Shown in pieces: positions 1-34,790 of a stretch of 34,790 nucleotides of DNA. The DNA is from a virus: positions 1-34,790 of IMG/VR virus record IMGVR_UViG_3300005618_000040; one strand, 5' to 3'. How positions within the stretch are numbered: position 1 is the stretch's first letter; each line of letters opens with the position of its first letter. The translations under genes and the position numbers were made by a program. A model generated the notes under the pieces. The model did no database searches, was not told the DNA's origin, and was given only the letters and a program-made list of their open reading frames with translations.

Positions 1-39
1 TGAGCGGGAAGAAGCGGAAGTTCCGCAAGTTCCCGCTCA
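1..39. terminator. Palindromic hairpin at the genome joint
   Basis: Bases 1-10 (TGAGCGGGAA) pair perfectly with 30-39, and an inner arm GCGGAA (14-19) pairs with TTCCGC (21-26). The hairpin lies between the gene that runs off the right end of the window (stop TGA at bases 1-3 if the genome is circular) and the convergent reversed gene at 45-284, so a bidirectional terminator is the simplest reading. Related palindromes occur at 19479, 24948 and 26153. Confidence 0.6.
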
Positions 40-44
40 TTCAG

Positions 45-284
45 CTAGCGAAGGCGAGCTAAAGCAGACGTGAGCATGATTGCGTATACACGCTCGCCGG
101 GAGTTTCGGGCGGGAATTCGGACATATCCATCGTGTCAAGCCATTTCTTGAACGCGGCGCGGTGCTCGGCGTCGCCGAGTACCCATTCAAGGGCCTGTAT
201 CCAGACCGTGTTACTGGCGGGGTCCGCGCCGCAAACAGTTTTCATGTGGTGCAGCGTCTTTTCAATCTCGGCTTTCGTACGCAT
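45..284 (-). CDS. Small hypothetical protein, reversed insert in the head-tail module
   Basis: This 79-residue protein has no family I recognise. It is soluble-looking and has one Cys and a Trp-rich middle (VWIQALEWVLG). It is the only reversed gene between the head-tail connector genes and the tail terminator gene, an arrangement typical of a 'moron', a gene added to a phage operon with its own signals. Its start codon lies 11 bases from the divergent start at 296. A TACGAT box (291-296, reverse strand) lies 6 bases before the ATG, with a TTGCAC box 17 bases further up, so the message may be leaderless. The hairpin at 1-39 would end it. That it is a gene is supported mainly by position and signals. 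Confidence 0.6.
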   Translation of the reverse strand: MRTKAEIEKTLHHMKTVCGADPASNTVWIQALEWVLGDAEHRAAFKKWLDTMDMSEFPPETPGERVYAIMLTSALARLR

Positions 285-319
285 CGGAGTATCGTATGCT
301 TCCGCTCTCTGAAGTGCAA
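285..319 (-). promoter_or_regulatory. Possible promoter of the reversed gene 45-284
   Basis: Read on the reverse strand, TTGCAC (319-314), a 17-base spacer and TACGAT (296-291) are followed by 6 bases and then the ATG at 284. The start of transcription would fall at the start codon, so no ribosome binding site would be transcribed. It lies inside the first codons of the tail terminator gene. Only box similarity supports it. Confidence 0.35.
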
Positions 320-679
320 ACGGCGATTTTTAACGCGCTCGTGCCGGCGCTCTTGCCGGTGCCGGTGCTCGATCACGCGGGGCCGAATCAGGTTTTCCCG
401 TACGTCACAATCGGCGAATCCATTTCGACCGAGATGGACACGCTCAACGAGCAGTCAATCGACATCGAAATGACCGTGCATGTGTGGAGCCGGCAGGACG
501 GCATGAAAGAGTGTCAGCAATTGATGACGGCCGCGAAAAACGCGCTCGATCGCCGCACATTTCCGGCCGCGGGCTTCCAGTGGGTTTCGACGATATGGAT
601 TTACGCGCAAACGTTGCGCGAACCGGACGGCATCACACGTCACGGCATTTTGCGTTTCAGGGTTCCGACGTTCCAATAA
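296..679 (+). CDS. Tail completion/terminator protein (DUF3168, gp17-like)
   Basis: This 127-residue protein looks like the DUF3168 tail-terminator family (HK97 gp10/SPP1 gp17 neighbourhood), which caps the tail tube and joins it to the head. Family-like features are the N-terminal helix (LSEVQTAIFNAL), the VFPYVTIGES strand, the EQSIDIEMTVHVWSR strand, and a second helix leading to a terminal strand (HGILRFRV). Length fits the family. A GGAG sits at 286-289 before the ATG. It immediately precedes the tail tube gene, the expected order. Identification is from sequence style and position, with no search run. Confidence 0.8.
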   Translation: MLPLSEVQTAIFNALVPALLPVPVLDHAGPNQVFPYVTIGESISTEMDTLNEQSIDIEMTVHVWSRQDGMKECQQLMTAAKNALDRRTFPAAGFQWVSTIWIYAQTLREPDGITRHGILRFRVPTFQ

Positions 680-701
680 AAAGAAAAGGGAGATTAAAAC
701 G

Positions 702-1316
702 ATGGCGAAATTTACAGGCAAGGGCGCAGAGATAAGCGTAAAGGGCGGCGGCGCAACGCCGGCGTATGTGGCGGTTGGGCAAGTCGCCGAAATCGGCAAT
801 ATCGACGTTTCGGCCGACGAAGTCGATGTAACGACGCTCGACGCCGGCGATTACCGCGACTATCTGCAGGGCTTCAAAGATCCTGGAGAATGTCAGCTTA
901 CGGTGCTGTTCGATCCGGCAATGGCCGATCAGGGCTCCGACCCGGATGGGCTTTTCGGGATTTTCACGAGCGGCGAAACGCGCGATTGGGTGATTAAGGT
1001 CAATTCCTCCGCGGCCGTCGGCGGCGAGTCGTTCCTATCGTTCAAGGGATTCATCCGCGATTGGAGTTTCGGGGCTCTCAATCCGGACGATCCGCAGGAA
1101 ATCCAGCCGACCATTCGCATTGTCGGGCCGATCACGATTGAGGATACGATGCCGTCGCTTACGACGCTCAGTGGACCTCCGGACGGCGGCGGCGATATCA
1201 AGCGGCGGGCGGAAGAAATCGCGCGGCGCCGTGCGGCGCTCGACGCCGAGGAAAAGCGGCTCAAGGCGAGCGCGTCGTACGTCGAACACGGCGCGGGTGA
1301 ATTGGTCGCCGCATGA
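702..1316 (+). CDS. Major tail tube protein
   Basis: This 204-residue protein is the subunit that polymerises into the tail tube. It has the typical start (MAKFTGKGAEISVKGGG...), a VGQVAEIGNIDVSADEVDVTTLD stretch characteristic of lambda gpV/HK97-like tube proteins (residues about 25-50), and beta-rich segments to about residue 150. A charged, probably helical tail (IKRRAEEIARRRAALDAEEKRLK, about 167-190) is extra to the compact fold and may be exposed on the tube or act in assembly. A strong AAGGGAG ribosome site lies upstream. It overlaps the next gene by ATGA at 1313-1316, so the two are probably coupled. Confidence 0.85.
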   Translation: MAKFTGKGAEISVKGGGATPAYVAVGQVAEIGNIDVSADEVDVTTLDAGDYRDYLQGFKDPGECQLTVLFDPAMADQGSDPDGLFGIFTSGETRDWVIKVNSSAAVGGESFLSFKGFIRDWSFGALNPDDPQEIQPTIRIVGPITIEDTMPSLTTLSGPPDGGGDIKRRAEEIARRRAALDAEEKRLKASASYVEHGAGELVAA

Positions 1317-1873
1317 TAGAAAACCTTGTCAATCCGGCCGTGCCGATCACGCTCGACGGCCAGGATTACATACTCCGGTATCGTGCAATGGCCTTTATCC
1401 AGTACGCGGCCGAATGCAAGGGCGACTTGCTGCACGATATCAGGCGTATGGGTACGAATCTGGCGACGTACGGCAAGCTCACGGCCGCACTCTCGGCCGC
1501 GGAATCCTCCGCGGCCGGTGAGCCGGCCGGCGAGCGGGCGCCCGCGGAGCCGGCGCCCGCGGCCGACGCATTCGCGACGCTCGGGCCGATTCTGGTAACG
1601 TTTCGCGATATCCTTTGGGCCGGTCTAATCGACGCGCAACCGATGATCGAGCGGGCCGAAGTCGCGCGCATGTTCGGCCTTAACGATTTTCCGCGGCTCA
1701 TGCCGCTGATTACCGACGCCGTGACGCGCGGGCTTCCGACGGGTGGCGCCGCGCGCCCTACGAAGCCGGCGCCGAAGCCAGCGGGCCGCAATTCACGCTT
1801 GACCAATGGGGGCGATTCTGGGCTCGCTGCCGGGACGCAAGCGGAATCGGGCTCGCCGAATTCAGCCGGCTAA
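1313..1873 (+). CDS. Tail assembly chaperone, short form (gpG-like)
   Basis: The gene encodes 186 residues between tube and tape measure, the place of lambda gpG, which coats the tape measure before tail tube assembly. Residues 1-60 hold the recognisable start (PAVPITLDGQDYILRYRAMAF), followed by an Ala/Pro/Glu-rich linker (about 65-90) and a helical segment (LGPILVTFRDILWAGLIDAQP). The last 45 residues are low-complexity and look like an out-of-frame tail. The -1 frame in the same stretch is open and protein-like, as expected if a minority of ribosomes shift frame to make the long form (see 1808-2154). Confidence 0.75.
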   Translation: MIENLVNPAVPITLDGQDYILRYRAMAFIQYAAECKGDLLHDIRRMGTNLATYGKLTAALSAAESSAAGEPAGERAPAEPAPAADAFATLGPILVTFRDILWAGLIDAQPMIERAEVARMFGLNDFPRLMPLITDAVTRGLPTGGAARPTKPAPKPAGRNSRLTNGGDSGLAAGTQAESGSPNSAG

Positions 1874-2154
1874 CACTTCGCGAGCTCTCGTATCTGGTAG
1901 ACGCGCGGCGGGCTCGCGAATCTCTCACCGATTGGCAGACGGCGCGTATCGTTGCGATGGTCGCGGCCGTTAACAGCAAGAGCCGCAAGTACGATCCGGT
2001 GCGTTACATGCTAAACGGCGCCGAGCTCAAGCGCGAGGCGCGCGAGGCGAGCGTAAAGCGGATGCCGACGGGCGAAGAATTGTTATCGCAAATGCGGCGG
2101 CTCGGCGTGCGGATAATCGACAAACGGCAAGGGGCAAAAGATGGGCGGAATTAG
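1808..2154 (+). CDS. Tail assembly chaperone frameshift extension (gpT-like)
   Basis: The -1 frame relative to the upstream chaperone is open through this stretch to the stop at 2152. It reads GRFWARCRDASGI, then LTLRELSYLVDARR, then an Arg/Lys-rich end. The helix resembling gpT of lambda-type chaperones (LTLRELSYLVDARR) begins at about 1873, well before the first ATG in this frame at 1957, so an ATG start would cut the domain. I infer a GT-type fusion made by programmed -1 frameshifting. TGGGGGC at 1807-1813 is the best slippery candidate but not a perfect X-XXY-YYZ heptamer, so the exact site could lie anywhere from about 1735 to 1870. It overlaps the tape measure start by 14 bases. Confidence 0.65.
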
Positions 2155-5100
2155 CGGAAGCGGGCTCAGTCTCGGCACACTCTCGATCACGATACAGGCG
2201 TCGGTTGATCAAGCTCTTGCCGCGTTCCAGAAATTCGGCACCGACGTCGGCGCCGTAATCGACGATCAGAAAGCGAAATGGGAGGGACTGAAGACGGCGG
2301 GCGAGTCCATGAGCTCGATCGGGCAAACGCTCGCGCTCGGTATCACGGCGCCTATCGTCGCGATCGCCGGCGCGAGCGCGGCGGCCGCGGCCGGGTTTGA
2401 GCAGAGCATGAATAAAGTCGTTGCCGTGAGCGGGGCAACGGGTGTTGAGCTTGAAGCGTTGAAGGCGCAGGCAATGCAGTTAGGCGCCGATACGAAGTAC
2501 TCCGCGAAAGAAGCGGCCGACGGTATGGGCGATCTTGCCGCGGCCGGTCTTACGACGGGCCAGGTCATGGCGGCGATGCCGGGCGTACTCGATCTTGCCG
2601 CGGCCGGCACGCTCGCCGTATCGCGTGCGGCCGAAGTCACTACCGACACGCTCGGGCAGTTCGGGCTCGCGGCGAGCTCGGCCGGCCATGTCGCCGACGT
2701 TTTCGCCGTTGGTGCCGGCGCCGCGTCCATGAATGCCGAGCAGTTGGCGCAATCCATGAAGCTGGTAGGGCCGGTTGCGAATCTCGCCGGCATGAGCCTG
2801 GAACAGACGACGACGGCGATTGCTTTACTTGCCGGCGCCGGCATCAAGGCGACGGAAGCCGGTACGGGGCTCCGCGGCGTACTGGCGGCGCTCGAATCGC
2901 CATCGAAAAAGGCACAAACCGCGCTTGACGCGCTCGGCGTGAGCACAAAAGACGTTCACGGCAATCTGCTACCGCTTGACCAAATCATGCTGCAGATGAA
3001 AGAATCCGGCGCGAGCGCGGCCGATATGTTCAAGATATTCGGCCGTGAGAGCTCGGCCGCGGCTGCGGGCTTGATGAACACGGCGGGGCCGGCGTGGGCG
3101 GCGATGACGGCCGAGATAAACAACTCCGAAGGCGCCGCGAAGAAGATGGCCGAAACGCTCAATACGGGCATGGCGGGCGCGTTTGAGCAGTTCAAGGGCT
3201 CGATTGAAACGGCCGGCATCGCGCTCGGTACGAAGCTGGAACCTGTGATCATGTCGATTCTCGAAATCGGCACGAAGCTGGTAAACGATTTTCTATTGCC
3301 GGCGATCGAGTGGTTCGGCAATCTGCCGGCGCCGGTGCAGGCGTTTATCGGCGTGTTGATTGCGGCGGCGGCGGCGATCGGGCCGGTGTTGTTGGTCGCG
3401 GGGCAACTGGCGGTTGCCATTGCCGCGATCGGGCCGGCACTTACGGCGCTCGGCGTCACGTTGACGGTATCGGTCGGCGCCTTGCTCGGGTGGGCCGTCG
3501 CGATCGCCGCGGGGCTCGCCGCGCTCGTGGCGCTCGGCGTTTGGGTCAACAGTAATTGGTACGGCATCATGGGGGCGATTGAGGCGGGCGTGAACAGCGT
3601 CGTCACTAAGCTCATGGAGTTTGTGGGCTTAATGCAAAAGATCGTTCCGGCGTCAAGCGCGGCCGGCATTGCGTTAAAAGATGCCGCGCAAGGGCTATCG
3701 AAGTACAGCGACGAACTGAAGTTCGGCGCGCAACGCCACAAGATGATGCAGGACGAGTCCGACGCGACGGCCGCGGCGCATAAAAAAGCCGCGGAAGAAG
3801 CGAAAAAGGCGGGCACGGCGCACAAAGAGTTAGGCGCCGAGTTAGTCAAAGTCAAGACGGCGCATGGCAAGGTGGGCGCCGCGGCGAGCGATGCGGCCGA
3901 CGATCATAAAAAGCTGAAGAAAGCGGTAACGGAAACCGAAGATAAGTTTAAGACTTACAATACGGAAACCGAACTGCTCAACGCAAAAGCCGCGATATTG
4001 AGCGCGACGCATAAGAAGTTGATTACCGATCTTGCCGCGGCGCAACTCGCGGCCGAGACGATGGGGCAAAAGCTCGAAAGCGGGCTCGGGCCGGCGCTCG
4101 ACGCGACGAAAGATAGCACGTCAAAGTTAGTCGCGCACTTCGACACGCTCGGCACGAACAGCTTGCCGACGGTGCTAGGCAAGCTCGGCGACTTGAAAAT
4201 GAAGATTGATCCGGCTACCGGGTCAATCGACGCAATGAATCAGGGCTTGAAAGACTTAGGCATCACGTCCGCGGCGAAGTTCACGCAGATAGCGGCCGAC
4301 GCGCAAACGGCGTACGACAAAGTAATCGCGGCGCCTGAAGCGACGCAATGGGAAAAAGATAGCGCGTTGCTCAAGTTGTTGGAAGCGCAACGGCAAAAGA
4401 TGATTGCGAACGGGCAAGAGATACCGGCGCTCATGGATCAGCAAATGACCGATCTTAAGGGTAAGATCGACGGCAAGGCGCCCGAAATCAAAGGCGCGTT
4501 TGACGGGATGATGAGCTCGGTTTCGACCGTGATCACGAATTTCGCGCAGGACATTTCCAAATCGCTTTGGGAGGGCGATACGTCATGGGGCGAGAAGGGA
4601 AAAAAGCTCCTAACGTCGCTCGGCGAAGCCGTCACGAGCTCTTTTATTGAGCCGGCCGCGAAAGCAATCTCGGCATTCATCGCGAAAGAGCTCGCCGACT
4701 TGCTCGGAGCGAAGGGGTTCGGCGGGCTGCTCGATCTGGTAAAAGATATCGGCGCGAAAATCGCCGGCATCTTCACGAGCGCGGCGCCGTCGGTGCCTTC
4801 CAGCGTGCCGGGAATTCCGAATGTCGGTTTGCCGGGGCCTTCGCCACCATCGGGCGGCTCGCCGTCGAGCTCCGCGGGCGCCGCGCTCGGCGCAGGACTT
4901 TCCGGTATCGTGGGGATGATATCGGGCGTGGTGAGCGCGATCAGCGGAGTTATCAGTAACTTCCAGTTCGCGGCGATGAATAAGTCGCTCGATATCATCG
5001 TCAAACACACGCTGCAAACGGCTAACGATCTGTTCAATTTGCGGCGCGACGACTGGGACCGGCACGCCGAGTACGCGCTCTGGAAGGACGATTATCTTTC

Positions 5101-5398
5101 CGCATTTTGGGGCATTCAGGGCAACACCGGAACGGCCGTTGCTTCCCTGCAGGCGATCGAGCAGCATTCGTACACGGCGTCGGCGACGCTCGGCGATATG
5201 TTGACCGATATGCGCTCGGCGGGGCCGTCAACGGCGTCGTTCATGTCGCAGGTTACGCAACTACTCCATAGCATGGCCGGCAAGCTCGATATCATCGCCG
5301 CGGGCTCGCAGATGACGATGAACCTGTACGGGACGGACCCGTCGCTAGTCGCCGGCAAAATCGGAATGCAAATGCGGTTGCAGGGGGCGAGCTCTTGA
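2141..5398 (+). CDS. Tape measure protein
   Basis: This 1085-residue protein sets tail length and passes into the host envelope during DNA injection. Residues about 60-290 form the conserved tape-measure core (TIGR01760/PhageMin_Tail style): GITAPIVAIAG, FEQSMNKVVAVSGA, YSAKEAADGMGDLAAAGLTTGQ, then MSLEQTTTAIALLAGAGIKATEAGTGLRG. Residues about 395-468 are a long hydrophobic stretch with several possible membrane segments. A Lys/Ala-rich helical region follows (about 525-640). Residues about 880-925 are Gly/Ser/Pro-rich, followed by a hydrophobic helix. An AAGGGGC site precedes the ATG. It is the largest of the core tail genes and follows the chaperones as expected. Confidence 0.92.
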   Translation: MGGISGSGLSLGTLSITIQASVDQALAAFQKFGTDVGAVIDDQKAKWEGLKTAGESMSSIGQTLALGITAPIVAIAGASAAAAAGFEQSMNKVVAVSGATGVELEALKAQAMQLGADTKYSAKEAADGMGDLAAAGLTTGQVMAAMPGVLDLAAAGTLAVSRAAEVTTDTLGQFGLAASSAGHVADVFAVGAGAASMNAEQLAQSMKLVGPVANLAGMSLEQTTTAIALLAGAGIKATEAGTGLRGVLAALESPSKKAQTALDALGVSTKDVHGNLLPLDQIMLQMKESGASAADMFKIFGRESSAAAAGLMNTAGPAWAAMTAEINNSEGAAKKMAETLNTGMAGAFEQFKGSIETAGIALGTKLEPVIMSILEIGTKLVNDFLLPAIEWFGNLPAPVQAFIGVLIAAAAAIGPVLLVAGQLAVAIAAIGPALTALGVTLTVSVGALLGWAVAIAAGLAALVALGVWVNSNWYGIMGAIEAGVNSVVTKLMEFVGLMQKIVPASSAAGIALKDAAQGLSKYSDELKFGAQRHKMMQDESDATAAAHKKAAEEAKKAGTAHKELGAELVKVKTAHGKVGAAASDAADDHKKLKKAVTETEDKFKTYNTETELLNAKAAILSATHKKLITDLAAAQLAAETMGQKLESGLGPALDATKDSTSKLVAHFDTLGTNSLPTVLGKLGDLKMKIDPATGSIDAMNQGLKDLGITSAAKFTQIAADAQTAYDKVIAAPEATQWEKDSALLKLLEAQRQKMIANGQEIPALMDQQMTDLKGKIDGKAPEIKGAFDGMMSSVSTVITNFAQDISKSLWEGDTSWGEKGKKLLTSLGEAVTSSFIEPAAKAISAFIAKELADLLGAKGFGGLLDLVKDIGAKIAGIFTSAAPSVPSSVPGIPNVGLPGPSPPSGGSPSSSAGAALGAGLSGIVGMISGVVSAISGVISNFQFAAMNKSLDIIVKHTLQTANDLFNLRRDDWDRHAEYALWKDDYLSAFWGIQGNTGTAVASLQAIEQHSYTASATLGDMLTDMRSAGPSTASFMSQVTQLLHSMAGKLDIIAAGSQMTMNLYGTDPSLVAGKIGMQMRLQGASS

Positions 5399-8016
5399 GG
5401 CTTCGCGCGTCCGTCGAAGGCTTCGACCTTTCGGATGTGGCGCTCGTGGAAGGCGCCACCATCCAGCAGGATTCGACGCAAGGGATATCGACGGCCGAAA
5501 TCACGCTCTTTCAGCGGTACGGCGAAGCTCGGTACGATCACGCCGAGTACAATCACGCGGCGTTTATGTATGCGTGGGAGGTTACCGAGTGGCAGGAGCT
5601 CGAGCTTTGGGACGCCGACACCGGCGCGATCCAGTTCGCCGGGTTCATCCTCGCGATTGACCGCGAGCTTGACGGGCCGAACGTTCGCGTCACGCTGCAC
5701 GCGAGCGACTGGGGAATCCTGTTTGAGCGGACGTTGATTACGCAGAGTTGGCCGGATGGCACGCCGGATTCAACCGTGATCGCCGATTGCGTCGCGAAGG
5801 TGCCGGGGCTATCGCTCGGTACGGTCGTTACGCTCACGGCGAACCTTGGGCTAATCGAGGCGAAAGATCAACGAATCCGCGACGTGCTCGACAACGTTTG
5901 CCAGTTGATCGGCGCCGAGTGGAATGTCAGTTATGACGGCAAGGTGAACTATTACGAGTCGGGCTCGATCGTTGCGCCGTTCGCCTTGTCCGATCGGCCG
6001 AACCACACGACGACTCAACCGTATCAGCTCGACAACTACAGCCGGGATTTTTCGGACGCGGCAAACCGGGTGCTCGTGCTCGGGTCGGTGCTCGAATCGG
6101 GCGAAGTGCGCGCGACGGCCGACGACGCGGCGAGCCAGCAGCAGTACGGGGTGCTCTCGGTTACGTTGGTCGATCGCAATATCGGGGATGCGACGACGGC
6201 CGCGCTGTGGGCCGAAACCGAGGTTGCCGTACGATCGCAACCGAAATACACGATTGAGGCGTCGGTGTTTGTTCCGGGGCTCGCCCGCGGGATGACGGTA
6301 TCGGTCGAAGCCTGGAAATACGGCCTCGCCGCGTCGCTTATTCTGCGGTCGCTCTCGCTTGTGATCATGGCGCCCGATCGCGAGCGGGCGGGCGGCGCGG
6401 GGCACAAGCTCAAATACTCGGCGACGCTCGGAAGCCGGCCACCGGATTTGGTGTACACGTTGCGCCGGATGCAACGCCGGCCGGTGCAATCGACCGCGGC
6501 GCCGGCCGCGCCGATCGCGCCGGGTTCGATCGAGCCGGGGGACTTCGCCGCGGGAATCGAGCCGGTACACGTCGTCGATCACAAGCCGGCCGGCGCGGAA
6601 TGGGCGCTCTACTCGCCAACCGCCGTATTTTTGTACACGGTTGACCGGAAGCTCTACCGGCGAACGGGCGACGACTGGACGGCCGTGGTGCCTACCGCCG
6701 ATCTGGAAGGGCAACTGCAAACCCCTCAGTTCGCGCCTGGAAGCGTTACAAGCGTGGTACTCGGCGACGGGGCGGTAATCAGTGCCAAAATTCCAATGGG
6801 CGCGATCACGGCGCCTAAGATCGCGGTTGCGGCCGTCACGGTAAGCGCGATCGCCGACGGCGCCGTCACGACGGCGAAGATTCCGGACGGGGCGATACAG
6901 GCGCCGAAGCTCGCGGCGAGCTCGGTTACGGCAAATGCGATCGCGGCAAATGCGATCGCCGCGAGCAGCATTCAGGCGGGCGCCGTCACTGCAAACGCGC
7001 TCGCGGCGAATTCGGTCACGGCCGGCGCGATCGCGGCCGACGCAATCACGGCAAACGCGATCGCCGCGGGCGCGATCACGGCGAGCGAGCTCGCGGCCGG
7101 CGCGGTCACGGCGAACGCGATCGCGGCAAATGCGGTTACGGCATTGGCGATCGCCGCAAACAGCGTCACGGCGCAAGCACTCGCCGCGAATTCCGTCGTT
7201 GCCGGCAAGATTGCGGCTCTTGCAGTGACGGCCGGCAACCTCGCGGCCGATTCGGTCACGGCCGGCACGATCGCCGCGGGCGTCGTCGTCTCGGCGTCGA
7301 TCGCCGCGGGCGCGATCACGTCGGACAAGATACAGGCCGGCGCGATCACGGCCGACAAAATACAGGCCGGCTCGATCACGTCGGATAAAATCTCGGGCGT
7401 CGAATTCGCAGTAGGGTACGGCGCCAACAAGCCGGGGAGGGTCGGCGTCTACAACACGGCGAATCTGCTCGTTGCCTTGCTCGGCGATATGGGCGGCGCC
7501 GGGATGCCCGCGAATACCTATTTCGGGGTGTGGGCGAAGCTCGCCGCGTTTGGCGGGGCGGGCTACAACGATGCCGCGGTCTATACCGACACGGCCGGGA
7601 ATCTGTTTATCCGGCAAACGTCGTTCACGATCACCGGCGCCACCGGCTCGCCGGCCGCGGGGAGCTCGATTACTTCCAGTCCGACGACGTACGACGCCAC
7701 ATACGGGTCGATCGAGTGGCGGGTGAGCAAGCCGGCCGACTCTACGACGTCGCTTGTGAGCCGCGGTCTGGTGCTCCGCGGGTCAAGCGGCAACATTGCC
7801 GGCGCCTTCGTCCGATCGCCGACGACGGGGCACGAGAATGCTAGCGAGCTCGTGCTCAACAACAATTCGGGCGGGCTCACAATTTTTCTCGACGGGTTCG
7901 CCGGGCAAGTGCGCGCGGCGAGTTTCGCCGTCACCGGCAATACGAGTTTTACCGGATCGGTTCCGGCCGGCCGCGGCCTTACGGTCGTTAGCGGCCTGAT
8001 TACAGGTTACGTATAA
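5395..8016 (+). CDS. Tail-tip hub-like protein fused to a repeat-rich fibre
   Basis: This 873-residue protein starts with TTG at 5395, overlapping the tape measure stop (TTGA) behind a GGGGG ribosome site. Residues 1 to about 360 look like a baseplate-hub/tail-tip domain of the gp27/Tal type: a beta-rich start, then IRDVLDNVCQLIGAEWNVSYDGKV (about 160-185) and a VPGLARGMTVSVE segment. Residues about 385-440 resemble a short exposed module. Residues about 450-668 are roughly twenty decapeptide repeats, (A/S)(V/I)TAxxIAAx, likely a trimeric rod. The last 200 residues are a Gly/Ser/Thr-rich globular tip, probably for surface binding. The hub assignment is inference. The repeat rod is seen directly. 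Confidence 0.75.
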   Translation: MRLRASVEGFDLSDVALVEGATIQQDSTQGISTAEITLFQRYGEARYDHAEYNHAAFMYAWEVTEWQELELWDADTGAIQFAGFILAIDRELDGPNVRVTLHASDWGILFERTLITQSWPDGTPDSTVIADCVAKVPGLSLGTVVTLTANLGLIEAKDQRIRDVLDNVCQLIGAEWNVSYDGKVNYYESGSIVAPFALSDRPNHTTTQPYQLDNYSRDFSDAANRVLVLGSVLESGEVRATADDAASQQQYGVLSVTLVDRNIGDATTAALWAETEVAVRSQPKYTIEASVFVPGLARGMTVSVEAWKYGLAASLILRSLSLVIMAPDRERAGGAGHKLKYSATLGSRPPDLVYTLRRMQRRPVQSTAAPAAPIAPGSIEPGDFAAGIEPVHVVDHKPAGAEWALYSPTAVFLYTVDRKLYRRTGDDWTAVVPTADLEGQLQTPQFAPGSVTSVVLGDGAVISAKIPMGAITAPKIAVAAVTVSAIADGAVTTAKIPDGAIQAPKLAASSVTANAIAANAIAASSIQAGAVTANALAANSVTAGAIAADAITANAIAAGAITASELAAGAVTANAIAANAVTALAIAANSVTAQALAANSVVAGKIAALAVTAGNLAADSVTAGTIAAGVVVSASIAAGAITSDKIQAGAITADKIQAGSITSDKISGVEFAVGYGANKPGRVGVYNTANLLVALLGDMGGAGMPANTYFGVWAKLAAFGGAGYNDAAVYTDTAGNLFIRQTSFTITGATGSPAAGSSITSSPTTYDATYGSIEWRVSKPADSTTSLVSRGLVLRGSSGNIAGAFVRSPTTGHENASELVLNNNSGGLTIFLDGFAGQVRAASFAVTGNTSFTGSVPAGRGLTVVSGLITGYV
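6742..7398 (+). repeat. Decapeptide-coding tandem repeats (about 30 bp units)
   Basis: In-frame degenerate repeats encode units such as AITANAIAAG, AVTANAIAAN, SVTAGTIAAG and AITADKIQAG. The DNA units share GCGATC and CACGGC words about every 30 bases and differ mostly by substitutions, not length, so units have probably been gained and lost by recombination. The repeat belongs to the fibre rod of the gene at 5395-8016. Confidence 0.9.
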
Positions 8017-8025
8017 GGGGGCAGT

Positions 8026-8367
8026 ATGAAATTTGAACACACGTTGTCGCCGGCCGCGGTGCAGGTTTTCCGCGCGGGAGTTGAAGAATTGAATAAGCAG
8101 CGGCTCGAATATCTCCGCGCGCTCGGGCTTGCGAAAGAAACCGAGATGCGCTCGGCGACTCTGCAGGAGACTTTATCGCAGCAAGTCACCGTGATTCAGC
8201 AGATGGAGGGTTTGCCCGTGCCGCTCACGCCGTACCAGTTGAACGCCGACTGTACGAAGCTCGTGGGCGAAGTCGCCGACAAACCGGCCGCGGCGCCGGC
8301 GCCCGCGATCGTCACGCCGGCCGAACCGGGAAACGTGACGCTGATTAACGGGGCCGATCATGTCTGA
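8026..8367 (+). CDS. Small hypothetical protein between the two fibre genes
   Basis: This 113-residue protein is not recognised. Residues 1-60 are predicted helical and charged (LSPAAVQVFRAGVEELNKQRLEYLRAL, then LQETLSQQVTVIQQM), possibly a coiled coil. Residues 80-105 are Ala/Pro-rich. The gene follows the tail-tip gene by 9 bases behind AAGGGGG and overlaps the next fibre gene by 8 bases, so it is co-translated with fibre genes. A fibre assembly or attachment role is possible from position only. Confidence 0.65.
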   Translation: MKFEHTLSPAAVQVFRAGVEELNKQRLEYLRALGLAKETEMRSATLQETLSQQVTVIQQMEGLPVPLTPYQLNADCTKLVGEVADKPAAAPAPAIVTPAEPGNVTLINGADHV

Positions 8368-11300
8368 TACTCCGCGTCCACCGTTTCGGCTCCGCGACGC
8401 GCTCGCGGTGCCGGCCGGGTGGCCTCCGGACGTATTGCCGAATCAGATCATCACGGCCGCGCACATCAACGCGGTCAAGGCGAGCGTGTATGCATGGCCG
8501 GGTGATGTGGACGGCAAGAACCATACGCTATCGAACGTCAACCTCGTAAACGCCACCGGCGTGCTCGCCGATCCGACGACCGCGGCCGGCGATCTGATTG
8601 CGCGCGGTCCGGTGGCGCTCGGCGCGTTTGCGATCGGCGCGGCGGGGCAAGTGCTCACGGTCGATCTGGCGGCGCCGCAAAAGCTCAAATGGGCGACGCC
8701 GGCTCTGGCGCCGGTCCTGAGTTTTAATGCGCGCGTCGGCGCCGTGATGCCGGCCGCGGGCGACTACACGGCCGCAATGGTGACGGGCGCGCTCGCCGAT
8801 CCGACGACGACGAAGGGTGATTTGATCGTTCACGGCGCCGTCACCGGCCGAATGCCGGTAGGTACGGACGGTCAGGTGCTCCGCGCCGATAGCGCGGCGG
8901 CGCCGTTCGGCATCCGGTGGGGCGCCGAAAGCGTAGTAAGCGTGTTCGGCCGCGGCGGGCCGGTCACGGCGCAAGCCGGCGACTACACGGCCGCGCAAGT
9001 CACAAACGCCGTAAGCGTGCTCGGCTCTTATCCCGATCCGAGTTGGATTACATCGTTCGGGTGGTCGAAGCTAATCGGCGTGCCGGCGACGTTCGCGCCG
9101 GCGCCGCACACGCACGACGCGGGCGCGATCGTTTCGGGCGTGCTCGCGACGGCTCGGCTCGGTACGGGCGTCGCCGATGCCAGCGTGTATCTCCGCGGCG
9201 ACGGCACTTGGGCCGCGGCCGGGACGGGCGGCGGCGGGGGCGTGGTTAGCGTGTTCGGCCGAGCCGGTAACGTGATCGCGCAAGCGGGCGATTACACGGC
9301 CGCAATGGTCACAAACGCCGTGAGCGATCCGACGCAGAGTACCGGCGATTTGATCGTACGCAACAATCTCAACGCGCTTACGCGCTTGCCGATCGGCGCG
9401 AACGGTCAAGTGCTGCAGACCGATACAACCATGAGTGTCGGCATGAAGTGGACGACGATTACGGCCGCGGTTCAAACGCCTTGGGTAACGAACATCGACG
9501 CGGCGGGCTTCAATCTGGTCAACGTCGGGCGTATCGGCGTCGGCAAGTCTGTGCCGAATTATCCGATTGACGTTGTAGGCGATATCAACTACACCGGCGT
9601 GCTCCGCGTCAACGGCGTGCCGGTCACGTTCGGCGGCTCGCAAACTCCCTGGACAAGCAATATCGACGCATCGGGTTTCGCGCTCAATAACGTCGGTACG
9701 CTCGGGATCGGCACGGCCGCGCCGCAAGCGGCGCCGCTCGTGGTTTCGTCGGCGACACCGACCGCGGCCGGCTCGATCGCCGTGCAGGACAAGAGCGCAA
9801 CCGCGGCCGGCAATCCGGTGCTTGTGGTAAGCGGGATGAGCTCGGAGGGTTCGCGGTGTTGGGCGATCGGCAATCGCGGCGGCGCGACGTACGGACAGGA
9901 TTTTTACGCCTGGAACGATCGCGCATCGGCGATGATTTTCGGGACGAATTCGGCCGAGCGGATGCGGATTACGGCCGCGGGCCTGGTCGGAATCGGCGCG
10001 GCCGTGCCGGAAGCAAATCTTCACGTCACCGCGGCTACAGGCGATCCGACTATCTTGATCGACGTTACCACTCAGAGCACGCGCAGTCCGATATTGGCAT
10101 TCCGCGAGGCGGCTACCGCTGTTTGGAATATCGGCCTAGACGTGACCGATGGAACGAAGCTGAAAGTTGCGACGGGAGGGAGCTTTAACAATCTCCCGGG
10201 TGGCACTAAGATGACGATTACTGTGGCGGGCAACGTCGGCATTGGAACGACGGCGCCGGCTTACTTGCTTGACCTTGGAGGTAGTGACGTCCAACTCCGC
10301 ATCGCCACATGGGGCGGCATATCTGGAGATGGATCTGGCGGCTTCACTGCTGGCGAGAACATCTATCGGGATTCAACCGGGACATTCCGGGCGTTGAGTA
10401 CTCATGCCTCACTCGGCGGCGGCGGCATGTCTGTTGCGAGTGCCGATATCAGGTTTGTGAATTACACGGGCGCGGCTACCGCAGGCGCAACAGTTCCGGC
10501 AGTGGAGCGGATGCGGATCACGGCGGCGGGGCTGGTTGGCATCGGTACGACGGCGCCGATTGGCGCGCTCGACGTTCAAAACTTTGGATCATACGGTTAC
10601 TTTCGTGGCAATGCTAATGGTGCGTCTTATCCCGCGGCTTTCACTAATGGCGTAGCTCTGGGATGGAATCATAGCGGACTCTACGGCGAGGCGAACGTTA
10701 CATTTGCGGGGCCGCGTTTCGATCTGAGTTATTGGGATTCCGCGTCCGTCTACAGGGTTGCGCTAACGGTTCTGGCGGCGGGCACTGTCGGCATAGGTCT
10801 TGCGACCCCGCAATCACTGCTCGACGTGGCGGGAGATATCCGCGGTCGCAATGATCTGGTGTTCACCAAGGGTGCCACGCCGATGATTTACACGTCGGAC
10901 AATCAGGATTTGCGAATCGGAACTAACACTACAGAACACATACGGGTGGCAGCGGCGACGGGCCGTGTGGGTATCAATCAGGCCGTTCCCGTTGGAACCT
11001 TGCACAGCTATAGCGGTTCGTACGCTCCACAAAACGGGGTTGTCGCATCGGCACTTCTCGCGGACGGTCAATATGGTGGCGGCATATCTCTTATAACCAA
11101 CCCAATGGGTGCGGGCATGTGGCTCACGGCCTCTCCTGCTACGTTGCACATTGGAGTCGTTGAGAATAACGCTTCCTTTGGCGGTCCGACTGGATGCATG
11201 CTGATTGATTCCAACAATCGAGTTGGGATCTTGGTTGGACCGCTATACACCTTGGACGTTAACGGCGACATAAACTGCCGGGGCGTCTTCCGCGTCAACG

Positions 11301-11788
11301 GCACGCCGCTTACGACGGGCGGGCTCGCCGGCGTCCAGATCAACAGCGGCGCGCCGACGACGGGCAACTTTACCTATCTGAATTTCTACCAGCTAGGCTC
11401 CATCGTGCTTTCTAACGGCGGGGTATCGGGTCCGAGCAACAACACGTACACGGTGCAAATCGGTACGTCGTCCGATCGCCGGCTCAAGCGGAATATCGAA
11501 CCGCTTACGGGCGGGCTTCCGCTGATTGAACAATTGCGGCCGATTACCGCGGAATGGAACGGGCTCGCCGATACGCGCGAAGGGTTGCCGCTAACTTCGA
11601 TAATCGCTCAAGAGTTACAGGAAGTCATACCGGGCGCCGTCTATCCGTACCGCGCGAAATTACGCGCGGAGGATGCCGACGAAACGGAGTTACTGGGCTA
11701 CGATCAAATGGCGATCGTAAGCCATCTGATACTTGCCGTGCAGGAGCTCGCGCGACGGCTCGCACTGGTTGAAGAAACAGTCAATTAA
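8360..11788 (+). CDS. Long tail fibre with C-terminal S74 chaperone
   Basis: This 1142-residue receptor-binding fibre has three copies of a VFGRxGxVxxxxGDYTAA motif in its N-terminal part (near residues 120, 193 and 295). Many short repeats of the type GLVGIGTTAPxxxLDV follow between about 440 and 920. Residues about 1036-1142 form a peptidase S74 intramolecular chaperone: SSDRRLKRNIEPL (Ser1038 and Lys1043 at the expected self-cleavage dyad), IAQELQEVIPGAV, then a terminal helical coiled coil (ILAVQELARRLALVEE). In this family the chaperone helps the trimer fold and is then cut off. Base use changes around 10.05-11.28 kb (see that entry). Confidence 0.9.
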   Translation: MSDTPRPPFRLRDALAVPAGWPPDVLPNQIITAAHINAVKASVYAWPGDVDGKNHTLSNVNLVNATGVLADPTTAAGDLIARGPVALGAFAIGAAGQVLTVDLAAPQKLKWATPALAPVLSFNARVGAVMPAAGDYTAAMVTGALADPTTTKGDLIVHGAVTGRMPVGTDGQVLRADSAAAPFGIRWGAESVVSVFGRGGPVTAQAGDYTAAQVTNAVSVLGSYPDPSWITSFGWSKLIGVPATFAPAPHTHDAGAIVSGVLATARLGTGVADASVYLRGDGTWAAAGTGGGGGVVSVFGRAGNVIAQAGDYTAAMVTNAVSDPTQSTGDLIVRNNLNALTRLPIGANGQVLQTDTTMSVGMKWTTITAAVQTPWVTNIDAAGFNLVNVGRIGVGKSVPNYPIDVVGDINYTGVLRVNGVPVTFGGSQTPWTSNIDASGFALNNVGTLGIGTAAPQAAPLVVSSATPTAAGSIAVQDKSATAAGNPVLVVSGMSSEGSRCWAIGNRGGATYGQDFYAWNDRASAMIFGTNSAERMRITAAGLVGIGAAVPEANLHVTAATGDPTILIDVTTQSTRSPILAFREAATAVWNIGLDVTDGTKLKVATGGSFNNLPGGTKMTITVAGNVGIGTTAPAYLLDLGGSDVQLRIATWGGISGDGSGGFTAGENIYRDSTGTFRALSTHASLGGGGMSVASADIRFVNYTGAATAGATVPAVERMRITAAGLVGIGTTAPIGALDVQNFGSYGYFRGNANGASYPAAFTNGVALGWNHSGLYGEANVTFAGPRFDLSYWDSASVYRVALTVLAAGTVGIGLATPQSLLDVAGDIRGRNDLVFTKGATPMIYTSDNQDLRIGTNTTEHIRVAAATGRVGINQAVPVGTLHSYSGSYAPQNGVVASALLADGQYGGGISLITNPMGAGMWLTASPATLHIGVVENNASFGGPTGCMLIDSNNRVGILVGPLYTLDVNGDINCRGVFRVNGTPLTTGGLAGVQINSGAPTTGNFTYLNFYQLGSIVLSNGGVSGPSNNTYTVQIGTSSDRRLKRNIEPLTGGLPLIEQLRPITAEWNGLADTREGLPLTSIIAQELQEVIPGAVYPYRAKLRAEDADETELLGYDQMAIVSHLILAVQELARRLALVEETVN
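10050..11280 (+). other. Segment of the fibre gene with unlike base and codon use
   Basis: Within the long fibre gene this stretch lacks most of the GCCGGC/CGGCCG-rich, CTC/TTG-biased wording of its surroundings. It uses more varied codons (ACT, GGA, TCT, CAT, TAT, AAT) and is less GC-rich by eye. The flanks return to the genome norm. The reading frame is intact. It covers the repeats before the chaperone, the usual receptor-contact part, so a recombined segment is likely. Confidence 0.5.
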
Positions 11789-11806
11789 CGCGAAGGGGGT
11801 CTTACG

Positions 11807-12094
11807 ATGACATACGTAGAATCAGCGGCACTCATGACAGATTTGGAATTCCGCGGGCGCGTGAAAGTCTCGTGCCTGAGATACGCCGATAGCATTATCG
11901 GTGAGCCGACCGGCACGCCGGCACACAATACGCGCCTGAAATGGGCGCAAGCATGTTTGCAAAATCCGGATATGATGGCGGTTCAAGTACAACCGCCGAC
12001 CGTAATGGACGCGGCCGTGCAAGCCGACGGGCCGGATATCACCGACGAAATGCTGCAGGCGTCGGTAGAGGTTACTGTCAACAAAATAATGTGA
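11807..12094 (+). CDS. Small hypothetical protein after the tail fibre
   Basis: This 95-residue protein has no named family that I know. It contains a helical, charged N-terminal half (LMTDLEFRGRVKVSCLRYADSII), HNTRLKWAQACLQNPDMMA in the middle, and an acidic end. An AAGGGGG ribosome site precedes the ATG. It is the last gene of the tail operon. It could be a small structural or regulatory protein, but the sequence does not say. Confidence 0.7.
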   Translation: MTYVESAALMTDLEFRGRVKVSCLRYADSIIGEPTGTPAHNTRLKWAQACLQNPDMMAVQVQPPTVMDAAVQADGPDITDEMLQASVEVTVNKIM

Positions 12095-12107
12095 GCCGGC
12101 CGGCAAC

Positions 12108-12338
12108 ATGAAGCGGCTCACCGCTCGCGAGTGGACGTACGCGCGCCTAGTCGCCCGCGGGCTCAACTGCAAAGAGATTGCCGAGCATATGGGAATCTCG
12201 ACCGATGGCGCGCGTACACACGGCATCCGCATCTATAGCAAGCTCGGCTTGAGCTCGTGGGGCAATCCGCGGGTCCGGTTGGCGCTATGGGTGCGGGCGC
12301 GCGCCGGCGATCGCGTGGCGCCTTCGCCTATTCGGTAG
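12108..12338 (+). CDS. LuxR/GerE-type helix-turn-helix protein
   Basis: This 76-residue protein is almost only a GerE-type DNA-binding domain: LTAREWTYARLVARGLNCKEIAEHMGISTDGARTH...IYSKLGL, with the four-helix pattern and the KLGL signature ending the recognition region (about residues 3-48). No sensing domain is present, so it would act as a stand-alone DNA binder. Its 3' end overlaps the convergent gene 12328-12567 by 11 bases. No good ribosome site is visible; the ATG comes 13 bases after the previous stop. It may control late or early transcription, but its target is unknown. Confidence 0.8.
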   Translation: MKRLTAREWTYARLVARGLNCKEIAEHMGISTDGARTHGIRIYSKLGLSSWGNPRVRLALWVRARAGDRVAPSPIR

Positions 12339-12567
12339 CGGGCTTATCCTTCCAGCGTGCGGCCGCGGCCTTGCGCGCGATCGCCGCGCGTTTCGCCGGC
12401 GTGAGCGACGCGGCGCGGGCCGGTCCACCTTTTCTCCCTCCCTTACGGCCGATCGCCGAGAGCTCGCCCGCGGTTAACGCTTCCGCGCGAGCATTCCCAC
12501 CTTTCAATCCTCCGAGCCGGCCGAGCGCGACCGCGTGCGGGTTTTTCTTGATTCGTTCTTTCTTCAT
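12328..12567 (-). CDS. Small basic KGG-motif protein, divergent from the early region
   Basis: This 79-residue basic protein has repeated glycine-lysine motifs: LGRLGGLKGGNAR and IGRKGGRKGG, then AIARKAAAARW. This pattern is common in small uncharacterised bacterial proteins (KKNPHAVALGRLGG...), which I associate with Acidobacteria and related soil groups. It suggests nucleic-acid binding, but function is not established. It is transcribed away from the early cassettes from a reversed copy of their promoter. The TAAGCT box ends 6 bases before the ATG, so the message is probably leaderless although AGGAG lies just before the ATG. Its position opposite the first early promoter would suit a regulator. 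Confidence 0.75.
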   Translation of the reverse strand: MKKERIKKNPHAVALGRLGGLKGGNARAEALTAGELSAIGRKGGRKGGPARAASLTPAKRAAIARKAAAARWKDKPATE

Positions 12568-12573
12568 ACTCCT

Positions 12574-12603
12574 AGCTTAACTTGAGCGGTCGGTGCTTGT
12601 CAT
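12574..12603 (-). promoter_or_regulatory. Reversed copy of the early promoter
   Basis: On the reverse strand this reads ATGACA, an 18-base spacer and TAAGCT. The spacer shares GACAAGC...CTCAAG with the six forward early promoters. The start codon of the KGG gene follows after 6 bases, with no room for an untranslated leader. It lies about 50 bases from the first forward promoter, making a divergent control region. Confidence 0.5.
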
Positions 12604-12635
12604 TGTCCGCGGCGCCGGTTTCACCGTTCCGCCCG

Positions 12636-12732
12636 TTTCACCCCTTCGCGTTTGACTTGTGCGGTCAAGTCAAGCTAAGATTGGTTTGTAGACGACAGCC
12701 GACGGGCTTAAAGCGAAGGGAAAACAAACCAA
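12636..12732 (+). promoter_or_regulatory. Early promoter/leader cassette 1 with operator-like inverted repeat
   Basis: The -35 box is TTGACT (12652-12657) and the -10 box TAAGAT (12676-12681), with an 18-base spacer. TTGACTTG pairs with CAAGTCAA across 6 bases, a perfect inverted repeat over the -35 region that looks like an operator. Upstream CCCTTCGC is complementary to GCGAAGGG at the ribosome site. The leader contains GTAGACGAC and a small hairpin AGCC-GACG-GGCT. It drives the DUF932 gene. Confidence 0.75.
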
Positions 12733-13560
12733 ATGACGAACCGTTACCAGATGATCCGCACCGAACAGCCGATGACGAATGACCAACTCCGCGCCGCGGC
12801 GCCGAGCATTTTCGCGATGCAACCGTGGCACGCCATGAGCGATCGCTATACCTTTATCCCCACGTCGGCCGTGGTCGATCGGATGCGCGAGGAAGGCTTC
12901 CAGCCGGTCGCGGCGATGCAATCGCGTACGCGGATTGCCGGCAAGGGCGAATTTACGAAACACGTCGTACGCTTCCGCGATATGCGGGCGGGCTCGGCGC
13001 CGGCGACTCGCGCGCTCGGCGTGGTGTATCCGGAGCTCGTACTCACCAACTCTCACGACGGCGCGAGCGCGTACAAGCTCGACGCCGGCCTGTTCCGCCT
13101 GGTCTGCACCAACGGGATGGTTGTGAGTGACGGCGAATTCGCGCAAATCAACGTGCGGCATTCCGGATCGGCCGACGGCATCATTGAAGCGAGCTATCAG
13201 GTTGTCGAGCAGTTCCCGAAAGTGATCGACTCGGCCGCGCGCTTCCAGCAATTGCGGCTCACGGCGCCCGAACAGACGGCGTACGCGACGGCCGCGCTCG
13301 CTCTGCGGTACGACGAAGGCACGGCGCCGGTCGCGGCCGAGCAGTTGGTACGGGCTCGCCGGTCGGAGGATGCCGAGGGCACGCTCTGGAACAGCTTCAA
13401 CCGTGCGCAAGAGCATCTGGTAAACGGCGGGCTCCGCGGCCGTAACGCCGAGACTCGGCGCCGGGTGACGGTCCGGCCGGTTACGGGGATCAGCGAGAAT
13501 ACGCGGCTCAATAAGGCACTCTGGACGCTAACGCAGGAAATGGCGAAGCTGAAAGGCTAG
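12733..13560 (+). CDS. DUF932 family protein
   Basis: This 275-residue protein matches the DUF932 family often found in phages and plasmids. Recognisable parts are an N-terminal SIFAMQPWHAMSDRYTFIPT, a central DMRAGSAPATRALGVVYPELVLTNSHDGASAYKL (about 85-118), LVCTNGMVV (about 125-134), and a C-terminal WNSFNRAQEHLVNGG...ETRRRVTVRPVTGI. Function of the family is unproven. Members lie near replication and recombination genes and some are said to act against host restriction. It is the first gene of the early region, downstream of cassette 1, and is followed by a strong hairpin. Confidence 0.85.
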   Translation: MTNRYQMIRTEQPMTNDQLRAAAPSIFAMQPWHAMSDRYTFIPTSAVVDRMREEGFQPVAAMQSRTRIAGKGEFTKHVVRFRDMRAGSAPATRALGVVYPELVLTNSHDGASAYKLDAGLFRLVCTNGMVVSDGEFAQINVRHSGSADGIIEASYQVVEQFPKVIDSAARFQQLRLTAPEQTAYATAALALRYDEGTAPVAAEQLVRARRSEDAEGTLWNSFNRAQEHLVNGGLRGRNAETRRRVTVRPVTGISENTRLNKALWTLTQEMAKLKG

Positions 13561-13568
13561 CCGATCGG

Positions 13569-13592
13569 GGGCGCCGGTTGCGGCCGGCGCCC
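13569..13592 (+). terminator. GC-rich hairpin after the DUF932 gene
   Basis: GGGCGCCGG pairs with CCGGCGCCC around a 6-base loop, a perfect 9-bp stem, followed by ATCTTTCAAAA. The T run is short, so it may be a weak terminator or an mRNA stabiliser ahead of the zinc-finger gene. Confidence 0.5.
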
Positions 13593-13611
13593 ATCTTTCA
13601 AAAGGGGAACC

Positions 13612-13899
13612 ATGACACTCTTTAACGCAACAAACGCCGCGGGCACATGCTTGTGGTGCGGCGCGATACTTCGCCGGCAATCGACCGAAGCCGGACTGAA
13701 GCGCGATCTTGCGGCGATCGCGAAAGTGTACCTTGTGCCGGCGTCGCGCGATCGCGAGACGGTCGCGCGCCTGCAGCGGCATGATCGGGATTGCAACAAG
13801 CTCGGCAAGCATGACGGCTGTTTCTGCACCGATAGATGCGCGGTCAAATTTGGCGTCGCCGCGGCGCGCACCGGCTACCGTTTCGGGCCGCAATTGTAA
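13612..13899 (+). CDS. Small zinc-finger protein
   Basis: This 95-residue protein has a CLWC knuckle (residues 13-16) and a CFCTDRCAVKFG motif near residues 70-81, the pattern of a small treble-clef or zinc-ribbon fold with the two pairs far apart. An AAGGGG ribosome site lies before the ATG. It shares the FCTDRC wording with the protein at 32469-32780. The role is unknown; zinc proteins of this size in phages are usually regulators or host-protein binders. Confidence 0.7.
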   Translation: MTLFNATNAAGTCLWCGAILRRQSTEAGLKRDLAAIAKVYLVPASRDRETVARLQRHDRDCNKLGKHDGCFCTDRCAVKFGVAAARTGYRFGPQL

Positions 13900-13908
13900 A
13901 GCCCGTCA

Positions 13909-14003
13909 TTTCACCCCTTCGCGCTAGACAAGCGCGGTCAACTCAAGCATAATTAAAGAGTAGACGACAGCCGCGAGGCTTTAAAGCGCGAAGGGGAAAC
14001 ACC
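13909..14003 (+). promoter_or_regulatory. Early promoter/leader cassette 2
   Basis: TAGACA (13925-13930), a 17-base spacer and CATAAT (13948-13953) form the promoter. The leader has GTAGACGAC and the hairpin AGCC-GCGA-GGCT, whose loop is a GNRA tetraloop. The 11-base arm CCCCTTCGCGC upstream of the promoter is a perfect complement of GCGCGAAGGGG at the ribosome site. It drives the PP-loop gene at 14004. Confidence 0.8.
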
Positions 14004-15056
14004 ATGAGCAACGTAATCAGCAGTGAGAAAAAATCGCCGATCGTGGTTAGCTACGGCGCCGGCCGTGACAGTACAGCAATGCTGGTCGAAATGTGGAAGC
14101 GCAACATGCGGCCGGACGCGATCGTATTCGCGAACGTCGGAAGCGAAAAGCGCGAGACGTACGAGTATATCCGCCTGTTCGATGGTTGGCTCAAGCAACA
14201 CGATTTTCCGGGTATTACGGTTGTCCGTTACGAGCCGAAGCGGGCGCCCTACCGCTCGATCGAGGGCAACATGGTGCTCAACGCGACTCTGCCAGGTGCG
14301 GCCTTCAACATGCATTCGTGCGCGATGAAGTTCAAGATTGAGCCGCAAGTCAAATGGGCGAATCACTGGGCGCCGGCGCGCGAAGCATGGGCGCGCGGTC
14401 AAAAGGTCCGGAAGTTCATCGGGTTTGAAGCCGGCGAAACGCATCGCGTGAAGCGCGCCGACGCGCGGGCTCATTCCGGCAAGGCGAACAAGAACGAAGC
14501 GAAGCGGTACACGTACGAAATGCCGTTGATGGAATGGGGGCTCGATCTGGAAGCCTGCATTGCGAGCATCCGCGAAGTCGGCTTGCCGGTGCCGGCGAAG
14601 TCGTCCTGCTATTTCTGCCCGTTCCAAAAGACTGAGGAAGTCGATACGGCGACGCCGGAAGATCGCGCACGTACGATCCTGATTGAGCTCACGGCCGAGC
14701 CGTACAACACGGCCGTACAGGGCTTGTGGCGCCGGCCGCGGAAAGAAGACGGCCGGCCTGGTTCGATCACCGAGTACATCCTCGAAAAGAAACTGGACTT
14801 CGTACCGCTGCACGAGCTCGCCGATACGATCGTGCTGAATGACAAGTGCCAAAAGGCGCGCACCGGCGTTACGCTGCAGGCGCCGCACTTGCCGGTGAGC
14901 TTGCGCGATCGGCTCACGGCCGCGGGGCACGCCGTACCGCGCGTGGTGACGCCGGAAGCATGGGACGGCCGCGGCAAGGTGTACACCGAATCGCTCCGCG
15001 AAGTGCCGGCCGACGTTGAAGACGAAATGCACGCCGAGCTAATCGCCGCGGCGTAA
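14004..15056 (+). CDS. PP-loop ATPase, PAPS reductase-like (early copy)
   Basis: This 350-residue protein belongs to the adenine-nucleotide alpha-hydrolase/PAPS reductase superfamily. The ATP-binding PP-loop is SYGAGRDS (residues 16-23). Cys106 in HSCAMKFKI matches the position of the functional cysteine followed by lysines. FIGFEAGETHRVKR resembles the GISxDE motif, and CYFCPF (Cys202, Cys205) could bind zinc or an iron-sulfur cluster. Family members adenylate a substrate for sulfur or amine transfer, or reduce PAPS. In phages the substrate is usually unknown, and nucleic-acid modification is a reasonable guess. It is alone in its transcription unit. A second member lies at 29587-30366. Confidence 0.85.
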   Translation: MSNVISSEKKSPIVVSYGAGRDSTAMLVEMWKRNMRPDAIVFANVGSEKRETYEYIRLFDGWLKQHDFPGITVVRYEPKRAPYRSIEGNMVLNATLPGAAFNMHSCAMKFKIEPQVKWANHWAPAREAWARGQKVRKFIGFEAGETHRVKRADARAHSGKANKNEAKRYTYEMPLMEWGLDLEACIASIREVGLPVPAKSSCYFCPFQKTEEVDTATPEDRARTILIELTAEPYNTAVQGLWRRPRKEDGRPGSITEYILEKKLDFVPLHELADTIVLNDKCQKARTGVTLQAPHLPVSLRDRLTAAGHAVPRVVTPEAWDGRGKVYTESLREVPADVEDEMHAELIAAA

Positions 15057-15152
15057 TTTCACCCCTTCGCGCTAGACAAGCGCGGTCAACTCAAGCATAC
15101 TAGTGAATGTAGACGACAGCCGCGAGGCTTTAAAGCGCGAAGGAAAAACACC
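15057..15152 (+). promoter_or_regulatory. Early promoter/leader cassette 3
   Basis: TAGACA (15073-15078), 17 bases, CATACT (15096-15101). It has the same leader with GTAGACGAC and the AGCC-GCGA-GGCT hairpin. CCTTCGCGC upstream pairs with GCGCGAAGG at the ribosome site. The upstream arm directly follows the stop of the PP-loop gene. Confidence 0.8.
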
Positions 15153-15536
15153 ATGAAATTCTACGCTAACGAATCCGATTACGAAGACGCCTTGATCGAG
15201 GCGGCGCGCAACACTTGCGATAACTGCGGCGAGATTGTCTCCGATCTGTTCCGCGTACACGAGTCGGCGACGCCGTACATTGCGTGCTCGGAATGCTACG
15301 CGGAGGTTGACGCGATATTGGAGCGCGAAGCGGCCGGCGATATGCAACCGTCCGACGCGGGCGTACTCGCCGCGTTGCGTCGCAAGCCGGCCGGCCGCGA
15401 GCTCGAAAGCGAGCTTGAGCGGATCGACGCGAGCATGGTTAGCGCGTACGGCCGCGGCCTGGACGCGATCGAGCGCGAATTCATCCGCGCGAATATGGCC
15501 GGCGAGCTCGGGCCGAACGCCGCGGAGGTTGCATAA
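15153..15536 (+). CDS. Small protein with zinc-binding Cys pairs
   Basis: This 127-residue protein has two CxxC pairs, CDNC (residues 22-25) and CSEC (about 46-49), probably one zinc site, followed by an acidic helical region (LESELERIDASMVSAYGRGLDAIEREF). No family is recognised. Its stop overlaps the next start (TAATG), so the two are coupled. It is the first gene after cassette 3. Confidence 0.7.
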   Translation: MKFYANESDYEDALIEAARNTCDNCGEIVSDLFRVHESATPYIACSECYAEVDAILEREAAGDMQPSDAGVLAALRRKPAGRELESELERIDASMVSAYGRGLDAIEREFIRANMAGELGPNAAEVA

Positions 15537-15724
15537 TGCGCGGCGTCACTCTGCAGGAGCTCTACCGCCAGTACCGCGCGATGTATTGGCCGATTGAGGC
15601 GTACGTACACGCGCGGGCCGTCTGGACGCGCGGGCAGTTGATCGCCGGCAGTTGGAGTACGGGCGCCATGTGGCGCCTAATGGAGTCGGCCGCGGAGACG
15701 CGGCCTTTCACCCTTCCGCGCTAG
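15536..15724 (+). CDS. Tiny hypothetical protein ending inside cassette 4
   Basis: This 62-residue protein is rich in Trp, Tyr and Arg (VTLQELYRQYRAMYWPIEAYVHAR). No family is known to me. Translation is coupled to the previous gene. Its stop TAG at 15722-15724 lies within the -35 box of the next promoter, so gene and promoter share bases. Confidence 0.55.
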   Translation: MRGVTLQELYRQYRAMYWPIEAYVHARAVWTRGQLIAGSWSTGAMWRLMESAAETRPFTLPR

Positions 15725-15757
15725 ACAAGCGCGGTCAACTCAAGCATAATAATAAGT
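15706..15757 (+). promoter_or_regulatory. Early promoter cassette 4, without the leader
   Basis: TAGACA (15722-15727), 17 bases, CATAAT (15745-15750). It is identical to the other cassettes through the -10 box but the GTAGACGAC leader, hairpin and ribosome site are all missing. The ATG comes only 7 bases after the -10 box, so the transcript should begin at or within a base or two of the start codon (leaderless). Confidence 0.75.
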
Positions 15758-16075
15758 ATGAAGAACATGAAAAAAACGAAACAGACGCGGGGCTCGGTAG
15801 CGGTCAATCGGACGGGCGCCGTCATGCACGGCCTTGCACCGCTCACGGCCGAGCAGCTTCGCGAACAGGCCGCGATCACGGCCGCGCTCGGGTTGCCGAC
15901 GGTGACGGCCGAAACGCTTCGCCGCATGTCGGCCGAGTCGGAAGCGCGCTTTTACTCGGCGATCGGAGTACCGGCGCCGCGGCCGGCGACGCAGGTTGTC
16001 GAACGCTGGAACGGCGAGCGGTGGAGCGAGCATCGCCTGGTCTGGAACGGCACGCAGTACGCGGAGGTTGAATAA
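15758..16075 (+). CDS. Hypothetical protein, probably from a leaderless message
   Basis: This 105-residue protein starts MKNMKKTKQTRG, then has LAPLTAEQLREQAAITAALGLPTVTAETLRRM (helical) and a C-terminal VERWNGERWSEHRLVWNGTQYAEV, which looks like a small beta hairpin domain. No family is known to me. The start at 15758 was chosen because it lies 7 bases after the promoter box. The ATG at 15767 is an alternative, but neither has a ribosome site. It adjoins the next gene with the stop directly before its ATG. Confidence 0.65.
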   Translation: MKNMKKTKQTRGSVAVNRTGAVMHGLAPLTAEQLREQAAITAALGLPTVTAETLRRMSAESEARFYSAIGVPAPRPATQVVERWNGERWSEHRLVWNGTQYAEVE

Positions 16076-16297
16076 ATGCGGCCGGATTACATCGGGCACG
16101 GTAACACTTGCTGGAGTGGCGAGCTCCACCCTCAAGCGGAATGGGGTATGCGCGCGATCGACGGCCGGCACGATGACGTGGACGGCTACGAAAGTCGCGC
16201 CGCGGCCGAGCACGCGATTGCGCTTGCGCCGGCGTACAATTTGCCGCGTCAAGAGCTCGTGCGGCGCGTCAACGGCGTGTGGTGCAACGTCTGGTAA
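16076..16297 (+). CDS. Small hypothetical protein
   Basis: This 73-residue protein has the look of a compact domain: WGMRAIDGRHDDVDGYESRAAAEHAIAL, then VRRVNGVWCNVW at the end. No recognised family. It starts on the base after the previous stop, so it is coupled. Two Cys (residues 12 and 71) are the only possible metal ligands besides His. Confidence 0.6.
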   Translation: MRPDYIGHGNTCWSGELHPQAEWGMRAIDGRHDDVDGYESRAAAEHAIALAPAYNLPRQELVRRVNGVWCNVW

Positions 16298-16392
16298 TTT
16301 CACCCTTTCTCGCTAGACAAGCGCGGTCAATTCAAGCATACTAAAAGAGTAGACGACAGCCGCGAGGCTTAAAAGCGCGAAGGAAAAAAAAG
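16298..16392 (+). promoter_or_regulatory. Early promoter/leader cassette 5
   Basis: TAGACA (16314-16319), 17 bases, CATACT (16337-16342), followed by the GTAGACGAC leader with AGCC-GCGA-GGCT. The upstream arm CCCTTTCTCGC is a poorer complement to GCGCGAAGG than in cassettes 2 and 3. Confidence 0.8.
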
Positions 16393-16575
16393 ATGCAAAC
16401 CGTTAACTATATCTCTGATGTGCAACACACGGCCGGCACTATCGGCTTTTCGATGCTGTATAAGACTTGGGGCGGCGAGCCGCAAAAGCGCACGGTGCTT
16501 TATCTGCGGGACTTCGACGGGCTTACACAGAGCGTGATTGTGCTTCCGGCCGACGCCGTGCGGGGTGCATTCTAA
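16393..16575 (+). CDS. Tiny hypothetical protein
   Basis: This 60-residue protein is beta-rich by eye (TIGFSMLYKTWGGEPQKRTVLYLRDF, then QSVIVLPADAVRG). No family is known. An AAGGAAA ribosome site from the cassette leader precedes it. Its stop overlaps the next ATG (TAATG). Confidence 0.6.
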   Translation: MQTVNYISDVQHTAGTIGFSMLYKTWGGEPQKRTVLYLRDFDGLTQSVIVLPADAVRGAF

Positions 16576-17138
16576 TGGCACTCAAGTTTGAAACCAACGT
16601 TCAAAACGAGCTCAAAATGCGGTCGCTCACCGGCGAGCTCGTGGATTCCCAGTTCGGCGGGCAACAGTTCCGGTTCGTGACGGACGCCGGCGCCTTTTAC
16701 GTGAGCGAGCCGGTCGGCGCGATCCTGCAGGATCGGTTCGCCGCGCTCGGCGTGACGGCCGGCGAAACGGTCGGCATCTGCAAGCGCGAAGTAGTCCGCG
16801 GCGGGCGCAAGTCGATTCAGTGGGAAGTGGAGCGGATCGGCGACGCGCCGGCCGAAGAACCTTCGATGCTCGAACGGCAACTCGCCGCGTCGCTCGCCGA
16901 AGTCGCCGCGCGCAAGGCGCCCGTACGGGCCGCGGCGCCTGGTCCGGCGCCGGCCGCGTTGATCGGTTGGCAACAGACGTTGCTCAATCAGACGCAAGCA
17001 CTCACCGACGTATACGCCGCGGCTCTTGCGTACGCGAGCGAGCGGCACGGCAACGCGGTCAAGCCGGAAGATATCCGCAACATGATGACAACCGCGTTTA
17101 TCGGGCTGCAAAAGGGCGGCGGGCAACGTGCAGCGTAG
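16575..17138 (+). CDS. Possible single-strand-binding-like protein (long paralogue)
   Basis: This 187-residue protein has an N-terminal beta domain of about 95 residues (MRSLTGELVDSQFGGQQFRFVTDAGAFYVSEP, then GVTAGETVGICKREVVRG...IQWEVERI). An Ala/Pro-rich linker and a C-terminal helical domain follow (LLNQTQALTDVYAAALAYASERHG...VKPEDIRNMMTTAFIGLQ). The two-part layout is one I have seen in unannotated proteins of phages and soil bacteria. The beta domain is also found, alone, in the gene at 17855-18160, so the two are paralogues. A single-stranded DNA or RNA binding role is a guess from the compact beta fold and early position. Confidence 0.65.
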   Translation: MALKFETNVQNELKMRSLTGELVDSQFGGQQFRFVTDAGAFYVSEPVGAILQDRFAALGVTAGETVGICKREVVRGGRKSIQWEVERIGDAPAEEPSMLERQLAASLAEVAARKAPVRAAAPGPAPAALIGWQQTLLNQTQALTDVYAAALAYASERHGNAVKPEDIRNMMTTAFIGLQKGGGQRAA

Positions 17139-17388
17139 CGGGTTGGTTGTGATCGAGCGGGCGAGCGAGCGGGCGGGCGGGTCGCCCGCTCGCTTCCGCA
17201 ATGACGCGACGCTCGGGTTTCTGTTGCGCGAAGCGATCAAGCTCGCCCGCGGCCGGCGCGATCCGACGCTAGTTTGGTTGCTCCACAAATGCGTGGAACG
17301 GATGACGGCCGAATTTCACCCTCAGACGCTAGACAAATCCGGTCAAGTCAAGCATACTGAAAGAGTAGACGACAGCCGCGAGGCTTAA
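17128..17388 (+). CDS. Small hypothetical protein whose 3' end overlaps cassette 6
   Basis: This 86-residue frame starts with GTG at 17128, overlapping the previous gene by 11 bases. Residues 25-55 (ATLGFLLREAIKLARGRRDPTLVWLLHKCVERM) look like two helices. The last 25 residues are encoded by the promoter and leader of cassette 6, so the C-terminus is probably free to vary. Inside it, 17157-17196 is another GC-rich imperfect palindrome. No family is known. Confidence 0.5.
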   Translation: MQRSGLVVIERASERAGGSPARFRNDATLGFLLREAIKLARGRRDPTLVWLLHKCVERMTAEFHPQTLDKSGQVKHTERVDDSREA

Positions 17389-17409
17389 AAGCGCAAGGGA
17401 AAAAAGACA
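17314..17409 (+). promoter_or_regulatory. Early promoter/leader cassette 6
   Basis: TAGACA (17330-17335), 17 bases, CATACT (17353-17358). The spacer has GGTCAAGTCAAGC, closer to cassette 1 than to 2-5. The leader and AGCC-GCGA-GGCT hairpin are intact; the upstream arm has largely lost complementarity to the ribosome site. Confidence 0.78.
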
Positions 17410-17655
17410 ATGTACACCAAAAAAATCACCTACTGCAAAGAATTCTTGAGCGGCACGCTGCAAGGTTTGACGGTTCGCGAAAGCGTGCCGACTACCGATG
17501 ACGCCGTGACGATGCGGCTTGAGCGGTTGCAGCAATTGCAGCGCGATTACGTGTTGCATGGAATGAAGGCGAAAGACGTTTCCGGCAACTGGTATCGCGT
17601 TTACAACATCGGGTGCGAGGATATCGCACCGGCGCCGGCCGCGGAGGTTGCATAA
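17410..17655 (+). CDS. Small hypothetical protein
   Basis: This 81-residue protein has YTKKITYCKEFLSGTLQGLTVRE and AVTMRLERLQQLQRDYVLHGMKAKDVSGNWYRVYNI. The first part reads like a beta hairpin and the middle like a helix. No family is known. AAGGGAAA precedes the ATG, and the stop overlaps the next start (TAATG). Confidence 0.65.
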   Translation: MYTKKITYCKEFLSGTLQGLTVRESVPTTDDAVTMRLERLQQLQRDYVLHGMKAKDVSGNWYRVYNIGCEDIAPAPAAEVA

Positions 17656-17855
17656 TGCGTCGCCAGTACGAGCCGTTGACGCCGGAAGAATTGCAGGCGA
17701 TTCGATCGTTTGCCGATTACGCCGGCCGGACGTGGAAGGCGGATTTGCTGCACGCATGGGAACGGGCGAGTATGCCGGGTTTGCTTCACAAGCTCCGTAA
17801 TTCGCATGGGCCGACGTGGTTGGTTAACTTCCGGTTGCCGCGGGCGGGGGAGTAA
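17655..17855 (+). CDS. Tiny hypothetical protein
   Basis: This 66-residue protein is helical and basic (LTPEELQAIRSFADYAGRTWKADLLHAWERASMPGLLHKLRN), ending in TWLVNFRLPRAGE. No family is known. It is coupled on both sides by TAATG overlaps. Confidence 0.6.
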   Translation: MRRQYEPLTPEELQAIRSFADYAGRTWKADLLHAWERASMPGLLHKLRNSHGPTWLVNFRLPRAGE

Positions 17856-18160
17856 TGAACAAAATCACTTTCAAGCTCGACGCGCCGCTAGTGGTTCACA
17901 TGATGGACTTGAACGGCCGCGAATTCGATTCGGACTTCCCGCCGTTTGATAGCTACTGGGTCTTTGAAGCGGAGGAGGGCCGGTTCTATCTCTCGGACAC
18001 GCAAGGCGCGCTCTTTCGCGCCAGGTTGAAGGCGCGCGGCATCGCGGCCGGCGAGCCGGTGACGATCGTCAAAACGAAAGTGCCGAACGCGAACAGCGGC
18101 CGGCCGATCATCGAGTACTTGCCGTACGCATGGGCGCCGCTCGAACGCGGCGCCGCTTAG
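17855..18160 (+). CDS. Possible single-strand-binding-like protein (short paralogue)
   Basis: This 101-residue protein aligns by eye with the first 95 residues of the protein at 16575-17138: hydrophobic start, MMDLNGREFDSDF (against LTGELVDSQF), GRFYLSDTQGALFRARLKARGIAAGEPVTIVKTKV (against GAFYVSEPVGAILQDRFAALGVTAGETVGICKREV). It lacks the C-terminal helical domain. A nucleic-acid-binding role is inferred only. It is the last gene of the cassette 6 unit and is followed by a hairpin. Confidence 0.65.
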   Translation: MNKITFKLDAPLVVHMMDLNGREFDSDFPPFDSYWVFEAEEGRFYLSDTQGALFRARLKARGIAAGEPVTIVKTKVPNANSGRPIIEYLPYAWAPLERGAA

Positions 18161-18170
18161 AAAATAAATC

Positions 18171-18188
18171 GGGCGCCTTCGGGCGCCC
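18171..18188. terminator. UUCG-loop hairpin ending the early region
   Basis: GGGCGCC and GGCGCCC form a 7-bp stem around a TTCG tetraloop. On the forward strand no T run follows; on the reverse strand GATTTATTTTC follows, so it would be a better terminator for the reversed gene at 18581-19141. Confidence 0.6.
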
Positions 18189-18209
18189 ATCAAGGTTTGA
18201 AGGGAGTAA

Positions 18210-18584
18210 ATGAAGGGTTCAAAATTTGGCTTGGGTTGTATCGGGTTGCTCGTGGTTGTGTTCGTTCTGGTAATGATCGTCATTGGCCGGCACAAGGCGA
18301 CGCCGGAACAAGCGGCCGAGAGCGAAGCCGTGACGACGGGCTATACCGCGGCGTTCGAGTGTCAGAATGCCGTGCGCGCCCGGTTGAAGTCGCCGGCCGG
18401 CGCCGAGTTTCAGGCGCCGCGGCGCGCCGATATCACGCGGTACGCGGACGGCTACAAAATCGTTTCGTACGTGGACGCGGCGAACAGTTTCGGCGCGAAG
18501 GTCCGCACGCCGTATACGTGTCTGGTTGAGTCGAAGGGCGGCGAGCTCAAGGTGATTGAGCTCGACGTGAAGAACCGGCGTTAG
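18210..18584 (+). CDS. Single-pass membrane protein, family of unknown function
   Basis: This 124-residue protein has one hydrophobic segment (residues about 8-26, GCIGLLVVVFVLVMIVIG) and an outside-facing or periplasmic domain with AFECQNAVRARLKSPAGAEFQ, YKIVSYVDAANSFGAKVRTPYTCLVE. The C-x-N/D-x-V-x-x-x-L-K-S-P pattern and the YVDAxNxFGAxVRTxYxC block occur in a widespread family of unknown function that I recall from phages. Two Cys (in FECQ and YTCL) could form a disulfide. AAGGGAG precedes the ATG. Its stop overlaps the convergent stop at 18581. Confidence 0.7.
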   Translation: MKGSKFGLGCIGLLVVVFVLVMIVIGRHKATPEQAAESEAVTTGYTAAFECQNAVRARLKSPAGAEFQAPRRADITRYADGYKIVSYVDAANSFGAKVRTPYTCLVESKGGELKVIELDVKNRR

Positions 18585-19141
18585 TCGTCGTCCGCGGCGT
18601 CGTCGTCGTTCACCGGCACGGCGCGCGCTTCGATGATGCGGCCGAGCCGTTCGGCGAACAGTTCGCGCGGGCCTTTATCGAGCACGCCGGTATCACTCTC
18701 GGGCGACAGCGTTTTGATCGAGTGTGCATCAAGCACGTTTCGCATCATGCTCACGAGCGCGGCGCCGTCGTCGGCCGTAATCTCGCCGCGGCTCACACGC
18801 TGAATCACGTCAAGCATCGCGGCGCGCACGTCGGCCGGCGTTTGGGTCGGCGGAAGCTCGCACGTCATCGGCGCCGTGCGCGGCCGCGGCCAGATGCGAT
18901 CAAAAACAATCTTCGCGGCCATCATGTCGCCGCGCTCGGCCGCGTCTACCACCTTTTCGAGCAGCTTGACGGATCGCGACCGGGCGTAGTGCTCAAGCTC
19001 GCGGTGCTTGCGGTTGCGGGCGCCGGCCGGCCGGCCGTTGCCGTCGTTCGGTAGGTTGCTCGGCTCGATCGGCTCGGCGGGCTCGAAGTCGTCAAGTAGA
19101 AACGGTTGCTCCACCGGAAACCCCTGCAACTGTTTTATCAC
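18581..19141 (-). CDS. DUF5681-like protein, possible small-terminase relative
   Basis: This 186-residue protein has an NGRPAGARNRKHRELEHYARSRSVKLLEKVVDAAERGDMMAAKIVFDRIWPRPRTAP block (about residues 34-90) and then LPPTQTPADVRAAMLDVIQRVSRGEITADDGAALVSMMR. Both blocks are typical of DUF5681 proteins, which carry a GRPxGxxN AT-hook-like start and are often found next to phage genes. A small terminase role is possible because no other candidate is visible, but its reversed orientation and distance from the large terminase argue against certainty. It starts with GTG at 19141. Confidence 0.65.
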   Translation of the reverse strand: MIKQLQGFPVEQPFLLDDFEPAEPIEPSNLPNDGNGRPAGARNRKHRELEHYARSRSVKLLEKVVDAAERGDMMAAKIVFDRIWPRPRTAPMTCELPPTQTPADVRAAMLDVIQRVSRGEITADDGAALVSMMRNVLDAHSIKTLSPESDTGVLDKGPRELFAERLGRIIEARAVPVNDDDAADDD

Positions 19142-19143
19142 GC

Positions 19144-19209
19144 GCCGGAAGGCGGCACAACGGGCGGGGCCTTCCGGCCGGCCGGCATACGTGGCACAAT
19201 ATATGCCGG
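19144..19209. promoter_or_regulatory. Divergent control region with two inverted repeats
   Basis: Between the reversed gene starting at 19141 and the forward gene at 19243 lie GCCGGAAGGC (19144-19153) with its perfect complement at 19169-19178, and CCGGCATA (19182-19189) with TATGCCGG (19202-19209). The second pair surrounds an AT-rich ACAATATAT stretch that could be a -10 region. Operators for divergent promoters are the likely reading. Confidence 0.45.
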
Positions 19210-19242
19210 TTCCCTTATTTTCCTCCCCGATCGGGTGAACCT

Positions 19243-19476
19243 ATGCAGGCTGCAGTAGTCGCGATCGTATCGCTTGAAAGAGAAACGGGCCGGCTCAAAC
19301 AGGGCTATGACGTTTGGGACGTGCGCGGGAAGCTGGTACTGCGTACGCTCGTACTCAAGCGGGTTCTGCGTCGCAAGGTGTGTTACTTCCGCGTCAACAC
19401 GACCGGCAAGGTATACGCGCTCGACGGCCGGCAAACGTCGGTTGAGATATCGGCCGACGCGATCGCCTGGAGATGA
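19243..19476 (+). CDS. Small hypothetical protein
   Basis: This 77-residue basic protein is beta-rich (VVAIVSLERETGRLKQGYDVWDVRGKLVLRTLVLKRVLRRKVCYFRVNTTGKVYAL). No family is known. GGGTG lies before the ATG. It is followed within 3 bases by a nearly perfect palindrome that probably ends its transcript. Confidence 0.6.
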   Translation: MQAAVVAIVSLERETGRLKQGYDVWDVRGKLVLRTLVLKRVLRRKVCYFRVNTTGKVYALDGRQTSVEISADAIAWR

Positions 19477-19478
19477 AC

Positions 19479-19515
19479 GAGCGGAGAGAAGCGGAACTTC
19501 CGCTTCTTTCCGCTC
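19479..19515 (+). terminator. Long perfect palindrome (terminator-like)
   Basis: GAGCGG-AGA-GAAGCGGAA, one base, then TTCCGCTTC-TTT-CCGCTC: 18 consecutive pairs allowing one G-U. ATTTGCTTTATAAT follows, giving a T-rich tail. It has the same GCGGAAxTTCCGC core as the hairpins at 1, 24948 and 26153. Confidence 0.65.
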
Positions 19516-19523
19516 ATTTGCTT

Positions 19524-19529
19524 TATAAT
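19524..19529 (+). promoter_or_regulatory. Perfect -10 box (TATAAT) 7 bases before a start codon
   Basis: TATAAT ends 7 bases before the ATG of the double helix-turn-helix gene, and no ribosome site is present, so the message would be leaderless. No clear -35 box is visible because the palindrome at 19479-19515 occupies that place. Confidence 0.5.
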
Positions 19530-19536
19530 CGTCCGC

Positions 19537-20010
19537 ATGTCCAAAAAGCTGGAATTGCTCACGAAGCATATCGCTGCCGACCGGCTTAAGTTGAGTGTCC
19601 GACGTCTAACCGAGCTCGCGGCCGAAGGCAAATTTACACGGCATCGCGCGTTCGATCCGGAGACGCGGCGCGATGCACTGATGTTTGATGCCGCGGAGAT
19701 TGAAGCCTATCAGGGCCGGCGAGAATACGACTCGGCGCCCGCGGGCACGACGGCCGCGCTCGTGACGACGGCGCCGCGGCGGTTGCCGCTCGACGAGTAC
19801 GATATCGACGAACCGGCCGCGGCCGTCACGTTGCGGCCGTGGCTCACGATCGCCGAATCCGCGGAGTACTCGGGCTTGCCGGCGTCGCACTTGCTCGGCA
19901 TGATCGAAGCCGGCGAGCTCGCCGCTCGCGACGTCGGCATCCGGCCGGGTGGACACTGGCGGGTGCGGCGTCTCGATCTGGACGCGATCGAAGGCGAGCG
20001 CGTCAAATAG
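19537..20010 (+). CDS. Regulator with two excisionase/MerR-like helix-turn-helix units
   Basis: This 157-residue protein seems to hold two winged helix-turn-helix units of the excisionase type. The first is ADRLKLSVRRLTELAAEGKFTRHRAFDPETRR (about residues 12-46). The second is WLTIAESAEYSGLPASHLLGMIEAGELAARDVGIRPGGHWRVRRLDLDAIE (about 102-153), a classic HTH_17-like layout with a conserved GGHWRV end. An Ala/Thr/Pro linker joins them. It may regulate early genes or replication; no integrase is present to suggest a true excisionase. The leaderless arrangement upstream is described separately. Confidence 0.8.
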   Translation: MSKKLELLTKHIAADRLKLSVRRLTELAAEGKFTRHRAFDPETRRDALMFDAAEIEAYQGRREYDSAPAGTTAALVTTAPRRLPLDEYDIDEPAAAVTLRPWLTIAESAEYSGLPASHLLGMIEAGELAARDVGIRPGGHWRVRRLDLDAIEGERVK

Positions 20011-20368
20011 CTGCACATGTCCGCTTACACGTCTACTATCTTTCGATAGTGATTCGGCGTACGGCCGTTGCCGGCCGAGCTATTGGCTTTTTGCGGGCGC
20101 CGGGTATATCGTCATTGCCTAGCAAGGCATTGTAACCGGCAGAGCGGTTTTCGCATCGGCGCGGCCGGCCGTAACAGGTCCTTTGACTCCCAGCTTGCGC
20201 GGGTTGTTTATAGCGCGAGCGAAAGGGGTCAACGTGTCTCTACGGCCGGCGCCAATTTTCACACGCGATCGCACGCAAAAGCGTTGCGTGTGTGTCACGG
20301 CTCCAAAACATTTCACTAGCGTGCTGTTTGCGCGGTGTGATACGGTTGTCAGTGAAATTTACGGGCCG
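20011..20368. other. Non-coding stretch before the replication gene
   Basis: No convincing gene. It holds small hairpins, CTATC-TTTC-GATAG (20036-20049) and TGCCT-AGCA-AGGCA (near 20116), and an imperfect larger one around 20262-20293 built from ACACGC and GCGTGT arms with an inner ACGC-AAAA-GCGT. A promoter is listed separately at 20183. Confidence 0.6.
20183..20212 (+). promoter_or_regulatory. Probable promoter for the replication gene
   Basis: TTGACT (20183-20188), an 18-base spacer and TTTATA (20207-20212). It would give a leader of about 340 bases that contains the hairpin cluster at 20369-20471. Confidence 0.5.
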
Positions 20369-20499
20369 ATTCGCCCTAAAAAGCGAATGGCCCCACGATG
20401 CTGGAAACATCGTGGGGCTGGATGTATTCCGGCCAGATCGGAAACAACAGGTTCAATGTTGAAATCCAGCCGGGACGCTAACGAGCGTACCACAAAATC
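20369..20499 (+). ncRNA. Cluster of conserved-looking hairpins upstream of the replication gene
   Basis: Consecutive perfect stems: ATTCGC/GCGAAT (20369-20388), an 11-bp GCCCCACGATG/CATCGTGGGGC (20390-20418, 7-base loop), and a three-way junction closed by GGCTGGAT (20416-20423) with ATCCAGCC (20464-20471). The junction encloses TTCCG/CGGAA (20427-20443) and CAACA/TGTTG (20445-20461), both with 7-base loops. ACGCT-AACG-AGCGT follows. The 11-bp stem and the closing stem share three bases and cannot both form fully, so the RNA could switch. A control RNA, leader or part of the origin are all possible. Confidence 0.55.
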
Positions 20500-20556
20500 C
20501 CGCGAAATCGCTCGATCTTTCGTTCACTGTTTCCCCTACAGCGAGGAGCTCGCCTT

Positions 20557-21714
20557 ATGAGTGTTGAAACCGCACATATGCCGGAATCGCCGGCGATGCA
20601 TGTCGATCGCAAACCGCAACAATCGGAACGGTCGCGCGATCGCGCCGGGTTCGTCAAACTTCGCCGCGGCCGGCTCGAAAAGGGCGCCGCGGAGGGCACA
20701 CTGTCATGGAACTACGAAACCGTGATTCGCGCGTTCGGGCCGATCGGCGCGTGGGCCTTCGTCTACGTGCTCGACCGGACGACGGAAGCATATCCGCCGC
20801 GCGATTACGTCAAGCTCGATCTAGACGATTTGGGCGCGGCCTTGAACGTCGGCGAGCGGCAAGCGCGCAACGTAATCGACACGTTGATCGAAAAGGGCGG
20901 CATTGCCCGCGATCCGGACGACGCCGGCCGCGTGCGCGTATGCCTGGACGCGATCGAGCGGGCGCCGGCGCGGACGCGGACGTACGAGCGGAAGGCCGAG
21001 GCGGAAGTCCGCGGCGCTCAAATGGGGTTGCCGCTCGTGAAAATATTTTCACCGGAGCCGGCCGCGCCGGTGATCGAGGATCGGGCGCCCGAAAGTGAAA
21101 ATATTTTCCCGATCCTGCAGGCGCCGACTGCAAATATTTTCACTGAGCCGGAAGGAAATTGCCGGAAGCCGGAAAGTTATTGCCCGTGGAATTGGAGTTG
21201 TCCACATCTTTCGAGCGGGTTAGCGACACTGCAGACCTATGCAGAAGTGAAATCCTCAGAGTCGTCGTCGTCGGTAGACGTGGACGACGCCGACGCGAAA
21301 AGCGTATTTAGCACAAATTCCTTCCACGCCGAGCTTGCTCGCGCGTTCGCCGGCGCCGGAAAATCCGTGCCGACGGAGCGACAGTCCGCGGCCGTCTACG
21401 ACGCGATCGACGGCGCGGCGTTTCTCGCGTGGCTCACGCCGGCGAAGCTCCTGAAGGCGAACGGGCCGGGTATTCTACCCAGTTGGATTGAGGAATTCCG
21501 TACGTTCACGGCCGCGGCGCAATCGCTAGCGGGCGATCGGGCGGCGGCGCGGTTGCGCGAGCGCGAAGAATTGCACGCACTCGCGGAGCGGGCGCGGCTC
21601 GACGACGAACGGGCGAAGGCGCGGGCGGCGAACTGTGACAAGTGCCACGGTGCCGGCGTCATCAAAACGGCCGGCCGGCCGTCTAAACGCTGCATTTGCC
21701 AGGACGCGCGGTAA
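20557..21714 (+). CDS. Replication-initiator-like protein
   Basis: This 385-residue protein has an N-terminal winged helix domain (about residues 45-135: LSWNYETVIRAFGPIGAWAFVYVLDRTTE, LDDLGAALNVGERQARNVIDTLIEKGGIARDPD) like the helix-turn-helix domain of phage replisome organisers (lambda O/DnaD-type start). A disordered Pro/Glu/Ser-rich middle follows (about 160-260), then a helical part and a C-terminal zinc motif CDKCHGAGVI...KRCIC. Palindromic AT-rich repeats lie inside the coding sequence, as origin repeats do in lambda O. A GAGGAG site precedes the ATG. I infer origin binding and recruitment of host replication proteins, since no polymerase or helicase is encoded. Confidence 0.65.
   Translation: MSVETAHMPESPAMHVDRKPQQSERSRDRAGFVKLRRGRLEKGAAEGTLSWNYETVIRAFGPIGAWAFVYVLDRTTEAYPPRDYVKLDLDDLGAALNVGERQARNVIDTLIEKGGIARDPDDAGRVRVCLDAIERAPARTRTYERKAEAEVRGAQMGLPLVKIFSPEPAAPVIEDRAPESENIFPILQAPTANIFTEPEGNCRKPESYCPWNWSCPHLSSGLATLQTYAEVKSSESSSSVDVDDADAKSVFSTNSFHAELARAFAGAGKSVPTERQSAAVYDAIDGAAFLAWLTPAKLLKANGPGILPSWIEEFRTFTAAAQSLAGDRAAARLREREELHALAERARLDDERAKARAANCDKCHGAGVIKTAGRPSKRCICQDAR
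21037..21206. repeat. Candidate replication origin: AT-rich palindromic repeats and a DnaA-box-like site
   Basis: Three related 16-base sites: a perfect palindrome GTGAAAATATTTTCAC (21037-21052), GTGAAAATATTTTCCC (21095-21110) and CTGCAAATATTTTCAC (21128-21143). They sit in the replication gene, and the first is in a different codon register from the other two, so the DNA itself seems conserved. TTGTCCACA (21198-21206) differs by one base from the E. coli DnaA box and equals the form known in high-GC bacteria. Confidence 0.6.
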
Positions 21715-21730
21715 CCTCCGCGTAACTCGG

Positions 21731-21759
21731 TTGTAACATCACTGAAGGGCTAGTGTATT
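21731..21759 (+). promoter_or_regulatory. Probable promoter of the structured RNA
   Basis: TTGTAA (21731-21736), a 17-base spacer and TGTATT (21754-21759). Transcription would begin near 21766, leaving about 20 unpaired bases before the first stem of the RNA at 21787. Confidence 0.5.
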
Positions 21760-21765
21760 TTCCCT

Positions 21766-21928
21766 ATACCGATGTTAGGTGGGCATGGTATAGGCTTGCG
21801 TGCAGTTACCCGAAATAGTTCGGAGACAAGCCCAACGAGGTTCATCCGTCTGAGGGATGCGGGACTTGTCCGGAAAAGTGCATGTCTATACCAACCGGCC
21901 TTTGCCCTTCGGGGGGTTTCGCGGTTGG
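21766..21928 (+). ncRNA. Folded RNA resembling HEARO/omegaRNA
   Basis: Nested stems can be read directly: GGTATAG (21787-21793) with CTATACC (21886-21892); CGTGCA (21799-21804) with TGCATG (21879-21884, one G-U); CCGAA-ATAG-TTCGG (21810-21823); GACAAGCCC (21825-21833) with GGG-A-CTTGTC (21861-21870) enclosing CATCC/GGATG (21843-21859). A second domain AACCG/CGGTT (21893-21926) holds a CCC-TTCG-GGG hairpin. The single-stranded stretches (CAACGAGGTT, GTCTGAGGG) and this fold recall the HEARO RNA that precedes IscB genes. The 5' 20 bases could be a guide. CTATACC is also present at 21764-21770 and could compete for the first stem. The family match is from memory, not from a model search. Confidence 0.6.
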
Positions 21929-21993
21929 GCTCGGCCTCAAGTACCAACACTGAATCTCTCTGTGTTTCCTCCCCTACATTTGGAGTTTCTGTA

Positions 21994-22377
21994 ATGCCGA
22001 AATACCTCGTTTTCGATCGAGCGGGCGACGCGCAATATCACGTCTCGCCGCATAAGGCGCGCCGCATGGTCGCTGGCGGTCAAGCCGAAATTATGCACGG
22101 CAACGCATTGCGGTTGCTCGGGCCGACCCAGGAACAAGAGCATCCGTGCCGTACGCACACTTCGCGCGGGGGTTTAATGGCGGCGATCGGTCGAAGCCAA
22201 CTCTACACGACCGCGAAGCGTGGCCGGCCGGCGACGACTGAGCATAAGAAAATTTTTCCGGAGGATCGGCCGGCGTACGTCGCCGCGGTGCTCGATCATT
22301 TGGTGGAAGTCCCGCGGGGGTTGTTCGTGTTTTCGCTCGCGCATGAGTGGCGGTCACCGGATCATCGGCGTTCGTGA
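21994..22377 (+). CDS. Small protein with an IscB-type PLMP-like N-terminus
   Basis: This 127-residue protein starts YLVFDRAGDAQYHVSPHKAR, then RMVAGGQAEIMHGNALRLL. This matches the layout of the PLMP domain at the start of IscB/IsrB: a V-x-D strand, a Pro, an AR-rich helix, a G-x-A turn, then a strand ending in I/L-R-L. The PLMP tetrad itself is not conserved. Residues 60-127 (KRGRPATTEHKKIFPEDRPAYVAAVLDHLVEVPRGLFVFSLAHEW) are unlike RuvC or HNH, so no nuclease is present. In IscB the PLMP domain contacts the omegaRNA; here an omegaRNA-like RNA lies directly upstream. GGAG lies 8 bases before the ATG. An internal ATG at 22177 after GGGGG could give a 66-residue second product. Function unknown. 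Confidence 0.6.
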   Translation: MPKYLVFDRAGDAQYHVSPHKARRMVAGGQAEIMHGNALRLLGPTQEQEHPCRTHTSRGGLMAAIGRSQLYTTAKRGRPATTEHKKIFPEDRPAYVAAVLDHLVEVPRGLFVFSLAHEWRSPDHRRS

Positions 22378-22430
22378 CGGCGAAAAGGGCGCGGTGCAGT
22401 GGACGGCCGGCGCGAAGGGATAACGAACGT

Positions 22431-22619
22431 ATGACGGTCGGCGATCTGAAAAAGGCCATCGCGAGCCTTGACAATTGGCTCGAAATTGAAATAATCGTTG
22501 CCGATGAAGACGCGGACGGCGACGAAGTGGAACGTAGTTTCAATCTCGAAACCGTCACGCGACGAATGGACCCAGATACGGCGCGAGAATACGCGCGCTT
22601 TGAATGCGGCGATGCGTGA
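22431..22619 (+). CDS. Small acidic MTVGDLK-type protein
   Basis: This 62-residue protein starts MTVGDLKKAIASLDNWLEIEIIVADEDADGD, a pattern common in small phage proteins of unknown function. It reads as one helix followed by a beta hairpin, with an acidic loop. AAGGGA lies 11 bases before the chosen ATG. Upstream in-frame starts would lack this pattern. It overlaps the terminase start by 8 bases. Confidence 0.7.
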   Translation: MTVGDLKKAIASLDNWLEIEIIVADEDADGDEVERSFNLETVTRRMDPDTAREYARFECGDA

Positions 22620-23928
22620 TGCACAGGTCAAGCCGATCAATTTTACGCGGTTGCCGGATAACGTCACGGCCGAGGAAGTGCGCGCCACGGTCGCCTGTTT
22701 CACCGACGATCAGTTGCGCGATTTGCTGTATTGTTGGGAGCTCTGGAGTCGGAGCGAACAGGAATGGCCGGCCGGCGATTGGCATACATGGCTTATCATG
22801 GCCGGCCGCGGATTCGGGAAGACTAGGACCGGCGCCGAAACCGTGCGGCAAGTCATCAACCGGGCGCCGAATCAACGCATCGCGCTTGTGGGGCCGATCG
22901 CGAGCGATTGCCGGGATGTGATGGTCGAAGGGGAAAGCGGGTTGCTCAACGTGTTTCCGCCGAATCAACGGCCGGTCTATGAGCCGTCGAAACGCCGCGT
23001 CACGTTCCATAACGGATCGCGGGCGATGCTCTATACGGCCGAGGAACCGGCGCGGCTCCGCGGGCCGCAGCACCATTTTGCGTGGTGCGATGAGCTCGCA
23101 TCGTACCCGGATTTGAAAGAGCTCTGGAGTAACCTGCAGTTCGGCCTTCGACTGGGCGACGATCCGCGGGCGCTCGTGACGACGACGCCGCGGCCGTTGC
23201 CGTTCCTGGTTGAATTGCTCGCCGACGTGGGTACAGTGGTCACGCGCGGTTCGACGTTCGACAACCGGGCGAATCTGCCGGCGAGTCAGCTTGAGAATTA
23301 CCGGCGCCTGTACGGCGGTACGCGCATCGGCCGGCAGGAGCTCGGCGGCGAACTGCTCGGCGAAACGGAGGGCGCCTTGTGGACGCGCGAGACGATCGAG
23401 AAGTCGCGCATCAAGCGGGCGCCGGCCGAGCTCGCCCGCGTGGTAGTCGCGATTGATCCGGCGACAACGAGCGGGGAAGATTCCGACGATACCGGGATAT
23501 GCGCGTTCGGAATCGACGCGGCCGGCGACGGCTACGTACTCGCCGACGACACTTGCCACCTACCACCGGCGCAATGGGCGCGGCGCTCGGTCGATACGTT
23601 CGACCGTTGGGGCGGCGATCGGATTATCGGGGAAGCCAACAACGGCGGCGATATGGTGGAGCTCACGGTACGGACGGAGCGGCGCAATGTGCCGTATGAG
23701 AAAGTCCACGCGAGCCGCGGCAAGGTGGCGAGGGCCGAGCCGGTGGCGGCGCTCTACGAACAGGGCCGGATTCATCATTGCGGCGCCTTCGCCGGCCTGG
23801 AGGATGAAATGGCGAACTTTGTACCGGGCAAGCTCGCGAAGTCGCCGAACCGGGTTGACGCGCTCGTGTGGGCCGCGAGCTATTTGATGCTCAAGCCGCA
23901 ACGGGTCGGCCGGTCGTTGAGTCTATGA
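22612..23928 (+). CDS. terL: Terminase large subunit
   Basis: This 438-residue protein is the DNA packaging motor and headful or end-making nuclease. The ATPase has Walker A AGRGFGKT (residues 64-71) and Walker B HFAWCDE (Asp160, Glu161), then a VTTTPRP coupling motif. The nuclease domain has the RNase H-like acidic residues: Asp282 in VVAIDPA, Glu341 in IIGEANNGGD and Asp416 in RVDALVWA. The start at 22612 was chosen for its overlap with the upstream gene. An upstream in-frame ATG at 22498 would lie wholly within that gene. No neighbouring small subunit is recognisable. Confidence 0.93.
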   Translation: MRDAQVKPINFTRLPDNVTAEEVRATVACFTDDQLRDLLYCWELWSRSEQEWPAGDWHTWLIMAGRGFGKTRTGAETVRQVINRAPNQRIALVGPIASDCRDVMVEGESGLLNVFPPNQRPVYEPSKRRVTFHNGSRAMLYTAEEPARLRGPQHHFAWCDELASYPDLKELWSNLQFGLRLGDDPRALVTTTPRPLPFLVELLADVGTVVTRGSTFDNRANLPASQLENYRRLYGGTRIGRQELGGELLGETEGALWTRETIEKSRIKRAPAELARVVVAIDPATTSGEDSDDTGICAFGIDAAGDGYVLADDTCHLPPAQWARRSVDTFDRWGGDRIIGEANNGGDMVELTVRTERRNVPYEKVHASRGKVARAEPVAALYEQGRIHHCGAFAGLEDEMANFVPGKLAKSPNRVDALVWAASYLMLKPQRVGRSLSL

Positions 23929-24155
23929 ACTGGGTTGAGTTCGCGATGGCGCGGCACTACGCGCAACTGCTCGCGGAGTCGGAAGCGCGCGACTTGACGG
24001 AAACGGAAACCGGGCGCCTGGAAGTGCTCGCCGAGCGCGTCGAAGCGTACGAAGCGCGCGAGATGCGCGGCGTCTGGAACCGGCCGGCCGCGGAGACTAC
24101 GAAAGTAGTTGTAGACGACTCGCGAAGGGAACCGCGGGCCGGCCGGCGACTATGA
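23925..24155 (+). CDS. Small helical protein coupled to the terminase
   Basis: This 76-residue protein begins within the terminase stop (ATGA). Residues 1-48 (WVEFAMARHYAQLLAESEARDLTETETGRLEVLAERVEAYEAREMRG) form a charged helix, likely a coiled coil. The last 20 residues are Arg-rich and overlap a leader-like sequence. No family is known. Confidence 0.65.
   Translation: MNWVEFAMARHYAQLLAESEARDLTETETGRLEVLAERVEAYEAREMRGVWNRPAAETTKVVVDDSRREPRAGRRL
24113..24133 (+). promoter_or_regulatory. Decayed copy of the early leader
   Basis: GTAGACGAC followed shortly by GCGAAGGGAA matches the two ends of the early cassette leader with the central hairpin deleted. No promoter boxes of the cassette type precede it. 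It may be a relic or chance. Confidence 0.3.
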
Positions 24156-24259
24156 GTTTAACAGTTCGCCGTACGTCACCGGCGACGGGCGCGGGCGGAA
24201 GGAATGAGCTCTCGGGGGAGGGCCGAACTTTTCGCCCGCTCGAATATCGGGGGTGCCTG

Positions 24260-24394
24260 ATGATAACGCTTCGATTGCTCTTGCTCGTGCTCGCGTTTAT
24301 TTCGTTCGCGATCGCCGCTTTCGGCGTGCCGTCGCGCGTCAATCTGATTGCGGTTGGGCTCGCGCTTTGGGTGTTGACGTTGCTCATTGCGTGA
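24260..24394 (+). CDS. Mini membrane protein with two membrane segments
   Basis: This 44-residue protein has hydrophobic residues at about 5-18 and 28-43, joined by FGVPSRVNLI. GGGGG lies 9 bases before the ATG. The stop overlaps the next start (GTGA). Two-pass mini-proteins of this look are common in phages near packaging genes. A holin role would fit size and topology, but no endolysin is recognisable to support it. Confidence 0.65.
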   Translation: MITLRLLLLVLAFISFAIAAFGVPSRVNLIAVGLALWVLTLLIA

Positions 24395-24633
24395 AGTGCT
24401 TCCGGGTGTTTCTCGTGATCGCGTTAGCCGTCGATGAGCCGCGGCCGGTTCCGAACGATCCGCGGGATCATCGCGCGGCGTGGTGCCAGAACTTGACAAA
24501 CGAGTACCAGTTCAATTGCTACTGCGTCGGCATGAATGAGAACGATGCGTGCCACGAGCCGCGGCCGGAAACGGCGATCTGCACAACATCGTGCAAGAAC
24601 AAATGCCGGTGCAAAAAGCGGTGCGCGACGTAA
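24391..24633 (+). CDS. Cysteine-rich small protein, possibly exported
   Basis: This 80-residue protein starts with GTG overlapping the previous stop. The first 15 residues are hydrophobic (KCFRVFLVIALAV), a short signal-like or anchor segment. The rest has about ten Cys, densest at the end (CTTSCKNKCRCKKRCAT), a pattern of disulfide-rich secreted peptides or of multi-metal binding. No family is known. The stop overlaps the next ATG (TAATG). Confidence 0.55.
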   Translation: MKCFRVFLVIALAVDEPRPVPNDPRDHRAAWCQNLTNEYQFNCYCVGMNENDACHEPRPETAICTTSCKNKCRCKKRCAT

Positions 24634-24791
24634 TGGAGCCGGCGCGCGATGTACGGCCGATCCGCGAGCGGTGGGGGCCGCGGATGCGGCGCCGGATGCG
24701 GGCGAGCCGGTGGCGGCTCGTGCGCGGTCTGGCGACGTTGTGGGACGATCTGCGATCGGTGTTCGGGCGAGCGGGCGAGCGGGCGGAATGA
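24633..24791 (+). CDS. Arginine-rich mini-protein
   Basis: This 52-residue protein is very basic (IRERWGPRMRRRMRASRWRLVRGL), with an amphipathic end (ATLWDDLRSVFG). It is coupled to the previous gene. It could bind nucleic acid or membranes; no family is known. Its TGA stop opens a TGAGCGGG repeat that recurs at 24948. Confidence 0.5.
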   Translation: MEPARDVRPIRERWGPRMRRRMRASRWRLVRGLATLWDDLRSVFGRAGERAE

Positions 24792-24806
24792 GCGGGCGGG
24801 CGGAAG

Positions 24807-24950
24807 TTGGCGAAGGCGGATGTACGAAAGAAGCTCGCGGCGCTCGACGCGCAGAACCTTGCCGCGGCGCGCATCATTGCGGCGAATCCGCGGCGTTACT
24901 CGGGAGTGCTTCAGGAATGGGCGCGGTTGATCTTGGGAAAGCGGAAGTGA
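24807..24950 (+). CDS. Mini-protein from a TTG start
   Basis: This 47-residue frame starts LAKADVRKKLAALDAQNLAAARIIAANPRRYS..., then GVLQEWARLIL. The pattern (two helices, an NLxAAxxIAxxPxRY middle, an EWAxxIL end) is one I recognise from small phage and bacterial proteins of unknown function. No ATG is present in frame; TTG at 24807 after GGAAG is the best start. It lies between two direct copies of a TGAGCGGGCGGGCGG repeat. Its TGA is the first part of the hairpin at 24948. Confidence 0.55.
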   Translation: MAKADVRKKLAALDAQNLAAARIIAANPRRYSGVLQEWARLILGKRK

Positions 24951-24990
24951 GCGGGCGGGCGGGCGGAAGTTCCGCCGTCTCGCTCGCTCA
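24948..24990. terminator. Hairpin between convergent operons
   Basis: GGCGGAA/TTCCGCC around one base forms the core (24962-24976), flanked by TGAGCG and CGCTCA. ATTCGATTTT follows on the forward strand. It separates the forward packaging genes from the reversed genes starting downstream. From 24991 to 25101 I see no gene. Confidence 0.55.
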
Positions 24991-25101
24991 TTCGATTTTC
25001 GGGACCGGAGCGGGCAACGGGTTGCGGCCGTCGCAATGGTTCGTTGCTGATGGTGCAGCAGTGTTGAAGACTACCGACTCCGGTTCCGGAAGCTCACGCG
25101 C

Positions 25102-25515
25102 TCAATCGTCGCCGGCGTCGCGTCGGCGCATTTCTTCCGCGAGCGCGTCAAACTTCGCGCGCTCGGCCGCGGCGAGCTCGGCCGCGATCTCCGCGCCTTC
25201 GTACTGGGCGCGGCACACGAGGCATAGGTATTGCCACCGGGTATCGTCAAGGCTCGTAACGTTCAAGAGCTCGCAGGCGCATCGCGGGCACACGAACACG
25301 GCGCCATCGGCAATCCGGTACGTGTTGACGGCGCCCGCGGCGATCGCGGGTTGTGATACGGCGCCGTCTGCTATGCGGTTGACGATGACGGAGCCGGCCG
25401 GGAGTGGTAGGTCCGCGTGGAATACATGGCAATTCCCGCAATACCGCTCGCGAACGTCGTTCGGATTATGCGAAACCATTCCGCACTTGGGGCACACGAT
25501 GTACGGTTGCTGCAT
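25102..25515 (-). CDS. Double zinc-ribbon protein
   Basis: This 137-residue protein starts QPYIVCPKCGMVSHNPND and continues VRERYCGNCHVFH, a zinc ribbon found in many small bacterial and phage proteins. A second set, CPRC (about 73-76) and CLVC (about 95-98), makes another ribbon, and an acidic helix ends it. Between the ribbons lies IADGAVSQPAIAAGAVNTYRIADGAV (written here in parts: IADGAVSQPAIAAG, AVNTYRIADGAV), which closely resembles the fibre rod repeats at 6742-7398. It is the second gene of a two-gene reversed operon. Confidence 0.7.
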   Translation of the reverse strand: MQQPYIVCPKCGMVSHNPNDVRERYCGNCHVFHADLPLPAGSVIVNRIADGAVSQPAIAAGAVNTYRIADGAVFVCPRCACELLNVTSLDDTRWQYLCLVCRAQYEGAEIAAELAAAERAKFDALAEEMRRRDAGDD

Positions 25516-25518
25516 TCG

Positions 25519-26019
25519 TCAATTCTCACACGCCGATTGGAACCGCGGGAAGTCGCGGGCCGCGGCGCGTACGACTTCGTTCAACGCCTGCAGGAGCTCG
25601 GGGGCGCCGGCGAACGTGACGACTAGCCGGCCGGCCGTGAGCTCGATATTCGCGGGCAGGTCGGCGAAGGCTTCCGAGCGGGCGGGCGGAACGGCGATCG
25701 AGCGGGCGGCAATCTCGCGGCCGGCTTCCGCCAGGTGCGCGCCGACGCGCTCAACGCGGCGTACCTCGTACTGGAAGTCATCGGTACGGGCGAGCTTGCG
25801 TACCCATGTGAGGGCTTGCCGGCGAAAGACGATTTGCGTAGCGCGCGGGCCGGCGCCGGCGCGAACCGGGCCGATGCGCCGTAAGATCCGGCCGGCTTCC
25901 GACTGCGAAACGCCGAATATGTATTCGATCGCGACGCGATCAAGCAGGGGGTCTGTGATCGCCGATAAGGTGTGTTCGATCGTAGCGAAGTTGCGGAACC
26001 AATGGGGTTTAGCAGGCAT
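25519..26019 (-). CDS. Helix-turn-helix protein (PHWFR type)
   Basis: This 166-residue protein starts MPAKPHWFRNFATIEHTLSA and has DRVAIEYIFGVSQSEAGRILRRIG (about residues 27-50), a helix-turn-helix. This layout (PHWF/Y start, VDRxxxExLFGVSxxxAxxLxxxxG) is one I recall from uncharacterised proteins of Acidobacteria and other soil bacteria. GGAG lies before the ATG. Reversed orientation and divergence from the portal operon suggest a regulator with its own promoter. A GTTAAC pair upstream could be its operator. Confidence 0.7.
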   Translation of the reverse strand: MPAKPHWFRNFATIEHTLSAITDPLLDRVAIEYIFGVSQSEAGRILRRIGPVRAGAGPRATQIVFRRQALTWVRKLARTDDFQYEVRRVERVGAHLAEAGREIAARSIAVPPARSEAFADLPANIELTAGRLVVTFAGAPELLQALNEVVRAAARDFPRFQSACEN

Positions 26020-26056
26020 TTGGAAAGCTCCGTTGCTTTAATGCGTTCCGGTAAAC

Positions 26057-26071
26057 GTTAACCAAGTTAAC
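26057..26071. promoter_or_regulatory. Operator-like GTTAAC pair
   Basis: GTTAAC-CAA-GTTAAC, a symmetric AT-rich element in a GC-rich genome, lies 38 bases upstream of the reversed helix-turn-helix gene and between it and the portal operon. It could be a self-regulation site. Confidence 0.45.
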
Positions 26072-26152
26072 ATATGGTCCCTTATCAGAAGCGGGAAACG
26101 GCCGCGGCGGTTTTCCTCGATATGCCGGTCTGTGTTGCCAGCCGGCAGGAAT

Positions 26153-26189
26153 GGGCGGGAAGAAGCGGAACTTCCGCATCTTCCCGCTC
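26153..26189. repeat. Palindrome upstream of the portal gene
   Basis: GCGGGAAGAAGCGGAA (26155-26170) pairs with 26172-26187 except for one A-A mismatch. It shares the core of the palindromes at 1 and 19479. Here no forward gene lies upstream, so simple termination does not explain it. GCTC repeats and a GGGGG ribosome site follow. Confidence 0.6.
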
Positions 26190-26216
26190 GCTCGCTCGCT
26201 CGGGGGTGTGGATGCT

Positions 26217-27563
26217 ATGCCGGTAATTGACAAGGTGTTATCCCGTATGGGGCTCGCGCGCAAGGCGGGCGAGGTTCCGATTATCAACGACGGCGATCGG
26301 AACCTACCGACAATCCGCGTGGTCCGCGGGCAAGGGCTCGCCGAGCCGGTGTGGACCGGCAAGGGCTACGATGCGATGGCGGTTGCCGGCTACGGGCTCA
26401 ATAGCGACGTGTACGCCTGTATCTCGCTGATTGCGTCGGCCGCGAAACAGGTCAAATGGTACGACGGCGGCGCGACGGCGAAGGCGCTCACGGCGCCGGC
26501 CGAGCGCGCCATGATGCTCCGCAAGGCGAGCGTGATTCAGGACGTGTACAGCGGCGAGGACGATAAGGCGGCGCGGGCGATCAAGGCCAACTCGAATCCG
26601 CGCGAGTCGATCGCCTTGCTTGCGCGGGCGGGCGGCGCCGCGTTCATTGACGAATGGGTTTCGTATATCCTGCTCGCCGGCAATGACTATATCGAAATCC
26701 AGCGGGCGACGGAGGGCGGCAAGCCGGTCAACCTGTTTCTGCAACGGCCGGATATGGTGAAAGCGGTCATGAAAGACCCGTCACAGGTCACGCAGATGAC
26801 GGAGAGCGAATTGGTCGCCAGTTGGACCGTCAACGTGTACGGCGTGCCGCGGCCGGTGCCGACGGCGAACCTAGTGCATAGCAAGCTGTTCAATCCGGTC
26901 GGCTATGTCTACGGGCTTCCGCCGCTCGCCGCGGCAATGCTTCGCGTGGACGCGGAGAACGAAGGCATCGCGCTCATGAAACGGATGCTGCAGCGCGGCT
27001 ACTCGCCGGGTTGGATCGAGGCGGCGAAAGATTCGATTTGGGAGGACACGCAAGTTAACCAACTGAAAGAGCGGATCGGGCAATCGAAGTCGCGCGGCGA
27101 GGAACTGTTCCTAGAAAACGCCGTATGGCATCAAATGGGATTTACGCCGGTCGATTCGGGCGTAACCGATCAGCAGATTTTGAGTAAGCGCGATATCGCG
27201 AGCGTGTTTCATGTGCCGTCGCAGTTGATCGGCGACACAACGGCGCAAACGTACTCCAACTATCAGGAAGCGCGGCGCTCGCTCTACATGGAAGCCGTTA
27301 TTCCGCTCTTGACGCAGTTCCGCGACGACTGGAACCGGACGATCGGCGCCGCGCTCGGGTCGCCGCTCGAATTCGATAAAGATAGTTGGGAAGCGATCAC
27401 GGCCGCGCGCCAGGAGGCAACCGACCGGGTTGTCAAATTGTTTACGAGCGGCTTGATTACGCAGGATGAAGGGCGCGAGGATCTGGAGTACGAGCCGGCC
27501 GCGCCGGGTGACGTGTTCTATGCGCCGGCAAACTTGATGCCGCTCGATAAGGCGGGCGAATGA
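26217..27563 (+). CDS. Portal protein (HK97 type)
   Basis: This 448-residue protein forms the dodecameric ring through which DNA enters and leaves the head. Family features are VYACISLIASAAKQVKWY (about residues 65-82), DEWVSYILLAGNDYIEIQR, KLFNPVGYVYGLPPL, RDIASVFHVPSQLIGD (about 322-337) with YSNYQEARRSLYMEAVIPLL, and a C-terminal EGREDLEYEP. The start at 26217 is preceded by GGGGG; GTG at 26208 is also possible. An ATG at 26151 would read through the palindrome and is unlikely. Its stop overlaps the next start (ATGA). Confidence 0.93.
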   Translation: MPVIDKVLSRMGLARKAGEVPIINDGDRNLPTIRVVRGQGLAEPVWTGKGYDAMAVAGYGLNSDVYACISLIASAAKQVKWYDGGATAKALTAPAERAMMLRKASVIQDVYSGEDDKAARAIKANSNPRESIALLARAGGAAFIDEWVSYILLAGNDYIEIQRATEGGKPVNLFLQRPDMVKAVMKDPSQVTQMTESELVASWTVNVYGVPRPVPTANLVHSKLFNPVGYVYGLPPLAAAMLRVDAENEGIALMKRMLQRGYSPGWIEAAKDSIWEDTQVNQLKERIGQSKSRGEELFLENAVWHQMGFTPVDSGVTDQQILSKRDIASVFHVPSQLIGDTTAQTYSNYQEARRSLYMEAVIPLLTQFRDDWNRTIGAALGSPLEFDKDSWEAITAARQEATDRVVKLFTSGLITQDEGREDLEYEPAAPGDVFYAPANLMPLDKAGE

Positions 27564-27856
27564 TTTTCAAAAGTAATCAGCGGGTCAAGATCAGCGGCAA
27601 CGCCGGCGCGGTTATCGGCCGGATCGAGGAATTGCGGCGCGTCTCGGAAGTGCCGGAAGCCGCGGCCGGCGACATATTCGGAATTGTGGTGCCGCGCGAG
27701 CGGTTGCGGCAACTCGGCGCCGAGTATGTGGCGTCGATCAGCTACAGCGTTTCGCCGGGAAATCAAATCCTGTTTTCCGCGGTCGAAATCGGCGGCGAGT
27801 GGTTCGATTTGATGGGGCAAAAGCTCGAAATCGAAATCGTGGGGGTGTGCTCATGA
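27560..27856 (+). CDS. Small beta-rich hypothetical protein
   Basis: This 98-residue protein has a KOW-like opening (NQRVKISGNAGAVIGRIEEL) and further strands (GDIFGIVVPRERL, SPGNQILFSAVEIGGEWFDLMGQKLEIEIVGV). It is coupled to the portal gene and the next gene by ATGA overlaps. A small structural or scaffold helper is possible; no family is known. Confidence 0.65.
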   Translation: MIFKSNQRVKISGNAGAVIGRIEELRRVSEVPEAAAGDIFGIVVPRERLRQLGAEYVASISYSVSPGNQILFSAVEIGGEWFDLMGQKLEIEIVGVCS

Positions 27857-28029
27857 AGCCGCGCCTGCAGACGATGAACGCGAAGTATGACGGCTACTGC
27901 TCCGAATGCCGGCGCACGATCGCGCGCAACACGCCGGCCGTGTACGACTGGCATCTGAAGCGGATGATGTGTACGGAGTGCGCGAAGGTGGCGCCGGTGC
28001 GCGAGGGCGCGCTATTCGATCAGCCGTGA
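27853..28029 (+). CDS. Small zinc-finger protein
   Basis: This 58-residue protein has CSEC (residues 17-20) and CTEC (about 40-43) around RTIARNTPAVYDWHLKRMM, one four-Cys zinc site. It starts within the previous stop (ATGA) and ends within the next start (GTGA). Its role in the head operon is unknown. Confidence 0.65.
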   Translation: MKPRLQTMNAKYDGYCSECRRTIARNTPAVYDWHLKRMMCTECAKVAPVREGALFDQP

Positions 28030-28802
28030 TCCTGCTCGACGGCGAGAAAAGCACGCGGATGTATCGCAAGTTTGACGACTATCTCGCGACGGCCGGCAAG
28101 AGCGCAACGCGGGGCGCGAAATCGCGGCTCGTGGTCGAAGCGCGTAAGGCGGCGATCGCCTACCGCGACGGCTCGGGCGAAGCCGGGGCGCTCGCCGAAG
28201 TGAGCGATGCAAAATGGACCGACTATCTCGACGCCGTTTGGCGGGCCGTGGTGCCGCACGCCGGCAAGCTCACGGTGGAAATGCTCGGCGGCGAAGCCGA
28301 CGCGGGCGCCTTCGACCGGATCGCGCGGCTGTACGTCGATCGCAACGCGGCCGGCCGCGGCGCCGGCATTGCGAACACGTCGCGCAACGCGATCGCCGGG
28401 TGGATTGCCGAGGGCCTGGAAGAATTCGAGACGAATTCGGAGATTGCGCGGCGCATAATCGCCGAGTCGGAAAAAGCGGCCGAGTGGCGCTCGGCGACGA
28501 TCGGGCTAACCGAGTCGCACGCGGCCGGCTATCTCGGCGCCTGGAGCGGGGCACTGCAGACGCTCCGCGGTTGGGTGAAGATTTGGGCGGCGCCGCGGGC
28601 GCGCGGCATCACATGCGATCAGCACAAGAGCGCGCATGGACAGCGGCGCGGGCTCCGCGAGGCGTTTCACGTCGCGAACGACTACGAAATCTCGGTCGAT
28701 CCGACGCGCGACGAAATGGCGTATCCGGGGGACGGCGAGCGCGGCGCGCGGGCGTCGAACGTGATCAATTGCCGGTGCGATATGGAGTTACGCCGGCCGT
28801 GA
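28026..28802 (+). CDS. MuF-like minor head protein
   Basis: This 258-residue protein ends with the signature of phage Mu gpF/SPP1 gp7 proteins: HVANDYEISVDPTRDEMAYPGDGERGARASNVINCRCDMELRRP (given here as HVANDYEISVDPTRDEM and SNVINCRCDMEL), with the conserved NCRC. The N-terminal part is helical (KFDDYLATAGKSA..., TDYLDAVWRAVVPHAG, DRIARLYVDRNAAG). Such proteins are packed in the head and may leave with the DNA. The GTG at 28026 overlapping the previous stop was chosen; the upstream extension overlaps the zinc-finger gene. Confidence 0.8.
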   Translation: MILLDGEKSTRMYRKFDDYLATAGKSATRGAKSRLVVEARKAAIAYRDGSGEAGALAEVSDAKWTDYLDAVWRAVVPHAGKLTVEMLGGEADAGAFDRIARLYVDRNAAGRGAGIANTSRNAIAGWIAEGLEEFETNSEIARRIIAESEKAAEWRSATIGLTESHAAGYLGAWSGALQTLRGWVKIWAAPRARGITCDQHKSAHGQRRGLREAFHVANDYEISVDPTRDEMAYPGDGERGARASNVINCRCDMELRRP

Positions 28803-28818
28803 AAGGGTGGGAGGTTCT

Positions 28819-29097
28819 ATGAGTCAGCAGATTGAGAATTACGATGCGGCCGTCGCACAGAGCGAGCTCGCAATGGTGCAGGACTACTACAAAAACCAAC
28901 CGCCGTTTAAAGGGGCGCCGGCGTATATCCCGCTCGTGCCGATCAGCGACGACGGTACGCCGCTCGTGACGGCCGAGGAATGCGTGTTCAAATACTGCGA
29001 GCTCACGTTTCCGGGCGGCGCGACGTTGCTCTGTATCGTGACGCCTTGGGCGGCGAGCAACGGGCCGGGGGCGCACTACACCGTAACGGAGGATTGA
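28819..29097 (+). CDS. Small hypothetical protein in the head operon
   Basis: This 92-residue protein starts MSQQIENYDAAVAQSELAMVQDYYKNQ, then APAYIPLVPISDDGTPLVTAEECVFKYCELTFPGGATLLCIVTP. The second half looks beta-rich with three Cys. GGGAGG precedes the chosen ATG. A head decoration or completion role is possible by position only. Confidence 0.65.
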   Translation: MSQQIENYDAAVAQSELAMVQDYYKNQPPFKGAPAYIPLVPISDDGTPLVTAEECVFKYCELTFPGGATLLCIVTPWAASNGPGAHYTVTED

Positions 29098-29098
29098 G

Positions 29099-29590
29099 AT
29101 GAAGGGCAAGCGAGCAGAACGGCCGGAACCGGCCGAGACGAACGAACCCGCGGCGCCGGCCGCGGCGCCCGCGATCGAGCCGGCCGCGGCGCCGGCCGCG
29201 GAACCGGATCTGAAAACCTACCCGCGGGTGACGACGACGGAATCGTACAAACATACGTTCACGTCGATCGAGCTCGCCGAGATTGCCGACAACATGGCGC
29301 GGGCCGCGGCGCGCGTCTACGAAATCGAAAAGCAGAAGTCCGAGCAAGCCGCGCACTATGGCGCCGAGCTCAAGGCGGCGAATCTCGCGGCCGGCGAGCT
29401 CGTGGCGAAGTACAACCAACGGTACGAAATGCGCGACGTGGAATGCCGTATTGAGTATGACAAACCGGAGCCGGGTTACAAGGCGTTCATCCGGCTCGAC
29501 AACGGCGAGAGTTTGAAGGAAATGCGGATGACGGAAGCCGAGAAACAGCGGGCGTTCGTGTTTGACGCCGGCGACGGCAAACCGCAATGA
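29099..29590 (+). CDS. Scaffold-like helical protein
   Basis: This 163-residue protein has an Ala/Pro/Glu-rich disordered N-terminus (1-40), a long helix (SIELAEIADNMARAAARVYEIEKQKSEQAAHYGAELKAANLAAGELVAKYNQRYE, about 52-107), then a beta segment (VECRIEYDKPEPGYKAFIRLDNGESLKEMRMTEAEK). Coiled-coil character suggests assembly roles, but the tail resembles a small unnamed phage domain. It overlaps the next gene by ATGA. Confidence 0.65.
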   Translation: MKGKRAERPEPAETNEPAAPAAAPAIEPAAAPAAEPDLKTYPRVTTTESYKHTFTSIELAEIADNMARAAARVYEIEKQKSEQAAHYGAELKAANLAAGELVAKYNQRYEMRDVECRIEYDKPEPGYKAFIRLDNGESLKEMRMTEAEKQRAFVFDAGDGKPQ

Positions 29591-30366
29591 CCAATAGAGC
29601 GATCACTTGGAGTTACGGCGGCGGCACTCAATCCGTCGCGATCGCCGTACTCGTTGCGGCCGGCAAGCTACCGCGGCCGGATTGGATCGGCATTGCCGAT
29701 ACCGGCCGCGAATCGTCCGAGACGTGGGAGTACACGGATCGTTGGGTGCGTCCGCTCTTGCGCCAGGTGGGATTGGAAATCGAGGTTGTATCCCACTCGC
29801 TCTCCAAGGTTGATCTGCGAAGCCACAAGGGGGACTTGCTGATTCCGGCGTACACCGAAAACGGTGTGCTCGATACGTTCTGTTCGTCGGAATGGAAAAA
29901 ATTTGTGATCCGCCGGCGGCTTCGGGCGCTCGGCTACGGTCCAAAAGCTCCGGTTGCTACCTGGATAGGGATATCGCTCGACGAAATCGGCCGCTGTAAA
30001 CCGTCGGGCGTTGATTGGCAGTCCTACGAATGGCCGCTGATTTGGACGCGGCCGGCGATGCGTCGGTCGGATTGCTACGCGCTGATTGCGGAAGCCGGCC
30101 TTCCGAAGTCGCCTAAATCTTCGTGCGTCATGTGTCCTTGGCGCCGCAATGAACAGTGGGCGCACCAACGGGACAATTACCCGGAGGATCACGAGAAGGC
30201 GTGCCAATTGGACGAGGAAATTCGGGCGAAGGATCGTAGCGGGGCTGTTTGGGTGCATCACTCTCGGGTGCCGTTACGTGAAGCCGATTTGACGGTGCCG
30301 GACAAGCCGCTCTCGCCGCTGTTCGGTGAGGTGGAGGGTTGTGATTCGGGGATGTGCTGGTGTTAA
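29587..30366 (+). CDS. PP-loop ATPase, PAPS reductase-like (late copy)
   Basis: This 259-residue enzyme has PP-loop SYGGGTQS (residues 9-16), DTGRESSETWEYTDRWV, a Cys99 in TFCSSEWKKFVIRRRL, GISLDEIGRCKPS, and CVMCPWRRNEQW (Cys180, Cys183). It ends CDSGMCWC, a possible second metal site. The same motif order as the early enzyme at 14004-15056 shows a shared family, but overall sequence differs widely. It is embedded, coupled, among head genes, just before the protease. The substrate is unknown. Confidence 0.85.
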   Translation: MTNRAITWSYGGGTQSVAIAVLVAAGKLPRPDWIGIADTGRESSETWEYTDRWVRPLLRQVGLEIEVVSHSLSKVDLRSHKGDLLIPAYTENGVLDTFCSSEWKKFVIRRRLRALGYGPKAPVATWIGISLDEIGRCKPSGVDWQSYEWPLIWTRPAMRRSDCYALIAEAGLPKSPKSSCVMCPWRRNEQWAHQRDNYPEDHEKACQLDEEIRAKDRSGAVWVHHSRVPLREADLTVPDKPLSPLFGEVEGCDSGMCWC

Positions 30367-30387
30367 AGGACGGGGGAGGGAATTACG

Positions 30388-31101
30388 ATGCCGACGATTG
30401 AGAAAAAGGTTTTCACATGCGCGCTCGAATGGAAAGAGGTTACCGAAGACGGCCAGTTTGAAGGGCACGCGGCGGTTTTCAACAACGTCGATCTAGGCGG
30501 CGATCGAATCAAGCGGCCGGCCTTCAAGCGCACGATTGAAGAGACGGGCGGCAAGTGGCCGGTGCTCATGGGTCATATCATGTCGCGGCCGGTCGGATTT
30601 TCGACGGGCGCCGACGAAGATTCCAAGGGCTTGCATGTGTTCGGGGAATTCACGCTCGCATCCGACGACGGCCGCAATGCGTACGCGCTCGCGAAACACG
30701 CGGCGAAGCTCAAACAGCCGTTCGGTTTGTCGATCGGGTACGGCATCGCCGAGGGCGGCGCCAAATTCAACTCCGATACCGGCGTGCGCGATCTCACCGA
30801 TTTGGATGTGTACGAGTTTTCGCTTGCCAGCGTGCCGATGAATCCGCGGGCGCGAATCGCCCGCGTGAAAGCGGCCGGCGAGCAGTACACCGAACGCGAG
30901 TTAGAAGGAATCTTGCGGGATGCTGGATTCTCTATCAGTGAGGCGAAGTGCCTCATTTCTTCCATGAAGGGGCAACGGGACGTTGAACCGGAAACGCCAT
31001 TGGATGCGAAGGTGGCGGCGGCATTCCACGATCTGATAAACACGGCCGGCGTGATTTATGAATACGCGGCCGGCCTGGAGACTCTACGTCATGGCACCTA
31101 A
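30388..31101 (+). CDS. Prohead protease (HK97 gp4-like)
   Basis: This 237-residue serine protease matures the capsid. Recognisable parts are FEGHAAVFNNVDLGGDRI, His63 in LMGHIMSRPVGF, Ser115 in PFGLSIGYGI, and LDVYEFSLASVPMNPRARI. The C-terminal 75 residues (REL...LRDAGFSISEAKCLISSMKG) form a helical extension common in these enzymes. GGGGGAGGG precedes the ATG. It overlaps the capsid gene by 11 bases. Confidence 0.93.
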   Translation: MPTIEKKVFTCALEWKEVTEDGQFEGHAAVFNNVDLGGDRIKRPAFKRTIEETGGKWPVLMGHIMSRPVGFSTGADEDSKGLHVFGEFTLASDDGRNAYALAKHAAKLKQPFGLSIGYGIAEGGAKFNSDTGVRDLTDLDVYEFSLASVPMNPRARIARVKAAGEQYTERELEGILRDAGFSISEAKCLISSMKGQRDVEPETPLDAKVAAAFHDLINTAGVIYEYAAGLETLRHGT

Positions 31102-32359
31102 CGGACTTACTTCCATTAATCCCGAAGATATCAGCAAACTTATGGGCATTCTTAGCGGCTTCAAGACGCAGTACGCCCAGTTAGACACCGACTTTAAGAC
31201 GTTCGGCGTCGCGCAATCGGAAACCAAAGTCAAGCTCGAAAAGCTCACCGCGGATATGGACGGGCTGCGGGCGAAGTACGCCGACGATACGGCGAAGCGG
31301 CTGCAGGATCTTGAGGGCAAGGTTGAGCGCGGCCTGATGATGACGCCGGCGCGTCCGAAGTCGATCGGGCAAACCGTGATCGAGGATGCGGGCTTGCTCG
31401 CGGCGATCAAATCGGGCGGGCGTTTCTCCGTCACGATCGGAATGAAAGGTCCGCTCGCGCGGCTGATGCAAGTGAAAGATATCATCAATCTTTCCCCGCT
31501 TTGGCCGCAGCAACTCGACGTGATCGCGCAACCGCCGCGTCCGCCGATCGGCGTCCGCTCGCTCGTGCCGCAGGGCAACACGTCGGCCGGCGCGGTTGAG
31601 TACATCGAAGAAACGAGCTTTACGAACAACGCCGCGGTAGTCGCCGAGGGCGCCGCGAAACCGAAGTCCGACAAAGTGTTTACGGCGCGGACGTCGGTTG
31701 TGCGAACGATCGCGCACTATTTCAAAATGTCGAAACAGACGTTCGATGACTTGCCGTTTCTCGCAAGCCAAGTCGAAAACAACGGCATTTGGGGCGTCCA
31801 GATCGTAGAGGATAACCAACTGCTCAACGGCTCCGGGGCTCCGCCGAACCTGCAGGGCTTTAACACGGTGGCAACCGCGGCGACGGCGCCGACGGGAACC
31901 GATGCGACGATCGTTGACGCGATCGGTACGGCCGTGTTCGAGCTCGCTTCGATCGGCTACATTGCCGACGGCACGGTCGCGAATCCGGCCGATTGGGGCG
32001 CGGTCGCGATGATGAAGAACGCGAACGGGAATTACATTTTCGTCAACCCGCTCGATTACACGGCGGGCGGGCGGCTATGGGGGACGCGGCTCGTGTTGAG
32101 CTCCAATCAGGCCGCGGGCACGTTCCTGGTGGGCGGGTTCCAGGGCAATTCGCAGATTCTCGATCGCGAGGACGTCAACGTGCAGGTTGCGACGCAGAAC
32201 GAGGACGACTTTATCAAAAACATGGTGACGATCCTCGTGGAAGAACGGCTTGCGCTCGTGATCTATCAGCCGAAAGCGTTCCTGAAGGGCGTCACGCCGA
32301 CGGGCGCTATTACGGGCACGTCGTCGGACACCGGCGCCACGCGGCAACCGCGGAAGTAA
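31091..32359 (+). CDS. Major capsid protein (HK97 fold)
   Basis: This 422-residue protein has an N-terminal helical delta domain of about 80 residues (FKTQYAQLDTDFKTFGVAQSETKVKLEKLTADM), to be removed by the protease. The HK97 fold follows: VRSLVPQGNTSAGAVEYIEETSFTNNAA, VAEGAAKPKSD, FKMSKQTFDDLPFLASQVE, LLNGSGAPPNLQGF, DDFIKNMVTILVEERLALVIYQPKAFLKG. GGAG lies 10 bases before the ATG. A strong terminator follows it, as expected for a highly expressed gene. Confidence 0.94.
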   Translation: MAPNGLTSINPEDISKLMGILSGFKTQYAQLDTDFKTFGVAQSETKVKLEKLTADMDGLRAKYADDTAKRLQDLEGKVERGLMMTPARPKSIGQTVIEDAGLLAAIKSGGRFSVTIGMKGPLARLMQVKDIINLSPLWPQQLDVIAQPPRPPIGVRSLVPQGNTSAGAVEYIEETSFTNNAAVVAEGAAKPKSDKVFTARTSVVRTIAHYFKMSKQTFDDLPFLASQVENNGIWGVQIVEDNQLLNGSGAPPNLQGFNTVATAATAPTGTDATIVDAIGTAVFELASIGYIADGTVANPADWGAVAMMKNANGNYIFVNPLDYTAGGRLWGTRLVLSSNQAAGTFLVGGFQGNSQILDREDVNVQVATQNEDDFIKNMVTILVEERLALVIYQPKAFLKGVTPTGAITGTSSDTGATRQPRK

Positions 32360-32412
32360 ACTAGCATTCAGCCGGCTAACATCCTCCAGACGGCCGGCCT
32401 TATCTGCGAACT

Positions 32413-32456
32413 GGCCGGGTGCTCTTTTATGGCGAGAGAGCATCCGGCCGATTTTT
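32413..32456 (+). terminator. Rho-independent terminator after the capsid gene
   Basis: GGCCGGGTGCTCT pairs with AGAGCATCCGGCC (13 bp, one G-T) around an 11-base loop, followed by GATTTTT. The 110 bases between capsid and the next gene hold nothing else I can see. Confidence 0.88.
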
Positions 32457-32468
32457 GAGGGAAAGCGT

Positions 32469-32780
32469 TTGACTGTTGGCGAAATCATCCCGTGTATCAA
32501 TTGCCGCGTCGTAGACGTGGGCGTGATGGGGACGTTTTGCTCCGATCGGTGCCGGGATGAATGGCGCGCGTACTATCGCGGCATGAGCTCGGCCGAAATT
32601 GTAGCGGATGCTCGCGTACGTTTTGCAGAGGAGCAGAGGTTACGTCGAATGAGCGGACCAAAGAAAAAGAAAAAGCCGGCGAAGCCGAACGAGAAGCGCA
32701 AGCCGGAAGTTACGCCGGTGAACAAGGCGATCGCCGCGGCGCCGGAAAACAAGAGCATCGACACGGCGGGGGAAAAATGA
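32469..32780 (+). CDS. Zinc-knuckle protein with a lysine-rich tail
   Basis: This 103-residue protein starts with TTG at 32469 behind GAGGGA. CINC (residues 9-12) and CSDRC (about 24-28) form a likely zinc site. Residues 60-103 are Lys/Pro-rich (GPKKKKKPAKPNEKRKP). The FCSDRC wording recalls the early zinc-finger protein at 13612. Place between capsid and connector suggests a head accessory protein, perhaps DNA-binding. Its stop overlaps the next ATG. Confidence 0.65.
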   Translation: MTVGEIIPCINCRVVDVGVMGTFCSDRCRDEWRAYYRGMSSAEIVADARVRFAEEQRLRRMSGPKKKKKPAKPNEKRKPEVTPVNKAIAAAPENKSIDTAGEK

Positions 32781-33349
32781 GGTTCCTCGATATCGAAACG
32801 GTGGTGGAACCGGATGACATTCCGGTCACCGTGCAGGAGTTTATCGACCATGCGCGGTTGAACGGGCTCACGGTCGATCGGCAACCGGATCTAATCGAGC
32901 GCGAGCTACGCTCGGCGACGCGGCGCGGCGAGCAGTTCACGCGGCGCTCGTTTCTGACGCAAACGCTCCGCGCGCTATTCGTACCGGACGGGCTCAGTTG
33001 CGCGTGTACGCTCTTGCTCGTGTTGCCGCGGGGCCGGGTGCAGGGGGTGACGTCGATCACGGCCGCGGGCTCGTTGGTCGATCCGGCGACGTATGCGCTC
33101 GAATGGAACACGGTAAAGCTCACGGCGCCGCTTGCGGGCGCGGCAACCGTGATTTACGAATCGGGCTACGGCGACGACGCCGACGCCGTGCCGAGCGGGA
33201 TCAAGGAAGGCATTCTTGAGTACGCGACGATCCTGTATGAAAACCGCGCCGGCGAGCGCGAGCAACCGTACGCGGCAATGGGTAGCCAGCAGATACCAGA
33301 CGGCGTGCGCGACTTGTGGCGCCCGTATCAGATTGAGATAAGCGGGTGA
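32777..33349 (+). CDS. Head-tail connector protein (gp6/gp15-like adaptor)
   Basis: This 190-residue protein has the helical opening of connector proteins (VTVQEFIDHARLNG...QPDLIERELRSATRRGEQFTRRSFLTQTLRALF), a phage_QLRR/gp6-like 'phiE125 gp8' layout with a beta middle (RVQGVTSITAAGSLVDPATYALEWNTVKL) and a helical end (SGIKEGILEYATILYENR). It binds beneath the portal. The start was chosen for the ATGA overlap. Longer upstream starts lie inside the zinc-knuckle gene. Confidence 0.85.
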   Translation: MRFLDIETVVEPDDIPVTVQEFIDHARLNGLTVDRQPDLIERELRSATRRGEQFTRRSFLTQTLRALFVPDGLSCACTLLLVLPRGRVQGVTSITAAGSLVDPATYALEWNTVKLTAPLAGAATVIYESGYGDDADAVPSGIKEGILEYATILYENRAGEREQPYAAMGSQQIPDGVRDLWRPYQIEISG

Positions 33350-33352
33350 CGC

Positions 33353-33688
33353 ATGGACGCTAGCGACTTGCGCGAGTGGATCGCGGTCTTTCAGATGGAT
33401 CTCGTACCGGACGGGCAAGGCGGATCGCGCGAAGGCGTGCCGGCCGGCCTTACGGCCGACATTCCGGCGAACGTCGCGACGCCGAGCGGCGGCACGGTCT
33501 TTCAGTCCGATCAGTTGGCGGCGCGTACTCGCCGGGTCTTCACGATCCGGTGGCAACCGGGAATCACGACGGTTTACCGCGTGATGTGGCGTCAAATGTA
33601 TCTCGACGTGGTGGACGTCGAAAACGTGGACGCGCTCGATACGTGGCTTAAACTCACATGTGAGCGGACAGAGGACGGGCTACAGTAA
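33353..33688 (+). CDS. Head closure protein (gp16/gp9-like adaptor)
   Basis: This 111-residue beta-rich protein has the pattern of phage head-tail adaptors: DLREWIAVFQMDLVPDGQGG, DIPANVATPSG, RRVFTIRWQPGIT...YRVMWRQMYLDVVDVENVD. It closes the portal after packaging. It starts 3 bases after the connector gene and overlaps the next start by one base. Confidence 0.85.
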   Translation: MDASDLREWIAVFQMDLVPDGQGGSREGVPAGLTADIPANVATPSGGTVFQSDQLAARTRRVFTIRWQPGITTVYRVMWRQMYLDVVDVENVDALDTWLKLTCERTEDGLQ

Positions 33689-34173
33689 TGGGCCGGGTAA
33701 TCAGTGTCAGTATCACCGGCGCCGAGGAAATCAAAAAGAATTTCTCGGCGCTCGCAACGCATTTTCCCGCGTGGGTCGCCGCGGCGAACGTCGGCACGGC
33801 CGAGGATATCGCCGATCAAGCGCGGCGCAACGTGAAGGAAATCGACGCCTTCGACACCGGCGAGCTCTACAGTTCCATCAAGGTGAGCGCGTCGGCTAAG
33901 GGCCGAAGCGTCGTCGTCTACAGCGACTCGAAACATGCGCCGTTTATCGAGTTTGGAACGGCGCCGCACTTTCCGCCGCTCGATGCAATCCGCGCGTGGT
34001 GCGCGCGAAAAGGTATCCCGATCGCCGCGGCGTTTCCGATCGCGCGGGCGATCAGCGAGCGCGGGACACCGGAGCGGCCGTGGTTGTATCCCGCGTACAA
34101 GGTGGGGATGCGCGGGCACATTGACCGGATACGCAATTTTGTGGGCGGCGAATTGCGAAAGTTGTTGGCGTAA
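33688..34173 (+). CDS. HK97 gp10-like head-tail joining protein
   Basis: This 161-residue protein has the family marks: ITGAEEIKKNFSALA, AEDIADQARRNVKEIDAFDTGELYSSIKVS, VVYSDSKHAPFIEFGTAPHFPP, then a C-terminal ERPWLYPAYKVG helix. It joins tail and head. Overlap with the preceding stop supports coupling. Confidence 0.88.
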   Translation: MGRVISVSITGAEEIKKNFSALATHFPAWVAAANVGTAEDIADQARRNVKEIDAFDTGELYSSIKVSASAKGRSVVVYSDSKHAPFIEFGTAPHFPPLDAIRAWCARKGIPIAAAFPIARAISERGTPERPWLYPAYKVGMRGHIDRIRNFVGGELRKLLA

Positions 34174-34174
34174 C

Positions 34175-34429
34175 ATGGCGATCATGCGAGCGAAAGCGTT
34201 TTTCACGGTGACGGCCGGCATCATTCCGGGTACGGTCGATCCGCAGTACACGAAGCATTGGGGCTACACGGATCTTGATTTTGAGGACGACGTGAAGGCA
34301 ATGGAAAAAGATCCGGAGCGGCGAACGTCGAAGTTTATCGAACGCATGGACGCGGCGTACTTTTACGCGCGGTCGATCACCAATCCGCGGGCCGTCAACT
34401 GGGTTCATGTGGAGTTTGTGTGGGTATGA
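34175..34429 (+). CDS. Small hypothetical protein
   Basis: This 84-residue protein reads KAFFTVTAGIIPGTVDPQYTKHWGYTDLDFEDDVKAME, with an aromatic VNWVHVEFVWV end. No family is known. The chosen ATG follows the previous stop by one base. It overlaps the next gene by ATGA. Confidence 0.6.
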   Translation: MAIMRAKAFFTVTAGIIPGTVDPQYTKHWGYTDLDFEDDVKAMEKDPERRTSKFIERMDAAYFYARSITNPRAVNWVHVEFVWV

Positions 34430-34656
34430 GAGAACGCAAAGACCCATTCCGCACGCTCGACGATCCGGAGCCGGCCGAGACGATCGCGCCGGCGCCGTGC
34501 GAGGGCAACACGCCGAGCTTATCCGCGGCGCCGGCGCCGGTGCTCTTGCAGGAGGCGCACTCGCTCGGCTATTGGCAGATGTGGCCGGCCGGCCGTCCGT
34601 CCTGGTTGCGGCGGTTGCTCGTGCGGTTCATTCTCGGGTGGAAGTGGCGCGAGTGA
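34426..34656 (+). CDS. Small hypothetical protein
   Basis: This 76-residue protein has a Pro/Ala-rich acidic first half (DDPEPAETIAPAPCEG) and an aromatic, basic C-terminus (YWQMWPAGRPSWLRRLLVRFILGWKWRE) that could be an amphipathic or membrane-facing helix. No family is known. It is coupled to both neighbours. Confidence 0.55.
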   Translation: MRERKDPFRTLDDPEPAETIAPAPCEGNTPSLSAAPAPVLLQEAHSLGYWQMWPAGRPSWLRRLLVRFILGWKWRE

Positions 34657-34790
34657 CGAAGGCTTGCGCGGCGTGCAACGAAGGGCGTTTGCATACGCCG
34701 GCCGAGTGGAAAGCATTTCACCCGCTCGCGGGGCACGGTTACGCCGAGGGTATCGGGTGGACGCATCCGGTCTTGAAAGCGGCGAATGAG
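34653..34790 (+). CDS. Mini-protein cut by the window end
   Basis: From GTG at 34653 (overlapping the previous stop, GTGA) the frame is open for 46 codons to the last base, with CAAC near the start and WTHPVLKAANE at the end. Joined to base 1 it ends at once with TGA (1-3), which is also the start of the hairpin at 1-39. The same stop-in-hairpin arrangement is seen at 24948. This supports a circular or permuted genome cut here. Confidence 0.55.
   Translation, partial: MTKACAACNEGRLHTPAEWKAFHPLAGHGYAEGIGWTHPVLKAANE

Follow-up and report, generated by a model that had tools for sequence, protein, structure and literature searches.

The small-gene region of this virus raises two questions: why does the same block of about 95 bases stand ahead of one set of short genes after another, and what would read it? 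The window analysed here is the whole record of an uncultured bacterial virus (IMGVR_UViG_3300005618_000040; 34,790 bases). Its two ends carry the genes for head, neck, tail and terminase, and the small-gene region, at 12.3-18.6 kb, is flanked by tail-fibre genes and an excisionase-like/terminase block. We propose that the blocks, referred to below as cassettes, are probably dispersed early promoters of the host polymerase which share one operator and one leader, and which together make up the growing regulon of a small siphovirus.

Cassette copies in the window and its relatives

A BLAST search with copy 2 as query hit the record at six positions and no others (identity 77-100%, E 7e-50 to 4e-14), in agreement with the positions given in an earlier note on this DNA (Table 1). 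The core CGGTCAANTCAAGCATA occurs six times in the record at no more than two mismatches, versus 0.18 expected, a count reached in 0 of 100 shuffles, while the leader motif GTAGACGACAGCCG is present in five exact copies, all other matches carrying three mismatches. The copies had been described as near-identical, which applies to copies 2, 3, 5 and the short copy 4, but not to copies 1 and 6 (75% identity with copy 2 across the 48 nt of the promoter part). Upstream, all six have TTTCACCC in common, a sequence absent from the close relatives; the more distant locus L042 has TTTCACCCCCTCGCG at the equivalent position. The sets of genes that follow number 2, 1, 2, 2, 3 and 3, but their separateness as transcription units is not supported, because no + strand terminator is predicted between the cassette units of the window. 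They may instead be nested transcripts with internal promoters. Two of the close relatives, G3 and G4, exhibit one strong predicted terminator each ahead of a cassette.

Table 1. Coordinates, predicted promoters and downstream genes of the cassettes and of the divergent element
Feature	Position	Strand	Promoter (-35, spacing in nt, -10)	Leader from	Genes or remarks
Cassette 1	12636-12732	+	TTGACT-18-TAAGAT	12688	DUF932 gene 12733-13560 (+), then 95-aa gene 13612-13899 (+)
Cassette 2	13909-14003	+	TAGACA-17-CATAAT	13960	PAPS-reductase-like gene 14004-15056 (+)
Cassette 3	15057-15152	+	TAGACA-17-CATACT	15109	15153-15536 (127 aa), 15536-15724 (+)
Cassette 4 (short)	15706-15757	+	TAGACA-17-CATAAT	without leader	15758-16075 (ATG 15758), then 16076-16297 (+)
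Cassette 5	16298-16392	+	TAGACA-17-CATACT	16349	16393-16575, 16575-17138, 17128-17388 (+)
Cassette 6	17314-17409	+	TAGACA-17-CATACT	17365	17410-17655 (81 aa), next gene up to 17855, 17855-18160 (+); cassette lies inside 3' end of ORF 17128-17388
Reversed element	12574-12603	-	ATGACA-18-TAAGCT		weak divergent promoter, predicted (-35-like 12603-12598, -10-like 12579-12574)
P0001 gene	12328-12567	-			79-aa basic KGG-rich small protein, divergent from cassette 1

Outside the window, the leader motif was found in four IMG/VR contigs only (G1-G4, 3-4 copies each). These close relatives are syntenic with the window, their aligned DNA being roughly 67-81% identical, and possess 3-4 cassettes each (14 in all) together with the same reversed half-site. 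More distant loci, numbered with the prefix L and reached via protein-profile searches, include L034 with two cassette copies (about 92% alike over 91 nt), L042 with five related promoters, and L031, L032, L037, L041 and L043 with one clear related promoter apiece. The promoter of L051 is the same as that of L041. An 11-mer seeded search reported no cassette-like direct repeat pair in L029, L040 and L044-L051. Among INPHARED phages, neither a DNA match to the window nor a protein match to its tail protein (5395-8016) was returned, and five exact matches of the leader motif in bacterial genomes were set aside as chance, the promoter being absent there. The search of related phages that the earlier note had advised has located cassettes in G1-G4 and a conserved layout in more distant relatives.

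Promoters, spacer site and candidate regulators

All six window cassettes fit the sigma70 pattern (-35 and -10 hexamers at 16-18 nt spacing) with 9-10 of 12 hexamer positions. The close relatives are near consensus (10-11 of 12; TTGACA-17/18-TATGAT, TAGAAT or TATAGT). From established knowledge of sigma70 promoters, we infer that the host RNA polymerase and its main sigma factor would read these hexamers. In cassette 1 the spacer contains the palindrome TTGACTTG-TGCGGT-CAAGTCAA (12652-12673), of which copies 2-6 keep only half, with 7-8 of 13 pairs matching at the dyad axis, and the best axis falls at the same point in 20 of 20 cassettes of the window and G1-G4. As compared with spacer shuffles, symmetry stands out in L032 (p=0.0002), in cassette 1 of the window (p=0.004) and in L034 (p=0.03), none of which had been selected for symmetry; that of window copy 2 alone and of G1 copy 2 is not above shuffles. 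A palindrome filter had served to choose the sites of L031, L037, L041, L042 and L043 in the first place, which biases their p-values. The spacer palindromes are lineage-specific (TGACAAGATCGCTCTTGTCA in L031, ATGCTTAGCGCGTTAAGCAT in L032, CTAACGTACGCAAGTTAG in L034, TTGACTTGCTATGGCAAGACAA in L043), and L031 possesses two such sites between its cassette and the divergent homologue of the 79-aa protein. In distant relatives the layout is maintained while the spacer palindrome is a different one, which is what the operators of a phage regulator would be expected to show. Copies from one genome resemble each other more closely in their promoter and upstream parts than copies from different genomes do, a difference reached in 1 of 2000 label shuffles, which suggests that the operator drifts in concert.

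Regarding the element on the opposite strand, a reversed promoter copy had been reported, but a full copy is not present: it comprises the operator half-site CGCTCAAGTTAAGC (12588-12575) and a weak promoter pair, and is devoid of leader. Its predicted +1 coincides with the ATG at 12567, so that the mRNA of the divergent gene would be leaderless. This layout is kept in G1, G2, G3 and G4, in the latter with another first gene. As read from the sequences, the half-site is offset from the start of the -35-like hexamer by 15 nt in the reversed element, with its weak predicted promoter, versus 10 nt in the forward cassettes and, since the register differs, promoter geometry does not explain its conservation. 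Ranked by half-site matches in the window, G1, G3 and G4, the reversed site stands with the cassettes above every other position of the record. It is therefore likely that the promoter spacer contains a site bound by a factor, the site being conserved beyond sigma70 needs, common to the divergent gene and subject to lineage-concerted change. The earlier proposal that a factor recognises the block can be retained in this form, but its suggestion of activation is not supported, as a site overlapping the -35 and spacer fits repression better.

If we assume that a phage-encoded DNA-binding regulator binds this site in each cassette, and one more next to the divergent gene (12328-12567), it would most likely repress or down-shift all units together; repression is the simplest assumption because the bound protein would cover the -35 and spacer. 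That the cassettes are instead plain constitutive early promoters, served by the host RNA polymerase alone and with no phage regulator, their spacers being alike through recent duplication and homogenisation by recombination, is unlikely. The near-consensus promoters of the relatives, the within-genome homogenisation, the lack of a recognised repressor and the symmetry of window copy 2, which does not exceed chance, would all agree with such promoters. However, they would not require the spacer half-site to recur reversed, in another register, at the divergent gene of all close relatives, nor different spacer palindromes in three lineages found independently of symmetry.

As for the regulator itself, the 79-aa protein P0001 is a candidate by position only: its family adjoins cassette 1 in the window, G1-G3, L031, L034 and L043. 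It has no Pfam or NCBIfam match, and its AlphaFold model is all-helical (pLDDT 67), with no PDB fold match and no recognised DNA-binding fold. A second candidate is the excisionase-type HTH protein encoded at 19537-20010, which is conserved in relatives. The LuxR-type gene at 12108-12338 was discarded, as the early regions of G1-G4 lack a homologue of it. PF00589, PF00239 and PF01381 returned no match in the five contigs, two of which are shorter than the rest, and thus no integrase or HTH_3 repressor was recognised; the repressor search covered the HTH_3 type, and other types may exist. Lysogeny is for this reason not claimed.

The leader and its hairpin

Five of the six window copies continue into a leader of ~45 nt, with the first base of GTAGACGACAGCC on the predicted +1 or on the base after it. 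GTAGAC lies at the predicted +1 in 18 and one base later in 3 of the 21 cassettes that have it (5 in the window, 14 in G1-G4, 2 in L034). The leaders of L041 (GTAGAC) and L031 (GTACTC) likewise begin there, and those of L032 and L037 have diverged at the 5' end but retain a hairpin that can still be aligned. Given this position of the motif, the conserved downstream half is best read as a 5' untranslated leader. In the window and close relatives, the ATG follows at +42 to +47, 3' of an AAGG-type ribosome site. The description of the blocks as promoter plus leader is supported for copies 1, 2, 3, 5 and 6, but does not suit the leader of copy 4, which is missing and for which a leaderless mRNA starting at ATG 15758 is predicted, its -10 ending 7 nt before this codon. 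L042 and L043 exhibit leaderless-type starts like that of copy 4.

The leader hairpin has a 4-bp stem, AGCC-GCGA-GGCT, with the loop GACG in cassette 1 (AGCC-GACG-GGCT). In L034 and L037 it reads AGAC-NNNN-GTCT, a compensatory replacement of a C-G by an A-U pair, so that covariation is seen at one of four stem pairs, 100% of the cells being paired. Folding energies are not above those of shuffles except for L037, and Rfam reports no match for the leader. Leaders are equally alike within and between genomes (93% between genomes), which argues for a common constraint. A longer stem, pairing the upstream TTTCACCCCTTCGCG with GCGCGAAGGGG of the leader, was rejected: in copies 5 and 6 a change in one part is not matched by a change in the other, and the upstream one is absent from close relatives, although L042 has it.

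It is doubtful that the leader RNA is the functional core of the cassette, as a 5' tag through which a phage or host factor would bring about put/nut-type antitermination, protect the mRNA or favour its translation. The leader is indeed the best conserved part, starts at +1, includes a tetraloop hairpin in which a compensatory change is seen, and is retained even where relatives have an operator of quite another sequence. However, it is absent from window copy 4 and from the L042 and L043 starts, the window offers no inter-unit terminators on which an antiterminator could act, and the stem is only 4 bp long with no counterpart in Rfam. A related and equally doubtful version sees in it a shared 5' mRNA badge (GUAGACGACAGCC-hairpin-UUAAAAGCGCGAAGGA), read by a phage factor that would stabilise, antiterminate or selectively translate all early mRNAs, and copied with the promoter to new genes; if true, the regulon would be portable and two-layered, with a DNA operator and an RNA badge. 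If the cassettes are, as we propose, early promoters under one operator, the transcript from GUAGAC would carry a strong ribosome-binding site behind its short 5' hairpin, and every leader-bearing unit would thereby be translated alike.

Gene-plus-cassette insertions and comparison with known systems

Two modules of the window are insertions with respect to the relatives. The first (14004-15152, +), made up of the PAPS-reductase-like gene and cassette 3, is absent from G1-G4: window positions 12352-14007 align unbroken with G1 9456-11132, the alignment reaching as far as the start codon that follows the cassette, cassette 3 aligns to the same single G1 cassette (11042-11133) as cassette 2, and the gene at 14004-15056 has no homologue in G1-G4. 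The second (17306-17663, +), comprising cassette 6 and the 81-aa gene, interrupts an operon that is continuous in relatives, the window junction 17305/17664 corresponding to G4 20390/20412; the 81-aa gene is an orphan, with no homologue in the other four genomes. In addition, cassette 4 sits between genes 15153 and 15758, whose G4 homologues are neighbours. That the repeats are mainly recombination hotspots at module boundaries, with an incidental promoter function, is very improbable: cassettes do mark the start and end of homology blocks, two of them came with inserted genes, and the repeats of cluster O mycobacteriophages follow the same pattern (PMC4351075), but recombination needs neither strict promoter geometry, nor alignment of the +1 with the leader, nor constant placement directly before a start codon. 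The earlier idea that such cassettes let genes join one regulon is supported by both insertions. For the regulon proposed here, each new gene would come in together with a cassette, homologous recombination between cassettes being the probable route, and would thereby join the regulon on arrival. These near empty-site comparisons suggest that accessory genes are added under the right control from the start, since the unit of acquisition includes the resident promoter, operator and leader. Furthermore, operator variants combined with constant leaders constitute a natural data set in which to look for the regulator, and to test how a regulator and its many sites shift specificity together.

Morons are autonomous promoter-gene-terminator insertions, the classical ones carrying their own unrelated promoters. 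As in morons, the inserted gene brings a promoter here; in contrast to them, the inserted genes share the resident phage promoter and would thus join one regulon. The many 17-bp dyad repeats of cluster O mycobacteriophages flank genes that are gained or lost between two copies (PMC4351075) but, in contrast to the window cassettes, show no link with promoters or start codons. The stoperators of cluster A are many dispersed sites for one regulator and also stop elongation genome-wide (PMC9283540, PMC6550527). A stoperator-like reading of an asymmetric half-site is possible for window copies 2-6, whereas every clear site here is in a promoter. In SPbeta, a short repeated element, SPBRE, occurs in many phage promoters and is bound by one master regulator, MrpR (PMC10516654), which indicates, by analogy, that repeated promoter elements can be operators of a single master regulator. 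Unlike the window cassettes, SPBRE is a 15-bp element only, without a copied leader, and MrpR is a protein of the tyrosine-recombinase fold (PMC10516654), for which PF00589 returns no match in the present contigs.

The closest described arrangement is that of the ESAS and SAS of cluster K mycobacteriophages. The ESAS occurs in several intergenic copies in the non-structural region, with SigA-like -35 and -10 hexamers spaced by 17-18 bp and an imperfect inverted repeat (PMC3203893; PMC11373665), whose sequence is subcluster-specific and of which three genomes carry one opposite-strand copy (Pope 2011, PMC3203893; PMC11373665). In Adephagia, seven intergenic SigA-like promoters combine the inverted repeat with a 13-bp start-associated sequence (PMC11373665). 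The present cassettes likewise exist in multiple copies with a SigA-like promoter and, as with the SAS, a further conserved element next to the start codon; the inverted repeat is clear in copy 1 and distant relatives but degenerate in window copies 2-6. They differ in that promoter and leader form one block of ~95 bp, with no shared sequence seen, and in that the leader is anchored at the predicted +1 and folds a hairpin. The 13-bp GGGATAGGAGCCC found at cluster K start codons is absent, the window leaders ending in a GCGCGAAGGAAAAA-type sequence before the ATG. Moreover, the host here is not known to be a mycobacterium, and no repressor or integrase was recognised. The present case joins features of ESAS/SAS, SPBRE and the cluster O repeats in one block with a +1-anchored leader.

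ORF entering cassette 6 and second PAPS-reductase-like gene

Cassette 6, a copy of the repeated promoter and leader block, is read through by the preceding ORF, consistent with loss of an old stop upon insertion of the unit formed by this cassette and an 81-aa gene. The second PAPS-reductase-like gene of the window, located among head genes, is 29% identical to that at 14004, and its flanking genes are adjacent to each other in the close relative G1.

Coordinates of the features
Feature	Genome	Position
LuxR/GerE-type HTH protein	window	12108-12338
ORF through cassette 6	window	17128-17388
Excisionase-family HTH protein	window	19537-20010
Gene-poor stretch	window	20010-20557
Hairpin	window	20390-20418
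Second PAPS-reductase-like gene	window	29587-30366
Toxin-like frame	L017 (G1)	~9300-9430 (minus)
Repeats	L050	21371-21761

HTH proteins and gene-poor stretch

For the small LuxR/GerE-type protein, encoded immediately before the divergent gene, no homologue was detected in the early region of any of the four close relatives. The excisionase-family protein is conserved in the relatives; no integrase was recognised in the window record. A stretch of some 550 bases, in which no gene is clearly recognisable and which contains a 13-bp hairpin, possibly represents an origin or an RNA.

Features of the relatives

At the end of the distant viral contig L050, six repeats (GCTTCAATGGGGCCGCGATCATGTGATCGCGGAAAT, 36-37 nt each, spacing ~72 bases) form a CRISPR-like array. 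Behind the homologue of the basic 79-aa protein, G1 carries a reading frame starting MRFEWDEAKAASNERKHGVSFEVAA, which by eye resembles a BrnT-type toxin.

Follow-up and report, generated by a model that had tools for sequence, protein, structure and literature searches.

The DNA analysed here, referred to as the window, is a virus record of 34,790 bases (IMG/VR IMGVR_UViG_3300005618_000040). One of its genes is built of a predicted N-terminal winged helix, a variable linker that carries three palindromes, a conserved YCPWNWSCPHL motif and a C-terminal part (Table 1), and is followed downstream by a small ORF (21772-22377) and then by the large terminase gene. No Pfam or PHROG family was found for its product, the C-terminus of which ends in a cysteine cluster, CDKCHGAGVI...CIC, that is perhaps zinc-binding. 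A strong inverted repeat of 13 pairs (GCCCCACGATG...CATCGTGGGGC; 20390-20418), resembling a terminator on the minus strand, lies about 140 bases 5′ of the gene. Elsewhere in this small phage genome, two different PAPS-reductase-like genes are present (14004-15056 and 29587-30366), both assigned to PHROG 424. Rfam and tRNA scans gave no match, and no exact terminal repeat of the record was found at the lengths tried.

Table 1. Features of the probable initiator gene and of the sites within it; positions are those of the window.
Feature	Position	Strand	Remark
Probable replication initiator gene, 385 aa	20557-21714	+	Winged-helix model; viral structure matches
Part coding for the winged helix (about aa 53-135), which probably binds the palindromes	20713-20961	+	Model; strongly diverged between related phages
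Palindrome copy 1, GTGAAAATATTTTCAC, 8/8 pairs	21037-21052		Codon phase 2
Palindrome copy 2, GTGAAAATATTTTCCC, 7/8 pairs	21095-21110		Codon phase 0
Palindrome copy 3, CTGCAAATATTTTCAC, 6/8 pairs	21128-21143		Codon phase 0
A/T-enriched block with last palindrome and motif; candidate unwinding region	21133-21267	+	Third-position A/T
Conserved motif YCPWNWSCPHL, with TTGTCCACA inside	21178-21210	+	Alignment of related phages

The initial annotation described three AT-rich palindromic 16-mers in this gene, noted that copy 1 stands in another codon register than copies 2 and 3, and concluded that the DNA and not the peptide is conserved. The three repeats were found at the positions given there and the register shift was confirmed; all three are near-palindromic, copy 1 being the only perfect palindrome among them. 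The core, AAATATTT, occurs three times in the whole 34.8-kb record, each time within a palindrome copy, and matches with up to three mismatches numbered 3 in the window against 0.06 expected, a count that was reached in 0 of 100 shuffles. Copy 1 is read through the codons GTG AAA ATA TTT TCA (V-K-I-F-S), copy 2 encodes S-E-N-I-F-P and copy 3 encodes T-A-N-I-F-T. The peptide pattern x-I-F-(S/P/T) is common to both registers, so the register shift by itself cannot settle whether DNA or peptide was selected, and the conclusion in favour of the DNA stands through a recoding test and through comparison with related phages. When the peptide was held fixed and codons followed genome usage, 1 of 1000 randomisations produced two AT-centred near-palindromes that resemble each other, and synonymous shuffling within the gene yielded such a pair in 0 of 1000. 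The codons of the palindromes (iterons) are also rarer than the remaining codons of the gene (0.39 vs 0.72, P = 0.009).

Related phages were reached solely through the large terminase and then through an alignment of the gene itself. The window protein as query found no relatives in the phage and viral-contig collections, the homologue from contig L010 had no matches among phages and plasmids, and the gene alignment found nothing in bacterial genomes. The terminase search returned nine contigs at 66-77% identity, six of which (L004-L008 and L010) carry a homologous gene before the terminase genes, and the alignment search added L097 and L099; all eight phages are in IMG/VR. The protein of L100 is identical to that of L099, which leaves eight distinct homologues; the one from L004 lacks its N-terminus at a contig edge. 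Like the window, these phages have the gene before the terminase genes wherever the contig extends there, and their terminases are 73-77% identical to that of the window. They differ from it in the sequence of their palindromes and in the C-terminal part of the protein, the part encoded at 21340-21714 (aa 262-385) having no clear counterpart in the relatives, which share another C-terminus.

In all eight homologues, the variable linker that joins the winged helix to a conserved YCxWNWxC motif likewise holds two to three palindromes. The types that differ from those of the window are CTGAAGTTAACTTCAG, CTGCATTTAAATGCAG, GTGAAACGGGTTTCAC and GGGAAATAGATATCCC. CTGAAGTTAACTKCAG or close variants are found in L005, L006, L008, L097 and L099, CTGCATTTAAATGCAG is the palindrome of L007, L004 carries three copies of GTGAAACGGGTTTCAC or its variants, and L010 has two of GGGAAATAGATATCCC or a variant, both short of full symmetry (5/8 and 6/8 pairs). 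In the related loci examined, these palindrome types were found within the gene only. The initial annotation had asked whether the repeats persist in relatives while the surrounding protein varies; the protein does vary and palindromes are kept at the same place, with the exact 16-mer replaced by a different palindrome. A search of viral contigs for two copies of the AAATATTTTC type gave 11 contigs, mostly AT-rich and apparently unrelated. The one that was looked at closely, the 61-kb contig L085 of a low-GC virus, shows a run of about five GTGAAAANNTTTTCA palindromes at 3141-3275, a possible operator or origin array.

Base-pairing of the two half-sites is maintained through compensated changes. 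In the 22 copies taken together, pairing holds at 154 of 176 symmetric positions, compared to 114 when right halves are permuted among copies, and for the best copy of each genome 67 of 72 positions pair, compared to 48; in neither case did any of 10,000 permutations do as well, figures that are not formal probabilities, since the copies are related. Full compensation was seen at pair 2 (T-A, A-T, C-G), pair 3 (G-C, A-T, T-A) and pair 5 (A-T, C-G), while the peptides encoded by the palindromes are unrelated (KIFS, NIF, ETGF, KLTS, HLNA, EIDI). Compensated dyads that encode unrelated peptides are what a DNA site of dyad symmetry, bound by a dimeric protein, would be expected to show. The spacing to the conserved motif is kept as well. 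Every member has one copy centred 42 bases (window, L010, L004) or 43 bases (the others) before the tyrosine codon of the motif. In all members but L004, where a further copy lies at 21 bases, this copy is the last. The remaining copies lie 75 to 427 bases from the motif, and linker length is highly variable. The palindromes are very likely selected at the DNA level, as sites of the protein-binding type.

The structural model of the protein, obtained with AlphaFold2 from the alignment of the relatives, contains a good winged helix, a DNA-binding fold, in the N-terminal part (pLDDT about 75-93 within the domain, in a model of aa 27-143) and a linker of low confidence. Foldseek comparison with viral models returned, at modest E-values, generic helix-turn-helix proteins and with them several named "replication initiator protein" or lambda O. 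The O proteins B0FEC8, A0A6J5LLH7 and A0A0F7L9Z4 are among these weak matches, and for the domain alone E is about 1e-3 to 1e-2. Alignment to solved structures pointed to generic winged helices: CRP and LexA made up most of the matches, the N-terminal domain of DnaD ranking lower. A winged-helix profile run against the sequences of solved structures returned noise only. No match to Phage_rep_O or a related Pfam family was found for any of the nine homologues even at E 10, nor did the window protein match a lambda O-type family in PHROGs.

The winged helix has diverged between the relatives together with the sites. Its identity to the window domain is 45-48% in L010 and about 22-28% in the other relatives. 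By comparison, identity is 57-83% for most of the neighbouring genes and 40-59% for the small ORF that precedes the terminase. L010, with the most similar winged helix, has a related half-site (GGAAAT vs GAAAAT in the window), and the L005-like group combines another domain type with GTTAAC-type sites. Over these few independent cases, the class of palindrome appears to track the class of domain and the two appear to change together, as expected for a cognate pair. That relatives keep palindromes at the same place with different letters points to docking sites for the gene's own protein, which is likely their cognate binder.

The palindromes adjoin a stretch of elevated A/T content. In the 45 codons of the block, 51% of third positions are A/T, compared to 24% in the remaining codons (P = 0.0003); seven of nine members show the enrichment at P < 0.02 and L010 at 0.056, and L004 does not show it. 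The stretch 21126-21325 belongs to the least stable 0.5% of 200-base stretches in the window (99.55th percentile), but only to the 97-98th percentile at 60-100 bases. The segment directly after the gene, 21710-21909, is still less stable, the third least stable 200-base stretch in the window; it had no Rfam match, and its folding is not significantly more stable than that of shuffles. Neither a GC-skew sign change nor a promoter-like site was found near the palindromes.

A TTGTCCACA site 55 bases after copy 3 had been noted in the initial annotation as part of an origin. It is present exactly there, at 21198-21206, and its reading as a DnaA box was rejected: the letters fall on the codons ...T-TGT-CCA-CA... 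for the conserved Cys-Pro-His of the motif, and are best read as a by-product of these codons. Related phages read ATGTCCTCA, ATGTCCCCA, ATGTTCCCA or TTGCCCGCA or the like at this place, and sites within one mismatch of TTNTCCACA are in no excess over chance (5 found vs 11.6 expected). A conserved DnaA box (TTWTNCACA), as used by DnaA-dependent origins, was not found.

Origins placed within the gene of their initiator are known. In lambda and Stx phages, the origin in the middle of gene O consists of inverted-repeat iterons (4 or 6) and an AT-rich tract, and is bound by dimeric O (PMC7466680). In SPP1, oriL lies inside gene 38, the initiator gp38 binds the repeats there, and an AT-rich region is unwound (PMC6316719). 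The window resembles the lambda system in having inverted-repeat sites within a probable initiator gene, near a mildly AT-enriched region, and resembles SPP1 in the position of the repeats within the gene of the probable initiator. Unlike lambda O, the window protein has no sequence similarity to O and the iteron sequence is different; unlike the lambda origin, the AT block is mild and overlies a conserved protein motif, and the sites are 33-58 bases apart. The SPP1 repeats, by contrast, are described as direct repeats, and a second SPP1 origin lies about 13 kb away (PMC6316719). Beyond lambda and SPP1, nothing closer was found in the literature. The likeness to the lambda O origin that was originally proposed extends to the modelled winged helix, the sites in the linker, the adjoining mildly AT-enriched block and the probable initiator gene, and does not include the DnaA-box-like site. 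The nested arrangement is already known, and the window shows the same kind of layout in a gene for which no family link to the O proteins was detected.

Repeated sites of the initiator type, clustered in coding sequence and kept in relatives, together with a modelled N-terminal winged helix, suggest that the palindromes probably form a replication origin of the lambda O type, nested in the gene of its own initiator, at which replication would start. The gene product would be a phage replication initiator, whose winged helix would bind each of the three iterons in the linker-coding part, probably as a dimer. Protein assembled on the clustered sites might then form a nucleoprotein complex and melt the AT-enriched block beside them (about 21133-21267); a helicase loader or helicase could be recruited by the C-terminal part. 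Initiator and sites would change jointly between relatives, giving each phage its own origin specificity. Against the origin stand the lack of a sequence family match to any known initiator, the weakness of the structural matches and the fact that winged helices are just as common in transcription regulators, along with the missing conserved DnaA box, the absence of a skew change, the weak AT enrichment in L004 and L010, the imperfect palindromes of L010, and the still lower stability of 21710-21909.

The resemblance of the winged helix to CRP and MarR-type regulators would suit operators, with the winged-helix protein or another phage regulator binding within the gene to control its own transcription or that of the downstream packaging genes, and with no role in replication. 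The intergenic cluster of GTGAAAANNTTTTCA palindromes upstream of a gene in the unrelated low-GC virus L085 is in keeping with such a function, and a nucleoprotein array could block elongation. However, the sites are placed some 500-600 bases into the gene, away from a promoter and with no promoter-like site nearby, neither the window nor the related loci examined have a copy ahead of the gene, and an operator needs no fixed spacing to the motif and the AT block. Moreover, the ORFs searched, which included part of the small ones, yielded no other recognisable replication initiator or replication gene. Operators are therefore an unlikely explanation. The gene is immediately followed by the small ORF and the large terminase, so the palindromes might also be cos or pac sites for a small terminase subunit, and lambda cosB does have three 16-base sites. 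Those sites are not palindromes, and the small ORF has no HTH family match. Among relatives with quite different palindromes, the terminase is 73-77% and the small ORF 40-59% identical, and it is the winged helix of the gene carrying the sites that diverges with the palindromes; a packaging function is considered very unlikely.

Clusters of palindromes with cognate winged-helix or HTH binders are also a feature of partition systems, and an excisionase-like HTH gene at 19537 hints at temperate ancestry, so that the palindromes could be centromere-like partition sites, or incompatibility sites of a plasmid prophage, bound by the winged-helix protein. The confinement of every copy to one gene and the absence of a ParA-like ATPase among the ORFs scanned make this highly improbable. 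Selection on a peptide motif in a disordered linker (x-I-F-S/P/T in the window, L-K-L-T-x-V in relatives), with the palindromes as a by-product, would account for the recurrence of x-I-F in both registers of the window and for the single codon phase of all GTTAAC-group copies, which encode (L/V)-(K/Q/H)-L-(T/N/D)-(S/A/T)-(V/I/L/G). The failure of synonymous randomisation to recreate the palindromes, the use of rare codons, and palindromy kept through compensated changes across unrelated peptides leave it hardly any credence.

With the replication origin as the preferred reading, the winged helix, the palindrome-bearing linker and the YCxWNWxC motif may together define a so far undescribed initiator family, a proposal to which we give roughly even odds, in which iteron copies and DNA-binding domain change in concert and which would comprise at least four or five initiator-iteron pairs in close relatives. 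The finding places a probable origin and its initiator on an uncultured phage group whose gene had no family match. It suggests that origin specificity may swap or drift fast, through joint change of domain and sites, with the rest of the genome remaining largely similar. The related phages, with their different palindromes, offer a ready comparison set for the co-evolution of initiator and site under protein-coding constraint.

What the first reader, a model, noticed from the sequence alone, without database searches (positions are those of the whole stretch)
21731..22377. omegaRNA-like RNA plus a nuclease-free PLMP-like protein in a phage
A compact multi-stem RNA (21787-21928) resembling the HEARO/omegaRNA of IscB lies 65 bases upstream of a gene whose first 45 residues resemble the RNA-contacting PLMP domain of IscB. 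The protein has no RuvC or HNH part. A promoter at 21731-21759 would start the RNA about 20 bases before its first stem, just where IscB systems carry the guide (21768-21786, ACCGATGTTAGGTGGGCAT). This could be an RNA-guided binder without cutting (a repressor or decoy, in the way TnpB-derived TldR proteins act) or a packaging or control RNA. The stems are seen; the family names are from memory; the guided function is inference.
Basis: partly seen in the sequence, partly recalled or inferred. Interest (0 to 1): 0.92.

Follow-up and report, generated by a model that had tools for sequence, protein, structure and literature searches.

The report
Phage leader RNA with PLMP-like protein
A group of uncultivated phages carries a previously undescribed folded RNA directly in front of a small gene whose protein begins with a domain otherwise seen in IscB/IsrB, the RNA-guided relatives of Cas9; the protein has no cutting part, and the pair most likely acts as a self-controlling RNA-protein switch at the head of the phage's DNA-packaging genes.

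Summary
The RNA and the PLMP-like domain are real; the HEARO/omegaRNA identity and the guide are not supported. RNA: a covariance model built only from six related phages finds the window's RNA as its best hit (E 1e-4); with the window added it finds an eighth, more divergent leader (E 8e-5). Sixteen of 31 pairs show changes on both sides; no + strand frame is open in all eight. Rfam HEARO finds control omegaRNAs but none of six phage leaders tested. Protein: IscB/IsrB fill the top nine PDB fold matches (individual E 0.04-0.16), repeated for a relative; profile comparison with PLMP beats 300 shuffles and IF3-N. But there is no RRXRR hit and the PLMP tetrapeptide is absent. RuvC and HNH are missing; the C-terminal half is a conserved domain of unknown function. 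The RNA was found only beside this gene, in the order replication gene, RNA, PLMP-like gene, 62-aa gene, terminase. The Shine-Dalgarno can pair with a C-rich tract in all eight leaders. Best reading: a leader RNA bound by its own gene's product, controlling the packaging operon, like the IsrB PLMP/terminal-hairpin/SD contact without nuclease. RNA guidance is not excluded but has no positive evidence.

The parts
21787..21993 (+). Structured leader RNA, P1 to the Shine-Dalgarno region (core stems 21787-21935)
   Evidence: R1, built from six related phages without the window, hits 21794-21943 at E 1.1e-4; covariation over 8 leaders
21787..21795 (+). P1, 5' strand GGTATAGGC (partner 21884-21892)
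   Evidence: 9 of 9 pairs; replaced by other complementary sequences in L138, L005, L006, L009; weak in L003 and L007
21884..21892 (+). P1, 3' strand GTCTATACC
   Evidence: last two bases could be shared with P3
21825..21870 (+). Central arm with inner hairpin CATCC/GGATG (21843-21859)
   Evidence: MFE fold; inner hairpin aligned to the relatives' ATTGCCC/GGGCGAT hairpin by the covariance model
21891..21928 (+). P3 terminal hairpin, CCAACCG/CGGTTGG, with internal loop GCCTTT opposite TTT
   Evidence: 7 of 7 pairs in this register, sequence changed on both sides against relatives; the MFE prefers a shifted register
21930..21933 (+). Candidate pseudoknot strand CTCG, could pair with loop (C/T)GAG at 21836-21839 or 21851-21854
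   Evidence: Sequence inspection; the bases are nearly invariant, so not tested by covariation
21946..21966 (+). P4 hairpin AACAC/GTGTT
   Evidence: Sequence inspection; GGGAAAA/TTTTCCC occupies the place in L006 (sequences)
21969..21985 (+). C-rich tract CTCC (21969-21972) complementary to Shine-Dalgarno GGAG (21982-21985)
   Evidence: Complementary pair present in 8 of 8 leaders
21994..22377 (+). Gene for the 127-aa PLMP-like protein
   Evidence: Homologues in related phages immediately before terminase
21994..22119 (+). PLMP-like N-terminal domain (residues 1-42)
   Evidence: AlphaFold2 model; Foldseek; hhalign
22150..22287 (+). Conserved C-terminal domain, RTHTSRGG..A..G.SQ.YT....K.I.PED
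   Evidence: Alignments A3/A4; no Pfam match
22431..22619 (+). 62-aa acidic gene, next in the operon
   Evidence: Conserved in L003, L005-L009, L138, L148
22597..23928 (+). Terminase large subunit (start not determined exactly)
   Evidence: Pfam Terminase_6N/6C

Best explanation
The element is a lineage-specific structured leader RNA of the packaging operon together with the small protein that the operon's first gene encodes. The PLMP-like domain binds the 3' hairpins (P3/P4) and the Shine-Dalgarno region of its own leader, as the PLMP domain of IsrB does on omegaRNA, and thereby controls translation of itself and, through the close-set 62-aa gene, of the terminase. Shown: the conserved RNA, its restriction to loci with this gene, the PLMP-like domain (at model level), the SD-complementary tract. 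Inferred: binding, repression, coupling to terminase, and the role of the C-terminal domain.
For: RNA homologous and covarying across 8 distinct leaders, always directly before the gene and found in no TerL-relative locus lacking it. N-terminal fold matches IscB/IsrB best in the PDB for two proteins and in profile comparison. In IsrB the PLMP domain contacts the 3' tandem hairpins, the terminal one contains the Shine-Dalgarno, and its authors propose regulation of expression (PMC9581776). The SD can pair with a C-rich tract in 8 of 8 leaders. Gene order with the 62-aa gene and TerL is conserved.
Against: No binding or expression data. The protein also occurs without a detectable copy of this RNA in L010, L011, L090, L092, L094, L141 and L148. 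The best-conserved half of the protein is not the PLMP-like one, so its main job may not be RNA binding. The promoter and the 5' end of the RNA are unknown.
Confidence: 0.45

Rival explanations
1. The leader regulates without this protein: a cis element that responds to a phage or host factor, to temperature or to the state of translation, or a long leader that steers late transcription (antitermination).
For: The structured RNA sits at the head of the late genes and the SD can be sequestered; the protein exists in relatives without a detectable RNA.
Against: RNA found only where this gene follows immediately; no Rfam riboswitch or leader match; no intrinsic terminator found inside the leader by the scan.
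Confidence: 0.22
2. A packaging RNA or packaging-complex part: RNA and protein act with the terminase in genome packaging, in the way phi29 uses a pRNA.
For: Position directly before terminase in all relatives; the protein family stays next to TerL even where the RNA is not detected.
Against: No structural or sequence link to a packaging RNA (no Rfam hit); many terminase relatives have neither RNA nor protein.
Confidence: 0.13
3. A nuclease-free OMEGA derivative: the RNA is a strongly diverged omegaRNA released from the leader, its 5' end is a guide, and the RNP binds targets without cutting, as TldR does for TnpB.
For: PLMP-like domain and a structured RNA directly upstream, the OMEGA arrangement.
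Against: HEARO model gives no hit at E<=10 in the window and five relatives tested, though it finds 4 of 5 divergent IsrB/HfmIscB loci; no RuvC, bridge-helix, WED or TAM-reading part; no copy of the supposed guide elsewhere.
Confidence: 0.08
4. The PLMP likeness is convergence of a small beta-beta-alpha-beta-beta fold, and the protein has no evolutionary link to IscB/IsrB. This is a question of descent and is compatible with most of the functional readings, so its confidence does not add to theirs.
For: Individual Foldseek E-values are only 0.03-0.2; small viral proteins score as well or better (BFVD best E 0.004); no RRXRR hit; PLMP motif absent.
Against: IscB/IsrB fill the top nine of 350,542 PDB chains for the window protein and nine of the top ten for a relative (both models share one alignment); hhalign score 30.3 against at most 23.6 in 300 column shuffles, and clearly above IF3-N.
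Confidence: 0.4

Closest known systems
OMEGA systems IscB/IsrB with omegaRNA (HEARO, RF02033)
   Same: PLMP-type N-terminal fold; structured multi-stem RNA directly upstream of the gene; hairpins near the 3' end close to the Shine-Dalgarno; candidate pseudoknot.
   Different: No RuvC, HNH or other nuclease part; no PLMP tetrapeptide; RNA not matched by HEARO; no sign of a guide; located in a phage packaging operon rather than a transposon; C-terminal domain of its own.
TnpB-derived TldR repressors (from the finding; not examined here)
   Same: Idea of an OMEGA-type protein without cutting.
   Different: No guide or target found; the protein is far too small to hold a guide-target duplex channel of the known kind (inference).
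Autogenous leaders of ribosomal-protein operons and phage translational repressors
   Same: A structured leader directly before the gene of a small, probably RNA-binding protein, with the Shine-Dalgarno region within reach.
   Different: Binding and repression not shown; RNA and protein families differ from all described ones found here.
Translation initiation factor IF3, N-terminal domain
   Same: Reported structural similarity to the PLMP domain (PMC9581776).
   Different: Weak profile match to the phage domain (hhalign 5-15% against 72-84% for PLMP).

Membership tests
HEARO / omegaRNA (RF02033) | Match to the Rfam covariance model | tested here: not met
   No hit at E<=10 in the window or L003, L005, L006, L008, L009; controls detected
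HEARO / omegaRNA (RF02033) | Located directly upstream of a PLMP-containing gene | tested here: met
   65 bases upstream of the gene; same place in all 8 leaders
HEARO / omegaRNA (RF02033) | 5' guide segment with a matching target | tested here: inconclusive
   No copy of the segment elsewhere in the window, in the fetched loci or, exactly, in viral contigs; host genomes not searched
HEARO / omegaRNA (RF02033) | Nexus pseudoknot | tested here: inconclusive
   CGAG or TGAG with CTCG is possible, but the bases hardly vary and the 3' strand lies after, not before, the terminal hairpin
IscB/IsrB protein family | PLMP domain fold | tested here: met
   Predicted fold only; top nine PDB matches and profile comparison
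IscB/IsrB protein family | PLMP sequence motif / RRXRR Pfam match | tested here: not met
   No RRXRR hit; aligned residues AQYHV in place of PLMP
IscB/IsrB protein family | RuvC nuclease domain with bridge helix (and HNH in IscB) | tested here: not met
   127-aa protein with no such domain in Pfam or PDB sequence searches
Autogenous leader RNA | Conserved structured RNA in the leader of the gene it would control | tested here: met
   that it is transcribed with the gene is inferred
Autogenous leader RNA | Shine-Dalgarno within reach of an RNA structure | tested here: met
   4-base complement 4-9 bases before the SD in 8 of 8 leaders
Autogenous leader RNA | The encoded protein binds the leader and represses it | not testable with these tools
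   Needs binding and reporter assays

The most novel reading that the evidence does not exclude
A nuclease-free branch of the PLMP/structured-RNA partnership in phages: either a remnant of an OMEGA system turned into a guided or unguided RNP for phage control, or a sister of the partnership from which the PLMP domain and omegaRNA of IsrB/IscB arose.
Probability: 0.15. Interest if true: 0.93.

Novelty: new variant of a known kind. Interest (0 to 1): 0.68.

Why it matters
The PLMP domain is known from OMEGA proteins, and its origin and stand-alone function are open; the authors of the IsrB structure suspected that its contact with the 3' hairpins and the Shine-Dalgarno regulates expression (PMC9581776). 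A phage family that pairs a PLMP-like domain with its own structured leader and no nuclease would let that function be tested in isolation. It also supplies an undescribed RNA family in uncultivated phages and a protein domain (SRGG...SQxYT...PED) without any Pfam match.

Tried and rejected
HEARO identity. Any Rfam family (one chance-level hit near the RNA, snoTBR2, E 3.4). Sigma-70 promoter at 21731-21759. A protein-coding explanation of the conservation: no + strand frame is open in all 8. Direct DNA similarity to described phages: chance hits only; protein searches of described phages found nothing useful. IF3-N as a better parent of the fold. The pseudoknot CGAG/CTCG or TGAG/CTCG is plausible but nearly invariant, so it is left as a candidate. 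The palindrome CCTATACC...GGTATAGG at 21764-21794, which would compete with P1, was considered as a switch but is not conserved in relatives. An attempt to count the P3 hairpin on its own MAFFT alignment failed because the register was lost; a hand-made table was used instead.

Full report
Setting. The record is a 34,790-base virus contig from IMG/VR. Around the finding the order is a replication-initiator-like gene (20557-21714; inferred from internal repeats, no family match), the RNA, the gene at 21994-22377, a 62-aa acidic gene (22431-22619) and the terminase large subunit (Pfam Terminase_6N/6C). The best-listed described phages with similar terminases are at most about 55% identical, and no record in the phage collection holds the small protein.

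The RNA is real. On its own the window's fold is only modestly better than shuffles (z -1.44; for the longer stretch z -0.23), so comparison was needed. A terminase search brought related viral contigs; L003-L011 carry a homologue of the small protein just before TerL, and L003 and L005-L009 have a conserved non-coding stretch before it. A covariance model made from those six alone (R1) has its best hit in the whole window at 21794-21943 (22.0 bits, E 1.1e-4; next 0.14). A model with the window added (R2) then found one more divergent leader, L138/L139 (24.6 bits, E 8e-5), again directly before the gene. On the eight distinct leaders 86% of cells pair, 16 of 31 pairs have changes on both sides, and none of 500 shuffles reaches any of the five measures; slid structures fall to 36-49% paired. 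That alignment was fitted to the structure, which favours it; on the six relatives alone the signal is weaker (5 pairs changed on both sides, 34/500 shuffles). G-U alternates occur among the pairs, as expected for RNA. No + strand frame stays open in all eight.

Anatomy. P1 (GGTATAGGC/GTCTATACC in the window) is replaced by other complementary sequences in several relatives and encloses a central arm whose inner hairpin loop carries (C/U)GAG. Then come AAGTGC (absent from L003 and L008), a terminal hairpin P3 with a constant internal loop (GCCUU opposite UU), a conserved CUC-CGG stretch, a further hairpin P4 (AACAC/GTGTT here, GGGAAAA/TTTTCCC in L006, read by eye), and a C-rich tract that can pair with the Shine-Dalgarno in all eight. 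P1 is weak in L003 and L007, and the exact register of P3 in the window is uncertain, since the MFE prefers a shifted one.

It is not HEARO. There is no hit at E<=10 in the window or in L003, L005, L006, L008 and L009. As a control, 30 viral loci with IscB/IsrB-type PLMP domains were fetched: in 18 of them the same library finds HEARO above the gathering score in 11, and in sensitive mode finds 4 of 5 divergent IsrB/HfmIscB loci at E 9e-5 to 0.012 (one, L125, is missed). R1 and R2 give no significant hit at those loci.

The protein. Residues 1-42 are predicted as beta-beta-alpha-beta-beta with pLDDT about 88-92. Against 350,542 PDB chains the top nine matches are all IsrB/IscB (8DMB, 7XHT, 9LIQ, 9K30, 7UTN, 9NVU, 8CSZ, 8CTL, 9K2Z; E 0.04-0.16, probability mostly 0.98-1.00). 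A second model, of the L006 protein, gives the same entries as nine of its top ten; both models use the same twelve sequences, so the two are not fully independent. Against predicted viral structures some small phage proteins score slightly better (best E 0.004), so the fold is not exclusive to OMEGA. Profile comparison with 24 PLMP sequences gives score 30.3 (probability 72%; 84% for the N-terminal part alone) against a maximum of 23.6 in 300 column-shuffled controls; IF3-N, the reported remote relative of PLMP (PMC9581776), gives 5-15%. There is no RRXRR hit and the PLMP motif itself is missing. I take the fold as well supported at model level and common descent as likely (about 0.6), not proved. 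The second half, RTHTSRGG..A..G.SQ.YT....FK.I.PED, is the best-conserved part, has no significant Pfam or PHROG match, and its model is poor.

Linkage. The RNA lies directly before the gene in 8 of 8 distinct leaders. It was found in none of the more distant terminase-relative loci in viral contigs or in bacterial genome contigs, mostly Alphaproteobacteria; those loci have no hit to the protein family either. The protein occurs without a detectable copy of this RNA in L010, L011, L090, L092, L094, L141 and L148. So the RNA implies the protein, not the reverse. The RNA-bearing phages are also the closest relatives, so phylogeny alone could give part of this pattern.

Guide. The 20 bases before P1 in each of the eight leaders match nothing but their own locus, or other copies of the same locus, within 3 mismatches in the fetched sequence. 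Among the six relatives that stretch is moderately conserved (0.54-0.57 mean identity). The supposed promoter is not recognised. None of this proves the absence of a guide, but nothing supports one.

Mechanism. [quoted passage not shown] The phage element has just these parts: a PLMP-like domain, 3' hairpins, a Shine-Dalgarno with a complementary tract, the gene immediately downstream, and the next gene close behind (overlapping in relatives such as L006). Autogenous control of the packaging operon's first genes is the simplest reading (0.45). A leader acting without the protein (0.22), a packaging role (0.13) and a guided OMEGA derivative (0.08) follow. Convergence of the PLMP fold (0.4) is a separate question and compatible with most of these.

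Novelty. In the held library the phrase 'PLMP domain' appears in five papers, four of them relevant, and by title and abstract these concern IscB/IsrB/HEARO proteins. I read parts of two of them, which treat it as a domain of IsrB/IscB; the others were not read. I found no description of this RNA or protein. I call it a new variant of a known kind: a leader RNA plus a probable cognate protein, with an OMEGA-type domain.

Noticed in passing
21038-21145: Repeats of the type GTGAAAATATTTTCAC inside the gene upstream (20557-21714), iteron-like, suggesting a replication origin within the initiator gene.
   Followed up: no
21764-21794 and 21884-21892: CCTATACC-N15-GGTATAGG palindrome before and in P1, plus a third copy CTATACC in the P1 3' strand: an alternative hairpin or operator specific to the window.
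   Followed up: partly
22468-22495: Near-consensus sigma-70 promoter (TTGACA, 16, AATAAT, extended -10) inside the 62-aa gene, just before terminase.
   Followed up: no
L114:271-2826: IsrB-type viral locus with three sub-threshold HEARO matches (271-463, 2280-2472, 2634-2826) and a 72-aa PLMP-only open frame: possibly one element inserted inside another.
   Followed up: no
L141:945-1500: The C-terminal motif SQ.YT...FK.I..ED is followed by a second partial copy (QYTTANERGAVNGFKRIFPED), a possible tandem duplication.
   Followed up: no
14004-15053 and 29587-30366: A PAPS-reductase-like gene (PHROG 424) and a second gene with a similar-looking start (YGGGTQSVA) within one small phage; the second was not searched.
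   Followed up: no
19537-20007: Excisionase/regulator-like gene (PHROG 66, E 3e-8), a hint that the phage may be temperate.
   Followed up: no
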